This document shows positions 1 through 64,000 of a DNA stretch of 64,000 bases, in pieces (position 1 is the first letter of the stretch; each line of letters starts with the position of its first letter). Origin of the DNA: Pseudocercospora fijiensis CIRAD86 (Eukaryota > Ascomycota > Dothideomycetes > Mycosphaerellales > Mycosphaerellaceae); the NCBI RefSeq assembly GCF_000340215.1, contig NW_006921532.1:2831337-2895336 (forward strand), in the 5' to 3' direction. The translations under genes were made by a program, and so were the position numbers. The notes under the pieces were generated by a model. It was not told the origin of the DNA, did no database searches, and saw only the letters and a list, made by a program, of their open reading frames with translations.

Positions 1-228
1 GTTTTGTTAACAGTTTTATTAGCAGTTTTATTAATAGTCCTATTAGTAGTTTTACTAATAGTCTTACTATTAGTGCTATTTGAGTTATTAGTTTCATTAT
101 TAGTTTTATTGTTAGTTCTATTATTAGGTTTACTAATAGTCTAGCTAATAGTTTATCGAACAGTCTATCTAACAGTTTACCTAATAGTTTAATTAATAGG
201 TTTGTTAATAGTTTTCTTAATACCTAGT
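1..228. repeat. 12-bp minisatellite, cut by the window edge
   Basis: About 19 imperfect copies of a 12-bp unit close to AGTTTTATTAAT run from the first base. The array continues beyond the left edge. Read on the minus strand it stays open as a tetrapeptide repeat of the type T-(I/V/N)-(N/S/R)-(K/R), interrupted only by TAG codons that would be CAG before C-to-T change. It therefore looks like a decayed coding repeat rather than random AT-rich DNA. The gene it belonged to is unknown. Confidence 0.6.
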
Positions 229-496
229 CCTACTAGTAGTTGCCTACTAGTAGCCCTACTAATAGTCTAATAGCCTAAAGTTACTAGTAGCTCTACTAAT
301 AGCTTTATTAAAATTAATAGTACTATTAGTACTAGTCTTACTAATATTTTCGCTATAGGGACCTTTATACTAGTCGATAGGCTTCGTATTTAGTAGGATA
401 TAGCTATATCTAGGTCTTTACTAGTATACGTTAAGCTCCTACTAAATTTTTATTAGCGTATTACGCTTATATCCGGGGTTCGTTAAGCGCTTTCGA

Positions 497-1040
497 TTTA
501 CGTTCTACGCTAAAATCCGGGATAAGTTAAACTTCTCCTTAATCTTTAATTAAATATTACTTCTACTAAAATTCTTAGCTAATTATTTCGGTCTTAGCGG
601 ATAACTTAGATTTTTGCGGGCAGTAGGCGCGGTATCTAGATTAGTAGCTACGGTACTAATTATTTTAGTATTAGCGAACAACTTAGATTTTAATACTAGC
701 TAGCACTAGCTAATAGTCCGAGCTAACACTAGCTAATACTAGCTAATACTAGCTAATACTAGCTAATACTAGCTAATACTAGCTAATACTAGCTAATACT
801 AGCTAATACTAGCTAATACTAGCTAATACTAGCTAATACTAGCTAACACTAGCTAATACCTACGCTAAAATCCGGGGCAAGTCAAATTTCCCTTTAATAT
901 TTGTTTCGATTAACGTTCTACGCTAAAATCCGTCGATTGACGTTCTACGCTAAAATCCGGGGTAAGTCAAATTCTACATCAACTTTGATAGTACAATTGG
1001 CTCTGCAAAAATTCTCAGCCAATTATTCGGGTCTTAGCGG
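497..1040. repeat. Diverged direct repeat pair at the end of the repeat block
   Basis: A segment at about 497-620 (containing CTACGCTAAAATCCGGG, then ATTCTTAGCTAATTATTTCG and GGTCTTAGCGGA) recurs at about 925-1040 in less mutated form (CTACGCTAAAATCCGGGG, AAATTCTCAGCCAATTATTC, GGTCTTAGCGGA). The left copy shows CA-to-TA changes relative to the right one. Base composition changes sharply to normal gene-type sequence just after 1040, so this is probably the end of an old mobile element. Family unknown. Confidence 0.5.
721..860. repeat. 10-bp tandem array (AGCTAATACT)n
   Basis: Fourteen units of AGCTAATACT in perfect register. The first and the thirteenth unit read AGCTAACACT, which is the form expected before CpA-to-TpA mutation. 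It lies between the two arms of the diverged direct repeat. No coding sense is evident. Confidence 0.85.
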
Positions 1041-1287
1041 ACGGGTGTGACGAGAACCTATGTCAATATGTAAGAATTGAGACTGTCCCATCATTGAAAG
1101 ACATTTTGATAATTGAGGAGCCAATTTGACATGCAAGGGTCCGTGTAGCTGAGCAACTTTGTGACCGACTCTTGGCATTCCGCAACGGACCTGGCCCCGC
1201 GTTAAGTTACCTACTACCTCATCCAAAGATCGCGAACACATCTACGACACCGACAAAGACACTGTCTCTCTTGATCCGCGCGCAACG

Positions 1288-1869
1288 ATGATCAACGCGG
1301 TGCTGGTCTTCAACAACAATGGCCAGCCGCGATTGACCAAATTCTACACACAACTGGTATTTCACAAACAAGCCGAGCATTAGCACATACTCATGCTGAT
1401 CACTGCCCAGGACACAGCAGTCCAACAACGCCTCATATCCGAGATCTTTACCCTCGTCTCCGCCCGCCCAGATTCCGCCTGCAACTTCCTCCCTCTGCCT
1501 CCTCTTCTCGCCTCCACTTCTTCCACAAACTCCAACGATGCTCCCTCCCTCGTGACCTACCGGCACTATGCCACACTCTACTTCATAGTCATTTCTACAT
1601 CGACTGAGTCTCCTCTCGCACTACTTGACCTGATCCAAGTCTTTGTAGAGGCACTGGATCGGCTCTTCGAGAATGTATGCGAGTTGGATCTGATATTCAA
1701 TTTTGAGACGCTGCATGCAGTGCTTGGTGAGATGATTGTGGGCGGGGTCGTGGTCGAGACGGGGCTAGAAAGGGTCGTAGAGGGCGTCAAGAGCCAGGGA
1801 AGAGTGGCGAAGAGACCTGTGAATGAGAGCAGTCGCGGAGCGGGAATAGGACTTTGGGCAGGAAGATGA
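1288..1869 (+). CDS. APS3: AP-3 complex subunit sigma
   Basis: Small (sigma) subunit of the AP-3 clathrin-adaptor-like complex, which sorts cargo from the Golgi/endosome to the vacuole in the cytoplasm. Two exons: 1288-1356 and 1411-1869, joined across a 54-bp phase-0 intron (GT at 1357, CTGAT branch-like site, AG at 1410), giving 175 aa. Exon 1 encodes the typical sigma-adaptin start MINAVLVFNN-GQPRLTKFY. Exon 2 continues with the longin-fold core, including the NFETLHAVLGEMIVGG block and a conserved-looking C-terminus. Length fits fungal AP-3 sigma subunits (about 160-200 aa). The ATG of exon 1 is chosen because the next ATG (1393) lies inside the intron and would drop the conserved N-terminus. 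It is the first gene after the left repeat block. Confidence 0.9.
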
Positions 1870-2471
1870 GGTGGAAGCAGACGTCGTGACGAAATGCTTT
1901 AGTGGACTTCGGTCAAGAGTGCAACGAGGTGTGGAGCCGGTCGGGATGGTATGCATGCCTCTTGAGACCACGCGATGGGTGAGACATACATATGGCCAGC
2001 TGCCAGTACTGTTCTTGCTGGAACAATGGCCGTGAGGTCCAGTGCCGATATACATCTCACTGGAATCGACTTTAGAACCTTCATCAGGACCATCACCAAG
2101 TGCTCATTGCTCCGCTCAGCAACATAGCCACAGCCTGATTACAGCGTGCTCGCCCGGCCGACATTCGAACAATACACTAGGATTCTTTGTCGTGACGACT
2201 GTCACACAGAGCACCTCGCATTGCAGCACAACGAACTCTTTGTCGGCGATTGTATTTGGGGCCTTTGTTCACTTGCGACAGCGTCTTTTAAGGAGAGATA
2301 TAATCTCCGGGCTACCCCACCGCCAAGGAGTCGCATACTCAGATCAGCAGTTAGTGAAAACGATTGAGTCGCTTCAACCACGAGCTCTTGCTGGCCAAGA
2401 TCTTCCAATCGCACCAATTCACTACACCGCACAATTCACAACTTCAGTCTTCAACACACTACGCACTAATC
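1870..2471. other. Intergenic spacer
   Basis: About 600 bp between the AP-3 sigma stop and the ATG of the next gene. It must hold the 3' end of one and the promoter/5'UTR of the other. I see no convincing gene; short open frames on both strands have no recognisable domain. Confidence 0.5.
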
Positions 2472-4418
2472 ATGACTAACAAGCCACTTCCATCGCTTCA
2501 CAGAAGCACCATTCTTAGGCAGGCTTTCCCAACAGGCCTACCAAGTACAGGCCCATCGAGTCCAGCTAGGACCACGTTCAGTACTTATACTGCTTTCAGC
2601 ACCGCGACTCGTCCAGCCAGAGCTGCTCTCAGCAGAACACCACGAAGCAGATCTCGACGAGCTTTTGAGAAATTCCTCCAACATCGTCTTGCAAAAAAAG
2701 CCAAGAAAGCTTTGACGAAGATGATGGGAATCAAGAAGCAACGCACATTCAGCGTTAACAACGTGGAATCCACAGAAAAGCGTGTTACGCAGACGCCAAT
2801 CGCTGATGAGCCATACCCAGAGAGCAGCAACCGAGCCTCAGTAACTCCGAGCATCTGCGTTACGAATCCGACTACCCGCGGCAACAAGCGTACAACATTC
2901 ATGATCCATCAAGGCCGTTCTGCTACGCCACCACCTCCAGAGCGCATAGTCCCTCGAATTGCCCATCCGCCTGTCAACGCAGTTCTCTCCCCGACCTATA
3001 CAGCGGTAACATCTGTCCGGACTATGTCTGTCGCACCGAGCGCTGTTGCAAGCTCTGTTGCCTCCGGCGAGTTCCCTGGTCAAGTCAATCCAATTCGCGT
3101 AGCATCTCGGAATGACAGACGACTGACAGCACAGCACCTCAATCAAGTCGATGGCATTAGTAGTGGAAACTCTAGACGTCTGACAGCCAGCTTCAGAAAA
3201 TCGCAGATCCCAGACCGCCCACCGACGCTCAACGTCCTCCCGTATCGAGCACCATTGGCTTCAGGGCCATTCGAGAGACCTGCAAATGAGTATGTCTCGG
3301 ATCACGATCGCCGTAACCACCAGAACAGACTCGCTTCGGCTTTTTCGATCGACACATCCATCACTGATGTCGAGCAGGATACAGCAGACGCTCGCAATGC
3401 TGCAGCCGCGGCGTTAGAGGGCAAAGACACTTCTCCTCCTCCTCCTCGCAAAGACTCTATACCGGAGTACTTGGACAAAGTCAGAGATACTACACATACC
3501 GCGCCTGCATCTTCTAACCCGTCACAGGCTCCAAAGGGCAAGCACGCTGCAGCACCTCATGTTCAGCAGAATCTCGAGACCGCTAGACAGGCATCGACAC
3601 CCGCTTTTGCTGCACCCGCGCTGCTCGTTGAGCCAGTTTCAACGCATGCTCACAGCAGCCAGCGATACACCGCATACAATCCCCTCGACGCACCCAGGGT
3701 TCTGACACAACAAGCACCTGACGCCATCAAACTGCCCACTCGTCTTCCTCCAGCCGACGCCCGTCACAGCCGTCGCCATACTCGTCTGTACCAAAGAGTA
3801 GAGCAAGCCAACTTCGACACGCAGTCACAGAGCAGCAATGGCAGCCTGATGGAATCTCCCTACAGACTCTCAGCCAGACCGGATCCTCTTCGATCTTCTG
3901 CTGCTCCTTCAAATGCTTCGACCTGGGCAACAACGAATGCTGGCGATCAAACTTCCCGCGCTTCTGCTGCCTCGGAAGCCTCATCACAATGGGAGACGGA
4001 AGGTAGCAGCACACCACGCATGAACCAAACCTTCAGCTTCATCCATCCTCGAAACCCACCTCCGGTCCCAACTCGAGCCCCAGCCCCAGCCCCAGCATTC
4101 CCACCTCCCCACAATCTCCCAACTCCTCCAACTCCACACCCTCAATCTCCAAAAGTCACTCCGGAATCTATGACCTCGCCACCTACGAACGCAGCTCAAG
4201 CTGGTAGGGTGGCGATGAGGAGACATTCCATTGACCACGCTGTTGCTGAAAGTCAACATCACTGCGCCGGTTGCAATTGTGCGGGTCATCAACAACAGCA
4301 GCAGCGAAGAGCGCCGTTGATGGGTTTCTTGACGCCTGAGAGAAAGAGGAAGATTGTGGCTGCGATTACGAAGGAGGAGTACAGGAGGAGGCCTCGGAAT
4401 GATGAAGAGAAGAAGTAG
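2472..4418 (+). CDS. Disordered Ser/Pro-rich hypothetical protein (648 aa)
   Basis: Uninterrupted frame of 648 codons from the ATG at 2472; the same frame is open upstream but has no earlier ATG. Not recognised. The protein is low-complexity: rich in Ser, Pro, Thr, Ala and Arg, with a strongly basic patch at about residues 58-91 (RSRSRRAFEK, then KKAKKALTKMMGIKKQR), many short Arg-Xaa-Ser stretches that could be phosphorylation sites, and a C-terminal tail at about 596-648 with CAGCNC, a short poly-Gln run and a basic helix-like end (TPERKRKIVAAITKEEYRRR). No transmembrane segment or signal peptide is evident. A nuclear or signalling-scaffold role is possible but is only an inference. Base composition matches the neighbouring genes. 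Convergent with the HbrB gene, 268 bp away. Confidence 0.7.
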   Translation: MTNKPLPSLHRSTILRQAFPTGLPSTGPSSPARTTFSTYTAFSTATRPARAALSRTPRSRSRRAFEKFLQHRLAKKAKKALTKMMGIKKQRTFSVNNVESTEKRVTQTPIADEPYPESSNRASVTPSICVTNPTTRGNKRTTFMIHQGRSATPPPPERIVPRIAHPPVNAVLSPTYTAVTSVRTMSVAPSAVASSVASGEFPGQVNPIRVASRNDRRLTAQHLNQVDGISSGNSRRLTASFRKSQIPDRPPTLNVLPYRAPLASGPFERPANEYVSDHDRRNHQNRLASAFSIDTSITDVEQDTADARNAAAAALEGKDTSPPPPRKDSIPEYLDKVRDTTHTAPASSNPSQAPKGKHAAAPHVQQNLETARQASTPAFAAPALLVEPVSTHAHSSQRYTAYNPLDAPRVLTQQAPDAIKLPTRLPPADARHSRRHTRLYQRVEQANFDTQSQSSNGSLMESPYRLSARPDPLRSSAAPSNASTWATTNAGDQTSRASAASEASSQWETEGSSTPRMNQTFSFIHPRNPPPVPTRAPAPAPAFPPPHNLPTPPTPHPQSPKVTPESMTSPPTNAAQAGRVAMRRHSIDHAVAESQHHCAGCNCAGHQQQQQRRAPLMGFLTPERKRKIVAAITKEEYRRRPRNDEEKK

Positions 4419-4686
4419 TAGTGAATGAACATTGCTCGACAATAATAAATATGTTCTGGACTGACTTGAGAGAGAAATCTTTGGAGTGGAATTAGAGTCC
4501 TTTTTTCTTTCATTTCTATTGGTGCTCCGGGTATCAGGCAAGGCAATGAATACATGAATCCATCCTCTCACTCCAGTTTTTTTCCTTCCTCCATGTCCAA
4601 GTCATCATATAAATCATCAAAAGACCAAACAAAAAAGAAGTTTTCTTCATCCAGAAAGGACATCTATCCCAAGTTTCTTCTCAATC

Positions 4687-7275
4687 TCACGCACCAACAA
4701 GTCCAACTCTTCCAGCCGCTCTCTTAGGTACCCAACCCCGTCTATCCCTCCCTGTCCTGCCTCGTCCAAGCCAATTGTACTTCAAAGCGCCAACCAAGCG
4801 TTCAACATTCCCTTGCGGCAAATCGCCCGTTTGACAACTGGCCACAACATACAGACATTGCAACATTCTCGCGACGGTCTCGGTGACTTTCGCGGGATCC
4901 ATTGACACGGTCGCTGGAGGCTGAGGCGGAGGAGCCGGTTGAGATGTGGCGGAGAAGGATCCTGGGCCTAGTGGGGAGTTGAGATGTGGCATGCTGGTTC
5001 CAAAAGAGCCTGCGGAGGTATTCGACGTGGCTCGACTTCGGGATGCGAGAGATAAGGCGCCACCGGAACCTGATGTGCTTGCTGCGTCTAGAAGCGTGGA
5101 GGTTTGGGAATTGAAACTGGCTAGTCGAGGACTGAGACTTCCTGCTGTGCCGGGACGTTCGGCGCCTGTGGTTGCAGGTTCGCTGCGGGCATGCTCGCGA
5201 CCACCTTTGCCGCTGGGAAAGCTGCTCATGTCTGGTGATATGCCGCCGGCATTGATGTTCTCTAATGATAGCCGACTGAAGATGTTCATAAGGCTTTCGT
5301 GCTTGGGGAGGATAACTTGATCGCGGAAAGTGATGAGGGTTATGCGACGAATCTCTAGCTCGTCGTGAAGATTTGGTGGCTTGCTTGTGCCGCCTGCTGA
5401 GGAGGGTCGATCGTCGGATTTGAGTGCTTCGGGGATTACGCCCCAGAACTCTTGAGCTTCTCGCGCGCTCATAAGGTTACCTCGACCTTTAAATTCGAGC
5501 TCGAGAGGAAGGAAGACAGCCTGGAGGAAAGGCAGAATGGCACCATATACCCCAGTCCACATCTCGACCAGGTGTGTCACAAGTCTGTCATCGGGGACAC
5601 CTCGTAGTGTTTGGGCAAGAGAGCTAAACCCAGTCTGTAGCAGCTCCCTTACATCCTCAACGAGAACTATTGGTGACCTTCGCTGAATGCAGCGACGGAC
5701 GTGCACACTGACCAAAGCATTGAAGTCTTCGATCGGCGTTCTCAGACTTTCGCCAGAGAAGAGATTCAGCAGCCGCGCCTTCAATAACGGCCACGCATCA
5801 TCAGGCCCGATTCCCGGAAGTCCCATCTGGGCACCAATGTTGCTAAAAGCCTGCGCAGTGACAGGTTGTGTGCTTTCCGAGGGGAACGAAAAGACACTTG
5901 TGGTACCAGAAGGTGGTCCGGCAAAATTTCCTTCATAGCTGGTTGGAGGTCCCAGGAACGATTCAGCTCCCGTAGCTGAGGTGTTTGAGACGATTGGAGT
6001 GAGATCAAGTTTGGCGGCAGCCGCAGCTGCCTTCTCCTCTTTCTTCTTTTCTCGTAGCGCTCGACCACCATGTCTGAGATCAAACCCCGACATGGACTTG
6101 GCGAACGGGCCTATGCTTGGGGAATCTGGTGTGAAGGAATACAAGGGCTGGGGTTTGTCAGGGTTAGTTGCCTGAGAATTCGAATGCGCCGATGACAGAG
6201 GCAGCTGATTCGGCTCATCTCGTATTTTGTGCTTCTGTCGGGACAGAAAATGATGTCGTTTCTCCTTGTCCTTCTCGGATATGTTAGGAACCAGAGTCGA
6301 TGTCGAAGCATTAGCTGAAGAATAGAGCGAGCTACTGTTGGAGCTGGGATCCACCAGACTTGTGGTTGACGCATTTGGGAAGCCACTACGCAGAAAAGTG
6401 GCGGTGGAAGGCGTTTTGCCAGGTGAAGGCACACTCGGGGCAATTTTGCCATCTTTTTCTTTGCTGAGATTGATGTTCTTAGGCTTGAAAAGCTTGATCT
6501 TGGAAGACTTTGTCTTGGGCTCCTTGTCAGGAGGTGGACCGAGCGCAATATTGTGCGTCGGAGGCGGAAGACCTGGCGAGGGAAGCGGGCTTCTGCCATT
6601 TGGAAAGGCGGCATTCGCGGCAGTCGTCGCCGCTAATCTGCTGCCACCTACTGTGCCATTGCTATATGCCAGCGGTCCAGCTGATGCCAAGTGGCCCTGT
6701 GGACTATGGTCATGGCTTGGCCGTCGGTAGCCAGCAGGACGTGAAGTATTGATAGGTGCTAAGCCAGGACATGAGCGTTTCCGTTCTCCAAAATTGCTAG
6801 GTGGTGGTGAGATGTGGTGCATAGCGGCCTGAGCCGCGATCTGCGATGCAGTAAGGCCATTGTGATTCGCCGTTGCATGAGGCAGTGAAGGTTCGAAGAA
6901 GCCTTGACTGTGCTGCCGTGCGCGATGGCCAATGTGCTGGCCCGGCATTGGAGTGACAGTGCTTAGGGTTCCATCTACAGAGCCGCGCGCCGCATGCCGC
7001 GGAAGGCCTTGAAGTCCTTGGAGCGTGGTCGTGCTCTGAGATGGTGTGATTCCTCCAGCGGTAGAAGGTCTCGTTGGCGGCGGCGGCGGCGGCTGGACAT
7101 ATGGCGAACGCTTCAATGCCGGCTGCGTGTGCGTGCTGGTGTGGCCTGATTCAAGGGAGGCATTTGAAAGACTGGATTCGCTGCGCAATGAAGCCTGCGA
7201 AAGGGAAGACTGTGATCGCTGCGCGCTCGGTGAAGTTGGTCGGGGCGGAGGCCGCAACGACGGTGCATTGCTCAT
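4687..7275 (-). CDS. hbrB: HbrB/Bit61-like TORC2 subunit
   Basis: Single-exon frame of 862 aa. The start is the ATG at 7275 (MSNAPSLRPPPRP); the open frame extends 78 codons further upstream but without an ATG. Residues 1 to about 480 are disordered and rich in Ser, Pro, Gln and Ala, with a poly-Pro run and a basic patch (KIKLFKPKNINLSKEK). The conserved HbrB-like domain starts near residue 493 (DAWPLLKARLLNLFSGESLR), continues through VEDVRELLQTGFSSL and LVTHLVEMW-GVYGAILPFLQAVFLPLE to QVILPKHE near 659, and is completed after a Ser/Gly-rich insertion by a C-terminal block with ARMLQCLYVV. Fungal HbrB/Bit61 and animal PRR5 bind the TORC2 kinase complex at the plasma membrane; in Aspergillus the family affects hyphal branching. 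The family assignment is firm; the role is by homology. Confidence 0.88.
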   Translation of the reverse strand: MSNAPSLRPPPRPTSPSAQRSQSSLSQASLRSESSLSNASLESGHTSTHTQPALKRSPYVQPPPPPPTRPSTAGGITPSQSTTTLQGLQGLPRHAARGSVDGTLSTVTPMPGQHIGHRARQHSQGFFEPSLPHATANHNGLTASQIAAQAAMHHISPPPSNFGERKRSCPGLAPINTSRPAGYRRPSHDHSPQGHLASAGPLAYSNGTVGGSRLAATTAANAAFPNGRSPLPSPGLPPPTHNIALGPPPDKEPKTKSSKIKLFKPKNINLSKEKDGKIAPSVPSPGKTPSTATFLRSGFPNASTTSLVDPSSNSSSLYSSANASTSTLVPNISEKDKEKRHHFLSRQKHKIRDEPNQLPLSSAHSNSQATNPDKPQPLYSFTPDSPSIGPFAKSMSGFDLRHGGRALREKKKEEKAAAAAAKLDLTPIVSNTSATGAESFLGPPTSYEGNFAGPPSGTTSVFSFPSESTQPVTAQAFSNIGAQMGLPGIGPDDAWPLLKARLLNLFSGESLRTPIEDFNALVSVHVRRCIQRRSPIVLVEDVRELLQTGFSSLAQTLRGVPDDRLVTHLVEMWTGVYGAILPFLQAVFLPLELEFKGRGNLMSAREAQEFWGVIPEALKSDDRPSSAGGTSKPPNLHDELEIRRITLITFRDQVILPKHESLMNIFSRLSLENINAGGISPDMSSFPSGKGGREHARSEPATTGAERPGTAGSLSPRLASFNSQTSTLLDAASTSGSGGALSLASRSRATSNTSAGSFGTSMPHLNSPLGPGSFSATSQPAPPPQPPATVSMDPAKVTETVARMLQCLYVVASCQTGDLPQGNVERLVGALKYNWLGRGRTGRDRRGWVPKRAAGRVGLVGA

Positions 7276-8778
7276 ACTGGCGTAGCGCGAATGAATAATG
7301 TGATGTTGGATGCTATAATCTGACCGGCATCTCGCGGAAGCGTCACGCGCTAATGGATGTGCCCGATAGAATAGCCATGCAGTTCCACGTCCAAGTGGTC
7401 GTCGGCGGTGGGAGAGGGTGTTGTCGTGATGTGATGTCCGAGAAGTGCGAATAATAAGGAGTGTTCCGTCTGAGGCGCACACTGCCACTGCCACTGCGTC
7501 CTGCGCCAAGGAAAGGAACGCGAAGTGGCGTGGCGTTCGGCTGGACCCTGAAGCGGCTCGTGTGCAAGCAAGGAACTTCCTTGCGCGGAGTTCCTTGAAG
7601 AACGAACTTTAAATGGCACACGGGAAAAATGATACCAACACCTGCTTGAGGGACATCGTCCATTTTCAATGGCAGTGCACCCTCTACTGCGTCAATACGT
7701 GAGGCATTCAAAACTCAAGAATTTGGAGGAGTAGGTTCTTGTCAGCTATGTCCGGTACAGCCATCTGTCTCCTCCAAACGTCCTGCCATCGCTCCATGTA
7801 CAGCCCAGCGCCAGCTTTCTACACACAGAAACGAGCATCAGACTCCCACGGTCTCGCACAAGGACGAACCCAGCAGGATGAACCAACCCCGTGTCCAGAG
7901 GACAGGGATGCCAAATGAACAACCGCACATCATGCCGTCTCCCTCGAAATCTCATGGAACGCTCGTTACCTGTCAGCAACCAGTACCTCGTTCTAGACAA
8001 ACAGTCCTGCGCATAGCAGCAAGGAAGGTCTGAACTGAGGTAGGGCGAGTGAGCGACCATACGCAAGCAGCTCCCTCTCCTAGGATCGGCAAAGCTACTC
8101 TTGTCAAGCACCTAAAGCTTGACAACACATGTCCGGCCCTTGCTCCATTCTGCCAACAATCGTAAAGTGCATCTTCGCGACACCTCCCACGTGGTCGGAA
8201 CTCTGCATCGTTCGGATGTGGTTTTACCTGGGCCAAGCCTCAACAGATAATGTCGCCGAAAGTACCAGGTTCATCGACCAGCGGAGGCCAGAGGCGACGG
8301 TATCGACACGGAAATTGGAGGAATGGAGTATAGGGGCGGGATGGATGGCGCGACGAGGGCGACTAACCAAAGGAAATGCAACTCTTTCTCAAGTCTCTCT
8401 CATGCGACCAGATCGCAGGAGACGTCAAGTTCGTCCAGCACTTGGGTATCTTGACGTCGTCCGGATCATGGTGAGGAGAGAAGGAAAGGGTTTCGACACC
8501 GCTGCCACAGGGGCAGCGCACAACTCAAGAACGCAATAAAAGAAGTCGCAATTTGCGCAAATACCAGCACGGGTGCTGCGTGATGCGCCTGTATCGCAGC
8601 AACAGGGTGCTGCAAGATAACAGAGACCGGATACTCATCTCGGTCTGAGCATATTTAAAGTCTCGTCGGCAGTCACAGACCTGTCCATATGATCATGCGG
8701 ATGACTCAGAACTCTCCCAGTCGACGATGGGAGATGAAAAGGTCAGGTGCGTGATTGACGCCAACTCATGACAGTGGG
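7276..8778. other. Long upstream region of hbrB
   Basis: About 1.5 kb between the hbrB ATG and the PRM1 stop, both genes reading leftwards. It probably holds the PRM1 3'UTR and the promoter and 5'UTR of hbrB. Several short minus-strand frames of about 90-120 codons occur just upstream of hbrB and could act as upstream ORFs, but none has a recognisable domain. No RNA gene seen. Confidence 0.4.
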
Positions 8779-11124
8779 TCAATGGACAGGGTCGGCGAAT
8801 GGATTCTGCCTGGGATCCTTGGATTCGCTTGTACTAAGGAATGGATTTGGTTGAGGTGGCGACGCTGGTGAAGTGATGGCGTAGGCTCCGTGGCTGGAAA
8901 CGCGAATGTGGGTTTGTCGGCGTATGCTTGCGTTTCGACCGTTGACTGTGCCGGTCTTCTCGGTAGGAGGACTGAAGCCGGTATGCATGACGGGCGACGT
9001 TGCACTATTGACTTCGAAGGTCGGAAGTGGCGCCGGAGTGAGAGTGTACGACTGGCCATTGTACTTGTTACCAGAATGGTCTCCTGTGTGGGCGATTCCG
9101 GTCGCCTGCTCGTAGGTGGGCACCTCACGAAGTTCAAACTTCTCTTCTGAGGATGACAGGCGACCTTTCGGAACCGAGCCATCGTGCGTGCCAACTCCGG
9201 CACCTCTCCAAAGCATGTACAATGCTCTGAAGATAGCAATGAGAGCAATGATCACCCATATCAGCAAGACGCAAGATGAGATGATGGCTTCTTGACGAAT
9301 ACCATTGGCAAGGGCGGAGATAACGTGATTGACAGCATCGCTGATCGCATCGGCAGCGGCACCATCAGGTCCAGTCGCCACGAGGTTTTCCGATGAGCCG
9401 GACAGCTTCGAAGCTGTGCCAAGCGAGAATGTATCGTTGCGAAGCATCGGAATGTCGATATGAGCATGTTCGCTCACCCAGTTCAGTCCTCTCTGGATGC
9501 CCTCAATCTTGAGCAGCACTAAGCAGTTGAGAACTTCTACGATCGGATCGTATAGAATAGTGCCACCGAAGGTGTCGTTGAGGGCACCCATCATCTCGTC
9601 AACAAATACATTCAGCGTGTTGTTGACAGCGCCTGTGGTGATATTGACCCAGCCGAAGACATCATCATTGATGTTAGTGTTCGTGTCATTGATGACGTTG
9701 TTGGTGCCGATAGCCCATTGCTCACTTGCGTTGTTGAGCGAGTTGACAACTTTGTCAGAGAAGCCGATGATCTGATTCTCGAGAGCTGGAACTTCTTTCT
9801 CAAGCGATTTGAGCAGGATATATTGACAAAGACAGCTCAGGAGACCAGCGATGGCCAGTGACAGCACGAAAAGTGCCGGTACTGTAGTAGCGTAGGCGAT
9901 GGCCCATCGAACGGCATCTCGACGGCGGGCCGAGGAGAATCTCTGGGCGAACCAGAGCCCTACCCCTGATGTGTACGGTCGTGAAACGATGTACACAACA
10001 TCCAGTGGGTCACGTGCATTGTCCTGGACCAGGTGCGCACGCTCCTGCATCATTTTCCACCGTCTGTGCTCTCGCCATGCCATCGGGGCCATGACCAAGA
10101 CCGCGGCAGTGATGATGACGCCCAAAAAGACCTTCTTCGCCATGTTCTTGATCGCAATAAGGTCGTCAAAGAAGTCATTGACGCCGTCATTGTCAGAGCA
10201 GAACGTGAGCTGCTCTTTCGCAGGTACTGGAAACATGGAGTGATTCATGGTGTAGCGCGGCAAGCTCTCGTTGAGTAACTTCTTGACCTCCTCGAAGGGG
10301 AACCTGATTGCTGTTTGCGTCAGATTGTTGACCTGCGCGAACGTAGGAATAGACTTGTTGAGGTTCCGGAGGCCTTGATCGTAGCCACTGGGCAATTGAA
10401 GGGTGTTGAGCTTGTCGATCTCGCTGCTCAGGTCCAGCTTGGGAGAGTTCTTGTCCTTTCCAGTCAAGATGCTTCCGATGTCATTGAGGCCAGAGAGGAA
10501 GCCATTCATGGCATCTTGAAAGTCTGAAGCGACATCGCCCAGACCTTTGCCGACATCTTTCGCAGTCGAGTTGAGGAAATCACCAACGTCTTCGGCCACA
10601 GAAACAGCGACGTGTAGACTGCCGCTAACGGCGAGGGTAATCAGACAAAGATAGGTCTGAGTCAGCAAATTGATGACGAAGACGACAATCTCCTCGACAG
10701 CAGTCAAGGCCAGGATGAGCATCTGCATCAGACCGTTGATTGCCTTTTCGATGCTCTGCGCGGTAAGCTCGTTAACGCCTTGGCTCATGTAGTGAGGCAT
10801 GCTTGCCATTGCTGAGCCCACATTTTCCACAGAAGTACAAGCACTCAATGCTTGCCTTCTCGCCACCACCAAATTGTCGTGCACACTTGCAATGGCAATG
10901 ATTGTCCGGACTAGTACAAGTAAAAGAAGAATGGTCCAGCGATTAATCCAGGTCTGCGAGAGTCTCGCTCGAAGACCGAGATAGGGTGTCAGGTAAGGAT
11001 GGTTTTGTTGCGGAGGTCGTGATACGTCCTGGGCAGCGTAGTAGTCGCGCGACTCATGATCGCCAGCGGAAAGAGACGGAGGCGCAGGATTTGGGAATTG
11101 CTGTTGGCTCTCTGAGGGTGGCAT
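8779..11124 (-). CDS. PRM1: Plasma membrane fusion protein PRM1
   Basis: Intron-less 781-aa multipass membrane protein. Prm1 acts in plasma-membrane merger during mating cell fusion and, in filamentous fungi, also in hyphal/germling fusion. Hydrophobic segments lie at about 62-82, 131-168, 331-350, 403-438 and 613-640. Between them are long extracellular-type loops with many N-glycosylation sequons (NNT, NDT, NIT, NAS) and heptad-like stretches. The loop before the last membrane segment carries the family-typical block YDPIVEVLNCLVLLKIEGIQ followed by an Asp/His-rich stretch. The C-terminal tail of about 140 residues is Ser/Pro-rich and presumably cytosolic. Length is close to other fungal Prm1 proteins (about 650-800 aa). 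Start at MPPSESQQQF. A 2.4-kb divergent upstream region separates it from the next gene. Confidence 0.9.
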   Translation of the reverse strand: MPPSESQQQFPNPAPPSLSAGDHESRDYYAAQDVSRPPQQNHPYLTPYLGLRARLSQTWINRWTILLLLVLVRTIIAIASVHDNLVVARRQALSACTSVENVGSAMASMPHYMSQGVNELTAQSIEKAINGLMQMLILALTAVEEIVVFVINLLTQTYLCLITLAVSGSLHVAVSVAEDVGDFLNSTAKDVGKGLGDVASDFQDAMNGFLSGLNDIGSILTGKDKNSPKLDLSSEIDKLNTLQLPSGYDQGLRNLNKSIPTFAQVNNLTQTAIRFPFEEVKKLLNESLPRYTMNHSMFPVPAKEQLTFCSDNDGVNDFFDDLIAIKNMAKKVFLGVIITAAVLVMAPMAWREHRRWKMMQERAHLVQDNARDPLDVVYIVSRPYTSGVGLWFAQRFSSARRRDAVRWAIAYATTVPALFVLSLAIAGLLSCLCQYILLKSLEKEVPALENQIIGFSDKVVNSLNNASEQWAIGTNNVINDTNTNINDDVFGWVNITTGAVNNTLNVFVDEMMGALNDTFGGTILYDPIVEVLNCLVLLKIEGIQRGLNWVSEHAHIDIPMLRNDTFSLGTASKLSGSSENLVATGPDGAAADAISDAVNHVISALANGIRQEAIISSCVLLIWVIIALIAIFRALYMLWRGAGVGTHDGSVPKGRLSSSEEKFELREVPTYEQATGIAHTGDHSGNKYNGQSYTLTPAPLPTFEVNSATSPVMHTGFSPPTEKTGTVNGRNASIRRQTHIRVSSHGAYAITSPASPPQPNPFLSTSESKDPRQNPFADPVH

Positions 11125-13511
11125 GCTGGTGGCTAAACACTGAAAGTCGGGAAGGCCTGTCGATGCGTCTCAGTATTTTGCGGTGTCGGCGGCACGAGTG
11201 TAAGGGATGGGCGGGCGGTGAAGAAGGAAAGGGAAGGGGTGGTGCGGTGGTGAAGAATGTTTAGTGAAGATGATTGACGCGCCAGGCGTTGTGAGGTAGG
11301 TCGCGCGTGCGATTAACTTTGGTTACAATAGTGAATTGAAAAGGCAGTGCTTTTTGCAGAAGTGAAATTGTAGCATGGAAGTTCATGTCGCCGTGTGGTT
11401 GCTGGTGTTGGTTGAAGCAGAGAGGCTTGGGGCAACAATGGGGGCGACAATAAAGGTTGAAGAGGCTTGACGTACCATGATTTCCGGGGAATGAAACGGT
11501 CATGCGTGCATTGAACAGCTTTGTCTGGAACACAGCATGGCCTTCACAATGGCGGTTCAGTGAATGGCCATTTCATTGTCGCGAAATCCAATTATGGAAG
11601 CGCTCGGCATGGCACGAGCCTCGTTCTGCAGTCGACGGAGCGGTGGCAGCGGTCGCTGGAGCAATGACCGAACTCTGCGAAGAGCGGCGACGCATTTCCC
11701 GGACTGGCTCTCGATGTGATTCTGTCTTCTGATCAGAGCCAGCAGATGTTTTTTTTTTTTTTGAGCGAAATGGTCGTCGGCCTTCGCAGGCGGCGGTCTC
11801 AGTGCGTGGCGCGAGACCGCAAGCAAGGTGGGCTCATATCGTCGCCCGGCCTCCTCTGTGAAGGCGCAGCAGCGCAGGATGAAAGGCAGTGGCAGAGGAG
11901 GCGACCAGCACCTTCTGGAGTTGCGAGCGCGAAACGTCTTTTAAACGTCGTCGCGTGGCCGGCCTGGCGCTAGTCAAGCCACCCCACCTCACTTCTGCCC
12001 ACTTGGCATGACGTATAGGCCTGAATCACCTTGCCGGGTGCCTCCTGTCACCAGGACATAGCGAACGAGGAAGCTTCCTCTCCAATGTCTTTCAGAAGCA
12101 AAACATTACTCGATGAGAGCTTTTCCATTCACCTCGCTCGAGGCTCCCGCTTTCACGCGTAACTGTCTCGATAGTCGTCGGCCTCGGAGTGTGCAGTGCT
12201 TGGACCCAACTGACCTCCGTTGGAAGCTCTACAAAGAAACTCGACCACAGCAGCCGCTTTCAACACCATCGTGCCTACCACCGAAAACTCCCCAGCTTTC
12301 ACAAGCGTGTCATTATCATTGCATGAACACGGAATGCATCACCTGCTCCACTGCATCTTGTGACAGCTACATTGACTTGTCGCCGCCTGAATTGCTGCCT
12401 GATATGCCATTGAGCGGTCGTGACTGCTTCAGAAGCGGCGGAAATCGCTTCACTTCGTGCCAATGAAGCCTCATTTCCGCCTAAACCGACATCACACCGC
12501 CTTGTTGGTGCTATTGTGCGCACTACGCAATTCAGCTGAATCCTCACTTCAGCCTGGTCACATGCAGCACGTGCCCTTCCGGATGCCTGCGCACACCTAC
12601 AAAAGACTGCTTCTTTTCTTCCACACCACAACAACCACCGACAGACAACCTTCGCCGACACACCTTCCAAAACCATCCACCACACCCGACATCCGCCACC
12701 GACACCAACCCCATCGCGCGCTCACTGCCCGCTCGCAAGACTGGGACACCAGCGCCACCACTACATCCACTACCACGACATCTATCTGCCTGTTCTGGCC
12801 TTGCTATTGAAGAGCTCAGCTTAATGCGCTCACACAAGAACACTCATTCCTCTCCGGCCAACATTAGCATCCTGCGGCGCAGCAACGACCGCAGTACACC
12901 AACTGCCTCGATATCCAGCAAGCTCGACATCAACAAACAACTTCCACCTTTGAAAGTGCTCGATCCGCCCGGATTGAAGTGGCACAAGTCATCCGACTCA
13001 AGTCTTGCACGTCGCCTCTCTGCAGCATTGACGCCTCCAAGCCTACCATTTCCTTTTCCGTATTGTGCTTGCGCAGCTCCGAAAACGAGCTCCCCTCTGA
13101 CGACGTCTGCTTCTCTGCCTACATTTGGCAAAGTCAGCTTTCTCGACGTCGAGGTAGGTCCAATTCTACTCTCTGTTTCTGCTTACATTCATCTTTCTAG
13201 CTGCGTTCTGCGACCTTGTTTTTTTTTTCTGGATGATCGGGACATTCGACACGCCAACCATGCCATCGCCATCGCCAGCCTTCTGCCTGCTTGCCATTTC
13301 TTTTTGGACTTGGGCGTCTTCGTCATGTCCAGGATGGATTTTGCTTACATTCTGTGTTCAGATACGTCCTCAGACAAGCTGAGCGACCACATACCATACT
13401 TTACGATTCAGCATTCGTTATCTTCAGCATCTTGCCAGTCAGCACGCCATAGCCGTGCGTATCGACAACAGGAACCTTTCGATTTGGGATTTCATTTTCT
13501 GAAACATCATC
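11125..13511. other. Divergent intergenic region (PRM1 / Gly-Arg-rich gene)
   Basis: About 2.4 kb between two divergent genes. It contains a 14-nt T run near 11749 and pyrimidine-rich stretches near 12600-12800 and 13200-13500. A GT...AG segment at about 13154-13200 (GTAGGT donor, CTTTCTAG acceptor) could be a 5'UTR intron of the rightward gene. Open frames in this region overlap on several strands and have no recognisable domains, so I call no gene. Confidence 0.4.
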
Positions 13512-14439
13512 ATGGGCGGTCGTTCTTCTTCTCGTAGAGGTGCAGCTCGTGGAGGCCGCGGCGGACATGGCGCACAGCGCGGTGGAGGTACTATGGGCCC
13601 AGGAGGTCGTGGAGGCCATGGAGGCCAGCAGCAGCAACAGACTGCACCGCAACCACCGCAGCCGCCACCAGGACTGACCGGACCACGCCCGGTGTCTCAC
13701 ACGCAGAGCAGCAAATGGGTACGTCCCCTTCCACCTTCGTTTCTTCATCTGGATTCTCTAACCTTTTCCTATCCAGGTCGCTCCTCGCATCGTCGCCGAC
13801 CAGGCAATCCAAGCCCAACGCCAGCAACAAGCCCATCTCAATCGGCACCGCGCCAACTTCTGCCCGCGCTCCGACGTCTGGCCACAAGACTACGACATCA
13901 ACACGCACCGCACTTTCATCGCGCGCGATCGTGCCTCAATGAACCGTCTCCTCGACGCCCGCAACCGCCGGATCGCCCGCGACCGCATCGAGGCAGGTCA
14001 CCTCCACGATCCCCCTGCCACCAACACAGCCTTCAACGAGCGCTACGAAGCCTGGGGAAACAACCTGTCTTCCGTCCTCGCCCTCCCAACCGTCTTCACC
14101 CCGCACCACAATCTTACCCGCACCACCCCCGCAGCAGACTGGCCGGAGCCTCACGAGCAGAAATACGAAGGAGACGAACGCATCTCCACCGATGTCCTCC
14201 ACGGCCGTTTCCTCCCTCACCCCCGTGTCCCAGGCAACGGAACCGTCAACTGGCAGCAGAGAAGCTTCGTCCCCCAGCAAATGCTCGAGAACTTCCACTA
14301 CCCAATCCCAGACGAGAACGAAATCCTCCTTCGCTCGCATCGGGTCGAGGAACTTGAGGTTTCGGATGAGGTTGGAAAGGAGTTGATTGGAGACGAGCTC
14401 ATGGAGCAGCTTGACGAGCTTTGGGAGGAGCAGAAGTAG
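13512..14439 (+). CDS. Gly/Arg-rich hypothetical protein (289 aa)
   Basis: Two exons, 13512-13718 and 13777-14439, with a 58-bp phase-0 intron (GTACGT donor, CTAAC branch site, CCAG acceptor), giving 289 aa. The N-terminal 60 residues are an RGG-like region (repeated RGGRGGHGG, then QQQQQ and Pro-rich), typical of RNA-binding or phase-separating tails. The rest is acidic to neutral with distinctive blocks (NFCPRSDVWPQDYDINTHRT, then NWQQRSFVPQQMLENFHYPI and EELEVSDEVGKELIGDELME). Without the intron the frame shifts into a Pro/Arg-rich low-complexity reading, whereas the spliced frame stays open to the stop, which supports the model. I recognise no domain. An RNA-related role is suggested only by the RGG-like tail. 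Confidence 0.75.
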
Positions 14440-14589
14440 TTTTCTCTCTTTTCTTTTTGCTGCCTTTCTTTGTAAAATTACGATACCAAGGCGTTCGGGT
14501 AGCAAGCAGGATGAGATATGAAGTTTTGAAATTTTGGAGCGGAGACTTTTCTTTTCTTTTTTTTTTTTTGTGACGTGAGGTGATGACTT

Positions 14590-16220
14590 CGATATTCTAG
14601 CTCACACAAATTTGCATGTTTTTCGAGCTTCGTTTCTGTGTGCTAGTCGGTTTCGAGGGTTCCCGGAGGAAATTCAGGTGTAGGTGTAGCGTCGGGTTTG
14701 ATAGAGAGGTATAGAGTGAGACTGTTCGGTGCCTCACACAAACGCAGCATCTTTTCGAGGTTCGGTCGGGTTCGAGGGTTCCCGGGGGAAATTTGGGTAT
14801 AGATATAGTGTCGAGTTTTTCGAGAGAAGAGCAGAGGAAAGTCATTCGAGGACTCACGTACGCGTAACACTTTCGAGGTTCGTTTTAGTGTGTTGATCGA
14901 TTTCGAGGTTTCCGGAGGAAATTCAGGGAGGGATATAGCGCCGAATTTTCTAGAGAAGAATAGAGTAAGGCCGTTCGAGGACTTACGTTAGTATGCGAGA
15001 ATCTCGTAATTAATAGAGGCTTCTAAGAGGGAATATATACTTAGCTAAGGGAGACGATCGGATAGAGAAGCACTAGGTAAGGTAATAACTCGCGGGCTTA
15101 GAGAATTTACTAGAACGCGTTCTGCTTCTATTCTAAAGTTGAGTTTAAGGTCTCGTGTACGTATCCGGTAGATTTTAAGATAGTGCGTTATTCGGAGAAG
15201 CACTAAGTAAGAGAGACGTTAACTAGTTATAGGGGCTTACCTAAGTGTAGTCTCTAGCTTCATCTCTGCGTCTAAGACGAGACCAAAAGACTCGCCTTGG
15301 TATCTGGTTCCTGTGAAGGGGAATATCTGCTCGAGAGAAACACTGAATTAGTGGCGCGTTTTGCGGGCTTGAGTCCTTACCTAACGTAGTGTGGGGAAGA
15401 CTGCTTCTACGCAAAGAGGTATCTAGCCCTCGAGATCGGATCTGGATCATCGTAGGGTAATCGCCGTCTCGAAGAAGCTCCTAGTGAGAGATGTGATGCC
15501 CAGGGTAAGAGATTCACGCAAGGAAAGGTTCCAAGCGCTATCTCCTTCCACCGAGTGCTACGAGAGGTCCTACGGTCGAATCTAGGTCCTTCTATATGCC
15601 TACATTGTGCGAGAGAGGCAACAGGTGAGAGGTGTAGATCCAAGGCCTACCTGGCAGGTACTCGCACGAGTGATTTGGGTAGTACTGCTTCGGCGCAGAA
15701 ATGTGGCATTAAGCCCATGTAGATGGATCTAGGCAATTCCTTGAGAGCGATCTGCTCCGGGGGCTCAAAGTGAGTAGTGACGTTTCGAGCTTCTAGGGCT
15801 CACGTAGACCAGGTTTTGTGTATCATCCCCACGCAAAATCCGGGATCAGAGGTCTTCCGGTTGGATCTAGGTCTTTCTGCTAGAGCGAGTTGCCAGAGAG
15901 GGTTCAGGTAAGCTATAAATTTTTAGGCTTGAGAGCTCACACGAGTGGCGCTCCCAGTGTCTTTTCCGCACAAAGATTGGTAACAGCGCTTCCCAGGTTG
16001 GACCTTAGCAGCCTGGGGGGACCGTCTGCTCGAGAGTCGTCAGCTGGGAGCTGCTACAGTGAGGTATATTGGCTCACGCGAATTGCATCTCGAGTATTTG
16101 CCCCATCCGGCATCTAGCAACGAAGGCCTCTGAGTTCGACACCAGTAATTTGGAGAAGAATTCTTGCTCGAGAGCTGTCAGGTGAGAGCTGCGACTTTGA
16201 GGCTGAATTGAGTTACATGA
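14590..16220. repeat. Decayed 138-bp tandem satellite (about 12 units)
   Basis: A recurrent block resembling CTCGAGAG....CAGGTGAG followed 25-40 bp later by GGCTTGAG..CTCACGCGAG appears near 14702, 14821, 14951, 15063, 15195, 15330, 15468, 15608, 15755, 15892, 16029 and 16167. Spacing is 112-147 bp overall and about 138 bp in the right half. Units are strongly diverged. Those at about 14900-15250 are TA-rich and CA-poor like the RIP blocks; those to the right are not. No open frame spans several units. Identity of the satellite is unknown. Confidence 0.7.
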
Positions 16221-17446
16221 GGTAGGTGCGAATCCAGGTACATGCTTCCTTGCTGAATACTAGAAGTGTGGAGCTGAAGTTGGAGATAGGATGAGATGTA
16301 ATATGACCGTCCACCGAGATGGCCTAGTTTCAGATGGATGAGGTCCCCGTTTGCTCGTTCGCGACTTCCATCAGAGGAATCGTATTGAGATCTTATCAGC
16401 GAATCTGCGTGCACGCATGCGTAGGGTACTTTCCTGAGAGCAACATACGTGGTACCGCTCGATTCTTCCTGAGAGAGCAAATTTTGTAACTCTGTTTCCA
16501 TCAAAACGGCGGTACGAAGGCATACCTGAGCGTATGTATGTATTAGCTGCTCCTACGAGAGCACCCTTCGCGAGTCTGCTCTGCACTCGCGTCCAGAAAA
16601 AGAACCAAGATGAGGTTCAGGAAATGAGCTTGATGTATTGCCCGGACTTGAGTGCTGACGAGCAGTCATGTAGGCAGATTAGACAGCTCGAAGAGCATCT
16701 CAGTCGACTAGAGTAAACACTTGCCCACCACACGTCCATGAGGAGCAGGCGGACGTTCTTCTTAAGGCATTCAATGCATTCATCGACCAGTACACCACGC
16801 TATACACCCTCCCTCGCTATCGATGTTGGCCGTTCCATGCAAATGTTGCCGGAATGGGAACAGACGATCTGCCGTGGCATGAAGACGACAGGGAACGATT
16901 GAAGCATTGAAACGGTTTCTCTGGGACAGCGGATATTGCTGGGGTGCTGAGAGAGAACCCGAAGCCAGTACGTGAGATGGTCTTCCACGAAAAGGATTCA
17001 GGTGAGACTGCTCGATGGCCCACCAGTTTTTGAGTCTTTGACCGCTTTTCGCAGGTCGAGAATAGTGCTAGGGTCTCCTGGGTGAAGTTGCAATATCCTG
17101 GGCGTGAGATGAGTTCGAGATAGGGTCTAAAGTGAAGTGGGCCGAGTTGTTCAAGCCCTCCGTGGGCAGGCCGCTTAGACGTACAGTTACATCTAGATCC
17201 AGTTGAGCTGAGAGATAAGAGATGAGAGTGACTTATATCCATAGCAGATAGAGCTGAATTCGATATTAGTCACGCAACTGAGGTCTCTAGTACTAAATCA
17301 GCCAGAAGGAAAGAGCGCCATGCCAGAGAGCAAATGCTGCGATCGTGAGTGAGGTCGCGATATCGAAAGTCGATGTCTTCACATTCGCTCGTGCGGCCTC
17401 TCCGCAATAGTCACACTACCCTACCACCCAATGACAACCCATATGC
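16221..17446. other. Spacer with short unassigned frames
   Basis: Between the satellite and the 3' end of the 440-aa gene. A plus-strand frame at 16534-16716 (60 codons, ending in RQIRQLEEHLSRLE) and another at about 16731-16910 (with AFNAFIDQYTTLY and PRYRCWPFHANV) have coding-like composition but could not be joined by a clear intron. They may be remnants of one gene. A minus-strand frame over 16817-17242 covers part of the same DNA and shows no domain. Confidence 0.3.
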
Positions 17447-18918
17447 TCAATCGGCATATATCCGGTCGGGCTCGATCCATATCCCAGGATAAAAGTTGAC
17501 ATGAATGTACTCGACAGGGACAACTGTAATAATTCAGCGTTCGCACAACAGAGCATGCAATGGAAAGTAAGGCTTACCTTCCAAATCATTCCTCGTCTTC
17601 CTGGGCGCGCCTTCATCTCTCGAATCAAGGTACGTCTGTAGATCTAAAGGCCATCCTCTCGGCAGTGTGAGACTGCCATCATGTGCTGCTATCAGTTTCG
17701 TGCCCAGTTGTTGAGGAATGTGGCAGATATCAAGGACTTTGGGCCTGGAAGAATAGTTCAAGACTGTGAAGCAGTGCTGACTGAAACCTCCGCGATTTGG
17801 ATCATTCGACGGCATAAGCCAAGGCTGAGGGATCCCTTCAAATTGATCATTATTGTAGAAGGGATTGTTGCTTGGCGACTCGAAAGAGCTGCCATAGCCG
17901 AAGAGCGCACCCGATCGAACTTGGCCCCATCCTTGCACTTTAAATACTCCAACGTCGAATACCTGCGGAAGGCGATTAGCATCTGAGCAGACGCATTTGC
18001 GCAAGCGTAGGTTCAACGATCATCATCATCTCATGTAGGCAGTATCGAACCACTTACATTAACGTAACCACTATTGCGCGCGCCTGGTCGGGTGCCAAGG
18101 GATTTGAGCGCAACGTATATCAGCGAAGCCAGATCGAAGCAATTCAGTCGGTTCGCCAACTTCGCGAGAAATTCGCCAAGTTTGAACATAAATTTAGAAT
18201 CGAACGCGACATCCAGATAAGAACTCGCTCCACGAATTGTATCGTATTTGATCAAATCGGAGCTCATTCCCCACAGTCTTTGCATAATGTTTTCCAGGAC
18301 AGTCTGCTCAACTTGATACCAAGCTCTGCCATTGATATGGTGGTAGTAAGGAATAGTTCTGTTCACCAGTTCGAGGATGTGAAGGTCTGATCGCATGTAG
18401 GCATTCAATATAGTTAAGGCTGCGCCTCCGAGGAAAAAGTAAGCATCGAAAGCAGGAGATTCGCAGTCGGCGACTTCAATCCAACCAGAGTCCTGATATC
18501 TGTAAAGACGCCACCGCCCAATACTGATTCTGAAAGGCGAATCTACTGTGCGCTGGAGAAAGAATTGCGCAACCCTTTTCTGCGAGTCCAGGTCCTGTTG
18601 AGACACGTGGAAGGGGAGAGTTTGCAGCTTAAAATCGCTGTATTCGCCTTCGGCGGTCATAAAATAGGTGCCAGTGATGGTCTGCAGCGTCAATGTGACC
18701 TGCAAGGGAATCTCGAACTGAGAAGGACCTTGGGCTGATGGTACAAGACGAAATGCGGCAGCGGGTGGTGGACCATCATCTCTCGGGCCCGGAAAGATAT
18801 GCTGCACGTCTAACGCTGCCCATTGGGGTTCTTGCCTGCGAATGCTGACCAGGTGTTGATTTGCTTCGTGGGAATAAGTCGTGATTTCCCGAATCTTGAA
18901 TCGACTTGTGTGATCCAT
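17447..18918 (-). CDS. Hypothetical protein, three exons (440 aa)
   Basis: Not recognised. Exons on the minus strand: 18918-18058, 17962-17578 and 17523-17447. Intron 1 is 95 bp (GTAAGT donor, GCTAAT branch-like site, CCGCAG acceptor, phase 0). Intron 2 is 54 bp (GTAAGC donor, TTACAG acceptor, phase 1). Splicing joins NSGYVN to VFDVGVFKVQGWGQ and then NDLE to VVPVEYIHVNFYPGIWIEPD, ending at a TGA. Without splicing each exon runs into a stop soon after the donor. The protein looks soluble, with a beta-rich N-terminal half, then a helical stretch with AYFFLGGAALTILNAYM, and an acidic/aromatic C-terminus. No signal peptide, membrane span or known motif. Start at MDHTSRFKIR. Confidence 0.7.
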
Positions 18919-19508
18919 TCTGGAATGTAAAGGCCTTGACGATTTGGAGATCAGTCTTTGGAACTAGGCTGGGAAAGTCGAGAATATAGCGCATAGCTTT
19001 AAAGCAAGCAGAAGCGGCTGGCTTGGCAGCTGCGTGCCAGCACACGTCGCGTGCATGCGAGGCGGCCTCTTTGCGAGAGGCTCGCTTGTCTCAATGCTGA
19101 ACTTGATTCCATTGAGCTAGAGGCGAGCTGTCGTTGGTAGAATCTCCACGGTCCATGAATATGTGGCGGCCTTCACTGGCTGACAGTGCCCGACTGAAGC
19201 ATGCATGGGTGCGCAGTTTCGATTGCAGCCTCACCTCCTGCCTAAGCTATAAACTGTGCGACAATACGCCATAATAAGTTTCGCGCAGTAAATGCGTGCG
19301 GCCTCTCCAGCTAAGCCGTAGCTCGCTGGTGGGCTTTTGCGAGCGTCATGCTTCAATTGAGGCAAGGCAAGATAGTTGTGTCTCGCGCCAGTGACCCGTA
19401 CAGGAGGCATGACGACTGCTCAAAATATTGCCGATTCCGCGATTCCGGAGTGTTTCGAGACGGCTTCTGCGACATTATGTCAAGATGTATGGGCTTCGTG
19501 AGCGATTT
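18919..19508. other. Intergenic spacer
   Basis: About 590 bp between the start of the 440-aa gene and the stop of the small membrane-protein gene, both reading leftwards. Likely 3'UTR plus promoter. No gene seen. Confidence 0.4.
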
Positions 19509-19967
19509 TCAAGAAGCCCGGCGCGCTGCTGGGCTGGCATCGTCTGCAGGATGGTCTCTTGCCCCGGTATGGCCAGCGAATTGCTCCTTATAGGCCTGCC
19601 TTATCTAAATCGATATCAGTGTGCGGTGCGCAACGTCCTTGCTCATGCCCGAACTCACTCCATCGAATGGTGTCTGTCCATTTCCGACATCCATATACAG
19701 CACTCCGTACACGCACACGAAGACAATGCTGCCCCACTGCGCAAGCTTGACGCCTTTTGTCCAATTGGGCCTTGCCCACTTCAGCTTTGCTCTTCTCCTG
19801 TAGCGTCTCTCAAGCCGGAACTGATGTTTTTCAGATAGTTGTGTAAAGTCGGGAGGCCAAGTACGCTTGCATTGGTATGGGTTCTTCTCGATGGCGTAGG
19901 GGAATTGCGGTGCAAATTGTGGAGTCTGCGGCGCACTCTTGAAAAGTCCCGCGAAGAAGGACGACAT
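19509..19967 (-). CDS. Small single-pass membrane protein (134 aa), conserved-type
   Basis: Two exons: 19967-19659 and 19604-19509, separated by a 54-bp phase-0 intron (GTGAGT donor, CTGAT branch-like site, TTTAG acceptor). Residues 1-30 are Phe/Pro/Gln-rich (MSSFFAGLFKSAP). Residues 31-75 form a very basic block (WPPDFTQLSEKHQFRLERRY, then RRRAKLKWARPNWTK), and residues about 76-92 are one hydrophobic segment (LAQWGSIVFVCVYGVLYMD). After splicing the tail reads PFDGIRQAYKEQFAG. From memory, ascomycetes have similar small proteins with this Arg-rich block followed by one membrane span, but I cannot name one; a mitochondrial or ER inner-face location is a guess. The ATG lies only 236 bp from that of LeuRS, on the opposite strand. 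Confidence 0.75.
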
Positions 19968-20203
19968 GGTGGTTGGTGGTTGGTGTTGTAGATGGCAGTG
20001 TGGGCAACAGGAACAGGAAGCTCTCCGCAACTGTGCGGCCAAAATTTATACACAGCACAACCCAAGTAGAGCCATTGAGTCACACAGCAAATCTACCACC
20101 ACACACTCCAACTCCAGCGAGAGTCAAAACGTCGCTCCTTTCCAAACACCTCCGCCTGCGCCTGGCCGGCCTGCGCATACCACAACGATACGCATACGCA
20201 AAC
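19968..20203. promoter_or_regulatory. Compact bidirectional promoter / 5' leaders
   Basis: Only 236 bp separate the ATGs of the divergent small membrane-protein gene (19967, minus) and LeuRS (20204, plus), so both must share promoter DNA. The LeuRS leader half is C/A-rich (repeated CACCAC, CACACACTCC). In the LeuRS frame the whole leader is free of stops. No individual factor site can be named with confidence. Confidence 0.5.
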
Positions 20204-23200
20204 ATGGCAGCCGTGCAGGCCACCAACGAGGCTCTGGCCGCTCAGCAACAGCCATCAGGCACTTTGAAGATCGAAAACACCGAAAAGCGCGATACTCTTA
20301 TAGCAAGCGAAAAGAAATACCAGAAGGCGTGGCAGGACAGCAAGGTCTTCGAGCAGAATGCGCCGTCTCTGGAAGAAGTGCCCTTCCATGCCATCGCACC
20401 GGCCGAGCTGCGAAAGAAACACCCGAAATACATGGTCACTATGGCCTACCCATACGTCAACGGCACACCGCACGCTGGCCACTCTTTCACCGCAAGTAAG
20501 CTCGAGTTTGCAGTGGGATGGGCGCGCATGCAGGGCAAGAGAGCGCTGTACCCGCAAGGCTTCCACTGCACGGGTATGCCCATCAAAGCCTGCGCCGACA
20601 AGCTTGTTCGCGAGATCGAAATGTTTGGCCAAACCTTTGAGAATTGCACTGTCGAGTCAGTCAAGGACGAGAATGCAGAGCCAAATGCTGCTCCGCCAGC
20701 ACCCGTGCAAGAGACGACCAAGGAGGACATCACCAAATTCACCACCAAGAAATCTAAAGCCGCTGCCAAGGTCAATGTGGCTCTCAAGTACCAGTTCCAA
20801 ATCATGTTGGCCTTGGGCATTCCGATCGGAGAGATCCACAAGTTCTCAGACCCCCAGTACTGGCTGCAGTACTTTCCTCCACTCTGGCAGCGAGACTTGA
20901 ACAATCTAGGATGCAGAGTTGACTGGAGACGATCCATGGTCACGACCGATGCCAACCCATACTACGATGCCTTTGTGAGATGGCAAGTGAATCGCCTGAA
21001 AGAGCTCGGAAAGATCAAGTTCGGCAAGCGCTACACCGTCTACTCACCCAAGGACCGTCAAGCATGTATGGACCACGACCGAGCAAAGGGTGAGGGTGTC
21101 GGTGTTCAAGAGTATACAGCGCTCAAGCTGCGCGTCAAGGAGTGGGCAGATGGCGCGAAGAGCAAGATTGAGGGCAAGATCCCACACGGTGCAAACGTAT
21201 ACTTTGTGCCAGCGACCTTGAGACCGGAGACAATGTATGGTCAAAATTGCTGTTTCGTTGGCCCCAATGTCGACTATGGCATCTTCGAGGTGAAGCAGGG
21301 CGAGGAATACTACTTCGTCTCGAACCGTGCTGCGAGAAATATGGCTTTCCAGAGCATCTTCCCTCAATGGGGCGTCTTTCCCAAGGTCGCTGACTTGAAG
21401 GGATCAGATGTCATCGGCACTCTAGTCAATGCGCCACTGTCGGCACACAAAGATGGCGTGCGCATCCTTCCTATGGAATCCGTCAAGCCGACAAAGGGTA
21501 CTGGTGTGGTCACTAGTGTGCCATCCGACTCACCTGACGACTACATCACCACCTTGGACCTGCAAAAGAAAGCCGAATACTACAAGATCAAGAAAGAGTG
21601 GATTGATATGGACATTCTGCCCATCATTGAAACCCCTACCTATGGCAACCTGACAGCGAAGGCCCTGGTAGAAAAGATGAAGATCAACTCTCCCAAGGAT
21701 GCTAAGCAGTTGGCTGAGGCCAAAGCTGAAGCCTACAAGGAGGGCTTCTACAAGGGCACCATGATCTATGGCGACTTCAAGGGCAAGAGCGTTGAAGAAG
21801 CCAAGCCACTGGTGCGGCAGCAACTGATTGATGCTGGTGAGGCATTTGCATACGCTGAGCCCGATGGTGAGGTCATCAGCAGATCCGGAGATGAGTGCGT
21901 TGCTGGCCACTTGGACCAATGGTTCATGAACTATGGAGAGCCTGAGAAGTCGGGCGATCCCGAATGGCAGCCTGCTGTCCTGAAGCACGTCTTGAACGAG
22001 GACGGCAATGGCCTTAACACATTCTCTACTGAGACCAAGAACGCCTTCGAGCAGGTCTTGAACTGGTTGGCTCAATGGGCATGCGCTCGTGGCTACGGTC
22101 TTGGAACCAAGCTGCCTTGGGACCAGACACAGCTGGTCGAGAGTTTGTCGGATTCGACAATCTACATGTCGTACTACACGATCGCCCACTTGCTCCATAA
22201 GGATATCTTCGGCAAAGAGAAGGGACCGGCAAACGTGTCTCCAGACCAGCTCACTGATGAAGTCTGGGACTGGCTTTTCTGCCGAACCGAGACAGTACCA
22301 CAAGGATGCACCATACCAGAGGGGACTCTGCAACGCATGCGACGCGAGTTCGAGTACTGGTACCCTCTTGACTTGCGTGTCTCCGGTAAAGACTTGATTC
22401 AAAACCACTTGACGTTCTTCCTGTACGTGCATGTCGCTTTGTTCAAGCCGGAATATTGGCCCCGCGCCATTCGGGTCAACGGCCACTTGCTGCTCAACGG
22501 CGAGAAGATGTCGAAATCCACCGGCAATTTCCTCACTCTGTACGATGCGACAGCCAAGTTTGGTGCTGACGCCACGCGTGTCGCACTTGCCGATGCTGGT
22601 GATACTATCGAAGATGCTAACTTCGATGAGACCGTGGCCAACGCCAATATTCTCCGCTTGTTCGAGCTTCGGCAGTGGTGCGAAGGCGTCGTTGGAGATG
22701 CTCGTCCGCTCAAAAATGGCGAGATCTACACACAAGTCATCAAGGATGAGCGACATAAAACAAATGATGCTGTCCAGCGCACTGGCGAGAAGATGCTGTG
22801 GGATGAGCTGTTTGAGAACGAGTTGAATGGCTTGGTTCGTGAGACAGAGGCTCAGTATGATGCCACCAACTACAAGGCTGCTCTGAAGAGCGGCTTCTAC
22901 GACTTCATTGGCGCTCGTGATTTTTATCGAGAGGCCACCAAGGCAGCAGGTATTGGCATGCACCATGACTTAGTCAAGCGCTATGTCGAACTGCAAGCCT
23001 TGATGATTACAGTTGTTGCCCCTCACTGGTCGGAACACATCTGGCTGGAAGTCCTGAAGAAGCCGGATACCGTCCAGAATGCTCTCTTCCCCAAAGTACC
23101 CGACCAGCAGCCTCACCTCACAGCCGCTCGAGACTATGTTCGATCGACGCAGAGCAATATCACAAGTGCCGAAGGCCAGCAGCTCAAGAAGATGCAAAAG

Positions 23201-23683
23201 GGCAAGCAGACTTCATACGACCCGAAGAAGGACAAGAAGCTCTCCATCTTCTACGCGACAGCATACCCATCCTGGCAGGACGGTGTCATTGAGATCGTGC
23301 GCAAGAACTTTTCCGACATGAAACTTGATGTCGGCGCTGTGTCCAAGAGCATACCAAAGGCAGAGAGCAAGCGTGCCATGCCTTTTGTGCAGCAGCTGAA
23401 GAAGAACTTGGAGACTGGTGTGAACCCAAACACTGTCTTCGAGCGCAAACTTGCATTTGATGAGGTTACAGTCCTACAGGAGATGGTTCCCGGTCTCAAG
23501 CAGACTGTTCAGAAGTGCGCTGTCGTTGAGCTCATTGCCGTAGACCTCGAGACGAAGAAGGGTAAGGTCGCCGGCGGCTCAGCTGGTGTCAATGTTGGCG
23601 AGCAGAGAGCCGAACTACCTCAGTCGGCGGAGAACGCAATTCCTGGTCAGCCGACGTTCTTCTTCGAGAATACCACGGCGTAG
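20204..23683 (+). CDS. leuS/CDC60 orthologue: Leucyl-tRNA synthetase, cytosolic type
   Basis: Intron-less 1,159-aa class I aminoacyl-tRNA synthetase that charges tRNA-Leu with leucine for cytosolic translation; in yeast the orthologue also signals leucine status to TORC1. The HIGH-type signature is HAGH at residues 90-93 within MVTMAYPYVNGTPHAGHSF, and the KMSKS loop is K768-M-S-K-S772 (GEKMSKSTGNFLTLYDA). The CP1 editing domain lies between, with its Thr-rich loop TKGTGVVTSVPSDSPDD at about 430-446. The C-terminal half has the anticodon-binding helical domain and the eukaryotic/archaeal-type extension, which marks it as the cytosolic rather than the bacterial-type mitochondrial enzyme. The start is the first ATG in frame (MAAVQATNEA); the frame is open upstream without an ATG. 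Confidence 0.95.
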   Translation: MAAVQATNEALAAQQQPSGTLKIENTEKRDTLIASEKKYQKAWQDSKVFEQNAPSLEEVPFHAIAPAELRKKHPKYMVTMAYPYVNGTPHAGHSFTASKLEFAVGWARMQGKRALYPQGFHCTGMPIKACADKLVREIEMFGQTFENCTVESVKDENAEPNAAPPAPVQETTKEDITKFTTKKSKAAAKVNVALKYQFQIMLALGIPIGEIHKFSDPQYWLQYFPPLWQRDLNNLGCRVDWRRSMVTTDANPYYDAFVRWQVNRLKELGKIKFGKRYTVYSPKDRQACMDHDRAKGEGVGVQEYTALKLRVKEWADGAKSKIEGKIPHGANVYFVPATLRPETMYGQNCCFVGPNVDYGIFEVKQGEEYYFVSNRAARNMAFQSIFPQWGVFPKVADLKGSDVIGTLVNAPLSAHKDGVRILPMESVKPTKGTGVVTSVPSDSPDDYITTLDLQKKAEYYKIKKEWIDMDILPIIETPTYGNLTAKALVEKMKINSPKDAKQLAEAKAEAYKEGFYKGTMIYGDFKGKSVEEAKPLVRQQLIDAGEAFAYAEPDGEVISRSGDECVAGHLDQWFMNYGEPEKSGDPEWQPAVLKHVLNEDGNGLNTFSTETKNAFEQVLNWLAQWACARGYGLGTKLPWDQTQLVESLSDSTIYMSYYTIAHLLHKDIFGKEKGPANVSPDQLTDEVWDWLFCRTETVPQGCTIPEGTLQRMRREFEYWYPLDLRVSGKDLIQNHLTFFLYVHVALFKPEYWPRAIRVNGHLLLNGEKMSKSTGNFLTLYDATAKFGADATRVALADAGDTIEDANFDETVANANILRLFELRQWCEGVVGDARPLKNGEIYTQVIKDERHKTNDAVQRTGEKMLWDELFENELNGLVRETEAQYDATNYKAALKSGFYDFIGARDFYREATKAAGIGMHHDLVKRYVELQALMITVVAPHWSEHIWLEVLKKPDTVQNALFPKVPDQQPHLTAARDYVRSTQSNITSAEGQQLKKMQKGKQTSYDPKKDKKLSIFYATAYPSWQDGVIEIVRKNFSDMKLDVGAVSKSIPKAESKRAMPFVQQLKKNLETGVNPNTVFERKLAFDEVTVLQEMVPGLKQTVQKCAVVELIAVDLETKKGKVAGGSAGVNVGEQRAELPQSAENAIPGQPTFFFENTTA

Positions 23684-24137
23684 ACGCGATGCATGCAGTC
23701 AGTCTCTGCTACTGCAAAAGAAGAGTCGCCGCCTTGAGAGAAAGGCTCTGAAGATCATGCGTACACAAATGGCGGCGCTGGGCTGAACACTGCTAGGTCC
23801 TATGACCGACCTAGGATCACAAGGCGAGATCTCGCGGATTGTCAAGCCGTGGCGTATTCTCGGGTTGTGCATTGCTCAGAGCTGTTGTCCAGAGATATGT
23901 TAAGACGCAAAACCAATTTGCCCGCCGAGCTTCGCTGTAGATGAGGATACGAATGAGTAGAAGACGATACTCAATGCACAGACATTTGTCCAAAATCTGC
24001 ATCTCCAAGCTCGTTCATACTGGTGACATCTTACAGCGAGATAGCGCCGACACTATGCAACTGCCAGAAATCAACCATGTGCATGGCCAACAGAGCGTAG
24101 ACAAGGTCTCGACGCAGGGCCCTTCTCCACTTCCAAC
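23684..24137. other. LeuRS 3' flank up to the transposon insertion
   Basis: About 450 bp of ordinary-composition DNA with no supported gene. It ends at the 10-bp target-site copy at 24138, beyond which the large MULE begins. Confidence 0.5.
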
Positions 24138-24147
24138 CTTCCAAAAA
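24138..24147. repeat. Left target-site duplication of the MULE
   Basis: CTTCCAAAAA directly precedes the left terminal inverted repeat and is repeated exactly at 42770-42779 directly after the right one. A 10-bp duplication fits the 8-11 bp duplications made by Mutator-like transposases. Confidence 0.85.
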
Positions 24148-24246
24148 CGGGTAAATACTCAAATGGGACACATTGGCATGGTAATTACACAAATGGGAAA
24201 ACCCTTACTCGGATAGGACACATTGGCAGTGGAACTACTCGGATGG
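24148..24246. repeat. Left terminal inverted repeat and subterminal repeats
   Basis: The first about 41 bp pair with 42729-42769. A motif close to ACATTGGCATRGTAATTAC followed by (T)CGGATGGGA or ACAAATGGGA occurs at about 24169-24197 and again, diverged, at about 24219-24246. Repeated subterminal motifs of this kind are usual binding sites for transposases; that role here is inferred. Confidence 0.75.
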
Positions 24247-24306
24247 TAAATTATTGGTACAGTATTTACTACTATAGGAATCCGCTCTGCTCTACTACTA
24301 TATCAA

Positions 24307-24782
24307 TTTCTATATTTATAGGACAAGCGTACATAAATGGAAACATACTGCGTAAAGGCAAACAGCATTAGGATTGGTAGCAGCAATTACAGGCGGCCTG
24401 TTCAGCGTCTTCTATAACCTTCTACTTATCTATCTTAGGTATAGCGGCAGTCGTTGCTATTTAAAGCTATATATCTATCTATACTATATCGAGTCGCATT
24501 TCTGTATCTATAGTAAGCGCCTACGAATATAGAAATGTAACTAATTCTATATCGTTAAACCCTATGCCTGCCTTTACTATTATATTATAGTAAAACTTAA
24601 TCGACTTGCTACCCTATAATCTTTTATTCTGCTATTATTAGTCGGTTAGTCGGTAAGGATAACTTTAGTTATATCTAGGTAGAATTTATATCGAACTATT
24701 GTCCGTAGGGTAACTTAGCTCGCCTAAGCAGAGCAACAATTTCTATATTCGTAGTAGCTGCTAGTAGATATAGAAATTCTAA
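24307..24782. repeat. 18-bp hairpin motif cluster, left
   Basis: Copies of a motif close to GAATTTCTATATTCGTAG. One single copy lies at about 24307-24324. Inverted pairs lie at about 24497-24537 (ATTTCTGTATCTATAG ... CTACGAATATAGAAAT) and about 24738-24780 (AATTTCTATATTCGTAG ... CTAGTAGATATAGAAATT). Arms are separated by about 7-8 bp. The same motif recurs at 26.6-26.9 kb and 31.9-32.7 kb within this MULE. Confidence 0.6.
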
Positions 24783-25450
24783 AAACACTTCACTTAAGTA
24801 GCCTTACTTCGGTACAGCCTAGAGCTAATTACGAGTGCCTAATCTAAGCGCAAGCCCTACCCTAACTCTTACTCTTACTTAAACAATAGAACAGTAGCTA
24901 GAAGGCTTTTACTGCTATATATCTTTCTCTCGTTTCTATCTTCGTCCTCTTCTTCCTTCCTTCTACTAGATATCGCACCTACTCTCTTACCCTCGTCTAT
25001 AATACTACCTTAAACATAAGAATTACGTTAACGGTATAGAAAGCAACAATAGGCGGCCCCTTCTTCTCCCCGACTAGTGCTAGTTACCCTTTCTTTAGCT
25101 AGGTATAATTAATTCCCTATTATTGCAAGTAGGAAAGCAATGTACTAATATGCCTTTAGAGCTCCGACGCCTATCGCCGCCGTACTAGCTGCCGCGCCGT
25201 CCTATAAGTTTACTAGTAGCAATATTAGCGAGTCTAGAAGGTATCCTAATTGCTCTATTCTAGTCGTCGCGCTGCCGCGCATTTAGCTACCGCCGCTACC
25301 GCTCGCCGCTCCGCTAATTCTACTTAGTTCCGTACTACGCTCCTGCTCCTACGTTAGCGCCGATAGCAGTAGTAGTAGTAGCAGTAGCAGTAGCAAGAAG
25401 AGTATAGTCTAAGCAGATTATTCGTAGAGCTTAGGTATACTAATAGTTTA
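24325..25450. other. MULE interior, non-coding as far as visible
   Basis: TA-rich, CA-poor DNA between the left terminus and the first recognisable coding trace. Apart from the hairpin motifs I see no frame with protein-like content. Confidence 0.4.
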
Positions 25451-25599
25451 CGTAGCGACTAAATAATAGTTAACGCTAGTAGTAACGACGAACTAGTCCT
25501 ATAAGTTTATTATTCCTTATGTCGATTGTCTAGCTTAGAGTTTAGTATTCTAACCTCGATCTATAGGTAGAACGACGACTATGTCGTACCGCCTTCTAG

Positions 25600-26307
25600 T
25601 AGCGAGGACGCTCCTATATATATTTAATTAATTAACTATCTAAGCATTATTATAAATATAGAGCTAACATCTGTATATAGTATCGACGACGACGACGACG
25701 ACGATAATAATAAGGCTGCGTCTATTATCTCTACTGCTCCTCCGCCCGCTACTACCCCTCCGCCTGCTACTACCGCTCTAACTTCCGCCCTATTCGTACC
25801 GATTATCGCGCCTCGCGAGGTACTAATTTTCCCGGGCAAGACCCTAGCCGACCGCGCTAGCGCTAGCGCTAGTACTAGCACTAGTAAGAAACGCGGCCGT
25901 CTAGCGAAAGCTAGTAAGAATGTCGTAGTACTTCGCTGCCTAATAGCGGTCGATTAATAGTAGTCGGTATCGGAGGGTAAGTAGCTTTGTATATTAAAAT
26001 TAGTATATGTATTATACTCGTACTAACAACGTCTTAGTAATAAAAGGCCGCTAGAAGATCTAGTCGCATATCGGCCGCATTATAGAGATCGCCGGCCGTA
26101 CTCGCCGCCGGCTATGTCTTAAGTATGTTCGGTCGGGCGTTAAGTGCCGCGAGTACGCTACCGATACCTTCGGCAAGCATCGCAAGTGTGCCTATTGCAT
26201 TTGGGCAAATAACCCTTATATAGATCCGCCTTGTTTATCGTCAGATAGCGAGGATAATAATAATAAGGATAATAATAATAAGGATAATAATAATAATAAT
26301 AATTAAG
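25600..26307 (+). pseudogene. Decayed cargo frame with acidic tract, Cys-rich segment and Asn-rich tail
   Basis: Plus-strand coding trace inside the MULE. An early part reads SIDDDDDDDNNKA (from a GAC repeat at 25681-25707) followed by a Pro/Thr/Ala-rich stretch and a basic stretch TSKKRGRLAKASK. The later part, in another frame, reads LCLKYVRSGVKCREYATDTF then GKHRKCAYCIWANNP and ends EDNNNKDNNNKDNNNNNN before a TAA at about 26305. The CxxC-type spacing after a basic run resembles Cys-rich proteins often found in fungal mobile elements, but I cannot name a family. The frame is broken by TAG codons and at least one frame change. Confidence 0.35.
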
Positions 26308-26649
26308 CGCTAGGTTCTTTGTTTGTTTCTTTGCTCTTTAGTCTTAGGCTTAGGCTTAGGTAGCTAGCGTTCGGTTCTTTGCTTGTTTCTTACTGTCTTA
26401 GTCTAGCTAGTTATAGGTTCTCGAGGCTGCCTCGTCGAAAGACGAGGTCGTAAGACCTTATAGCATATTATAGTAGCGCTGCTACGCTGTTTTAAATGAA
26501 AGTTCATTTGTTTACTATTTAGCGCTAGCCGCCGTTGCTGCCGATCCTCGTAACTCTATTCCTTTTATAATGCAATAGTATTTACGTCTTTTGCTACGGT
26601 TAGTTATTATACGCGGTATTATTGTATATCTAAGCTAGGCCTATTCGTT

Positions 26650-26936
26650 TGAATTTCTGTATTTAGTAAGCTATATACCCGCTAGTGCCCGCATCTCTTA
26701 ACTAATAGCGAATTTCTATATCCGTAGGACGGTAACGCTCGGCTTGTATTCCTAGACCCGTAGCTATTAATTCGATGCCGCTACCGCTTAGACTAGCAGT
26801 TATTATGCTAGGTAGTTATCTTAATCTCGGCAAACGGCTACCCGTAATCTAGCTACTCGCTATCCGAGGTTAATGCCGACGATATACGTAGGTATTTCTA
26901 TATTTATAGTATACTTACTACGGATACAGAAATTCC
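26650..26936. repeat. 18-bp hairpin motif cluster, middle
   Basis: Two same-strand copies (GAATTTCTGTATTTAG at about 26651 and GAATTTCTATATCCGTAG at about 26709) and one inverted pair at about 26892-26935 (TATTTCTATATTTATAG ... CTACGGATACAGAAATTCC). Confidence 0.55.
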
Positions 26937-26959
26937 GTATACGTCGTTACTATTGCCTA

Positions 26960-28440
26960 AGCGATACTACGCTAGTAGCCCTTTAACTATTCCCTCCTCG
27001 AACTCCTATATCTACGCTAGCTGTCTTCGCGACAGTCCGAATATCGGTTCGCTAAAACCGCTCTTCTAGACATGCCTTATCGCTAAAGAGGGCAGTACCG
27101 CGGTATTCGTCGTTAGTAAGGAAGATATTTATCTCGGTAGTAAGCGCGAGTTGTGTAGCCTGCCCTTCCTATTCCTTATATAGGAAGCTATAGGCGTCCT
27201 TTGTAATACATTGTCGCCGCTTAGTGCGTATAGTTTAGGTGTCGGTCGAGGGTAGCTATATAGGATATTGCTTATATACGCTAGTTATCCTAACACTAAG
27301 ACGACCTATAAACTTATAGATATTGCTATATACCTCCTCGATATTGCCTACCTTCGAGTACATGTCCTATTCGTCTAGCTTATATAATTTATATATATCG
27401 TCGGAGTTCGCGCGAAGAGGCCCTACTATTATGTCGGTAAATGCTCTTTGAAACAATAATGCTTCCTCGTCCTCGGTCGGCTCGATAGATTAGTAACTAG
27501 ATTCTGCCTTGTATTAGATATTCCGTACCTATATAACCGTACGGCCTACGTTAGGAAAACAACCGAGAACCGCAAGCTAGCTTAATACTATACTACTATT
27601 TAGGTTAACTTAGATCGAGATTAACCCTCTCCGGATCCTCTCTATATAGACTAGTAGAGCGACGTCTTTACGTATTATATCGTTATATAGATACGAGAAC
27701 TCTTCTATCGTAGTCTTCTTAACGATACGCGTACCGTATTTCTGTCCTTATACCGACTTTGCCTTCCCGGATATATAGGCTATAATAAAGTACTCTAGCT
27801 ATAATCTAATACTTACGCTCGGTAAGTCGAGTCGCCGCTATACTAAGTTCGCTACCTAGTCTGCTATCGTTTAATTATAGATTCGCTCTTCTTCCTCTTC
27901 CTCTTCTTAAGCCCGGCGTTCTTCTATAGAGGTTCGTTCTCCTACGGATATTCGTTCTTTAGCGAGGCGGGCTTCTTTGCGGGCTTATATTCTAGCCTCC
28001 GACTTGGCTATCTTTGTATCTGTATTAGCATCTTCTTATAGCCTCTTAGCTAGTTCCTTCTTAATTAGTAGTTTATTAGCTTCGGCCTTCTATTGCTACG
28101 TAACGCCTGCTTTCTTCTCTACCTACGTTAGCCTAGTAAACTTATCCTCTATAGTAAAGCCGAGTCTCCGCTCGTTGTCCGTAATTGCCTTGCTAGCATC
28201 CTCGACTATATAATAACATCTCCGACTTCGAGGGGCTGCTTAGATAGTAGTATTCTTTTGTTATTGCTATACTATTGCTACGCGAGTCGTAGCAGATGTC
28301 TTTATCCGTTTAGCTAGACTTCTACTAGATATATCTGCCTTTCGCTTCTTCGTAGTATTCTACTAGCGGACCGTTAAGTATCTAGTTAGCTTCTTCCTAG
28401 TAGTAGTATAGAACTTGTCTATTATAGCGACCGACCTCTA
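26960..28440 (-). pseudogene. MULE accessory ORF, coiled-coil protein of unknown function
   Basis: Minus-strand trace downstream of the transposase. It is readable for about 490 codons if TAG is taken as former CAG/TGG. The N-terminal part is basic (DKFYTTTRKKLTRYLTVR, KKRKADISSRSLAKRIK). The middle is a long charged helix of the type KAEANKLLIKKELAKRL ... ARKEARLAKERISVGERTSIEERR with a Glu run. The C-terminal part (KKTTIEEFSYLYNDIIRKDV, then DDIYKLYKLDE and NIEEVYSNIYKFIGRLSVRI) looks like a folded domain. I recognise no family. It could be a second transposition protein of the MULE or a separate captured gene. Confidence 0.4.
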
Positions 28441-28499
28441 CTAGGTAGTAGCTATCTAGCTAACACCCGATCGTGCTATACTAGACTCTACTATCTCCC

Positions 28500-30990
28500 G
28501 TGCTAACGTAGTCGCCGCTTGTTCGCTCTACCGACGGACTTTGTCGAATTGCTTGCTAGTAGACTTACGGGCCTTTGTAGCGGCCGCTTAGTTAAGCCTT
28601 TTCTAGCGTTTATTCGCTTTGGCCGTCGCTCTGTCTATATCGGCCTATATCGGAGGTATACCTTTACTAATAGAGACACTAGATTCGGCTTACTAGAGGG
28701 CTTTAGCTATAAAGCGATCGCGGTACGCCTCTATCTCCCGAGCGGTTATAGCCTTAAACTGCTTTAGTGCACGTCTTGTAAACATTGTATCGTCGTCTAA
28801 GAAGTACTCTTTATCCGCGCTAGCATCTTATCTAAGTTCCTTACGCGCCTAGCGGTTAGCATTGCTTATATTAACTTCCTTTCGGTGCCGCTATACGTAG
28901 AATCCTACTCTATTATATATAACAGATTGCTCGAAACTAGACAGCCGCGATATTTTATATCGGATACTGTCCCTATCGCTCTTGTTACTACTCGATAGTT
29001 TACCTACGCGATCGGTGTCGTCGTCTTCTTCTTCTTCTTCTTCTTCTTTATCGCTGCTATCGCTACTCTAGTCCGACTCGATAATATATAGCCTACCTTC
29101 GTAGTTAGTCTGCCGACGTTTAGGTTATTTGCCTTTCTGCTTCCGTTTACGTTTGTCGACGATAGGATACTCGTCGGTCCTTCGTCGTACGTAGGTCTTC
29201 TTTATATAGCCTATACTATTAAGCCTATGCTCTTTGCAGATAGAATATGTCTTTAGAGCTCCGGCTTTCCTACTTTTAGACCTTAGCTTACGCTTCTTAC
29301 GCTTACGAGCCTTCTTAGGTCGACCCTTAGTCTTTACGAGTAGTAGTAGTTTAGTAATGCCGTCGACTAAGATCTAGTCGTATATTATCGGGTACAAGGT
29401 GCCTAAGTAGCTTTCAATGTACGACGCCTAACTATACGCTTTATTAATATAATCCTCTAGGTCGTTTAAGATTAAAGGCTCGTTCTTAAAGTAGCGGATA
29501 GCGATATACGTATGTTCGTACGGCATCCGTATATCCTAGAATACCCTATAGCTATATATTCGTAAGTTAAGATCTATAATGTAAGACTCCTTCGATGCGC
29601 TACTCTTAATTACTGCCTTACTAGCTAACGTTAGTAAACAATTCCACCCAGCCCGCGATTTATATAGGTATCGCTACTATTCTTCTTTGTAGTAGTCTAA
29701 CTAGCGAATAGACCGGAAGACACGCCGCCGCCTTTCGTAATTTTTAATTATTAGTCTCTCCTACATTGTTTAATAACACTAGAATATAGGCAGTTCGCGT
29801 TCTACTAGGAATTTGTTATTTATAGACTTAGAATTGTTCGAGGTTAAGTAGCTAAACCGAGGGTATTCGTCTAGTAGGGCGTAATATATTGTCTATCGAG
29901 AGGTATTAATGCTTTCGAAGTATAGCTCTAGTTCTATATCCTCCCTAGCCCTATTCTTACGCTTCTCCTATAGTATTTCGTATAGCATTACTAACTTCTT
30001 AGCCTTAAAAGGAATCTCCGTTGCAATAGTAGCGAGATAGCGGATAGCATTTGCAATCGCAGGGCCGAAATACTCTTCGAAATTCTTAGCGAGATGTTGT
30101 ATACAGTAGTAGTAATGCACACGACGCCTACTATATACCTTAGTTACTATAGGAACTAAGCCTTTCTACCGATCGCTAACTAGAGCCCGGTATTCTATAG
30201 CAGATATTTCGCCTATTAGTAGCAGCTGTTCCTTAAGATGCTTAAGAAACTAGGACTAGGATTCCTCTAACTCTAAACGTGTATAGCACTATGCTATAAT
30301 ATATACTTAATTCTTAGTATTAATGCTAGCGATAATAAGGATAACGCTACTATATATACCGGACATATAGCTACTATCGAGAGTGAGCAACCTACGTAGA
30401 TATCGAAAACTACGTAGACGCGCATATAGGAATATAGTAGATACCTAATGCCGATCCTCGTAGTTAGTATATAATACGTAGAAAGCACTAGTATATATAT
30501 TATCTAACCCTTGTGTTTTGTCTAATGCGTTAAACAGTAGACTAATCTTCTACTACGACTCTTTCTCCGAGCTAACAAGTTTATCTAAACACCGTCTCTT
30601 TACCCGGTATGCTTGTATATAGGTAATCTTATTTAGATACTAGTTCTATTCGGCACGCCGGAGTTGATTTAGTACGAGTCGCTAGTCGGCAGCGACGGCG
30701 TCGATATAGTGTTCGAAGAGTACACCTACTCTATAGCCTCTCGGGTTATAGTAGTATATTGCTAGAGAGCATTCGTATTCCTTAAGGACGAATACCTAGA
30801 CCTCCTTTCTATCGTTACTATTCCTATTACGGCGGAGTAGGACTTTAAATATGCATTAACTTTGCCTATCTATACCGATCGTTTAGTATTAGCGATTAGT
30901 TAGATAGACATACTCTTTGCGGTTTAGCTTAGATAATCTCGCAAATGAAGTCTAACCTTTCTCTATTATATACCGGTCGAATGCCTTAAC
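28500..30990 (-). pseudogene. MULE transposase, inactivated
   Basis: Decayed Mutator-like transposase. Landmarks, N- to C-terminal: LFNALDKTQGLDNIYTSAFY (about 30.5 kb); LTLDSSYMSGIYSSVILIIA with the first catalytic-type Asp (about 30.4 kb); ESEE-like LELEES followed by FLKHLKEQLLLIGEISAIEY; ALVSDR-KGLVPIVTKVYSRR with the second Asp; HYYYCIQHLAKNFEEYFGPA (about 30.1 kb); then a long helical part, a basic RPKKARKRKKRKLRSKSRK stretch followed by a Cys/His-type remnant TYSICKEHRLNSIGYIKK (about 29.2 kb); and an acidic tail with nine Glu and DDD. The order matches the MULE domain followed by a zinc-binding end. Stops in the frame are TAG, and several His positions read Tyr, as CpA-to-TpA change would cause. 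Confidence 0.75.
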
Positions 30991-31149
30991 TATAGTCTAT
31001 ATATCCGGATAGCATTAGCCTTAGACAAGTTTAGGAGGAGCCGAGCCTACGAGTGTCGATAGTATAGGCATAGTTAGCTGTATTATAGTATATAAATAAA
31101 GTCGTCTAGCTGTATAGTTAATAGCTGTCGTATTTGTTGCATTGTCGTA

Positions 31150-31910
31150 ATAGTAACGAAGCGTATAGAGGACGCGACGTAGTTATTTAACACGTTTAAC
31201 GTAGAATTAGGTAAGAATTAACCTAGGTCTTAGCGAGCCCGCTACTCTATCTCCTCCCTCGTGTTCGTATCTACTATACGACGACCCTAGCAATAATATA
31301 ACTAACGATGCGTCGAAGGTTATATCGGCGGTATCTAGGTATATAATTATAACGCCGGAGCTACTACTATAGGCCGAGCTTAGCGACTTCTATCTAGTAC
31401 TACTATTAGCACTATTCTGCCTTAACGCGGTATTTCCGGACTAGATATATGCTATAGACGCACTCTACCGAGACGTAATTAGCGTATAGGAACATAGGGA
31501 GGCATTTATTGCGCTATACTAGACAGGTCTTATCCGGAGATTTGTATACAAATTAGACTCCGACTATACGATAAATATTATCCTTATAAAGCAAGAAGAC
31601 GGCGTCCGGGTCGTCCATTTTATAGATTACTCTTATACGGCGGTAGCAGCGAGTCCTCGATACCCTTAATTCGCACCTAGTGCGGTATACGCTAATATAA
31701 TTTAGGTATATAATGCCTTTATTTATTAGGTTATGCTTCCGAAGGGGTAGGCGAACACGACGTCGACTTACGATATAGCACCGCGGAGTATTCTATTACA
31801 TCTAAAGCTTAAATGTAGCCGATCGAAGGACTATATATTTCGTATTATTATCCGGTATTAATACGAATACGAAGGGGGAGGTGCGAAAGTCCGATAGTTT
31901 ATAGAGCATA
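31150..31910 (+). pseudogene. Unassigned decayed frame on the plus strand of the MULE
   Basis: Upstream of and divergent from the transposase. With TAG read as former Gln/Trp it gives a plausible globular protein, for example AELSDFYLVLLLALFCLNAV, then EHREAFIALY-TGLIRRFVYK, IINIILIKQEDGVRVVHFID-type blocks and APRSILLHLKLKCSRSKDYI. No family recognised. Either cargo or a second element gene. Confidence 0.3.
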
Positions 31911-31950
31911 TATATAGAGTCTAAGGGTTATATAAGTAGGCGAGGTGTGT

Positions 31951-32672
31951 TCGAATTTCTATATTCTTAGAGAGTCGCTAAGAATATAGAAATTCAAAGC
32001 TCGACGTAATACTTAGTATAGCCTTATACTTAGCATCGTTACGTTACATCCTATTATCGAAGCACTATGATACCGAGATACGACTATCGTACGGAGCGAT
32101 ACCGATACCCTCCCTCCTATCTTCGAATACAAACTAACACCGGCGGTCGTTCTCGTATTAATTACTTTTGCTAGCGCCGCTTTAATATTATACGCTTAAT
32201 CGTATAATCTCCGCTATTACGACGAGAGCGTAGACGACACAACCGATTATTGCAGTAGCAAAGTAATATACGTCTAGGCGATCTAAGAGGGAGAGGGAGA
32301 GCATCGTATATTCGGCAGTGCCTATAAAGAGTAGTATATGTTTCGGCAAGAGTAGCATATATTTAGTAGTAAACTACGACCTGCAATCTATACTAGTAGA
32401 CCTACGCGGCATAGAAAGCTAGGACATAGGATACCGGTAGCGAAGATAGTATATACTATAAATATAGAAAATTATAATTAGTCGAGGAACGCGGGAACTA
32501 GCGGGTATTACGCTTATAGAATACAGAAATTCAATCGACTAACCCTTAACCTTAACGACTAAGTATAGTACCGACCGGCGAACGATATAACTTCTCGATA
32601 GGCTCGCAATATCGCTATTAAACACGGAATTTGTATATTAATAGAGCCGGACTACGGATATAGAAATTCAGC
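31951..32672. repeat. 18-bp hairpin motif cluster, right
   Basis: The cleanest copy is an 18+18 bp perfect inverted pair at about 31953-31995: GAATTTCTATATTCTTAG, spacer AGAGTCG, then CTAAGAATATAGAAATTC. Further single copies in the minus orientation lie at about 32510-32534 and 32650-32671. Confidence 0.65.
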
Positions 32673-33224
32673 TTTCGATAGCCCTACTTTGTCGATAGGT
32701 AGGGGTTTAATACAGCATTCCTTCTAGTAGTCGGCACGATACGAACTCTTATTAAATAGCCTATATAAGGCATAGAAGGGCGCACGCCCCGAGTAGAGCC
32801 GGTTACTAGGGAGTGATTATTATTATATACGGAGGTAAAGTCTATGCTAATTAAGTACTACTATTATTAGCTAGGCGGATACAATCACTTCGGTATAACC
32901 CTAGTAATATATAGATCTAATAAACTATAGAATACCTAACGAAGCTACCGAAGTGCAAATTCGTACCTACTCTTCTACCCGATCGTCTTCCGGTACGACC
33001 TTGCTTAGCAGCAGTATCTACTCTTCTACCTAAATGTCTACCGGTACGGCCTTACTTAGTAGTAGCATCTACTCTTCTACCTAAACGTCTACTCTTCCGG
33101 TACGGCCTAGCTAAGTAGTAGCATCTACCCTTCTACCTACTTCTTCTTAGTTTAATCCTTATAATACCTTTACTCTTAACTTTTAGACTTAACTAAGTAG
33201 CGTAAACCCTCGCTCGCTACTAAT
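32673..33224. other. MULE interior up to the nested retrotransposon
   Basis: Contains a short locally repeated stretch at about 32960-33140 in which TACCTACTCTTCTACC-like units recur with CGGTACG(G/A)CCTT, about 60 bp apart. No coding trace seen. Confidence 0.35.
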
Positions 33225-34590
33225 TGTAAGAAGGGTTATGTTAGCAGGTAGATAGGGTAGTAGTAGGTATAGGTAGTATTCGATAGAGATCTAAGAGGAG
33301 AGGGAGGAAGGCAGGCTAGTTGGCCTAACGCCAAGCGCTAAGCCCTGCCTAAGGCACTAAGACCCTAGCTTCACTCGGCCTAATTACATGCCAATCACAT
33401 GTAGCCTCTTTGGCTCTAATATACGCTTCCCTTCTAAAGGCCGCGCCCTCGTAGCCTATCTATGTCCCTATCTAATCTCTATTGCCGCTAACTTAGCAGG
33501 TCTAGTAAGCTGCTTAGCCTACGCTAAATTGAACACTTAACTACCGATTATGTAACTATATTAAACCTCACTTCTAATACAACGTGCAACTCCAACTGCG
33601 CCATTCTTATATATAATAAAGTAATATATATCTACGAGAATTGAGGGCCTTCGACTAATTACAATACGAGCGCGTCTTCCCTACTATAATAGGTAGACGT
33701 ACGAGGTATTGCAGCCCTACCTCCGCTCTAAGTAATGTCGTACCGAGTTCTCTACGTCTACTCTAAAAGACCTAGAAATGTCCGCTCCGAGGGTTTGTCC
33801 GTTCCGAGGGTTGTTCTTATTGTTCGTAGTTTCGCTAGCCCTAATTAGCTAGGTTTAGTAGCCTTTAAGTGTCAATCTTATCTTATCTTTTCAAAAAACA
33901 TAGCTCGTCTAGTTTCTATAGATAAAGGCTATTATAAGTGCAGTAGTAGAGGTTCGCCTCGCTTAAAGGGTTAGATAGATCGAGGAGTAACCTATTGTCC
34001 GCAAGATCGACCCCGGCTAGCTTAGCTCTATAGTTTTGCCCTTAGTTAGTCTATTAGTCGCTTAATCTTTTAACTTAGTCAAAGTTTTGACTTAGCCTCA
34101 AAGTTTTGATTAAACCTTTAACAGGCTTAAGCTTTGATTAAAGTTTTAATTAAAGGTGCCTTAGGCTCGTAGTGTAGGTAAGGTTGTGTCTGCAGGCGTA
34201 GCGACAACAGTAAGTAATGTTAACAATAGTAGCGCTAGTCGTCTTAGCGCTAACTTTACCTCCTTTAACTAATAACAACTCGGCAATACCGTTACTAACA
34301 TAGCGGTGTCCTTCCTTTCTTAAACAATAATATACCCCGCAACACTGTTACTAATATAGCCGCGCCGGCTACGCCGATTGCCTAGGCCTTAAGGCCTCGA
34401 CGGAATGAGGAAACAAGAGGGGGACCTATAGGGCGCGTTAGTAAAGAGGTAGAATCCTTAAAAGAGTAGGCAATTAGTTAACGCGTCGTAGCGCGCTTAT
34501 TGATACTCGGTGCGCGTTTACTATAGTAGTATAGTCTTATTGTCCTTTGTTGCTAACAATTGCTTGCTTCTAATTAGTTAGCTAATAGTA
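33225..34590 (-). repeat. 3' LTR of the nested Gypsy element
   Basis: Begins with a GTAAGAAGGGTTATGTTAGC motif that is shared by all four LTR copies in the window, and ends near GTTAGCTAATAGTA. It matches the inverse of 41251-42550 along its length, the first about 200 bp match 40133-40335, and the first about 940 bp match 49627-50564. Exact termini are uncertain because of mutation. Confidence 0.7.
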
Positions 34591-34639
34591 CCCTAGGGGT
34601 AGTATTGATCCTAGGCCTTAGTAGTAACATTATAAGCTT

Positions 34640-34810
34640 TTAGCCTTCTTCTTGTTCTTTACGCTAGTCTAATACTTATCTAACAACTCGGTTATATCCT
34701 CAAAGGAGTCTTTAGCTTCCTATAAGTCCCATTCTAGTGAATAGCCTTACTATCTTAGTAGGTACTCCTTCTTGCCTTGCCTAGTCCGGTGCTTTAGGAT
34801 ACGTTCTATA
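34640..34810 (-). pseudogene. Chromodomain at the integrase C-terminus (Gypsy copy 1)
   Basis: Minus-strand reading gives ERILKHRTRQGKKEYLLR followed by two TAG (expected W-K/W) then GYSLEWDL-EAKDSFEDITEL, the usual chromodomain layout (aromatic cage positions at the lost Trp codons). Chromodomains on integrases steer insertion to methylated histone H3 lysine 9 chromatin. Confidence 0.7.
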
Positions 34811-34899
34811 GACTATAGCTCTTCACTATCCGCTAGTATGTCTTCGTATTTAGTAGGGGCTTTATCCCCCTCGCGTAGGTAATATAGCTTAAGGAGGGA

Positions 34900-36950
34900 T
34901 ATATAGAAGGTATTATAGATAGTGTAATAAGGAGGAAGCTACAACTAATAGGCCTACGCGAAGGAGCCCTTAACTTCTCGAATGCGGAATAGACTAATGT
35001 ATCTTAGTACGAGCTTAGGCCTTGTTTTTCCGTTAGGTAATAGGTGTTTGCGGATACGGAGGTTCTTAGTGCTCAGTATAACTATATCGCCTTACTTAAA
35101 AGTTATTAGTGTATAGTGTTTGTTATAGTAGGCCTTCTAATATACCTAGGCCTTTGCTAGTTTGTTAGCTAACTTAGCGTAAATCTCTCGCATCTTTTAA
35201 ACCCTCTTAATAGCCGCTAGTATTTCGGGTACTTAACGCGCTTCCCTTTCCTTACGCTCGGCCTCGAGCGATAGGGGGTCTTATAGCATAGTAGCGTTCT
35301 AACCTATTATAGCTATATATAGCGAAACCTTAGTAGATAAGTATACACTATTGTTGTATACGAATTCTGTAGGCTGTAGGAGGTTGACCTAGTCGTTAGG
35401 GTTCTCGTTGATATAACTGCGTAGGTACTGCTACAGGGTGGCATTCTGCCTCTCTGTTTAACCGTCAGTCTGTAGATAGAAGGCTATTAATAGCCGATGC
35501 TTTAGTCTCAGCTGTAGGCATATCTCGCTCTAATAATAGGATGTGAATATCGTGCCCCGGTTAGAGACTATCCCCTTAGGGGTCCCCTAATAGGTATAGA
35601 AGATGTTGCTCTATAGAGCCTCTGCTATGTTAATAGCAGTCTAATCCTTCCGTGCCGGGATATATCGAGCGCCTTTAGTAAACCGATCTACTACAATAAG
35701 GATAGCATTAAAGATGTCCTTGCTGCCCCTGCGTTTAGTAGGTAGAAGGCCTATAATAAAGTCTATTATAAGCTCTATAAATGGCTTATAAGGGATTGGT
35801 AATAAGGACAACTCGCTAAAAGGCTAATGTTTTAGTACCTTAACACGTTAATACACGGCACACGTGTTAACGTATTCCTTTATATCCCGCTTACTATTTA
35901 GCTAGTAGTATGTGCGCGATAGTAGCTCGTACGACCTCTCTATACTATAGTAACCGGCAAGCTTACTATTATAGTGTCGCTTAAGAAGCTCTTGTCGGAT
36001 CGAATATTTAGCGGGGATATAGTATCTGCCCTTAAACTTTAAATGACCTTTATTATCGATCGACTAATTGTTACTCTTACTAGATCGAGTCTTTCGCCTA
36101 CTTATAAGCTTGTCGATACGTTCAGTAGCAAAGGCGTCCCTCTACTAAGCCCGTAATAGCTCATCTATAAACGATTAACTATCCCTATTTGCAAGGTTAT
36201 TTAATAGCACCCTCGCTATTAAACGAGGTACGTATTATATGCATCTAATAGCACTAGCAGCCGGATTAACTACATTAGTGCTATCGCTGTTACTATATAT
36301 TGCGATATCGACTAGGGAGTTATTATAACTTCTCCTATCTATGTCCTTAGCCCTTGCCTTAATACGCACTATTAATACAGCAAGAGCATTAATATGCTTT
36401 AAGCCGTCGCGGAGTCCGGTAAGCCGCTTATCCTACGCTTGCTTATTAATAACACGGGCTATAGCGATCTTATACTGCAGGGTTAGAAACAAAGAATTAA
36501 TATGTTAGGTTTCGCTGTCGTAATTAGGTCGCCTCGATAGGCTATCGGTAGGGTTACTTATGCCTAGCCGGTATAATACATCAAAATCGAACCCGGCGAG
36601 GTAGACGGCCTATCTAGCCTATCGACCTATAACCCTAGTAACCTTAGTAATGCCACGGAGGTTGTTATAGTCTATATAGACCTGTATTGTATATTAAGCC
36701 CTATCGAGGTAGTGCCTCTAATACTTAAAGGCCTCGACAATAGCTAGCAGCTCTTACTCGTAGGTTTCGTAGCGACGCTTAGCGTTAATTATCTTCCTCG
36801 AGAAGAAGGCAATCGGGTGCTAGTAATTGTTATTAGCCTGTTGTAATATAATAGCTGATATAGCAAACTGTAAAGCGTTAGTCTCAATGCGGATCTGTTT
36901 GCTTAGTACGAAATAGTGCAACAAGGGGACTTTAGTAAAGCGCCGCTTCA
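34900..36950 (-). pseudogene. Integrase and RNase H region (Gypsy copy 1), inactivated
   Basis: Minus-strand traces of the integrase core and its zinc-binding part occupy about 34.9-36.2 kb and RNase H about 36.5-36.95 kb, deduced from order between the chromodomain and the reverse transcriptase and from scattered motif-like stretches. The 3' part of the integrase (from about 35305 downwards) is repeated in inverse orientation at 40646 onwards. Confidence 0.5.
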
Positions 36951-37149
36951 AACCGTCAAAAGCGGCTTGTGCTCTGTTAGTCTATTTAAACTCTCTAGTC
37001 GGGTTAGCCTTGGTTTTGGTGAGCTCAGTTAGTAGCATTATATGCCTCGAATAGCCCTTAATAAATCGGCGATAGAAGTTAGCAAAACCGAGGAACGACT
37101 ATAGCTCCTTAATTAACGTAGGAACAGGCTATTTAGTAATAGTTTTGAT

Positions 37150-37900
37150 CCGATTAGGATCAGCCCTAACACCCTTAGTTGATATAAGGAAGCTAAGGAA
37201 TAACACCTCTTTAGTAGCAAAGGTGCATTTAGAAGGCTTGCAATATAAGCTATAGGTTCTTAGACGATCGAGCACCTTACGGACTGTAGCCTAGTGCTCC
37301 GCAATGTCGGGTAAGTGTATATAAACTAGGATGTTATCTAGGTAAACTATACAGAGGTAATCCAATAGGCCTAATAGGGCCCGATTAATGTAGGACTAGA
37401 ATGTAGCGGGGGCATTAGCTAGCCTAAATAGCATAACTAAGTACTTAAAATGGCTATAACGAGTGCGAAAGGCTGTCTTCTATTCATCGCCCTTACGGAT
37501 GCGGATGCGATAGTATGCATCCTTAATGTCTAATATAGTGTAGTAGTAGGCACTAGAAAGGCGATCGAGAGTCTTATTAATAAGCGGAAGTAGATAGCGG
37601 TCTTTAATAGTAACAGCATTAAGTCTACGGTAATTAACACATAGGCGCAGGCTACTATCCTTCTTTAGTACGAATAGGATAGGGGCACTAGCAGGGCTGT
37701 TACTATACCGTATCCGGCTATTAGCTAGGTTTTCCTCTAGATACTTACGCAATATAGCAAGCTCTCGTTCACTAAGGTTGTAGAGGGGGCTAAAAGGAAC
37801 CTCTTTGCCCTCTATAATATTAATCTTATAATCCGTCTCTTTGAATATAGGCAATGTCGATGCTAAGTAGTGTTTAAATACATTAATATAGGTCTCTCGA
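37150..37900 (-). pseudogene. Reverse transcriptase (Gypsy copy 1), inactivated
   Basis: An open stretch at 37480-37854 encodes the N-terminal RT part: [60 protein letters not shown] and [15 protein letters not shown]. After a TAG it continues with KTAFRTRYSHFKYLVM and a YLDD box changed to YLDN (GAT to AAT, a RIP-type G-to-A). This is a standard Ty3/Gypsy RT. Confidence 0.85.
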
Positions 37901-38112
37901 ATAGGCTCTAGTATGCGAGCAAGCTAATTAGGGTCTATGCTATTAGGGGGCATAGGTTTATCGTTATTACTACCGAGCAGGTCGGCAGTTAGATCAGCTA
38001 AGGCGGAGGCTAGTGTTAGGTTGCCAATAAACAGGACTCTAATATCGTTAGGACACTCGCTAATATCGATATGTTTAATGTCCTCCTTCCTAGCGATTCT
38101 AAATCGCCATTG

Positions 38113-38493
38113 TTAACTGCCTAAGTCTATAACTATAGCATAGTACTTAAGAACAGGGTTACTAATAATAATGTCGGATAGGAGGCTGTCTATGTCTACC
38201 GCGTAGGCAGTAAAGTTCAGTAGGCGTTTATTTCCGAGGTCGTCTTTTAGAACTATAGGAACATAGTAGGCCCTATAGGTTAAGTGCCGAGCGTTATTAA
38301 ACCAAGCAAGGGTTGGCAGGTTAGTCTTCGGCAGTTGTCGAAGGTCTAATTGCTTAGCTAAGCGATAGTTAATAAGGGCGCTAACTGAATTTCCGGGGTC
38401 TAGTATAACCTTTGCCTTATAGTTAGTATCGCGCCTAGATATAAGACAGGTACGTATAATAGCTAGCACAATGTCGATAGTCTTACGCCGCAT
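38113..38493 (-). pseudogene. Retropepsin-like protease (Gypsy copy 1)
   Basis: Minus-strand frame with the active-site region KVILDPGNSVSALINYRLAK. The usual D-T/S-G triad reads D-P-G, and the flanking hydrophobic beta-strands and the later LLSDIIISNPVL block fit the retroviral-type aspartic protease fold. Confidence 0.65.
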
Positions 38494-38599
38494 AAGGCTA
38501 ACAGTTAGTGCGGCGCTTATTCTTTTTTCGAATAGTTAGAAGGGCTAATAGGGGTAGTATTAGCGGCTAAGAGGTGCTTTCGGTATTTAGCGGCAGCAC

Positions 38600-39900
38600 G
38601 GTCGACTCGGGCCTAGTCTCGAGGCCTATTATATTAGCCTAGTAAATAAGTGGTGCTGTCACAATTGAAGCACTTGTATCTAGTTAGGGCACCGCTAGGT
38701 CCGCTCGAATTGGTACTAGAATTAGATAAACGATTAGGGGTATATAGAAATAAGCCCCTTCCTTGTCCTCTTCCTCGCTAGGGGTTTCTACCGCGGTATC
38801 GGCCCCTGCCTCTTCTACGTTAGTCGTTACTGTTTCCATTGTTAGCAGTGTTAGTTTAGGGAGTACCTCCTTAGTTTCTACCGTAGCTACGGTTAGCAGA
38901 TAGTCGTATCTTAGATTCCAACCGTTGCTATAGCTATACTATACGCTCTATAGTCTCTACTTTAACTATGAATTGAATGCGTATAAGATTGGCCTGTTCG
39001 AATACACGGCGGCGGTCCAATTCAAGGACTAGTTCCTATCTTAGTTTAGGTCGTATCTCAGATATCTAGATAGAGTCGGTCTTAGGTAGCAAATCGTCTT
39101 TAAGGGTCTTTAGATAGGCCTCGAAGGATCGAGAGGTTTAGTCGGCCTTTTGCTTAGCACGTAGGTATTAGTCTTAGGCGTGCTGCTAGCGTAATATAGG
39201 GTTGCTAAGGGTGTTTAGTATAATAGTCTTGTAATCCTGCTATTAAACAGCGGTCTAGTCGTAAAGGGAATTAAAATAGTCATCCTATATACGCTTAGGG
39301 TCGCTATTAATATACTATATAGCGTATACGACTAAGGAATAGTCGTCTAGTAGCGCTCTTAGTGCGTTGCGCTAGTTAAGCTTACAGTTACGAATATAGT
39401 CGTTGTACTGCTTTCGGCTAGAGCTATTAAATACGGTGCAGTCCTTAAGTTTAGCATCCTTCTTCTAGACTAGGACTAATAGTGAGGAAGGCCCTACTGT
39501 CGGCTTAGTGTTAGTTGTTAGGGCCTCCTAAAGGCGGCGAATTTCGAGGAGGTTGTCCTTTAGCTGTTATTCTTAACGTAGAGCAGCGAGCCTGTTTTAG
39601 GTAGCTTCTTGAAGTCTCGCTACTAGCTAGGGGCTAAAGGCTAGTTAGCTATATCGTCGATTGACAATGTTGTTAAGAATGTCGTTAATAGGCAATTCTG
39701 GATCGTCGCCTAGAACTATAGGTTCTTCGGCAGGCCTAGTAGCAGGCTCTTTAGCAGGTACTTTAGCAGGTGCTTTAGTAGGCACTTTAGCAGGTACTGT
39801 GCTACTAGCGTTGTTATTGCTAGCGCTGCTAGCGGCAGCACGGTTGTTATTGCTTCGTAATAAACCGGCTATCGTAATAAGGGGTAGCACTAATAATATA
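38600..39900 (-). pseudogene. Gag region with zinc-knuckle remnant (Gypsy copy 1)
   Basis: Minus-strand trace. A CCHC remnant reads YKCFNCDSTTYLLG near 38.67 kb, with His changed to Tyr. The N-terminal end at 39645-39890 has a KVPTKAPAKVPAKEPATRP repeat and LGDDPELPINDILNNI. Between them the frame is broken by TAG codons. Confidence 0.6.
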
Positions 39901-40132
39901 TTGCGGCCCCTTATAGTACGGATATAGCGGAATTAGCGAGTATCGGCCTAATGTGCTTAACTTAGTGTAATAGGCCGTATAGAAGGCCTTGCTTAATAAT
40001 TAGTACGGTTGTTTTAGTAGAATAGTACGTATAGGTCCCGTTCTTCGGGCGTAATATAGTTAAATCGATGGTTTTTCGTAGCTATACCGCTAAAAGCTTA
40101 AAATAAGGACTATCTAGCTGCTGCCCTTAAAG

Positions 40133-40335
40133 GGTGGATCGAATACTGTATAAGAAGGGTTATCTTAGTAGGTAGATAGGGTGGTAGTAGGTACAGGTAG
40201 TATTCGATAGAGATCTAAGAGGAGAGGGAGGAAGGCAGGCTAGTTAGCCTAACGCTAAGCGCCAAGCCCTGCCTAAGGCACTAAGACCCTAGCTTCACTT
40301 GGCCTAATCACATGCCAATTACATATAGCCTCTTT
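40133..40335 (-). repeat. Truncated 5' LTR of Gypsy copy 1
   Basis: Begins TGTATAAGAAGGGTTATCTT and matches the start of the LTR at 33225 for about 200 bp, then breaks off after TAGCTCTAA. What follows is unrelated, so the LTR was cut by deletion, recombination or another insertion. Confidence 0.65.
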
Positions 40336-40620
40336 AGCTCTAACACTAATACTTGTCTACATATCGAAGACACTGTATTCTTTTATAGCAATAGAAGCTA
40401 CTATAACCGCTACCCGACCTCGTATACGCCGATAATAGAGATTATCGACCTTACTTCTAATATAGAAGACGAATTACTATCGAAAGTTCTTAATACCTTT
40501 AATAGCAATAGCTCGGAAGTGCGTAGATATACGTTAACTATAGACGGCGCAGCTTTAGCTTTAGCTCAACTCTATAGACGGGTTAGGTCTATATTCCACC
40601 GCCGCGGCAACGATAAGTAA
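40312..40620 (+). CDS. Unassigned 102-codon frame between Gypsy fragments
   Basis: An ATG frame that overlaps the broken LTR end. From about 40340 it reads as a plausible protein (SSNTNTCLHIEDTVFFYSNR, PIIEIIDLTSNIEDELLSKV, GAALALAQLYRRVRSIFHRR) and has no TAG breaks. It may be a fragment of a captured or retroelement-associated gene. No family recognised. Confidence 0.25.
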   Translation: MPITYSLFSSNTNTCLHIEDTVFFYSNRSYYNRYPTSYTPIIEIIDLTSNIEDELLSKVLNTFNSNSSEVRRYTLTIDGAALALAQLYRRVRSIFHRRGNDK

Positions 40621-40645
40621 ACAAATACATACACGTATAAATAAA

Positions 40646-42550
40646 CGGGCTAGAACGCTGCTATACTATAAGACCTACTGTCGCTCGAGGCCGAGCGTAA
40701 GGAAAGGGAAGCGCGTCAAGTCCCTAAAACACTAGCGGCTATTAAGAGGGTTTAAAAGATGCGTGAAATCTATACTAAGATAGCCGAGAAGTTGACAAAG
40801 GCTTAAGAATACTAGAAGGCCTACTATAACAAGCACTATACGCTAATAACCTTTAAACAAGGTAACATAGTTATACTTAGTACTAAGAACCTCCGTATCC
40901 GCAAACACCTATTACCTAATAGCAAAACAAGGCCTAAGCTCGTACTAAGATACATTAGCCTATTCCGTATCCGAGAACCGAAGGGTATATAGGCCTATTA
41001 GTTATAGCTTCTACCCTATTATACTATCTATAACACCTTCTATATATCCCTCCTTAAGCTATACTATTAACGCGAAGGCGATAAAGCGCCTACTAAGTTA
41101 GAAGAAGTCTTAGCTAATAGTAAAGAACTATAGTCTGTAGAACGTATCCTATAGCACCGGACTAGGAAAGGCAAGAAGGAGTACCTCCTAAGATAGCAAG
41201 GCTATTTACTAGAATAGGACTTATAGGTAGGAACAATGCTACCCCTAGGGTGCTATTAGCTAACTAATTAGAAACAAGCAATTATTAGTAACAAAGGACA
41301 ATAAGACTACACTACTATAGTAAACGCGTACCGAGTGCTAACTAGCGCGCTATAGCGCACTAACTAATCGCATACTCTTTTACGGAATCCACCTCTTTAC
41401 TAATGCGCCCTGCAAGGCCTTCTCTTAGCACTCGGGTCCTCCTCTTATTCCTTTATTCTATCGAGGCCTCGAGGCCTAGGCAATTAGCGCGGCCGGCGCG
41501 GCTATATTAGTAACGGTGTTGCGGAGTATATTGCTATTTAAGAAAGGAAGGACACAGCTATGTTAGTAACGGTGTTGCCGAGTTATTATTAGTTAAAGAA
41601 GGAAATTAGAAGAAGGTAAAGTTAGCGCTAAGACGACTAGCGCCGCTATTATCGACATTACCTACTCGCTGCTATTACTAACCTTACCTGCACTACGAGC
41701 CTAAGGCACTATACTAACTAAGTTAAAAGATTGAACCTGTTAAAGGTTTGATTAAAACTTTAAGGCTAAGTCAAAACTTTAAGCCGCCTAAAGATTATAC
41801 GACTAATAGACTAACTAAAGGCAAAAACTATAGAGCTAAGCTAGCCGGGGTCGATCTTGCGGATAATAGGTTACTCCTCGATCTATCTAACCCTTTAAGC
41901 GAGGCGAACCTCTACTACTGCACTTATAATAGCCTTTACCTATAGAAACTAGACGAGCTGTGTTTTTTTAAAAAGATATAATTAGTTAATACTTAAAGGC
42001 TGCTAAACCTAACTAATTGGGGCTAGTAAAACTACGAATAGTAATAGTTCTTATAATAATAAGAACAACCCTCGGAACGGATAAACCCTCGGAACGGACA
42101 TTGCTAGGTCTTTTAGGAGTAGACGTAAAGAACTCGGTACGACATTACTTAGAACGGAGGCAGGGCTACAATACCTCGTACGTCTACCTATTATAGTAGG
42201 GAAGACGCGCTCGTATTGTAATTAGTCGATAGCCCTTAATTCCTATAGCTTTATATCCCTTTACTTTATTATATACAAGGATAGCGCAGTTAGAGTTAGA
42301 CATTGTATTAGAAGGTAAGGTTTAACATAGTTACATAATTAGGTAGTTAAGTGTTTAATTTAGCGCGGGCTAAGCGGCTTATTAGACCTACTAAGTTAGT
42401 AGCAATAGAGGTTGAGATTAGAATAAAGACCGGCTACGAGGGCGCGGCCTTTAGAAGGGAAGCGTATATTAGGACTAAAGAGGTTACACGTAATTAGTAT
42501 ATAACTAGACTACTACCCTATCTACCTACTAATATAACCCTTCTTATATA
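40646..42550 (+). mobile_element. 3' fragment of a second Gypsy copy, opposite orientation
   Basis: Plus-strand copy of the integrase C-terminus, the chromodomain region and a complete-looking LTR (about 41251-42550, ending CTACCTACTAATATAACC and CTTCTTATATA). It matches the inverse of 33225-35305, so the two copies form a large inverted repeat about 5.3 kb apart. Divergence is mostly C/T and G/A, as RIP would leave. Confidence 0.75.
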
Positions 42551-42601
42551 GAACTTGTCCTAATCGATTTCCTACGGTTTCTAAACGGAAATAGCACATT
42601 C

Positions 42602-42769
42602 CTATCTAAGTAATTACTATGCTAATGTTTACTATCTAAGTAATTTCTATGCCAATGTATATACCAATGTCCCGAAATTTTCCCATTTGCGAAATGCCAG
42701 CTAATGTTGCTAATCCAGTCCCATCCGAGTAATTACTATGCCAATGTGTCCCATTTGAGTATTTACCCG
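42602..42769. repeat. Right terminal inverted repeat and subterminal motif array
   Basis: The outermost 41 bp (42729-42769) are inverse to 24148-24188. Three copies of the motif whose plus-strand form is (C)TAAGTAATTACTATGCTAAT or CGAGTAATTACTATGCCAAT lie at about 42602-42628, 42631-42658 and 42720-42747. The inner two have the more TA-rich, RIP-like form. Confidence 0.75.
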
Positions 42770-42779
42770 CTTCCAAAAA
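42770..42779. repeat. Right target-site duplication of the MULE
   Basis: CTTCCAAAAA, identical to 24138-24147. Confidence 0.85.
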
Positions 42780-42945
42780 CCCCGGCAGAGTCAAGTTCCC
42801 CGCGATGATACTGTAGACGTCTCGCTAAATAATAATAATTTTGCCATGCCTTCTGACTTGCCTCAAAAGCCGATGAGGGGTGATATGTTCCGCCCCTCCC
42901 TCGTCGCTCGCCTCTCTCCATGCCCGCCCAGCCTGGCATGGCCTT

Positions 42946-45248
42946 ATGTCTACGGCGACTGAGGCTAGTAACAAGGAGAAGACAGCGCAGAAGAGTACAC
43001 GGACCAAGACTGGATGGTAAGTGAATACAACTAGACGTGATAGGCTGATCAAACAGCTTTCACATGCCAAACTAACAATTTTGCTGACTCAGACGAATTG
43101 CGCAGTCAGAATTGTCGATTGAGGCATTTGAAGTGTGATGAGCAGGGCCCGCTTGCGTGAGATGCGAACAGGCTGGGGTATGAGAGCGGGAGCATATCAT
43201 TCACGCCTTTGCTGAGCTTTTCGAAAGATCGAATGCGTTCGTGGTTACAATATTCGATTCAGACATGGAGCGAACCCATCAGTGGCCAACACTCAAGGGA
43301 GTGGTGATGCAAAGAACGACTATGACTTTAAAAAGTCTCAGACTCGGGTGAAGACTGCCAGGACTTTGACATTCCTGGACGAGACGCAAGAGCTCATTAA
43401 CATCTACGACCACAATTCAGACGAGGACAACCCGAACCCGACTCCATTTAAATGGCCGCAGCTCTCTCCAGCATCACAGTCAGTCGACCAGCAGCCTTCT
43501 CTCGAAAGAACGCAATCTGCACGTGCATCGGCATCAGAGCCACCAACGCAGCCTTCGCCAGCCAACCATCAGAACTTTGCACGTCCGTCGCCGGCGAGTA
43601 CCCAGGCATTTGCAAATGATGGTTTTACCCGGTCAGGGGCGAGGCGCGTTGAGAAGCATTCTCAGCCCAGTGGGTCGCCTGCTAGTCAGGCATTTTCGGA
43701 TCGTGTGGCAGAAGCTTCTGAAGCACTTGCGGCCAAGCGAAGAAGATTCACATTTGAAAGCTCATACCACAGCTCGAGGACATCGGAAAGCCCAAGGAAT
43801 CTGGTCCGTCCACCTGCTGAAAGCTGGCACACAGGATGCACGCCCAACACCTCGATCGATGGTGTCACCTCGAATGCTGATATCGAGTTGGCAGAGTATA
43901 CTGGATTAAAAAAGACAGTAAGAAGCTCCTTGTCAAGGATATATCTCGACACTCCAGTATGGCCACTGCAGGACAAAGAAGAAGCAAGATTGCTAAGGCA
44001 TTTCGTCGAGAACCTGTCTCGAAATTTCAATCTCACAGACCCACTACGACATTTCCGCCGCGTGGTGCCTCAGCGAGCAGCGATTTGTCCAACACTGATG
44101 AATGCCATTTTCGCTCTCTCAGCCCGGCATCTTAGTAGAGTCGGAGATTACGATCCACTGATCTCGAACAAGCACCATCAAGAGTGCCTGAAGCATCTCA
44201 ATCCTATGCTCGACGACACAGATGCCATCTTGGATGAGAACTTACTCGCATCAACAATCATCTTGCGGCACCTTGAAGTGTACGAAGTGCCCTTGTCAGG
44301 CCAAGTTCCAGCAGACCAACACAGCCATCTTCTCGGCGCCCAAGCAGTTATCGCAGCACAAGAACGAGCCGCAATCACCGGCGGACTTCGACAAGCAGCT
44401 TTCTGGGTTGTACTGCGACAAGAAGTGTACGTCGCATTCGTGAACCAGAGATCAATCCTCCCGGCTCTAGAACATCGCAACATCGACCGATCCTTCGAAG
44501 CAGCAGAGGAGCACATCTGGTAAATAAATCGTCCCCAATTTACCTTCCACCCCACCTCCCGAGTACTAAGCACCTTCCAGGGCCTGCCGCATGGTCGTCC
44601 TCTGCGCCGACACAATCCGTTTCTGCTTCTCCGACACCCCACAAACAATCGCAAACTACACATACATCTCCTCGCAAGTCTCCCAATGGCACACCTCCCA
44701 TCCTTTCACCTTCACACCAATCTACATCAACCCACCCACCCACCCGCCCACCAACTCCTAACAAATTTTCCCCGAAATCTGGTTCACAGGCGACGAATAC
44801 GCCACAGGAATCCAATGCCACCATCTCGCCCGAATCCTCCTCTCATCCTACAACCCTTCAATCCCACGTCTCGATCCAGGCCGCGCAGCTGCTTTGAGAG
44901 AAATGGACGAGCAAATCAAACATCATGTCAAAGTCCTTTGTGGTATGGCGAGGAGTAGTCCGGCCAGCTGCTTTGAGAGAAATGGACGAGGAAATCAAAC
45001 ATCATGTCAGGGCGCTTTGTGGTATGGCGAGGAGTAGTCCGGCCAATGCTCCGGCGTTCACGTATGCGAGTATGGCTGTCACTATGGCTGGGGATAAGTT
45101 TAGTGAGAGGGCTGAGCAGGAGGCTTTGATTGATGTGCTGGAGGAGTGTGATCGCATGCATGCTTGGCCTACGGAAATGGCGGTGAGTAATTTGAAGAGT
45201 GCTTGGGGTTGGGACTCGGAGGAGGGGAGGAATGGGAACGGAGGGTGA
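42946..45248 (+). pseudogene. Zn(II)2Cys6 transcription factor, broken in three places
   Basis: Exons: 42946-43016, 43106-43177, 43228-44519 and 44581-45248, with introns of 89, 50 and 61 bp, all GT...AG. Exon 1 starts MSTATEASNK and ends in RTKTGC across the splice. Exon 2 supplies C-QNC-RLRHLKCDEQGP, then ACVRCEQAG only after a frame change at about 43149. Exon 3 continues IECVRGYNIRFRHG. Together these give a normal six-Cys cluster with one missing base. The later part has the fungal TF regulatory-domain motifs (EEHIWACRMVVLCADTIRF, FPEIWFTGDEY, KHHVKVLCGMARSS, LKSAWGW). A TAA at 44759 stops the frame (CAA expected), and a 79-bp tandem duplication at about 44887-45044 shifts it again. It was a nuclear DNA-binding regulator of unknown target. 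Sequencing error could explain one break, not all three easily. Confidence 0.75.
44887..45044. repeat. 79-bp tandem duplication inside the transcription factor
   Basis: AGCTGCTTTGAGAGAAATGG starts at 44887 and again at 44966. The two units differ at only a few positions. Since 79 is not a multiple of three, the frame changes across the duplication; the C-terminal WGW end is in frame only with the second copy. Confidence 0.9.
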
Positions 45249-45422
45249 TGTTCCTCGGCTGATATATATATACAAATGTCCATCGATATAGTCCAAATCC
45301 TTCTTTTGCCATGTCGCCGGTGAGATATATGAAATTGAGACGACTTCTCTATCATCTATATCGTTCCTTCTTTTTTTTTCTGAACCAACGCCATCATATA
45401 GTATACACATCATCACATTCAT
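45249..45422. other. Convergent 3' spacer
   Basis: About 170 bp between the tail-to-tail pseudogene and oxidoreductase genes. It has a 10-nt T run near 45370 and several ATATAT stretches suitable for 3'-end formation. Confidence 0.4.
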
Positions 45423-46487
45423 CTACAACCTCGCCTTCACCTCCTCCTCCCCGATTTCATTAAACTCAATCTTCCTCCCCGTCCTCAAGCTCTTGGTCAT
45501 AGCATCTCCAATCCTCACGGCCTGAATAGCACCGTGCAATCCAAACGGCAAAGCCTTATCATCCAGGACAGCCTCAGTAAACTCGTTACTCTCCGTAACA
45601 AAAGCATGTTCAAAACGATCATAATAAGTCTGAGGAACTTCTCTTCGAATGCCATTACCTTCATGCAGTTCGACAAGGTTATTCTGAGGGTTTCCATTCA
45701 CTACAATCTTTCCATGAGTACCGATAATCTCCGTGGTATCGGTTTGTCCCGCAGCCATCATGCGAGAAGAATAGAAGTAGGCGATCTTGTTTCCGTAGAA
45801 TTCTACGACGGCGATACCGTTGTCCACATCACCGTACTTCTTAAGATCGGCGAGACGGGCATTGATGCCTACTGCTGTGACTGACTTGACAACGCTGTCT
45901 TGACCGAAGTACCACAAGGCGAGATCGATGTCGTGGATGTTGGCATCGACGAAGATTCCGCCGCTGAATTTGGCGTACTGGACGAAGTAGTCGTCATTGC
46001 GGTGCTTGTCGCAGGTCTGCGAGCGGAGAATGGAGGGTCGACCAATGTCGCCGTTTTGGATACGTGTGGCGGCGTCACGATAGCTGGCGTCGAAGCGTCG
46101 GGAGAAGCCGCAGAGGACTTTGAGGTGTGGCTTTGTGCGGGCAACTCGGAGGACGTCCTCGCAGATGGCGAGGCTGGTGGAGAGGGGCTTTTCGCAGAGC
46201 ACGTGTTTCTCGGCTTCAATGGCTCGGATTGTCTGGGCTGCATGCTGGGTCGTGATTCCTGCTACCACGACCGCCTCGAGGCCGGGGTGCTTGAGGAACT
46301 CTTCGAAATCTGTGTAGATTTTGGTGCCATATGGTGAGAGACGCTGCTGTGCCCACGCTACTGCTTTCGGATCTGGATCAAAGGCCGCAACGAGGTCCGC
46401 TCGTGGTGTTCGCTCGAGGAAGTGGAGGGCATGGCGAGCTCCCATGCGGCCGAGGCCTGAGACGCCGACCTGAAGTTTGCGAACCAT
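45423..46487 (-). CDS. Gfo/Idh/MocA-family oxidoreductase, inositol 2-dehydrogenase-like
   Basis: Intact single-exon 354-aa NAD(P)-dependent dehydrogenase. The N-terminal Rossmann fold has G11-L-G-R-M-G16 and AAFDPDPKAV. The signature C98-E-K-P101 binds the cofactor and contributes the catalytic Lys. The catalytic pair D181-x3-H185 is in FVDANIHDIDLALW. These are the hallmarks of bacterial and fungal myo-inositol 2-dehydrogenases and related sugar/polyol dehydrogenases. The exact substrate cannot be told from sequence; scyllo/myo-inositol or another cyclic polyol is the best guess. No signal peptide, so probably cytosolic. Start at MVRKLQVGVSG. The neighbour, the broken Zn(II)2Cys6 factor, is convergent and could once have regulated it, but that is speculation. 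Confidence 0.88.
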   Translation of the reverse strand: MVRKLQVGVSGLGRMGARHALHFLERTPRADLVAAFDPDPKAVAWAQQRLSPYGTKIYTDFEEFLKHPGLEAVVVAGITTQHAAQTIRAIEAEKHVLCEKPLSTSLAICEDVLRVARTKPHLKVLCGFSRRFDASYRDAATRIQNGDIGRPSILRSQTCDKHRNDDYFVQYAKFSGGIFVDANIHDIDLALWYFGQDSVVKSVTAVGINARLADLKKYGDVDNGIAVVEFYGNKIAYFYSSRMMAAGQTDTTEIIGTHGKIVVNGNPQNNLVELHEGNGIRREVPQTYYDRFEHAFVTESNEFTEAVLDDKALPFGLHGAIQAVRIGDAMTKSLRTGRKIEFNEIGEEEVKARL

Positions 46488-47100
46488 TCTGGAGGAATTT
46501 GGTGAGGAATGTCAAAGTGATGATGTAGGAGAGGGTCTTGAAAGGAGTGACAACTCTCAAGACTGCGAAATGTGGTTGTGGGCAGCAGCGGTGTGATAGA
46601 AACACCGGCAGCTCGGAGACAGGAGAAAAGATTGTTGCGTTGATGAAAGTTGCGGGATTACAGTACCGACCTTTTGTACGCGCTGCGCTGCTTGGTCGCG
46701 TGTTTCTGCGTTGGAGAGGGTAATGCGCGGGTGACAGAGTGCAATGCAGGTCATGGCGACAATCATCAACAAGCATAAGCTAGAGAAGTTGTTCTCGCGG
46801 TGACGAGGGAAGCCTCGACTTTCCATGCAGGGATCGCGAGGCAAGACATTCCTCGGGTAAACTCCGAAGCCAGCGGAATTCCGCTTCCGTCGCAGCGCCG
46901 GTCCCACGTTGGGTCTGCCGCTGAAGTGCAGGTGCGGTGCGGTGCGCTTCTGGTGTGCTGCGACTTGTGCCAAGCGAAAAAAGGTGGCTTCAGGATGATA
47001 GAGCTTGCAGCTACATATCCGGGGTTGCGTCAGCCACTCCACCCCTCGCCCCGGGCTCGGGGATTCAAGCCATACGTAAAATCGCTTTTTCTTAGTAGGC
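46488..47100. other. Upstream region of the oxidoreductase up to the repeat border
   Basis: Ordinary-composition DNA with overlapping short frames on both strands and no recognisable product. Composition turns RIP-like at about 47090-47150. Confidence 0.4.
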
Positions 47101-49626
47101 CACACGTAAAACTCGACACCATAGTATATTGTAGGGTATATAGACCGGGAAATTGAATAGGGGTACAATTAGGGTTAAGAAGCAGTAGATTTCCGTTTTA
47201 ATAGCGACTAAATTGCGACCGTAGATAGTTAAAATAGATATATAGTCGGCCTCCGCGTATACCTCGCGTTAACTATATAATCAATTACTTTAGAAGTCGG
47301 TCTATATATCTATTATATTATCTCTACCTCTTATCGCTATAGTTAAATACTTACTCTACTATTCTAAGACTTTTCTAGCTTAATAGGGTTGTCCTTATTA
47401 CTACTAGCGACCTCGCCTCGATAGCGGCTAGTTTTCTTCGGAGGCTCGTAGAAATAGCGCTTTCGCTATACTAACTTATAGCGGCGGCGAGGATATACTA
47501 AGTAAGGCTAAATATTAGTATATATAGTATCTTTATTAAGTAGCGCCTCGTCTTATTATAACTAGTCGAGTCGAGTATTAGGCTCTTACGCGAATAGGCT
47601 ATTTAACCGCCGCTTACTCTTAATATTAGTCTATATTAGAAGGTCGCTATTACCTTCGTAATCGTAGGTACGAGTCGGTAAATATAGTGTTATTATTAGG
47701 CTCTATATATATATAATTTCGCTGTTCTTAGATATATAAGTATATCGCTTATAATTACTAAGAATATCGGCGTATAGATTACTAGTCTTCTTTAAGGTAG
47801 AGGTATTATCGGTAGTAAGAAGGCGCTTATCGAAGACGTATCGTAGTAGCTTATCGTTAGACTATAACTTAACGTCTATCTACTTAGTCTTACTATTATT
47901 ATTAAATATAATATAGAAGGCCTTACTATACTTTAATCGATAGTAGCGCGCCCTATTATAAGTACCCTTCGCCTCGCGGAGCATCTTCTAGTACCTATTA
48001 TTAGCTATATCCTTATCTTGCTAAGTAAGTTATAAGCGTAATTTATTTGCCTCGATAGTACCTACTCGAATAAGCCGATTAGGCTATTCCTTCTACCGCT
48101 TCTTTGCTCGCTTAATAATACTCGTAGATTAGTATTTGCGCTTATATTCTTTACCTTTATAGATAGCCGCGTTAACTAATATATTATAGGCCTCTTCTAC
48201 TCGCTTTATAGATAACGAAGAAAATAGGTTAAACGATAGTAATATAGGATCGATACTATACGGGGCTAGTTTTAGATAAGACCGTCGGAAGTCCTTGCGA
48301 GCTTATATAGTACTACGAGATGCCTTAATCGTACGAGGGCTAGTAGTAGTACCTAGGAGCTATTACGGTAATTCGGGGGTCGGCGTTCGCTAAGGTAGTA
48401 GAGATAGTAACGATAGTATACCCTAAGTAATTAAGTTTTCGAGATCCCTAAGGTAGTAGCGACTATTAGCGTACGACTAGCCTTCTAGATCGACAATAGT
48501 AGGCTCCGCGGAACGTTATTGCTTAACTAATGCGATATACTCCTACTAAGCTATATCGGCTATTACTAGCGATTTATTATATCGGGCTTCTTCCTATACT
48601 AACTCGCTCTTAATTACTTACTAGTTCTAATTATAGTTAGTAGCCCTATACTAATCTTAAATATACTTATAAGGGACCTCCCTATTAATTAGGAATATAC
48701 CTGTCTTCTAGAATGCCGCCCTTATATTATATAAAGTAAATATCTTAGCCCGAATAGCTAAGAGTGCCTTAACAAACTTAGGTATTCCGAATTTACTAAT
48801 ACTACGGTATATAGCCTCTAGTACCGCTTGCCTATACCTTAGCTTATATACCTAAAATAGGACTATATCTAAAGGCTATATAAAGTGTAAAGTATATAGT
48901 TATAGGCCCTATAATTGAATCCTATACCGCTTTATAAAGGCTATAAATTCCTTAAAGCAGTAGGAGCCGTAATTATCGTATAATAATACCCTCTACTCGT
49001 TTAGATCTTTAGGCCTCGTCTTTCGCTTAAACTAGCGGATATAATGTATTATAGTATCGTCGGTTATATATCTAGACTCGTTAATAGTAATTAAGAAGTT
49101 ATCCTTGCCTAATAGTATAGTTAGTAGGTATCGTTGCCTCGGAAGCAGACTCGGACTCGGAAGTAGCAATAGTAGTAGTAATAGACTTACCTTCCTTCGG
49201 TACCTACCGTTCTTAGACTATTATACCTTTAACGATTAACTAATAATCTACTACCTTACTAAACGCGTTTACGGTCTCGACGACTGTTATATACGTACGG
49301 TTACTATTATATTCGGTCTAGGCGCGCCGCTTCGTATCTATTATAACGATATACTCGTTACTACTAATTCTAATCTAGAAGCTAGTTTTATCGAAATTCT
49401 ATACATTCCGCGGCTTTATATCTAGTCGCTTTATTATCGCCTTAAACCGGTTAAACTAGCTCCTTATCGTAGAAGGGTCGTAAGCTTCCTTCTGCTATAC
49501 TTTAATTAGTTTAGACTTAACCTTACTAAGTCTATAGCGCTTTAGAAAGCGGTCCGCCTAATCTATACTAAATAGCGGTATTATATCCTTCGATATACCT
49601 TCTAGTAGCAGGCTTACTAGTATATC
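47100..49626 (-). mobile_element. pogo/Fot1-type DNA transposon, RIP-inactivated, 5' truncated
   Basis: Minus-strand trace of a Tc1-mariner/pogo transposase. Landmarks: LLLEGISKDIIPLFSID then ADRFLKRYRLSKVKSKLI (CENP-B-type DNA-binding end, about 49.55 kb); FNRFKAIIKRLDIKPRNV and NFDKTSF with the first Asp (about 49.4 kb); the block where ...LLYDNYGSYCFKEFIAFIK... carries the second Asp (about 48.95 kb); LYTLHFI then PLDIVLF; and a basic C-terminal part (KGKEYKRKY, IRVGTIEANKLRL) near 48.1 kb. The N-terminal helix-turn-helix part is missing where the LTR fragment at 49627 begins. Possible terminal sequence around 47075-47120 (two ACGTAAAA copies) cannot be verified without the other end. Confidence 0.7.
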
Positions 49627-50564
49627 TATATAAGAAGGGTATATTAGCAGGTAGATAGGGTAGTAGTAGGTATAGGTAGTATTCGATAAAGAGCTAGAAG
49701 GAGAGGGAGGAAGGTAGGCAAGTTGGCCTATTACTAAGCGCTAAGCCCTGCCTAAGGCATTAAGACCCTAGCTTTACTCGAGCCCGGTTACATGCTAATT
49801 ACGTATAACCTCTTTAGTCCTAATATACGCTTCCCTTCTAAAGGCCGCGCCCTCGTAGCCGGTCTTTGTTCTAGTCTTAACCTCTATTGCTACTAACTTG
49901 GTAGGTCTAATAGGCTGCTTAGTCTGCGCTAAATTAAACGTATAACTACCGATTATGTAACTATATTAAACCTTACCTTCTAATACAATGTCTAACTCTA
50001 ACTACGCTATCCTTATATACAATAAAGTAATATATAACTATAAAAGTTAAGGACTATTAACTAATTATAATACGAGTGTACCTTCCCTACTATAATAGGT
50101 AGGTATACGGGGTATTATAGCACTGCCCCCGTTCTACGTAATGTCGTACCGAGTTCTTTGCGTCTACTCTAAAAGACCTAGCTATATCCGCTTCCGAGGG
50201 TTGTCTGCTTCCGAAGGTTTGTTCTTATTATTACGAGGGCTATTATTGTTCGTAGTTTCGCTAGCCCTAATTAGTTAGGTTTAGCAGCCTTCAATTGTTA
50301 ATCTTATCTTATCTTTTTAGAAAAAACACAGCTTATCTAGTTTCTATAAGTAAAGGCTATTATAAGTGTAGTAGTAGAGGTTCGCCTCGCTTAAAGGATT
50401 AGATAGATCGAGGAGTAACCTATTGTCCGCAAGATCGACCCTAGCTAGCTTAGCTCTATAGTTTTACCCTTAGTTAGTCTATTAGTCGCTTAATCTTTTA
50501 GGCGGCTTAAAGTTTTGACTTAGCTTTAAAGTTTTAATTAAAGTTTTAATTAAAGGTACCTTAG
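49627..50564. repeat. Gypsy LTR fragment inserted in the pogo element
   Basis: Matches 33225 to about 34170 (TAAGAAGGGTATATTAGCAGG start, then the same order of blocks), ending after GGTACCTTAG. Full LTRs in this window are about 1.3 kb, so it is truncated at its right side, where another element begins with TGTTATACAAGGGACG. No matching short target duplication was found. Confidence 0.7.
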
Positions 50565-50689
50565 TGTTATACAAGGGACGATTAGTAGGTTAGCTATAGT
50601 ATAGTATTAGGGTAAGTATCTACGGTTCTACGGAAAGTATATACTAGGCTTAGCTAGCGTACCGTCCCTACCGTAATAGTACCTCCGTC

Positions 50690-53600
50690 CGATAGAACGA
50701 AGGCTAGCGTACTATATTAGCTAAACCCCTTCTTATATACTCCTTCCGCTTCTGCTCGTTTTCCTTACCGCTCGTATTCGTATTATACGTTCTCGTCGTC
50801 TCGAGTATATCCTCCTCTCCTTAGTCTAAGTCTACTAGTTTAGCGCGCGTCTTCTTAGTAGCCGACTTTAGCGTAGCCTTAGTATTAGAGCTAGTTATAA
50901 AGTTTGTATATTAGCGTCGTCTCTTTTAGTTAGATGTCTCGCCGGTGCTAGTACTAGCTTGCTTACGCTTTGTTCTACCGCTCTTGTCTTATGTCTTATA
51001 TACGCTAACGTACTAGACTTGCTTTAGCGTTCCGGATATAGGTATCGAGGCGGGTACCGAGGCTAGTAGGGATAAGGCGCGTACGAAGGGTTAGCCTATC
51101 TAGATTTTCGGTAGCTTGTTCTTGTCCTTGCCTTTTAGTAAGAGGAAGGTCTTACCCTTACTTTTAGAGGCTAGGGCGAGAGTACTAGCGTCGGCGGCGC
51201 CGTACCGCGACTTAGTCTTACGCTTCTCCGATAGTTGCGGCGTAGCTAGCGCTTCTTCGTTAGTAGCTACGGTGCTAACGAGAGTCTTAGACTTAACGGC
51301 TATAGCGAGCTCGTCTAGTAGGTAGAGATATAAGTCGGCGCGTTGCTTGTCGGTAAGCGACTAGTATCGTCCTATAATACCTATATACCCTAGTCCGCGG
51401 TACAACTTTACCGGATCTGCGTCCTCCGTAGCGTAATTATACTTAATATCTTTTAGTAGTAGGCCCTTCTTATTGCGGGTAGCAACCTAATCGCGGTCTA
51501 CGCTTAGCGTACGGCCTAATTATAGCTAGAGATGTGCTATATATAGGAAATAGTCGAGCGCGACATCCGTTAGTATACTATCTTCGTTAGTCGTATTATA
51601 GGCCTATATATTCGTAAGAGCGTAGTCTAGGATTGCCTCGATATCGATCTCCGTTAGCTACTCTACCGTAGCGGCCTTAAAGGTAAAGTAGGATAGGGAA
51701 ATAATTTAGAGCTACTTCTTATATAGGTCGTAGTTTAGGTCCTTATAGTACTTCCGCTGCCGCGCCTACTATTAGCGTAAAGAGGTAACTAGCTTAGTTT
51801 CGCCCTCGATATCTAGCGGCATTGCAGTCGTAATTATCGCCTAGTTGCTTATATTATCGATATGCGTCTAGGTAACCTAATCTAGAGCCTTATAGCGGAA
51901 GGTGCCGCTACCTATAAGTATAGTACGACAGGCAATAGCGGCAATCTTATATATTCCGTTAGGATGCTACTTATAGTATAGGTACGGCGGGCTAATTAGC
52001 TTACGCTTAGAGCGTAGATATCCCTATGCCTCGATAGAGTATATATACTACTTTCCGAGATCCTTTAAGCCGATAGTAGTATTATCGACCTTACGGTATA
52101 TTATTCCTAATTTAAAGTCGGATAAGCGGATACCTATCGGTAGTATATAATCTATTATCTTAAATCCTAGCGCGTTATATATTAGTACTACTATATTAGC
52201 TTAATACTGCGACTCTAACTAGTCTTCTATACCGGTATACTATATACTAGAGAGCTAGAAGTTCTTATTCTTATCTATATTAACCGCTCTACGGCGTACC
52301 TTCTTCTTATCTATAATAGCTAGGCCGTCGTCCTAATCGTCGTCCTTGTCCGCCTTACCCTTATTTATCTTAGCTACTCTAGCCGCTCTACGGCGCTACT
52401 CCTCCTCCTTTACGTCTATTAGGGTATCTTCCTTATCGTCGTCCTCCTTTTATCTCTTAGGCGTATCTATCGCGTCGTCGATAGCAGATACGTCGCTAGC
52501 GTTATTAGTATAGTCCTCGGCTTATATAAGGTCCTAAATGTTAGCGTTCTTAGTATCGGCTTATATAGAGTCCTAATTGTCCTTAGTGTCGTTAGTAGGC
52601 TTATCGTAGGTAGTAGGATCGGCGCTATCGGTAGGCTTAGTATAATTAGTAGGCTCGTCCTAGTCGGTAGCTAGGGGGTTAGCGTCGTACTCTACTACTA
52701 TACGCGTCTATAGTAGCGTATAGAGTAATAGGGTCGGTCCTAAGACTAGCGGGCCTCTATAGTATCCCTAGACGCGGTCGAATATAGCTTAGAGCCTACT
52801 ACGTAGGTTTATGCTAGGTACTAGAGTAGGGTAAAAGTCGCTAATAAATTCTTTAAAGTACTCGTTTATATAAGTAGTCTTATATACCGAGCTAAGGAAT
52901 TAGTGTTCGTATACTAGTTAGAGCGTAATTTGTCCTATGCGGGCTAACTTATCTATTATTATAACACGCTCGATAATGTTGTTATCCTCCTTTATAGCGA
53001 CCTTAACGGCGTTTACCGTCGTTATATAGAAGAGGGCGGTAGTACGCTAGCGGGCGCCTAATACCTTTATAGCGTCTCGAATATCTCTATTTATATCGAC
53101 GCTATCTAGGATTAGGTATTATAGTCGCTTACCGTCGTTCTAATCGCTATACTATAAGTCGTCGCTATCGTTAGCATTTTAGTATACTAGAGAGTCGCTA
53201 TCGTTATAAGCGTCGTCGTATACTAGAGAGTTGTCGCCGCCGTTAGGGTTCTCGTATACTAGGGAGTTATAGTCGATAGGGGCTAGGGCATCGTTATACT
53301 CGGTCTCCTCGTTATACGTTTGCGCGAGCGTTTCTGCCTTAGGGTCGTTCGCTACGACGTACTATTCTAGATTATACTCGTTATTAAAGTAGGTAGTTTC
53401 TATTACGCGAATTCTCGCCTCTAACCTACCTTTCGAGGTTAGAATAAACGCGTCGCCTACCTTAGTAAGGCTTATACCGACGTTAGCTTCTAGTAACTCC
53501 TACGCGCGGATGCGCGTAATAAAGGCGCGATAGGAGCTGTGCTTATATAGGAAAAAATCGGCGATCGTAATTAGGTAGATCTTAGTAGCGCGTCTACGAA

Positions 53601-54060
53601 GGAGAACTCGTAGAATCGGCGTATTATAGATTCGCGTCTAGATCTTAGCGCTTATAAACTCGCCGACGTAGTCGCATAGCGGCTAGTCTAGTTTGCGGTA
53701 TACTAGTACTAGCACCTACTCTACTAGAATACTATAATTAAGTCTCTACGCTGCTTCTATTAGCGTAGTAGCGTAGTCGTTATATAGCTCGAATTTAGGC
53801 TCTTAGAAGGCGAAGAATAGTAGGGACTTATAGCAGCGTTTCTTTAGCTAGGTCTAGCTAGGGTCGGACAATTCGTCCTAGTAGTATACGTATAAGGCGA
53901 CAGGCGGCGGGCTGTAGTCGTTATTCTAAGGGCGGTAGCGTACTATCGTAGTAATATTGCCGGGCGTACTAGCGTCGCTCGATATAATAGAGTTGCCGAC
54001 GGGGTAGCGGTATATTACTAGAGGGCGTACGTAGTCGTAGGTTCGCTAGAGTAGGGGGAG
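50690..54060 (-). pseudogene. Very long unassigned frame (about 1,100 codons) in repeat DNA
   Basis: Reading the minus strand with TAG as former Gln/Trp gives a nearly continuous protein-like frame. The N-terminal part has TYDYVRPLVIYRYPVGNSII, ISAKI-TRIYNTPILRVLLR and KVGDAFILTSKGRLEARIRV. The middle has a short repeat (NSLVYENPNGGDNSLVYDD, DSDSLVY) and YFKEFISDFYPTLVPSINLR. Then comes an acidic/basic low-complexity stretch (KEDDDKEDTLIDVKEEE, KKKVRRRAVNI), IDYILPIGIRLSDFKLGIIY, and a Lys/Arg-rich C-terminus. At least one frame change near 52.7 kb. No domain recognised. It may belong to the adjacent large Gypsy or to a separate element. Confidence 0.4.
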
Positions 54061-54239
54061 GTTAGTATTGTATTAAGTTTGTTATATATATAGCAGCTAA
54101 AAATTTTTAGGGCGTTACTAGGGCGTTCTACTTTATTATAACGCAAACTTTACCTCGTCTACGCTACGCCGTTTACCTATATAGTACGGCCCGTCGGATT
54201 AGAGTAACAATAGGGGAAAAACAATAAAGTAAACTATTT

Positions 54240-54301
54240 GCGTTTCAAAAATAAAGTAAAGTAAGGTGCGATTTAAAATAAGGTAAAGTAGGGTGCGATT
54301 T
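54240..54301. repeat. Two-copy 27-28 bp tandem repeat
   Basis: AAATAAAGTAAAGTAAGGTG then CGATTT is followed at once by AAAATAAGGTAAAGTAGGGT then GCGATTT. A related partial unit (AATAAAGTAAACTATTTGCG) precedes it. Located between the long unassigned frame and the chromodomain of the next retroelement, possibly in a long terminal repeat. Confidence 0.6.
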
Positions 54302-54539
54302 AATTATAGATAATAATGCTATAACGTAGCGTGCCGCGATAGAGATGCCTATTATTGCGTATAGTGCTGCTTAGTTAACCTTCTAAGTAGCTATTCTTTA
54401 GGAGTTACGTAAGCTAGGCCTCCGAGAAGGCTAAGCCTGCAGTTCTCCTACTATTAACTATAGCGCGCTTAGGGACGGCGCTATCGGTATCTACTATTAT
54501 AGCGCTTACTAACGTAACGCTTGCTATCGTAACGCTTAT

Positions 54540-54700
54540 TATAGGTAGAGGCGGTCGTACTCCTAGACAAGTTCTGCTAAGTCGCGGAGGTTATCGACAT
54601 CGTACTAAACGTTATATGCGTAACTATAGCTACGCTACTTAACTAGGTACTATGTTTTGCCTCTTAAGATCCTACGTCCGAGGAGCTTTTCGACCTCGTA
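54540..54700 (-). pseudogene. Chromodomain (large Gypsy)
   Basis: Minus-strand reading: YYEVEKLLGRRILRGKT, stop, YLVK, stop, RSYSYAYNV, stop, YDVDNLRDLAELV. The three TAG codons stand where Gln, Trp and Trp are expected in a chromodomain. Confidence 0.7.
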
Positions 54701-54899
54701 ATATAGCGCTTTTAGGTATAGATAGTCGTTATCGAAGGGTGCTTCGTCTACTAGGCCTAGCTCTAGTATCTCTTAGTCGTATAGGTTACGGCCCTTAGGG
54801 TATAGTTCTAGCTACGAAACTGAGATTATAGGATAGATACGCATTACTAGGGGGAGGTCGAGCTCGTACGCGAGGTTGCTAACTAGGCGTAGCACCTTA

Positions 54900-55900
54900 A
54901 ATAGTCTAGTACGCTATACGGAGAGCTTGCGATTAGGGTTCCCTAATAGGCGGTATCCCTTATATAATTTAAGTAGTACCTTTTAGCCTATCTTAAAGGA
55001 AATAGGGCGATGCTTATAGTCGTATCGGTCCTTTATTATCGCTACCGCCTACGTAAGAGAGTCTACTACCTAGTCGCGTGCCTTCTGTCTTAATACTAAG
55101 TAGTCCTTAGTAGGGAGCTCGGTAAGAGGGTTTAGCGCGTCTAGGTTCGTCTTAAATCCTTAAATTAGAACATTAGGTACCTCTCCCGTCGAGGCATTTC
55201 TAGCGTTATTAAGCTTAGCCTAGATATACGGAAGTACGCCCGTTTAATTAGCGTCCGGATAATTAGAGGTAAAGAATCGTAGTGCGATTTCTACGGTCTA
55301 ATTAGTTCGCTTAGACTAGCCGTTCGACTAAGGGTAGTACGCCGTCGTTACGAAGAACCTCGTACCTAACTTCTTAAAGGCTGCTTTTATAAAGTTACTA
55401 AGCTAAATAGGGTCCTAGTCGCCGATTATAATAGCCGGAAGGTTGCGCTCTATTTCGATATATCCTTAGATCTAATCGCTGCCGTACTGCTGCGCCGTCT
55501 ATGTTAATTTACACTTACGTAGTATAACGCGCTTAGAGTACTTACACGTCTTAGTAAGGAAACTATCGTAGCCGTCTTTATTAGGTAGCAGGCCGTAAAC
55601 CTAGTCCGTAGTAATAGCGTACTATAGAATAGGCTAGTATTTAATCGGTTGCAATTTACTATATAGAGGATAGCGTAGTATCTAGTTTAGGATGCACTCG
55701 GAGTAATAAGCGATATACTTAGAGACCTCGCGCCCGAGCCGGCGTATATAGAAGCTAGCGTATAGGCGAGCGTAAGTGCGGTAGTAACCTATATAGTAAT
55801 AGTAATTATAGGCTATTTAGAAGACTTCCTTATATAGGGAGTAGGGGATATATAGCCTCTCTCTACCGTCGGTATCGTCCTTAAAATAGATAAGGTCGTC
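54900..55900 (-). pseudogene. Integrase (large Gypsy)
   Basis: The zinc-binding part reads AYNYYYYIGYYRTYARLYAS then FYIRRLGREVSKYIAYYS near 55.75 kb. The expected His and Cys residues of the H2C2 site are replaced by Tyr, the result of CAY-to-TAY and TGY-to-TAY changes. The core follows downstream in degraded form. Confidence 0.6.
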
Positions 55901-56879
55901 GCGTAGGAAAAAACAAAGTCCTAATAGGCTCGACTCGGCCTCGCCTATAATGTCCGCTTCCTCTTAATTAGGGTTGTCGTTAGCGTCTAGGGTCCTCTTA
56001 GCGGCGGCTCGTAGGCGGCGTTCTTCTATAGCGTTTAGCTAAGCTAGGATTGCGGACTAATGCGGGTCCTTAGTATATCCTGCCTTTAAGTCGTCCTTAA
56101 ATTCGGTAGCGAGTTCTACGAGTACGGAGTAGAAAACTATAGGCTCGTTAGAGGTATACGTTCGGCCGGAGTGCTCGTCGATTATAGTAGTATAAAAGCA
56201 AATCGTACCCTCGCTTTCGTATAGGTATATATAGTACGCGTCGATTATATTATTCGCGGGCGCCGGATCGTCGTACGCTAGGGGATCTAGTATGTCGTAT
56301 ACTTAATCTACTGCTCGGTCGAGATCCGCTACGAGTCTACTTAAGGCGTCCGGTATTCTATAAAGGCGTCCTAGGCGGTAGTGTACCTTAAGCTTAGGGT
56401 ACTAAGAGAGGTACTAACTAGCCTGTACTAGACGGAGGTTAAGCTTGTCTATAGACGTAGTCGTCGCTAGGCTCGCTACCGTAGTAATACCTAGGGCCGT
56501 AATATAGTCGGAAAAAACATATACCGGCTTGCGTGCCGCCTATAGGATTATTCGTGCCTTCTACGCTATCTAGACTAGTCCGCTAACCTTAAGCTCGGTA
56601 GCTAGGTACCGCTTTTCGACGTCCGTAAGGGCTTTGCTAAGGTATATAATAACTTGTACCTAATCTGCCGGGAAGCGTACGGCCTTGCTATTCTCGATAG
56701 TCGGCTCTAGATCTCCCTTAACGTAGTACACTACTGCTACGAATCCTCCTATATAGGCATCTAGGTCGATATATATAGGGCGATTAGGGTCCGCGTAATA
56801 GGAGAACTTAATATTACGGTACATCTGTCTAAGGATGTCGAAGGCCTTATACTCGGTTTCTAGCGATTTATCGGAGTCG

Positions 56880-57560
56880 AAAGCTAGGGTCCTTATAGCG
56901 TAGCGTTTGCGCTTATTTCCTTTATTAGCTAGGCTAAAGCGTAAGAGCTCCTTCTTGCGATTCTCGAATAGTATCGTAATCGTAGAGTAGTATAGAATAT
57001 GCTAGCGTTGCTAGCTAGTTAGTCCTAAATAAAATTCGATGTCCTTTAGTATCGTAGGGAATTTCAAGTCTAGGATAGCCTAGACCTTTTCCTTATAAGT
57101 AGTATATCCTAGTCCTAATACTCGTTAGCCTAAAAGCTTCGTAGATAGATACGCGAGGAATAACTTATACGGTGCGATACTAATGTTCTTGCCTACTAGG
57201 TACTCGAATACGGCGTTTAGATACTATAGGTGCTCGTCGAAGGTACGGGAGTAGATAACAATATCGTCGATATAAGCATAGTAGTAGGATTTGTGTCGCT
57301 TAAGGATCTTATTAAGCTAGCGCTAGACATATTATACGCTATTCGAGAAACCTATAATAGCTATATATATCTGTTCCTAGCCGCGGTAGCTATTAATCGC
57401 GAATTTACTATAGTCCTTTTCGGCTACTACCTATTAATAGAAAAACGCGACGGCGTCTACTATTATAATATAGGTAGAGCCGCTGTTATGCATCGTGTAT
57501 TATAAAGTAGATAATTATTCTAAGTCTATCTAGGCTTAGAGAAGTATATACTATAGGAGG
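56880..57560 (-). pseudogene. Reverse transcriptase (large Gypsy)
   Basis: The active-site block SYYYAYIDDIVIYSRTFDEHL at about 57.23-57.29 kb keeps the catalytic Asp-Asp. Upstream is EKDYSKFAINSYRG, downstream FEYLVGKNISIAPYKLFLAY and LKFPTILKDIEFYLGLTS, all in one frame broken only by TAG. Confidence 0.75.
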
Positions 57561-58599
57561 CTAGGGCCTCCTACCTAGCCTATGCCTGTGCCTGCCTTCG
57601 TAATAGAATCCCCCGGTCCCGAAATGTCCGCGACTACGCGGACGGTAGACTTAGTATCTATATATATAATAAAAGAGATTTTAGGCTATACGCCCCTATT
57701 TTTCGTCTCGCCTAATACTTAATATCCTATTTCCTCTAGCTAGGTCGTTAACGCGCGAGAGTGTAAGAAGCACTACTATTCGCTAACTACGGGGTCTCTA
57801 GGATGCTCGTTATCGGGTTCTCCTTACTATAGAGGGCGCAGTTCTAGAAAGCGGAGGCCCTTTTTCTTATTAGTAGGATATAGACTATTAAAAGTCTCTA
57901 CGGTAAGTTTTCCGAGCGCCTTATATAGGCCCTTATCGCCGCTCGGTTATGCTAATCTATAGAGCGCGGTAAGCAGTTTAAAAAGGTCGCTTTCCTCTTA
58001 TCTAAGGTACTATAGTAGCGGTAGGTCTTTTATAGCCTTAATCGCATTCGTAGCGGAGTTAGGTTCTTTAGATATACGCTAGATAGAATCGATAATTAGG
58101 GGTAGACTTAGGGTCGGCTCGTCTTCGTTATCGTATTTAATAGTGCCGTCTTCTAACTAGAAATCGGCGAGTGTATTTATAAACTCTATAATGTTCTCGA
58201 GGTTAGTAGGGTCGAATTTGCCGTCCTATTTGGTACCTTCCTAGTCGAATTGGTTGCCGTAGTCTATAACCTCTCTCTAATTCTCTTCTAGTAGTTAGGC
58301 AAACGCAGTGCCGAACTTCTAATATAGCGCGATATATCTCTCGTACTATAACCTCTCGTCGGCGTCTAGTTAGGCGAGGTCTTCGTCGTCTATTACTTAA
58401 TCGTAGCCGCTATCTTTAAGCGCGTCGCCGACGGCTCTTATAAGGAGGCCGACGCATTGCTTAAATTCTTATAGGTCGGTGTTCTCCTACTAATTTCCTT
58501 ATAACGTAGCTAATGCCTTCTAAAAGCTATCGTCGTTCTATCTATAGTCGCGTATTGCCTCGATTAGTAAGGTACGGCTATCGTCGATAGACGTAGGCT

Positions 58600-61500
58600 C
58601 CGGCGGAATTTGCTAGACTGTCTTTACGGGGCGGGTATATATTAGCTCCGCGAAATATAGCTGTTTTACGGCCTCGAGCTTATCGAGAATATCCTCCCTA
58701 GGGGGCCGAAACGCGTTGTCTATAGTAGACCTAGAGTACCCGGTATCCTTAGTCGCGATTTGCTATAGCGGCCGTCCGCCGCTTCGGTCGTCGAGTTCCC
58801 GCGCAAAGTGCTTAAGCAGCTATCTAACGTCGTTATCTCCCTTATAGTAAACGATAGTCGCCTAGGGTATAGGCTAGATCTTGTTATTTCCGTCTATTAG
58901 GACGAGCGCCTTTATCTAGTGTCGAAGGACGGCGGCTTTTAATAGCAAGGGTACCGCCGATATAAGGAGCTTGCTTATTAGGTAAAGCATTAAGCAGTCG
59001 CCGTTTTATTAAATAACGTTTATTATTTACTTAGGGGCGTAACTTAGTATCTAGTTCGTCTAGTTATAGAAAGCGTTTATATCTATGTCTCTGTCGTCTC
59101 TAGATATACTAGTAACGAAATCTCGATTCGGGAAAGGGTTAGCTTTATTAATTTTCTCGATCTTATTCTAAGCGGATACTAGCATTTAGGAGACCTAGAA
59201 GTAAATGTTTCCGCACTCGTAGTTGAAATTTAATGCGACTAGTATTAGATAGTAGAGGTAGGCTTTCTATTCTTCGTCTAGGAACATTACGAGGATAAGC
59301 TAGCTAGTATCGATATTAAGTTCGTAAAAGGCTATAGAGCGGCAGATAAAATCCTTCTCCTACTCCCTTAATAGACGTAGCTTGTTACTAGGCAGCACCC
59401 GCTCTAAGTCTGCGTTACGGAAGGCTATTATAAGTCTCGGGAAGTCGAAACAGCTTATAAGGAGGCGGATCGTCGAATCTATAAGGAGTCCTTAGAGAGC
59501 TAGTCCTACGTAGATAGCGGCGTCTACGATCTCCTTATCTACGCGAGTTATAGGTTTACTTAAGTCTAAATTGCCCTTATTAGTTGCTTTCTCCGGTGCC
59601 GCGGTTTGCGCTTTAGTAGACTTAGCCTTTCCTACTATTACGGCCTTCCCGGCGGGCGCCTTTATAGATTTGCCTTTCCTAGCACCTAGGTCGGCTTTGC
59701 TATCGTCGGCTTTAGTAGACTTAGCCTTTTTAGTAGCGGTTAGTAGGTCGGCTTTAGTCGACTTAGTCTTTTTAGTAGTAGTTAGCGGGTCGGCTCTACT
59801 ATTATCGGCTTTAGTAGACTTAGCCTTTTTAGTAGCAGTTAGGGCCGACGTAGGCGTATCCTTACGCTTTCTAGCTATCGAGGTAGAGGCGGCCTTCTAT
59901 ACTTTCGCGGCTTTCTAGGCTGCTTTCTAAGCCTTTGCGTCGGCCTGCTTCTAGGCCTTCTATTCTTAGAGTTTAGCCTTAAATTTCTTAGTCTATATAG
60001 ATATCCTCTAGTCGATTACTTTCTTCTACTTTATATAGTCGGGATATAGTAGTATCGCCGGGCGTTAGTATCTGTCTTTCGTTATCGCCTTAGCCTTCTT
60101 TTCGTAGTAGGCTAAAGGAATATCCTAAAAGACTATACCTTAGGTAGCCGGTATAAGACTTAATATTAGGTCTATTAGTAGGACGCGTAGGCCTAGCGGG
60201 AAACGGCCTAATTATATCTAAAAGTTGCGGACTACGCGCTCGAAGTCCTTAGTAATATCGCTATATTCTAATTACTACTTCTCGTTGTCTATAAGTGCTA
60301 CGATTAGCTATATATATATCGAGCGCTATATTTTTAGCTACTCGCCCTAAAGTACTAGCGCTAGGAAAGGTTCGGGGAAGATATCGAGGATAGACTTAAG
60401 GTCGGCGGCTATTTTCTGTCTTAGATCTGTTTTATAGCGCTCGACTACGTCGGCGATTAGTCCGGCGAAGCAACTCGCTACCTCTAGGTAACTTGCGAGG
60501 CAATACGCTCCCTTTATAACCTAGTATACTAACGCGTAGTAGGCGATAGCAATAGTCGTTATCTCGCCTTAGTAAGTTCTCTGGCGCCGTTACGTAAGTA
60601 AAACTGTCGCGCTCGTATCTCGGAATAGCGAAGTCTAGTATAGTAAAGTCCTCTAGAACCTTAGGGGCGTATATAATTAAGTTATCCGTAGAGAAGCCGT
60701 TTTCGTTAATATCGTATAGAAGCTTGTTACCGGCTGTCGCCTACTCGAGTAAGTATACGTTAGTACTATAGCGAGGGTTTCTCGGTCCGCTTTAGCCTTT
60801 CCTTATCTATCTAGGGGGGTAGATCTTGCCGGTACTCTTCTAGATCGCCTTAGGCTATTCGCCGGAGGGGGCGTATTACTAATTTGTATGCTTTTCGGAA
60901 CCGTATATAGAATCCGGGTTAATAAGCGCCGTCTTGTATTCGTTAAGGCTAAAATATAATAGCTAGACCGATACGAGGTATGCTACTAGTCCGTTAGGCA
61001 AAATGCCGATAAGCTAATCTGCCTATAGTGCTACGCGCGCGCCGAGAATAGCCTTCTTTCTAGCCTAGGTAGGCTTCTCGTCGTTAGCGTCGAAATCGTA
61101 CTTGTCCTTAAAAGAGGCGAGGTCTAGCTAGAGGTAGTTACTATATACGTCGCGGCCCTTATTATCCTTTTTCCTAAACTTTCTCTTATGCTAGTCGGCC
61201 TTAGCCTTTAAGGCCTTCTTAATATCGGCGAGACGCGTAGCGCGCTCGCTCTCTATCTCTAATTCGATCTATAGGGCCTTATAGTTATCGTCCCTAAGGC
61301 CCTCTTCCTTCGATTCCTTACGATAGACCTAGTGTCTAGCCTTAGTCTCTATACTATCGCGAAGCTTCTATTCGTAGAGGTCGAGGCGTTCGCGACCCTA
61401 CTAATCGTAGGTATTGTAATAGTGCGGCGCGTCGGCGTTATAGCTAGTCTCTAAGGTATAATATAGGCGATTGCCTAAGGCGCTAATCGTCTTATAGACC

Positions 61501-62262
61501 TAAGGTGTAAGCGTATACTCGATTCGAGGAGTGCCGAAAGCTATATACCGCTCGGCGTAGATAGGAGCTGCGGGTAACTATAGTACTAAAGCCTTCTCCG
61601 GCCTACTATTCGTTATAATTTTGTATAGGAGTTTGTGTTCGCGCCGTATTATACCGTTAATAGAACGTACTAGTATGCCTAGCACGTCCGAGACGGCGTT
61701 AGCCTTATACCTAGCCCTATCGATATACGAGAGTATATTAGAAAACCTCGGTACCTTATCTAGGTACGGTATACGTAGGATTTCGCCCGGCTTAGGTAGC
61801 GCGATAATAAGACGCTTCGTCTTAGGCGCCTATCTCTTAGTAGCCTACTAACCCTACTCTTCTTCTCCGCCGTTATCGGAAACCTCTTTCTTAGCCTCGT
61901 CGTTATCCTATTCTTACTCTTCCCTATTAGTAGGTATAGCCTACCTTGCTGCTGCTCCCCTATTATTTAGAGTAGTAGATTAACTATTCTCGGGATTTCC
62001 CCTATTTCTAGTAGTATTCCTATTCTTAGTTCTAGGAATAGGCTCCCCTTCCTTATTATTAGTTTTTTTATTTTTATTTTCTTCGTTTTTATTCTCTTTA
62101 TTCTTATTCTCTTTATTCTCGGGAATAGGCTCCTATCCTCTATTTCCCTTATAGTTATTATTGCTATCTTCTCTATCTATTTCTATTACCTTAGAATTCT
62201 CTCTATTCTCTACTTCGTTGCCTTATTCTATTCCCTTAGGGTCTTCGCCGCCCTATAGCGAC
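58600..62262 (-). pseudogene. Unusually long gag-like frame with Lys/Ala repeats (large Gypsy)
   Basis: Starts with an ATG at about 62262 (MSL, stop, GGEDPKGIE). The N-terminus is Asn/Lys/Glu-rich with (E)NKNKENKNEENKNK repeats. The middle has RERLDLYE-KLRDSIETKARH, LEIESERATRLADIKKALKA and NENGFSTDNLIIYAPKVLED. A repeated module TKKAKSTKAD occurs three times at about 59.68-59.85 kb, resembling histone-H1-like tails. After it come AIYVGLALQGLLIDSTIRLL and FDFPRLIIAFRNADLERVLP. About 1,200 codons, much longer than typical Gypsy gag. Function as gag is inferred from position before pol. Confidence 0.45.
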
Positions 62263-62860
62263 ATTATTACCTAGCTAGACGGAGGCGTTTCGGGGGTGCC
62301 GCCTAGTAGAGGCGTATACTCTAGTAGAGGCGTATCCTTCTAACCGAACATTATCGCGCCGCGCTTCTACTAAAGCTTTAACCCTTCGGCTATATCGGTA
62401 GTAGTACTTCTTTATAATGCTTGTTTAATATTGCTATAATATAGACAGCTATAGTTGTGCGCCTCGTATACTTATTACGCCTCGTAGCTATATATATTAT
62501 TGCTATTATTAATTCGAGCGATAGTTAAAATGTTACTTCGGCGATATAGTCCGAGCTTCTACGTACCGCGTTTAATAACGGTCGCGCGGGTACGTAAACC
62601 TTATTCTAGCCGCGTATATCTAATAGATAGAAGGCGCTAGAATAGCTAGAAAGTAAGAGTACGGGAGAAGGATAGAGTAGCGTCTTAGGCCCGATGTCTA
62701 GGTCTATAATATATACAAGATCTGTTTAAGTAATTCTCCTAGAAACTTCTTAGATTTCTTCTAACAAGGGAAAAACCTATAGCTATAGGTCGAGGTACTA
62801 ATTCGCGGTAATTAGAGGGAAACGCAGTATAGTAAAAAAAAACGGTAAGGTATCGTTACG
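62263..62860. other. Probable LTR/leader region between two retroelements
   Basis: Non-coding, RIP-like, with a 9-nt A run near 62835. It lies upstream of the gag-like start of one minus-strand element and downstream of the integrase end of the next. LTR-like termini could not be matched by eye. Confidence 0.3.
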
Positions 62861-64000
62861 AAGGATTCTGCGATGCGCCCCTACTTATATATTTAGTAGG
62901 GTAGGAGTATCTCTCTATCGCTAGATTTCCTCCTTAGTAAGGCGCCTTACTATTAGGATAAGCGCCCTAGCCTTTAGTTTACGCGATCTAGCGTTAGATA
63001 CGGTTAGTAGACCTAAGGTCTTAGCCTGTTTCCGGGCGTCGCTGTTCTCGTCGTCGCGGGAGCGATATACGTCGGAGCTAATCAATTCGCTTAACGTAGC
63101 ATTTTTACTTGCTAGCGAAGTTAGCTAGTTCGGATCTATATCGGTAGCCGACTAACCTATCTACGCTTCCCCGGCGGCGGGTTAGGTAACTGCCTTAATA
63201 GACTTAGGGTCGCTATCTTCCGCGTAGTTCGGCCTTCTACCTCCTCTTAGCGGCTAGCGTCTTATAGGCTACGTATCTCGTCGTAGTTAATCCCCTTTAG
63301 TGCCGTTAGACTAGAGTCGCTTTGCTATCGGCGCGACCTGCGTAGGCTTTCGTAATATTAGGGATAGTTTTATCTAGTTAATCTATCTATCCGTAAATTA
63401 GGAGTCCTCGAACTAGTCGATTAGGTAAGCGTTACTCTCTAGAAGGTCGTCTGCTCGGATCTATTTATTTATTATCGGCTACTCGTCCTTCTACTTAACT
63501 AGATATTCCGTTCTTCCTCTAGAACTACGCTTCTCTAAAATGCGTTCTAGAGTTATTACTAGTTACTTAGACTATAGGTCTATCGGTACGGGAATGCGGT
63601 CGTATAGCCTTACGAACGGGTCCTTTACTAGGTTTAGGGCTAGCTCTAACTGCGCTATAGATACGATTAGATAGAACTTAACTAATTGTAGTAGCTTAAG
63701 CTCGTAGGCTAATTTGCCTATTCTCCTCTTAATCTTAAAGGGACCTATAGCTTAGTTGCTATACTTGCGATAAGCCTAACCGTATACGCGATATCCGTAA
63801 TATAGCCTAAGCATAGCGTAGTCTCCTAGCTCGAAGAACATATACTAATGCTTAGCGTCGTAGCGGTGTTTTATATCTACCGCTACGAAGGCTATCGATT
63901 CTTTAGCTACGTTACGAAATTGCTATCGTAGCGTTACGTAGTCCTTTAGCTACAATTCTCGAAGCCTAATAAAAGCGTCTATATTTAAATCGAATCCGAA
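62861..64000 (-). mobile_element. 3' part of another Gypsy element (integrase C-terminus), cut by the window edge
   Basis: Minus-strand trace near 63.6-63.9 kb reads FVAVDIKHRYDAKH, stop, YMFFELGDYAMLRLYYGYRV, AIGPFKIKRRIGKLAYELKL, QLVKFYLIVSIAQLELALNL and VKDPFVRLYDRIPVPIDL. This is the GPY/F-type integrase C-terminal module of Ty3/Gypsy elements. The rest lies beyond the right edge. Confidence 0.65.

Follow-up and report, generated by a model that had tools for sequence, protein, structure and literature searches.

Downstream of the leucyl-tRNA synthetase (LeuRS) frame of Pseudocercospora fijiensis CIRAD86 lies what we read as the relic of a Mutator (MULE) cut-and-paste DNA transposon of ~11.5 kb, which was inserted ~450 bp from that frame, RIPed and then hit by a gypsy retrotransposon, and we put the probability of this history at about 0.93. 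It belongs to a new oversized family within the known Mutator (MULE) superfamily, which is present in this genome as a small set of copies silenced by mutation.

Borders and nested insertions at the LeuRS locus

The features of the window, i.e., the whole stretch of 64 kb that was analysed, are collected in Table 1. The LeuRS identity of the neighbouring frame was checked and upheld, and the frame at 43216-44523 is the putative transcription factor of the preliminary description. The 10-bp direct repeats reported in the preliminary description are present, and on both strands of the window CTTCCAAAAA occurs just twice, at the two target-site duplications (TSDs). Directly inside them, the terminal inverted repeats (TIRs) are composed of 32 identical bases, 1 mismatch and 8 identical bases, which agrees with the ~41 bp and one mismatch given earlier, and similarity continues to ~54 bp at 91%. 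Two further TIR-like units were found just inside the left TIR, and further such units just inside the right one.

Table 1. Coordinates of features of the element and its nested DNA in the 64-kb window
Feature	Position	Strand	Remarks
Left TSD CTTCCAAAAA	24138..24147	.	
Left TIR	24148..24201	+	41 bp with 1 mismatch; weaker likeness to ~54 bp
Block 1	24740..26532	.	Conserved between three subfamilies; weak, shifting three-base periodicity
MULE transposase remnant	27046..31065	-	1,340 codons; in frame 48 TAG, 22 TAA, 0 TGA
MULE domain PF10551	30082..30387	-	Asp 230 and Asp 298 of frame; CxxH at 321-324; third acidic position 413 is Lys
Gene 2 remnant	31307..32029	+	~240 codons; divergent from transposase
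Left TSD CTAAT of nested retrotransposon	33220..33224	.	
Nested Ty3/gypsy LTR retrotransposon	33225..40345	-	7,121 bp
Right TSD CTAAT of nested retrotransposon	40346..40350	.	
Older truncated gypsy fragment	40648..42551	+	Tf2-1-like SH3, weak chromodomain match; common to copy C4a
Right TIR	42716..42769	-	
Right TSD CTTCCAAAAA	42770..42779	.	

The span from TIR to TIR (24148-42769) is 18,622 bp, of which the later retrotransposon accounts for 7,121 bp. The latter has the structure of a Ty3/gypsy element, with LTRs of the form TG...CA (~197 bp, 93.8% identical over 193 bp), a 5-bp TSD and the order RT - RNase H - integrase, in which the zinc-binding domain is the sole integrase part matched; a Tf2-1-like SH3 domain was matched as well. 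Copy C4a of the family still shows the site without this retrotransposon, which bears out the earlier suggestion that part of the DNA was nested later, and the truncated gypsy fragment near the right end predates the 7.1-kb insertion because C4a shares it. The 18.6 kb is therefore more than one element, and the original insertion, the older gypsy fragment included, was ~11.5 kb. The earlier account of a single insertion of almost 19 kb holds as to one insertion event with a 10-bp duplication and nested DNA, but not as to size, since 33225-40345 is a younger LTR retrotransposon.

Other copies in the same genome

A search of the genome for paired ends, as proposed in the preliminary description, returned further copies, and all 15 that were fetched, at other sites on 10 contigs, have the same ends and a 9-10-bp duplication. 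Judged from the flanks of these 15 copies, the duplications are exact in nine and show one or two CA/TA or TG/TA differences in the other six. The terminal 8 bp, CGGGTAAA...TTTACCCG, are exact at both ends in 13 of the 15, while C8m and C5 each have one mutated end. All 13 places in the genome that match a 2-kb internal probe are bracketed by paired ends (those of one, C21, are known from search matches alone), so that internal DNA lacking the ends, which had been named as evidence against the element, was found at none of them in its own genome. That the direct and inverted repeats at the LeuRS locus came about by chance or through misassembly is accordingly of negligible probability, because the same structure recurs at 15 of 15 fetched places.

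Empty-site tests were run for three copies (C18, C10 and the window copy). For C18, 39 of the 40 matches listed for the joined flanks run through the junction and are unoccupied copies of a repeat; the repeat in which C18 lies also exists without an insert. For C10 the sole match in its own genome was its own flanks; likewise, the joined flanks of the window copy at the LeuRS locus match themselves alone in this genome, and an empty LeuRS allele was not seen there.

Without nested DNA the elements measure ~11-14.5 kb. The copies fall into three subfamilies, between which the orientation of the transposase unit relative to the ends differs, either way being found. Recombination between the TIR-like units, which stand in opposite orientation near both ends, is the most likely origin of the flipped interiors. 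By analogy with the superfamily, a DDE transposase would have recognised the TIRs and inserted the element into a staggered break, giving rise to the 10-bp duplication that is observed. A RIP-like process would then have changed CA to TA in the copies and closed their reading frames; the pattern is seen in the copies and the agent is presumed. The empty site in C4a shows that the Ty3/gypsy retrotransposon entered the window copy later.

The mutated transposase and gene 2

A single frame of ~1,340 codons, with a third-position bias in the comparison between subfamilies, was found in all 12 long copies, the window copy included, and it has been destroyed by RIP-like CA-to-TA mutation. When TAG was read as W and TAA as Q, the window copy matched positions 2-99 of the 99 of PF10551 (E 1.3e-4) at 22.7 bits, which is below the curated cut-off of 27.6, and under the same reading all three subfamily representatives matched, again below the cut-off (E 1.3e-4 to 4.7e-4). 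Six-frame Pfam scans of the interior with stops as X gave no MULE match and nothing above cut-off, the two weak matches seen (E 0.026 and 0.075) being unrelated. The transposase remnant that had been called recognisable is real but weak. DUF1800, matched below its cut-off in two of the three transposase representatives (E 5e-4 and 3.8e-3), was taken as noise.

Searched singly against the protein database, the frame of copy C8b gave no homologue, and a profile built from 10 copies found one protein at E <= 0.01, the MULE protein LOC131640331 of Vicia villosa (PF10551, PF03108, PF04434; E 4.9e-9), with 98% probability over 486 columns. The motif of MULE transposases consists of two Asp, one Glu and CxxH, and all these positions are in register with the Vicia villosa protein, the register being read by eye. 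Among the 10 aligned copies, Asp 298 is present in all and Asp 230 in seven (Asn in three); position 413 is Glu in seven and Lys in three, including the window copy; position 321 is Cys in one and Tyr in nine, and position 324 is His in six and Tyr in four. Identity to LOC131640331 is 22% over 38% of the query, that protein has 895 aa as against ~1,340, and the long C-terminal part of the transposase described here has no counterpart in the aligned columns.

The extra reading frame mentioned in the preliminary description corresponds to gene 2, which is kept in all 12 long copies (in C13 in pieces) and matches no Pfam family, even with TAG as W and TAA as Q. By eye, gene 2 looks somewhat like the N-terminal region of the transposase, and no claim is made of this. 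For block 1 no convincing Pfam family was found; five weak matches, all in one frame, stay below the respective cut-offs (E 0.006 to 0.071).

Every copy examined carries mutations. Here, RIP shows a strong preference for pyrimidine-C-A and fades toward unique flanking DNA. Recoding of TAG to tryptophan was considered and dropped: the scarcity of TGG extends to all frames and to the other pyrimidine-C-A sites and is not limited to its use as a codon, and TAA stops are frequent too.

Relation to known elements and alternative readings

TSDs of the Mutator superfamily are given as 8-11 bp in PMC6446971, and the present family shares TSD length, TIRs common to its copies and a DDE transposase with a MULE domain, the PF10551 match lying below the curated cut-off. 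Mutyl of Yarrowia lipolytica is a MULE with a TSD of 9-10 bp, a TIR of 22 bp and two ORFs, encoding a second protein beside the transposase (PMC6446971). Our family resembles it as a fungal MULE with this TSD length and a second ORF beside the transposase, but its TIRs (41-54 bp) are longer than the short ones of Mutyl and the element is ~11-14.5 kb. No relation is claimed between gene 2 and MutB of Mutyl. VdMULE1-3 of Verticillium have a length of 3.4-3.6 kb and TIRs of 73-86 bp (PMC3441728, PMC6446971). Like these and the Hop group, the present elements are ascomycete MULEs with a PF10551 transposase, but they reach 11-14.5 kb, and no close sequence relation was detectable in profile and single-sequence protein searches. 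For Mycosphaerella fijiensis, probably the species studied here or a sister of it, PMC3562529 gives RIP indices of 2.03 / 0.36 for Mutator elements and lists four insertion sites of 7-9 bp, none of which is among the 15 duplications found here. In the part of the literature covered, we found no fungal MULE of comparable size and make, in line with the earlier remark that such elements are not commonly described.

One could instead suppose a non-autonomous or cargo-carrying MULE, whose ends are moved in trans and whose interior would be host DNA that was captured, amounting to as much as 50 kb in the longest copies. Copies of 45 kb and ~50.6 kb (the latter C21) do exist, and movement in trans is possible because three copies are deleted down to 491-640 bp and lack the transposase. 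We consider this reading very unlikely, since the transposase core is present in all 13 long copies, and in C9, C1b, C2b and C4b every 1-kb interval is RIP-like, the extra length contains direct repeats of LTR type, and the one frame of at least 150 codons sits within the C9 transposase. No host-gene cargo was found in these four, which with C21 are the five longest copies apart from that of the window. Less probable still is another class of large fungal mobile element that is MULE-like at its ends only, either a Polinton or a Starship, the hallmark of which is a DUF3435 tyrosine recombinase captain. The size of the segment would suit such an element, but Pfam scans of the window segment detected neither a DUF3435 recombinase nor a Polinton polymerase, even if RIP could hide weak domains, and a duplication of 9-10 bp together with a MULE domain is as expected for the Mutator superfamily.

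Within the Mutator reading, we tentatively raise the possibility, on balance a doubtful one, that these oversized fungal MULEs (~11-14.5 kb without nested DNA) form a separate lineage, in which the transposase frame is unusually long and accompanied by a divergent partner gene, and in which flipping of the interior via TIR-like arrays leaves the transposase without a fixed orientation.

The insertions beside LeuRS are now defined and put in order. A genome-wide PF10551 scan contains no place inside the window element among the 150 scored of 247 candidates, and matches appear only with stops as W/Q, which shows that where RIP is active in a fungus, annotation by domains can overlook a long MULE family. 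The matched copies also provide material for the study of RIP, both of its trinucleotide context and of its fading toward unique flanks.

Borders and nested retrotransposon

The element beside LeuRS (leucyl-tRNA synthetase) is a genuine, dead, oversized Mutator-like element (MULE) carrying a later nested retrotransposon. The preliminary description had placed 10-bp direct repeats around terminal inverted repeats (TIRs) of about 41 bp with one mismatch, and the sequence comparison bore out both: the target-site duplication CTTCCAAAAA occurs only twice in the window, at the two element borders, and encloses inverted repeats of 41 bp with 1 mismatch, the similarity reaching about 54 bp at 91%. 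The adjoining LeuRS shares 97% identity with its Pseudocercospora musae counterpart (protein database clustered at 90%). The same description saw one insertion of almost 19 kb, partly nested later; the nesting held and the size did not: once the nested element is subtracted, a MULE of about 11.5 kb is left. Copy C4a (copies are named by contig of the same genome) is 11,553 bp and aligns with the window copy on either side of 7,121 bp exclusive to the window. The LTRs of this nested element, each about 197 bp, run TG...CA and share 93.8% identity over 193 bp. CTAAT flanks the element on both sides and is single in C4a, and the element's minus-strand matches to RT, RNase H, integrase zinc-binding and Tf2-1-like SH3 domains follow the Ty3/gypsy order. 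A second gypsy fragment is common to both copies and therefore older than the 7.1-kb insertion.

Features of the window copy (window coordinates)
Feature	Position	Strand	Remarks
Left duplication CTTCCAAAAA	24138-24147		10 bp
TIR-to-TIR span	24148-42769		18,622 bp
Outer 150 bp	24148-24297 and 42620-42769		
Transposase frame	31065-27046	minus	1,340 codons; 48 TAG, 22 TAA, 0 TGA
Gene 2	31307-32029	opposite transposase	in 12/12 long copies, C13 in pieces
Nested retrotransposon	33225-40345	minus	7,121 bp; absent in C4a
Second gypsy fragment	about 40648-42551	plus	also in C4a
Right duplication CTTCCAAAAA	42770-42779		10 bp

Copies, insertion sites and subfamilies

Both element ends were searched against the 73.9-Mb genome (30 contigs; match counts are lower bounds), and the matches fell into pairs. 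Fifteen pairs were fetched, window copy included: 12 long (11.3-45.1 kb) and three short (L032, L037 and L038; 640, 595 and 491 bp), which share the ends and duplications and are internally deleted or MITE-like. A sixteenth pair of about 50.6 kb on C21 is known from search matches only, and unpaired end matches lie on C7, on C2 near 8.18 Mb and on C10 near 2.043 Mb. The terminal bases CGGGTAAA...TTTACCCG were found in 13 of the 15 copies, C8m (left) and C5 (right) having one mutated end each. The search for ends in inverse pairs, proposed in the preliminary description, was answered by a 9-10-bp duplication in all 15 fetched pairs: exact over 10 bp in the window copy, C2a, C8a, C9, C18, C8b and C10, exact over 9 bp in C4a and C1b, with one difference in C13, C4b, C2b, C17 and C8m, and with two in C5 (tallied by hand from the flanks, C17 and C5 without the script-preferred shift). 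Every difference is CA/TA or TG/TA. The duplication CTTCCAAATA of C9 (L024 501-510) nearly equals CTTCCAAAAA, perhaps by target preference or chance. C2a (L015 1-500) lies at the end of an open host frame, at least 165 codons long, with the insertion at its stop codon; the TAA is part of the duplication AATTTTAATC.

Internal DNA without the ends, the counter-case raised earlier, was not seen in this genome: a 2-kb internal probe (28500-30500) matched 13 places in 14 pieces genome-wide, each inside one of 13 long end pairs. For three of the 15 copies, the flanks were joined with one duplication as an empty site. Those of C18 matched a dispersed repeat: among 40 listed matches (56 candidates, 40 scored), 39 crossed the join at 83-87% identity, the remaining one being its own left flank; those of C10 and the window copy had no match in their own genome beyond their own two flanks. 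The repeat hosting C18 (L033 near 441-500) has many of its listed copies near contig ends and is perhaps subtelomeric.

The long copies form subfamilies A (window copy, C4a, C13), B (C2a, C4b, C1b, C9, with C21 assigned by 83% probe identity) and C (C8a, C8b, C18, C2b, C5), with identities of 94-96% within (pairs compared) and about 65-82% between subfamilies in conserved blocks. When the copies are oriented by their ends, the transposase unit faces the left end in A, and in B and C it faces the right end. Block 1, a conserved stretch, is inverted in B relative to A and C, which are collinear for it. Each of the 18 ends of nine copies has two to four TIR-like units (loose matching that tolerated 6 errors at most, with no chance control), and those on one side are oriented opposite to those on the other. 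The ends of C13 and C2a stay similar for about 130 bp at the left and 180 bp at the right, which is near the innermost units. The interiors were probably flipped when opposed units of this kind recombined.

Coding remnants and RIP-like mutation

Non-RIP differences between subfamilies cluster on one codon position in C8b 4685-9698, except at 5400-5700, the stretch separating two genes; three-base periodicity in block 1 is weak and shifting. The C8b frame is present in all 12 long copies (C8b itself counted; in pieces in C2b and C4b), identity being 54-58% for the main pieces in subfamilies A and B. Since TGA is also rare in the other five window-copy frames (0-2), its absence from the transposase frame is no evidence by itself. 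The transposase remnant described earlier was supported by profiles. A Pfam scan with X at stops gave no MULE match in the interior, and with TAG read as W and TAA as Q it gave PF10551 in all three subfamily representatives (E-values 1.3e-4, 4.7e-4 and 1.3e-4, all under the cut-off). No homologue of the C8b frame appeared among 6,426 scored candidates of a single-sequence protein search. A profile was built from 10 of the 12 long copies, excluding C9 and C2b, in which the frame crosses fetched pieces or an insertion. Of 7,990 candidates scored with it, one protein reached E <= 0.01; this is a MULE protein from Vicia villosa, and profile comparison with it gave 98% probability over 486 columns. 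By eye, Asp 230, Asp 298, CxxH 321-324 and residue 413 align with the Asp, Asp, CxxH and Glu of the plant protein.

TA/AT and (CA+TG)/(AC+GT) are 1.72 and 0.38 in 24148-33226, against 0.68 and 1.29 in 1-24137. Strict CA/TA or TG/TA changes made up 46.5-82% of substitutions in 11 within-subfamily pairs (own arithmetic), with 6-126 transversions per pair. CCA, TCA, ACA and GCA numbered 884, 835, 697 and 979 in the genic 1-24000, 8, 18, 142 and 201 in 24300-33219 (pyrimidine-C-A versus purine-C-A, odds ratio 0.074 against 1-24000), and 10, 12, 142 and 235 in 47001-64000 (odds ratio 0.057), an island of 17 kb, strongly RIP-like and richer in AT, that lies to the right of the genic stretch at 43-47 kb. 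Depletion in both stretches is far stronger at pyrimidine-C-A; therefore TGG is nearly always TAG, a single TGG being left across 10 transposase sequences. The bias is weaker in the nested retrotransposon (32, 55, 167 and 182). The outer 150 bp keep CA/TG beside un-RIPed unique flank and lose them beside RIPed flank (Spearman 0.58, p 0.0007 for 30 ends of 15 copies; 0.56, p 0.004 for the 24 long-copy ends; sister copies count as only partly independent). The CA preference of RIP is stated in PMC8016269; the passages of PMC8016269 and PMC10234303 hold no 5' pyrimidine preference, which may still be reported elsewhere.

Comparison with described MULEs

Passages of PMC6446971 give MULE duplications of 8-11 bp and fungal groups with one or two ORFs. 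PMC3310237 concerns multiple-TIR MULEs of plants. PMC3562529 reports five complete Mutator elements from M. fijiensis, with insertion sites other than those here. Verticillium MULEs measure 3.4-3.6 kb in PMC3441728, against about 11.5 kb for the window copy once its nested insertion is subtracted. The passages of PMC6431247 treat giant transposons and no fungal MULE, and we found no report of an oversized fungal MULE of comparable make in the open-licence literature. The window MULE family is of an ordinary kind, and what is unusual is its size and its flipped interiors.
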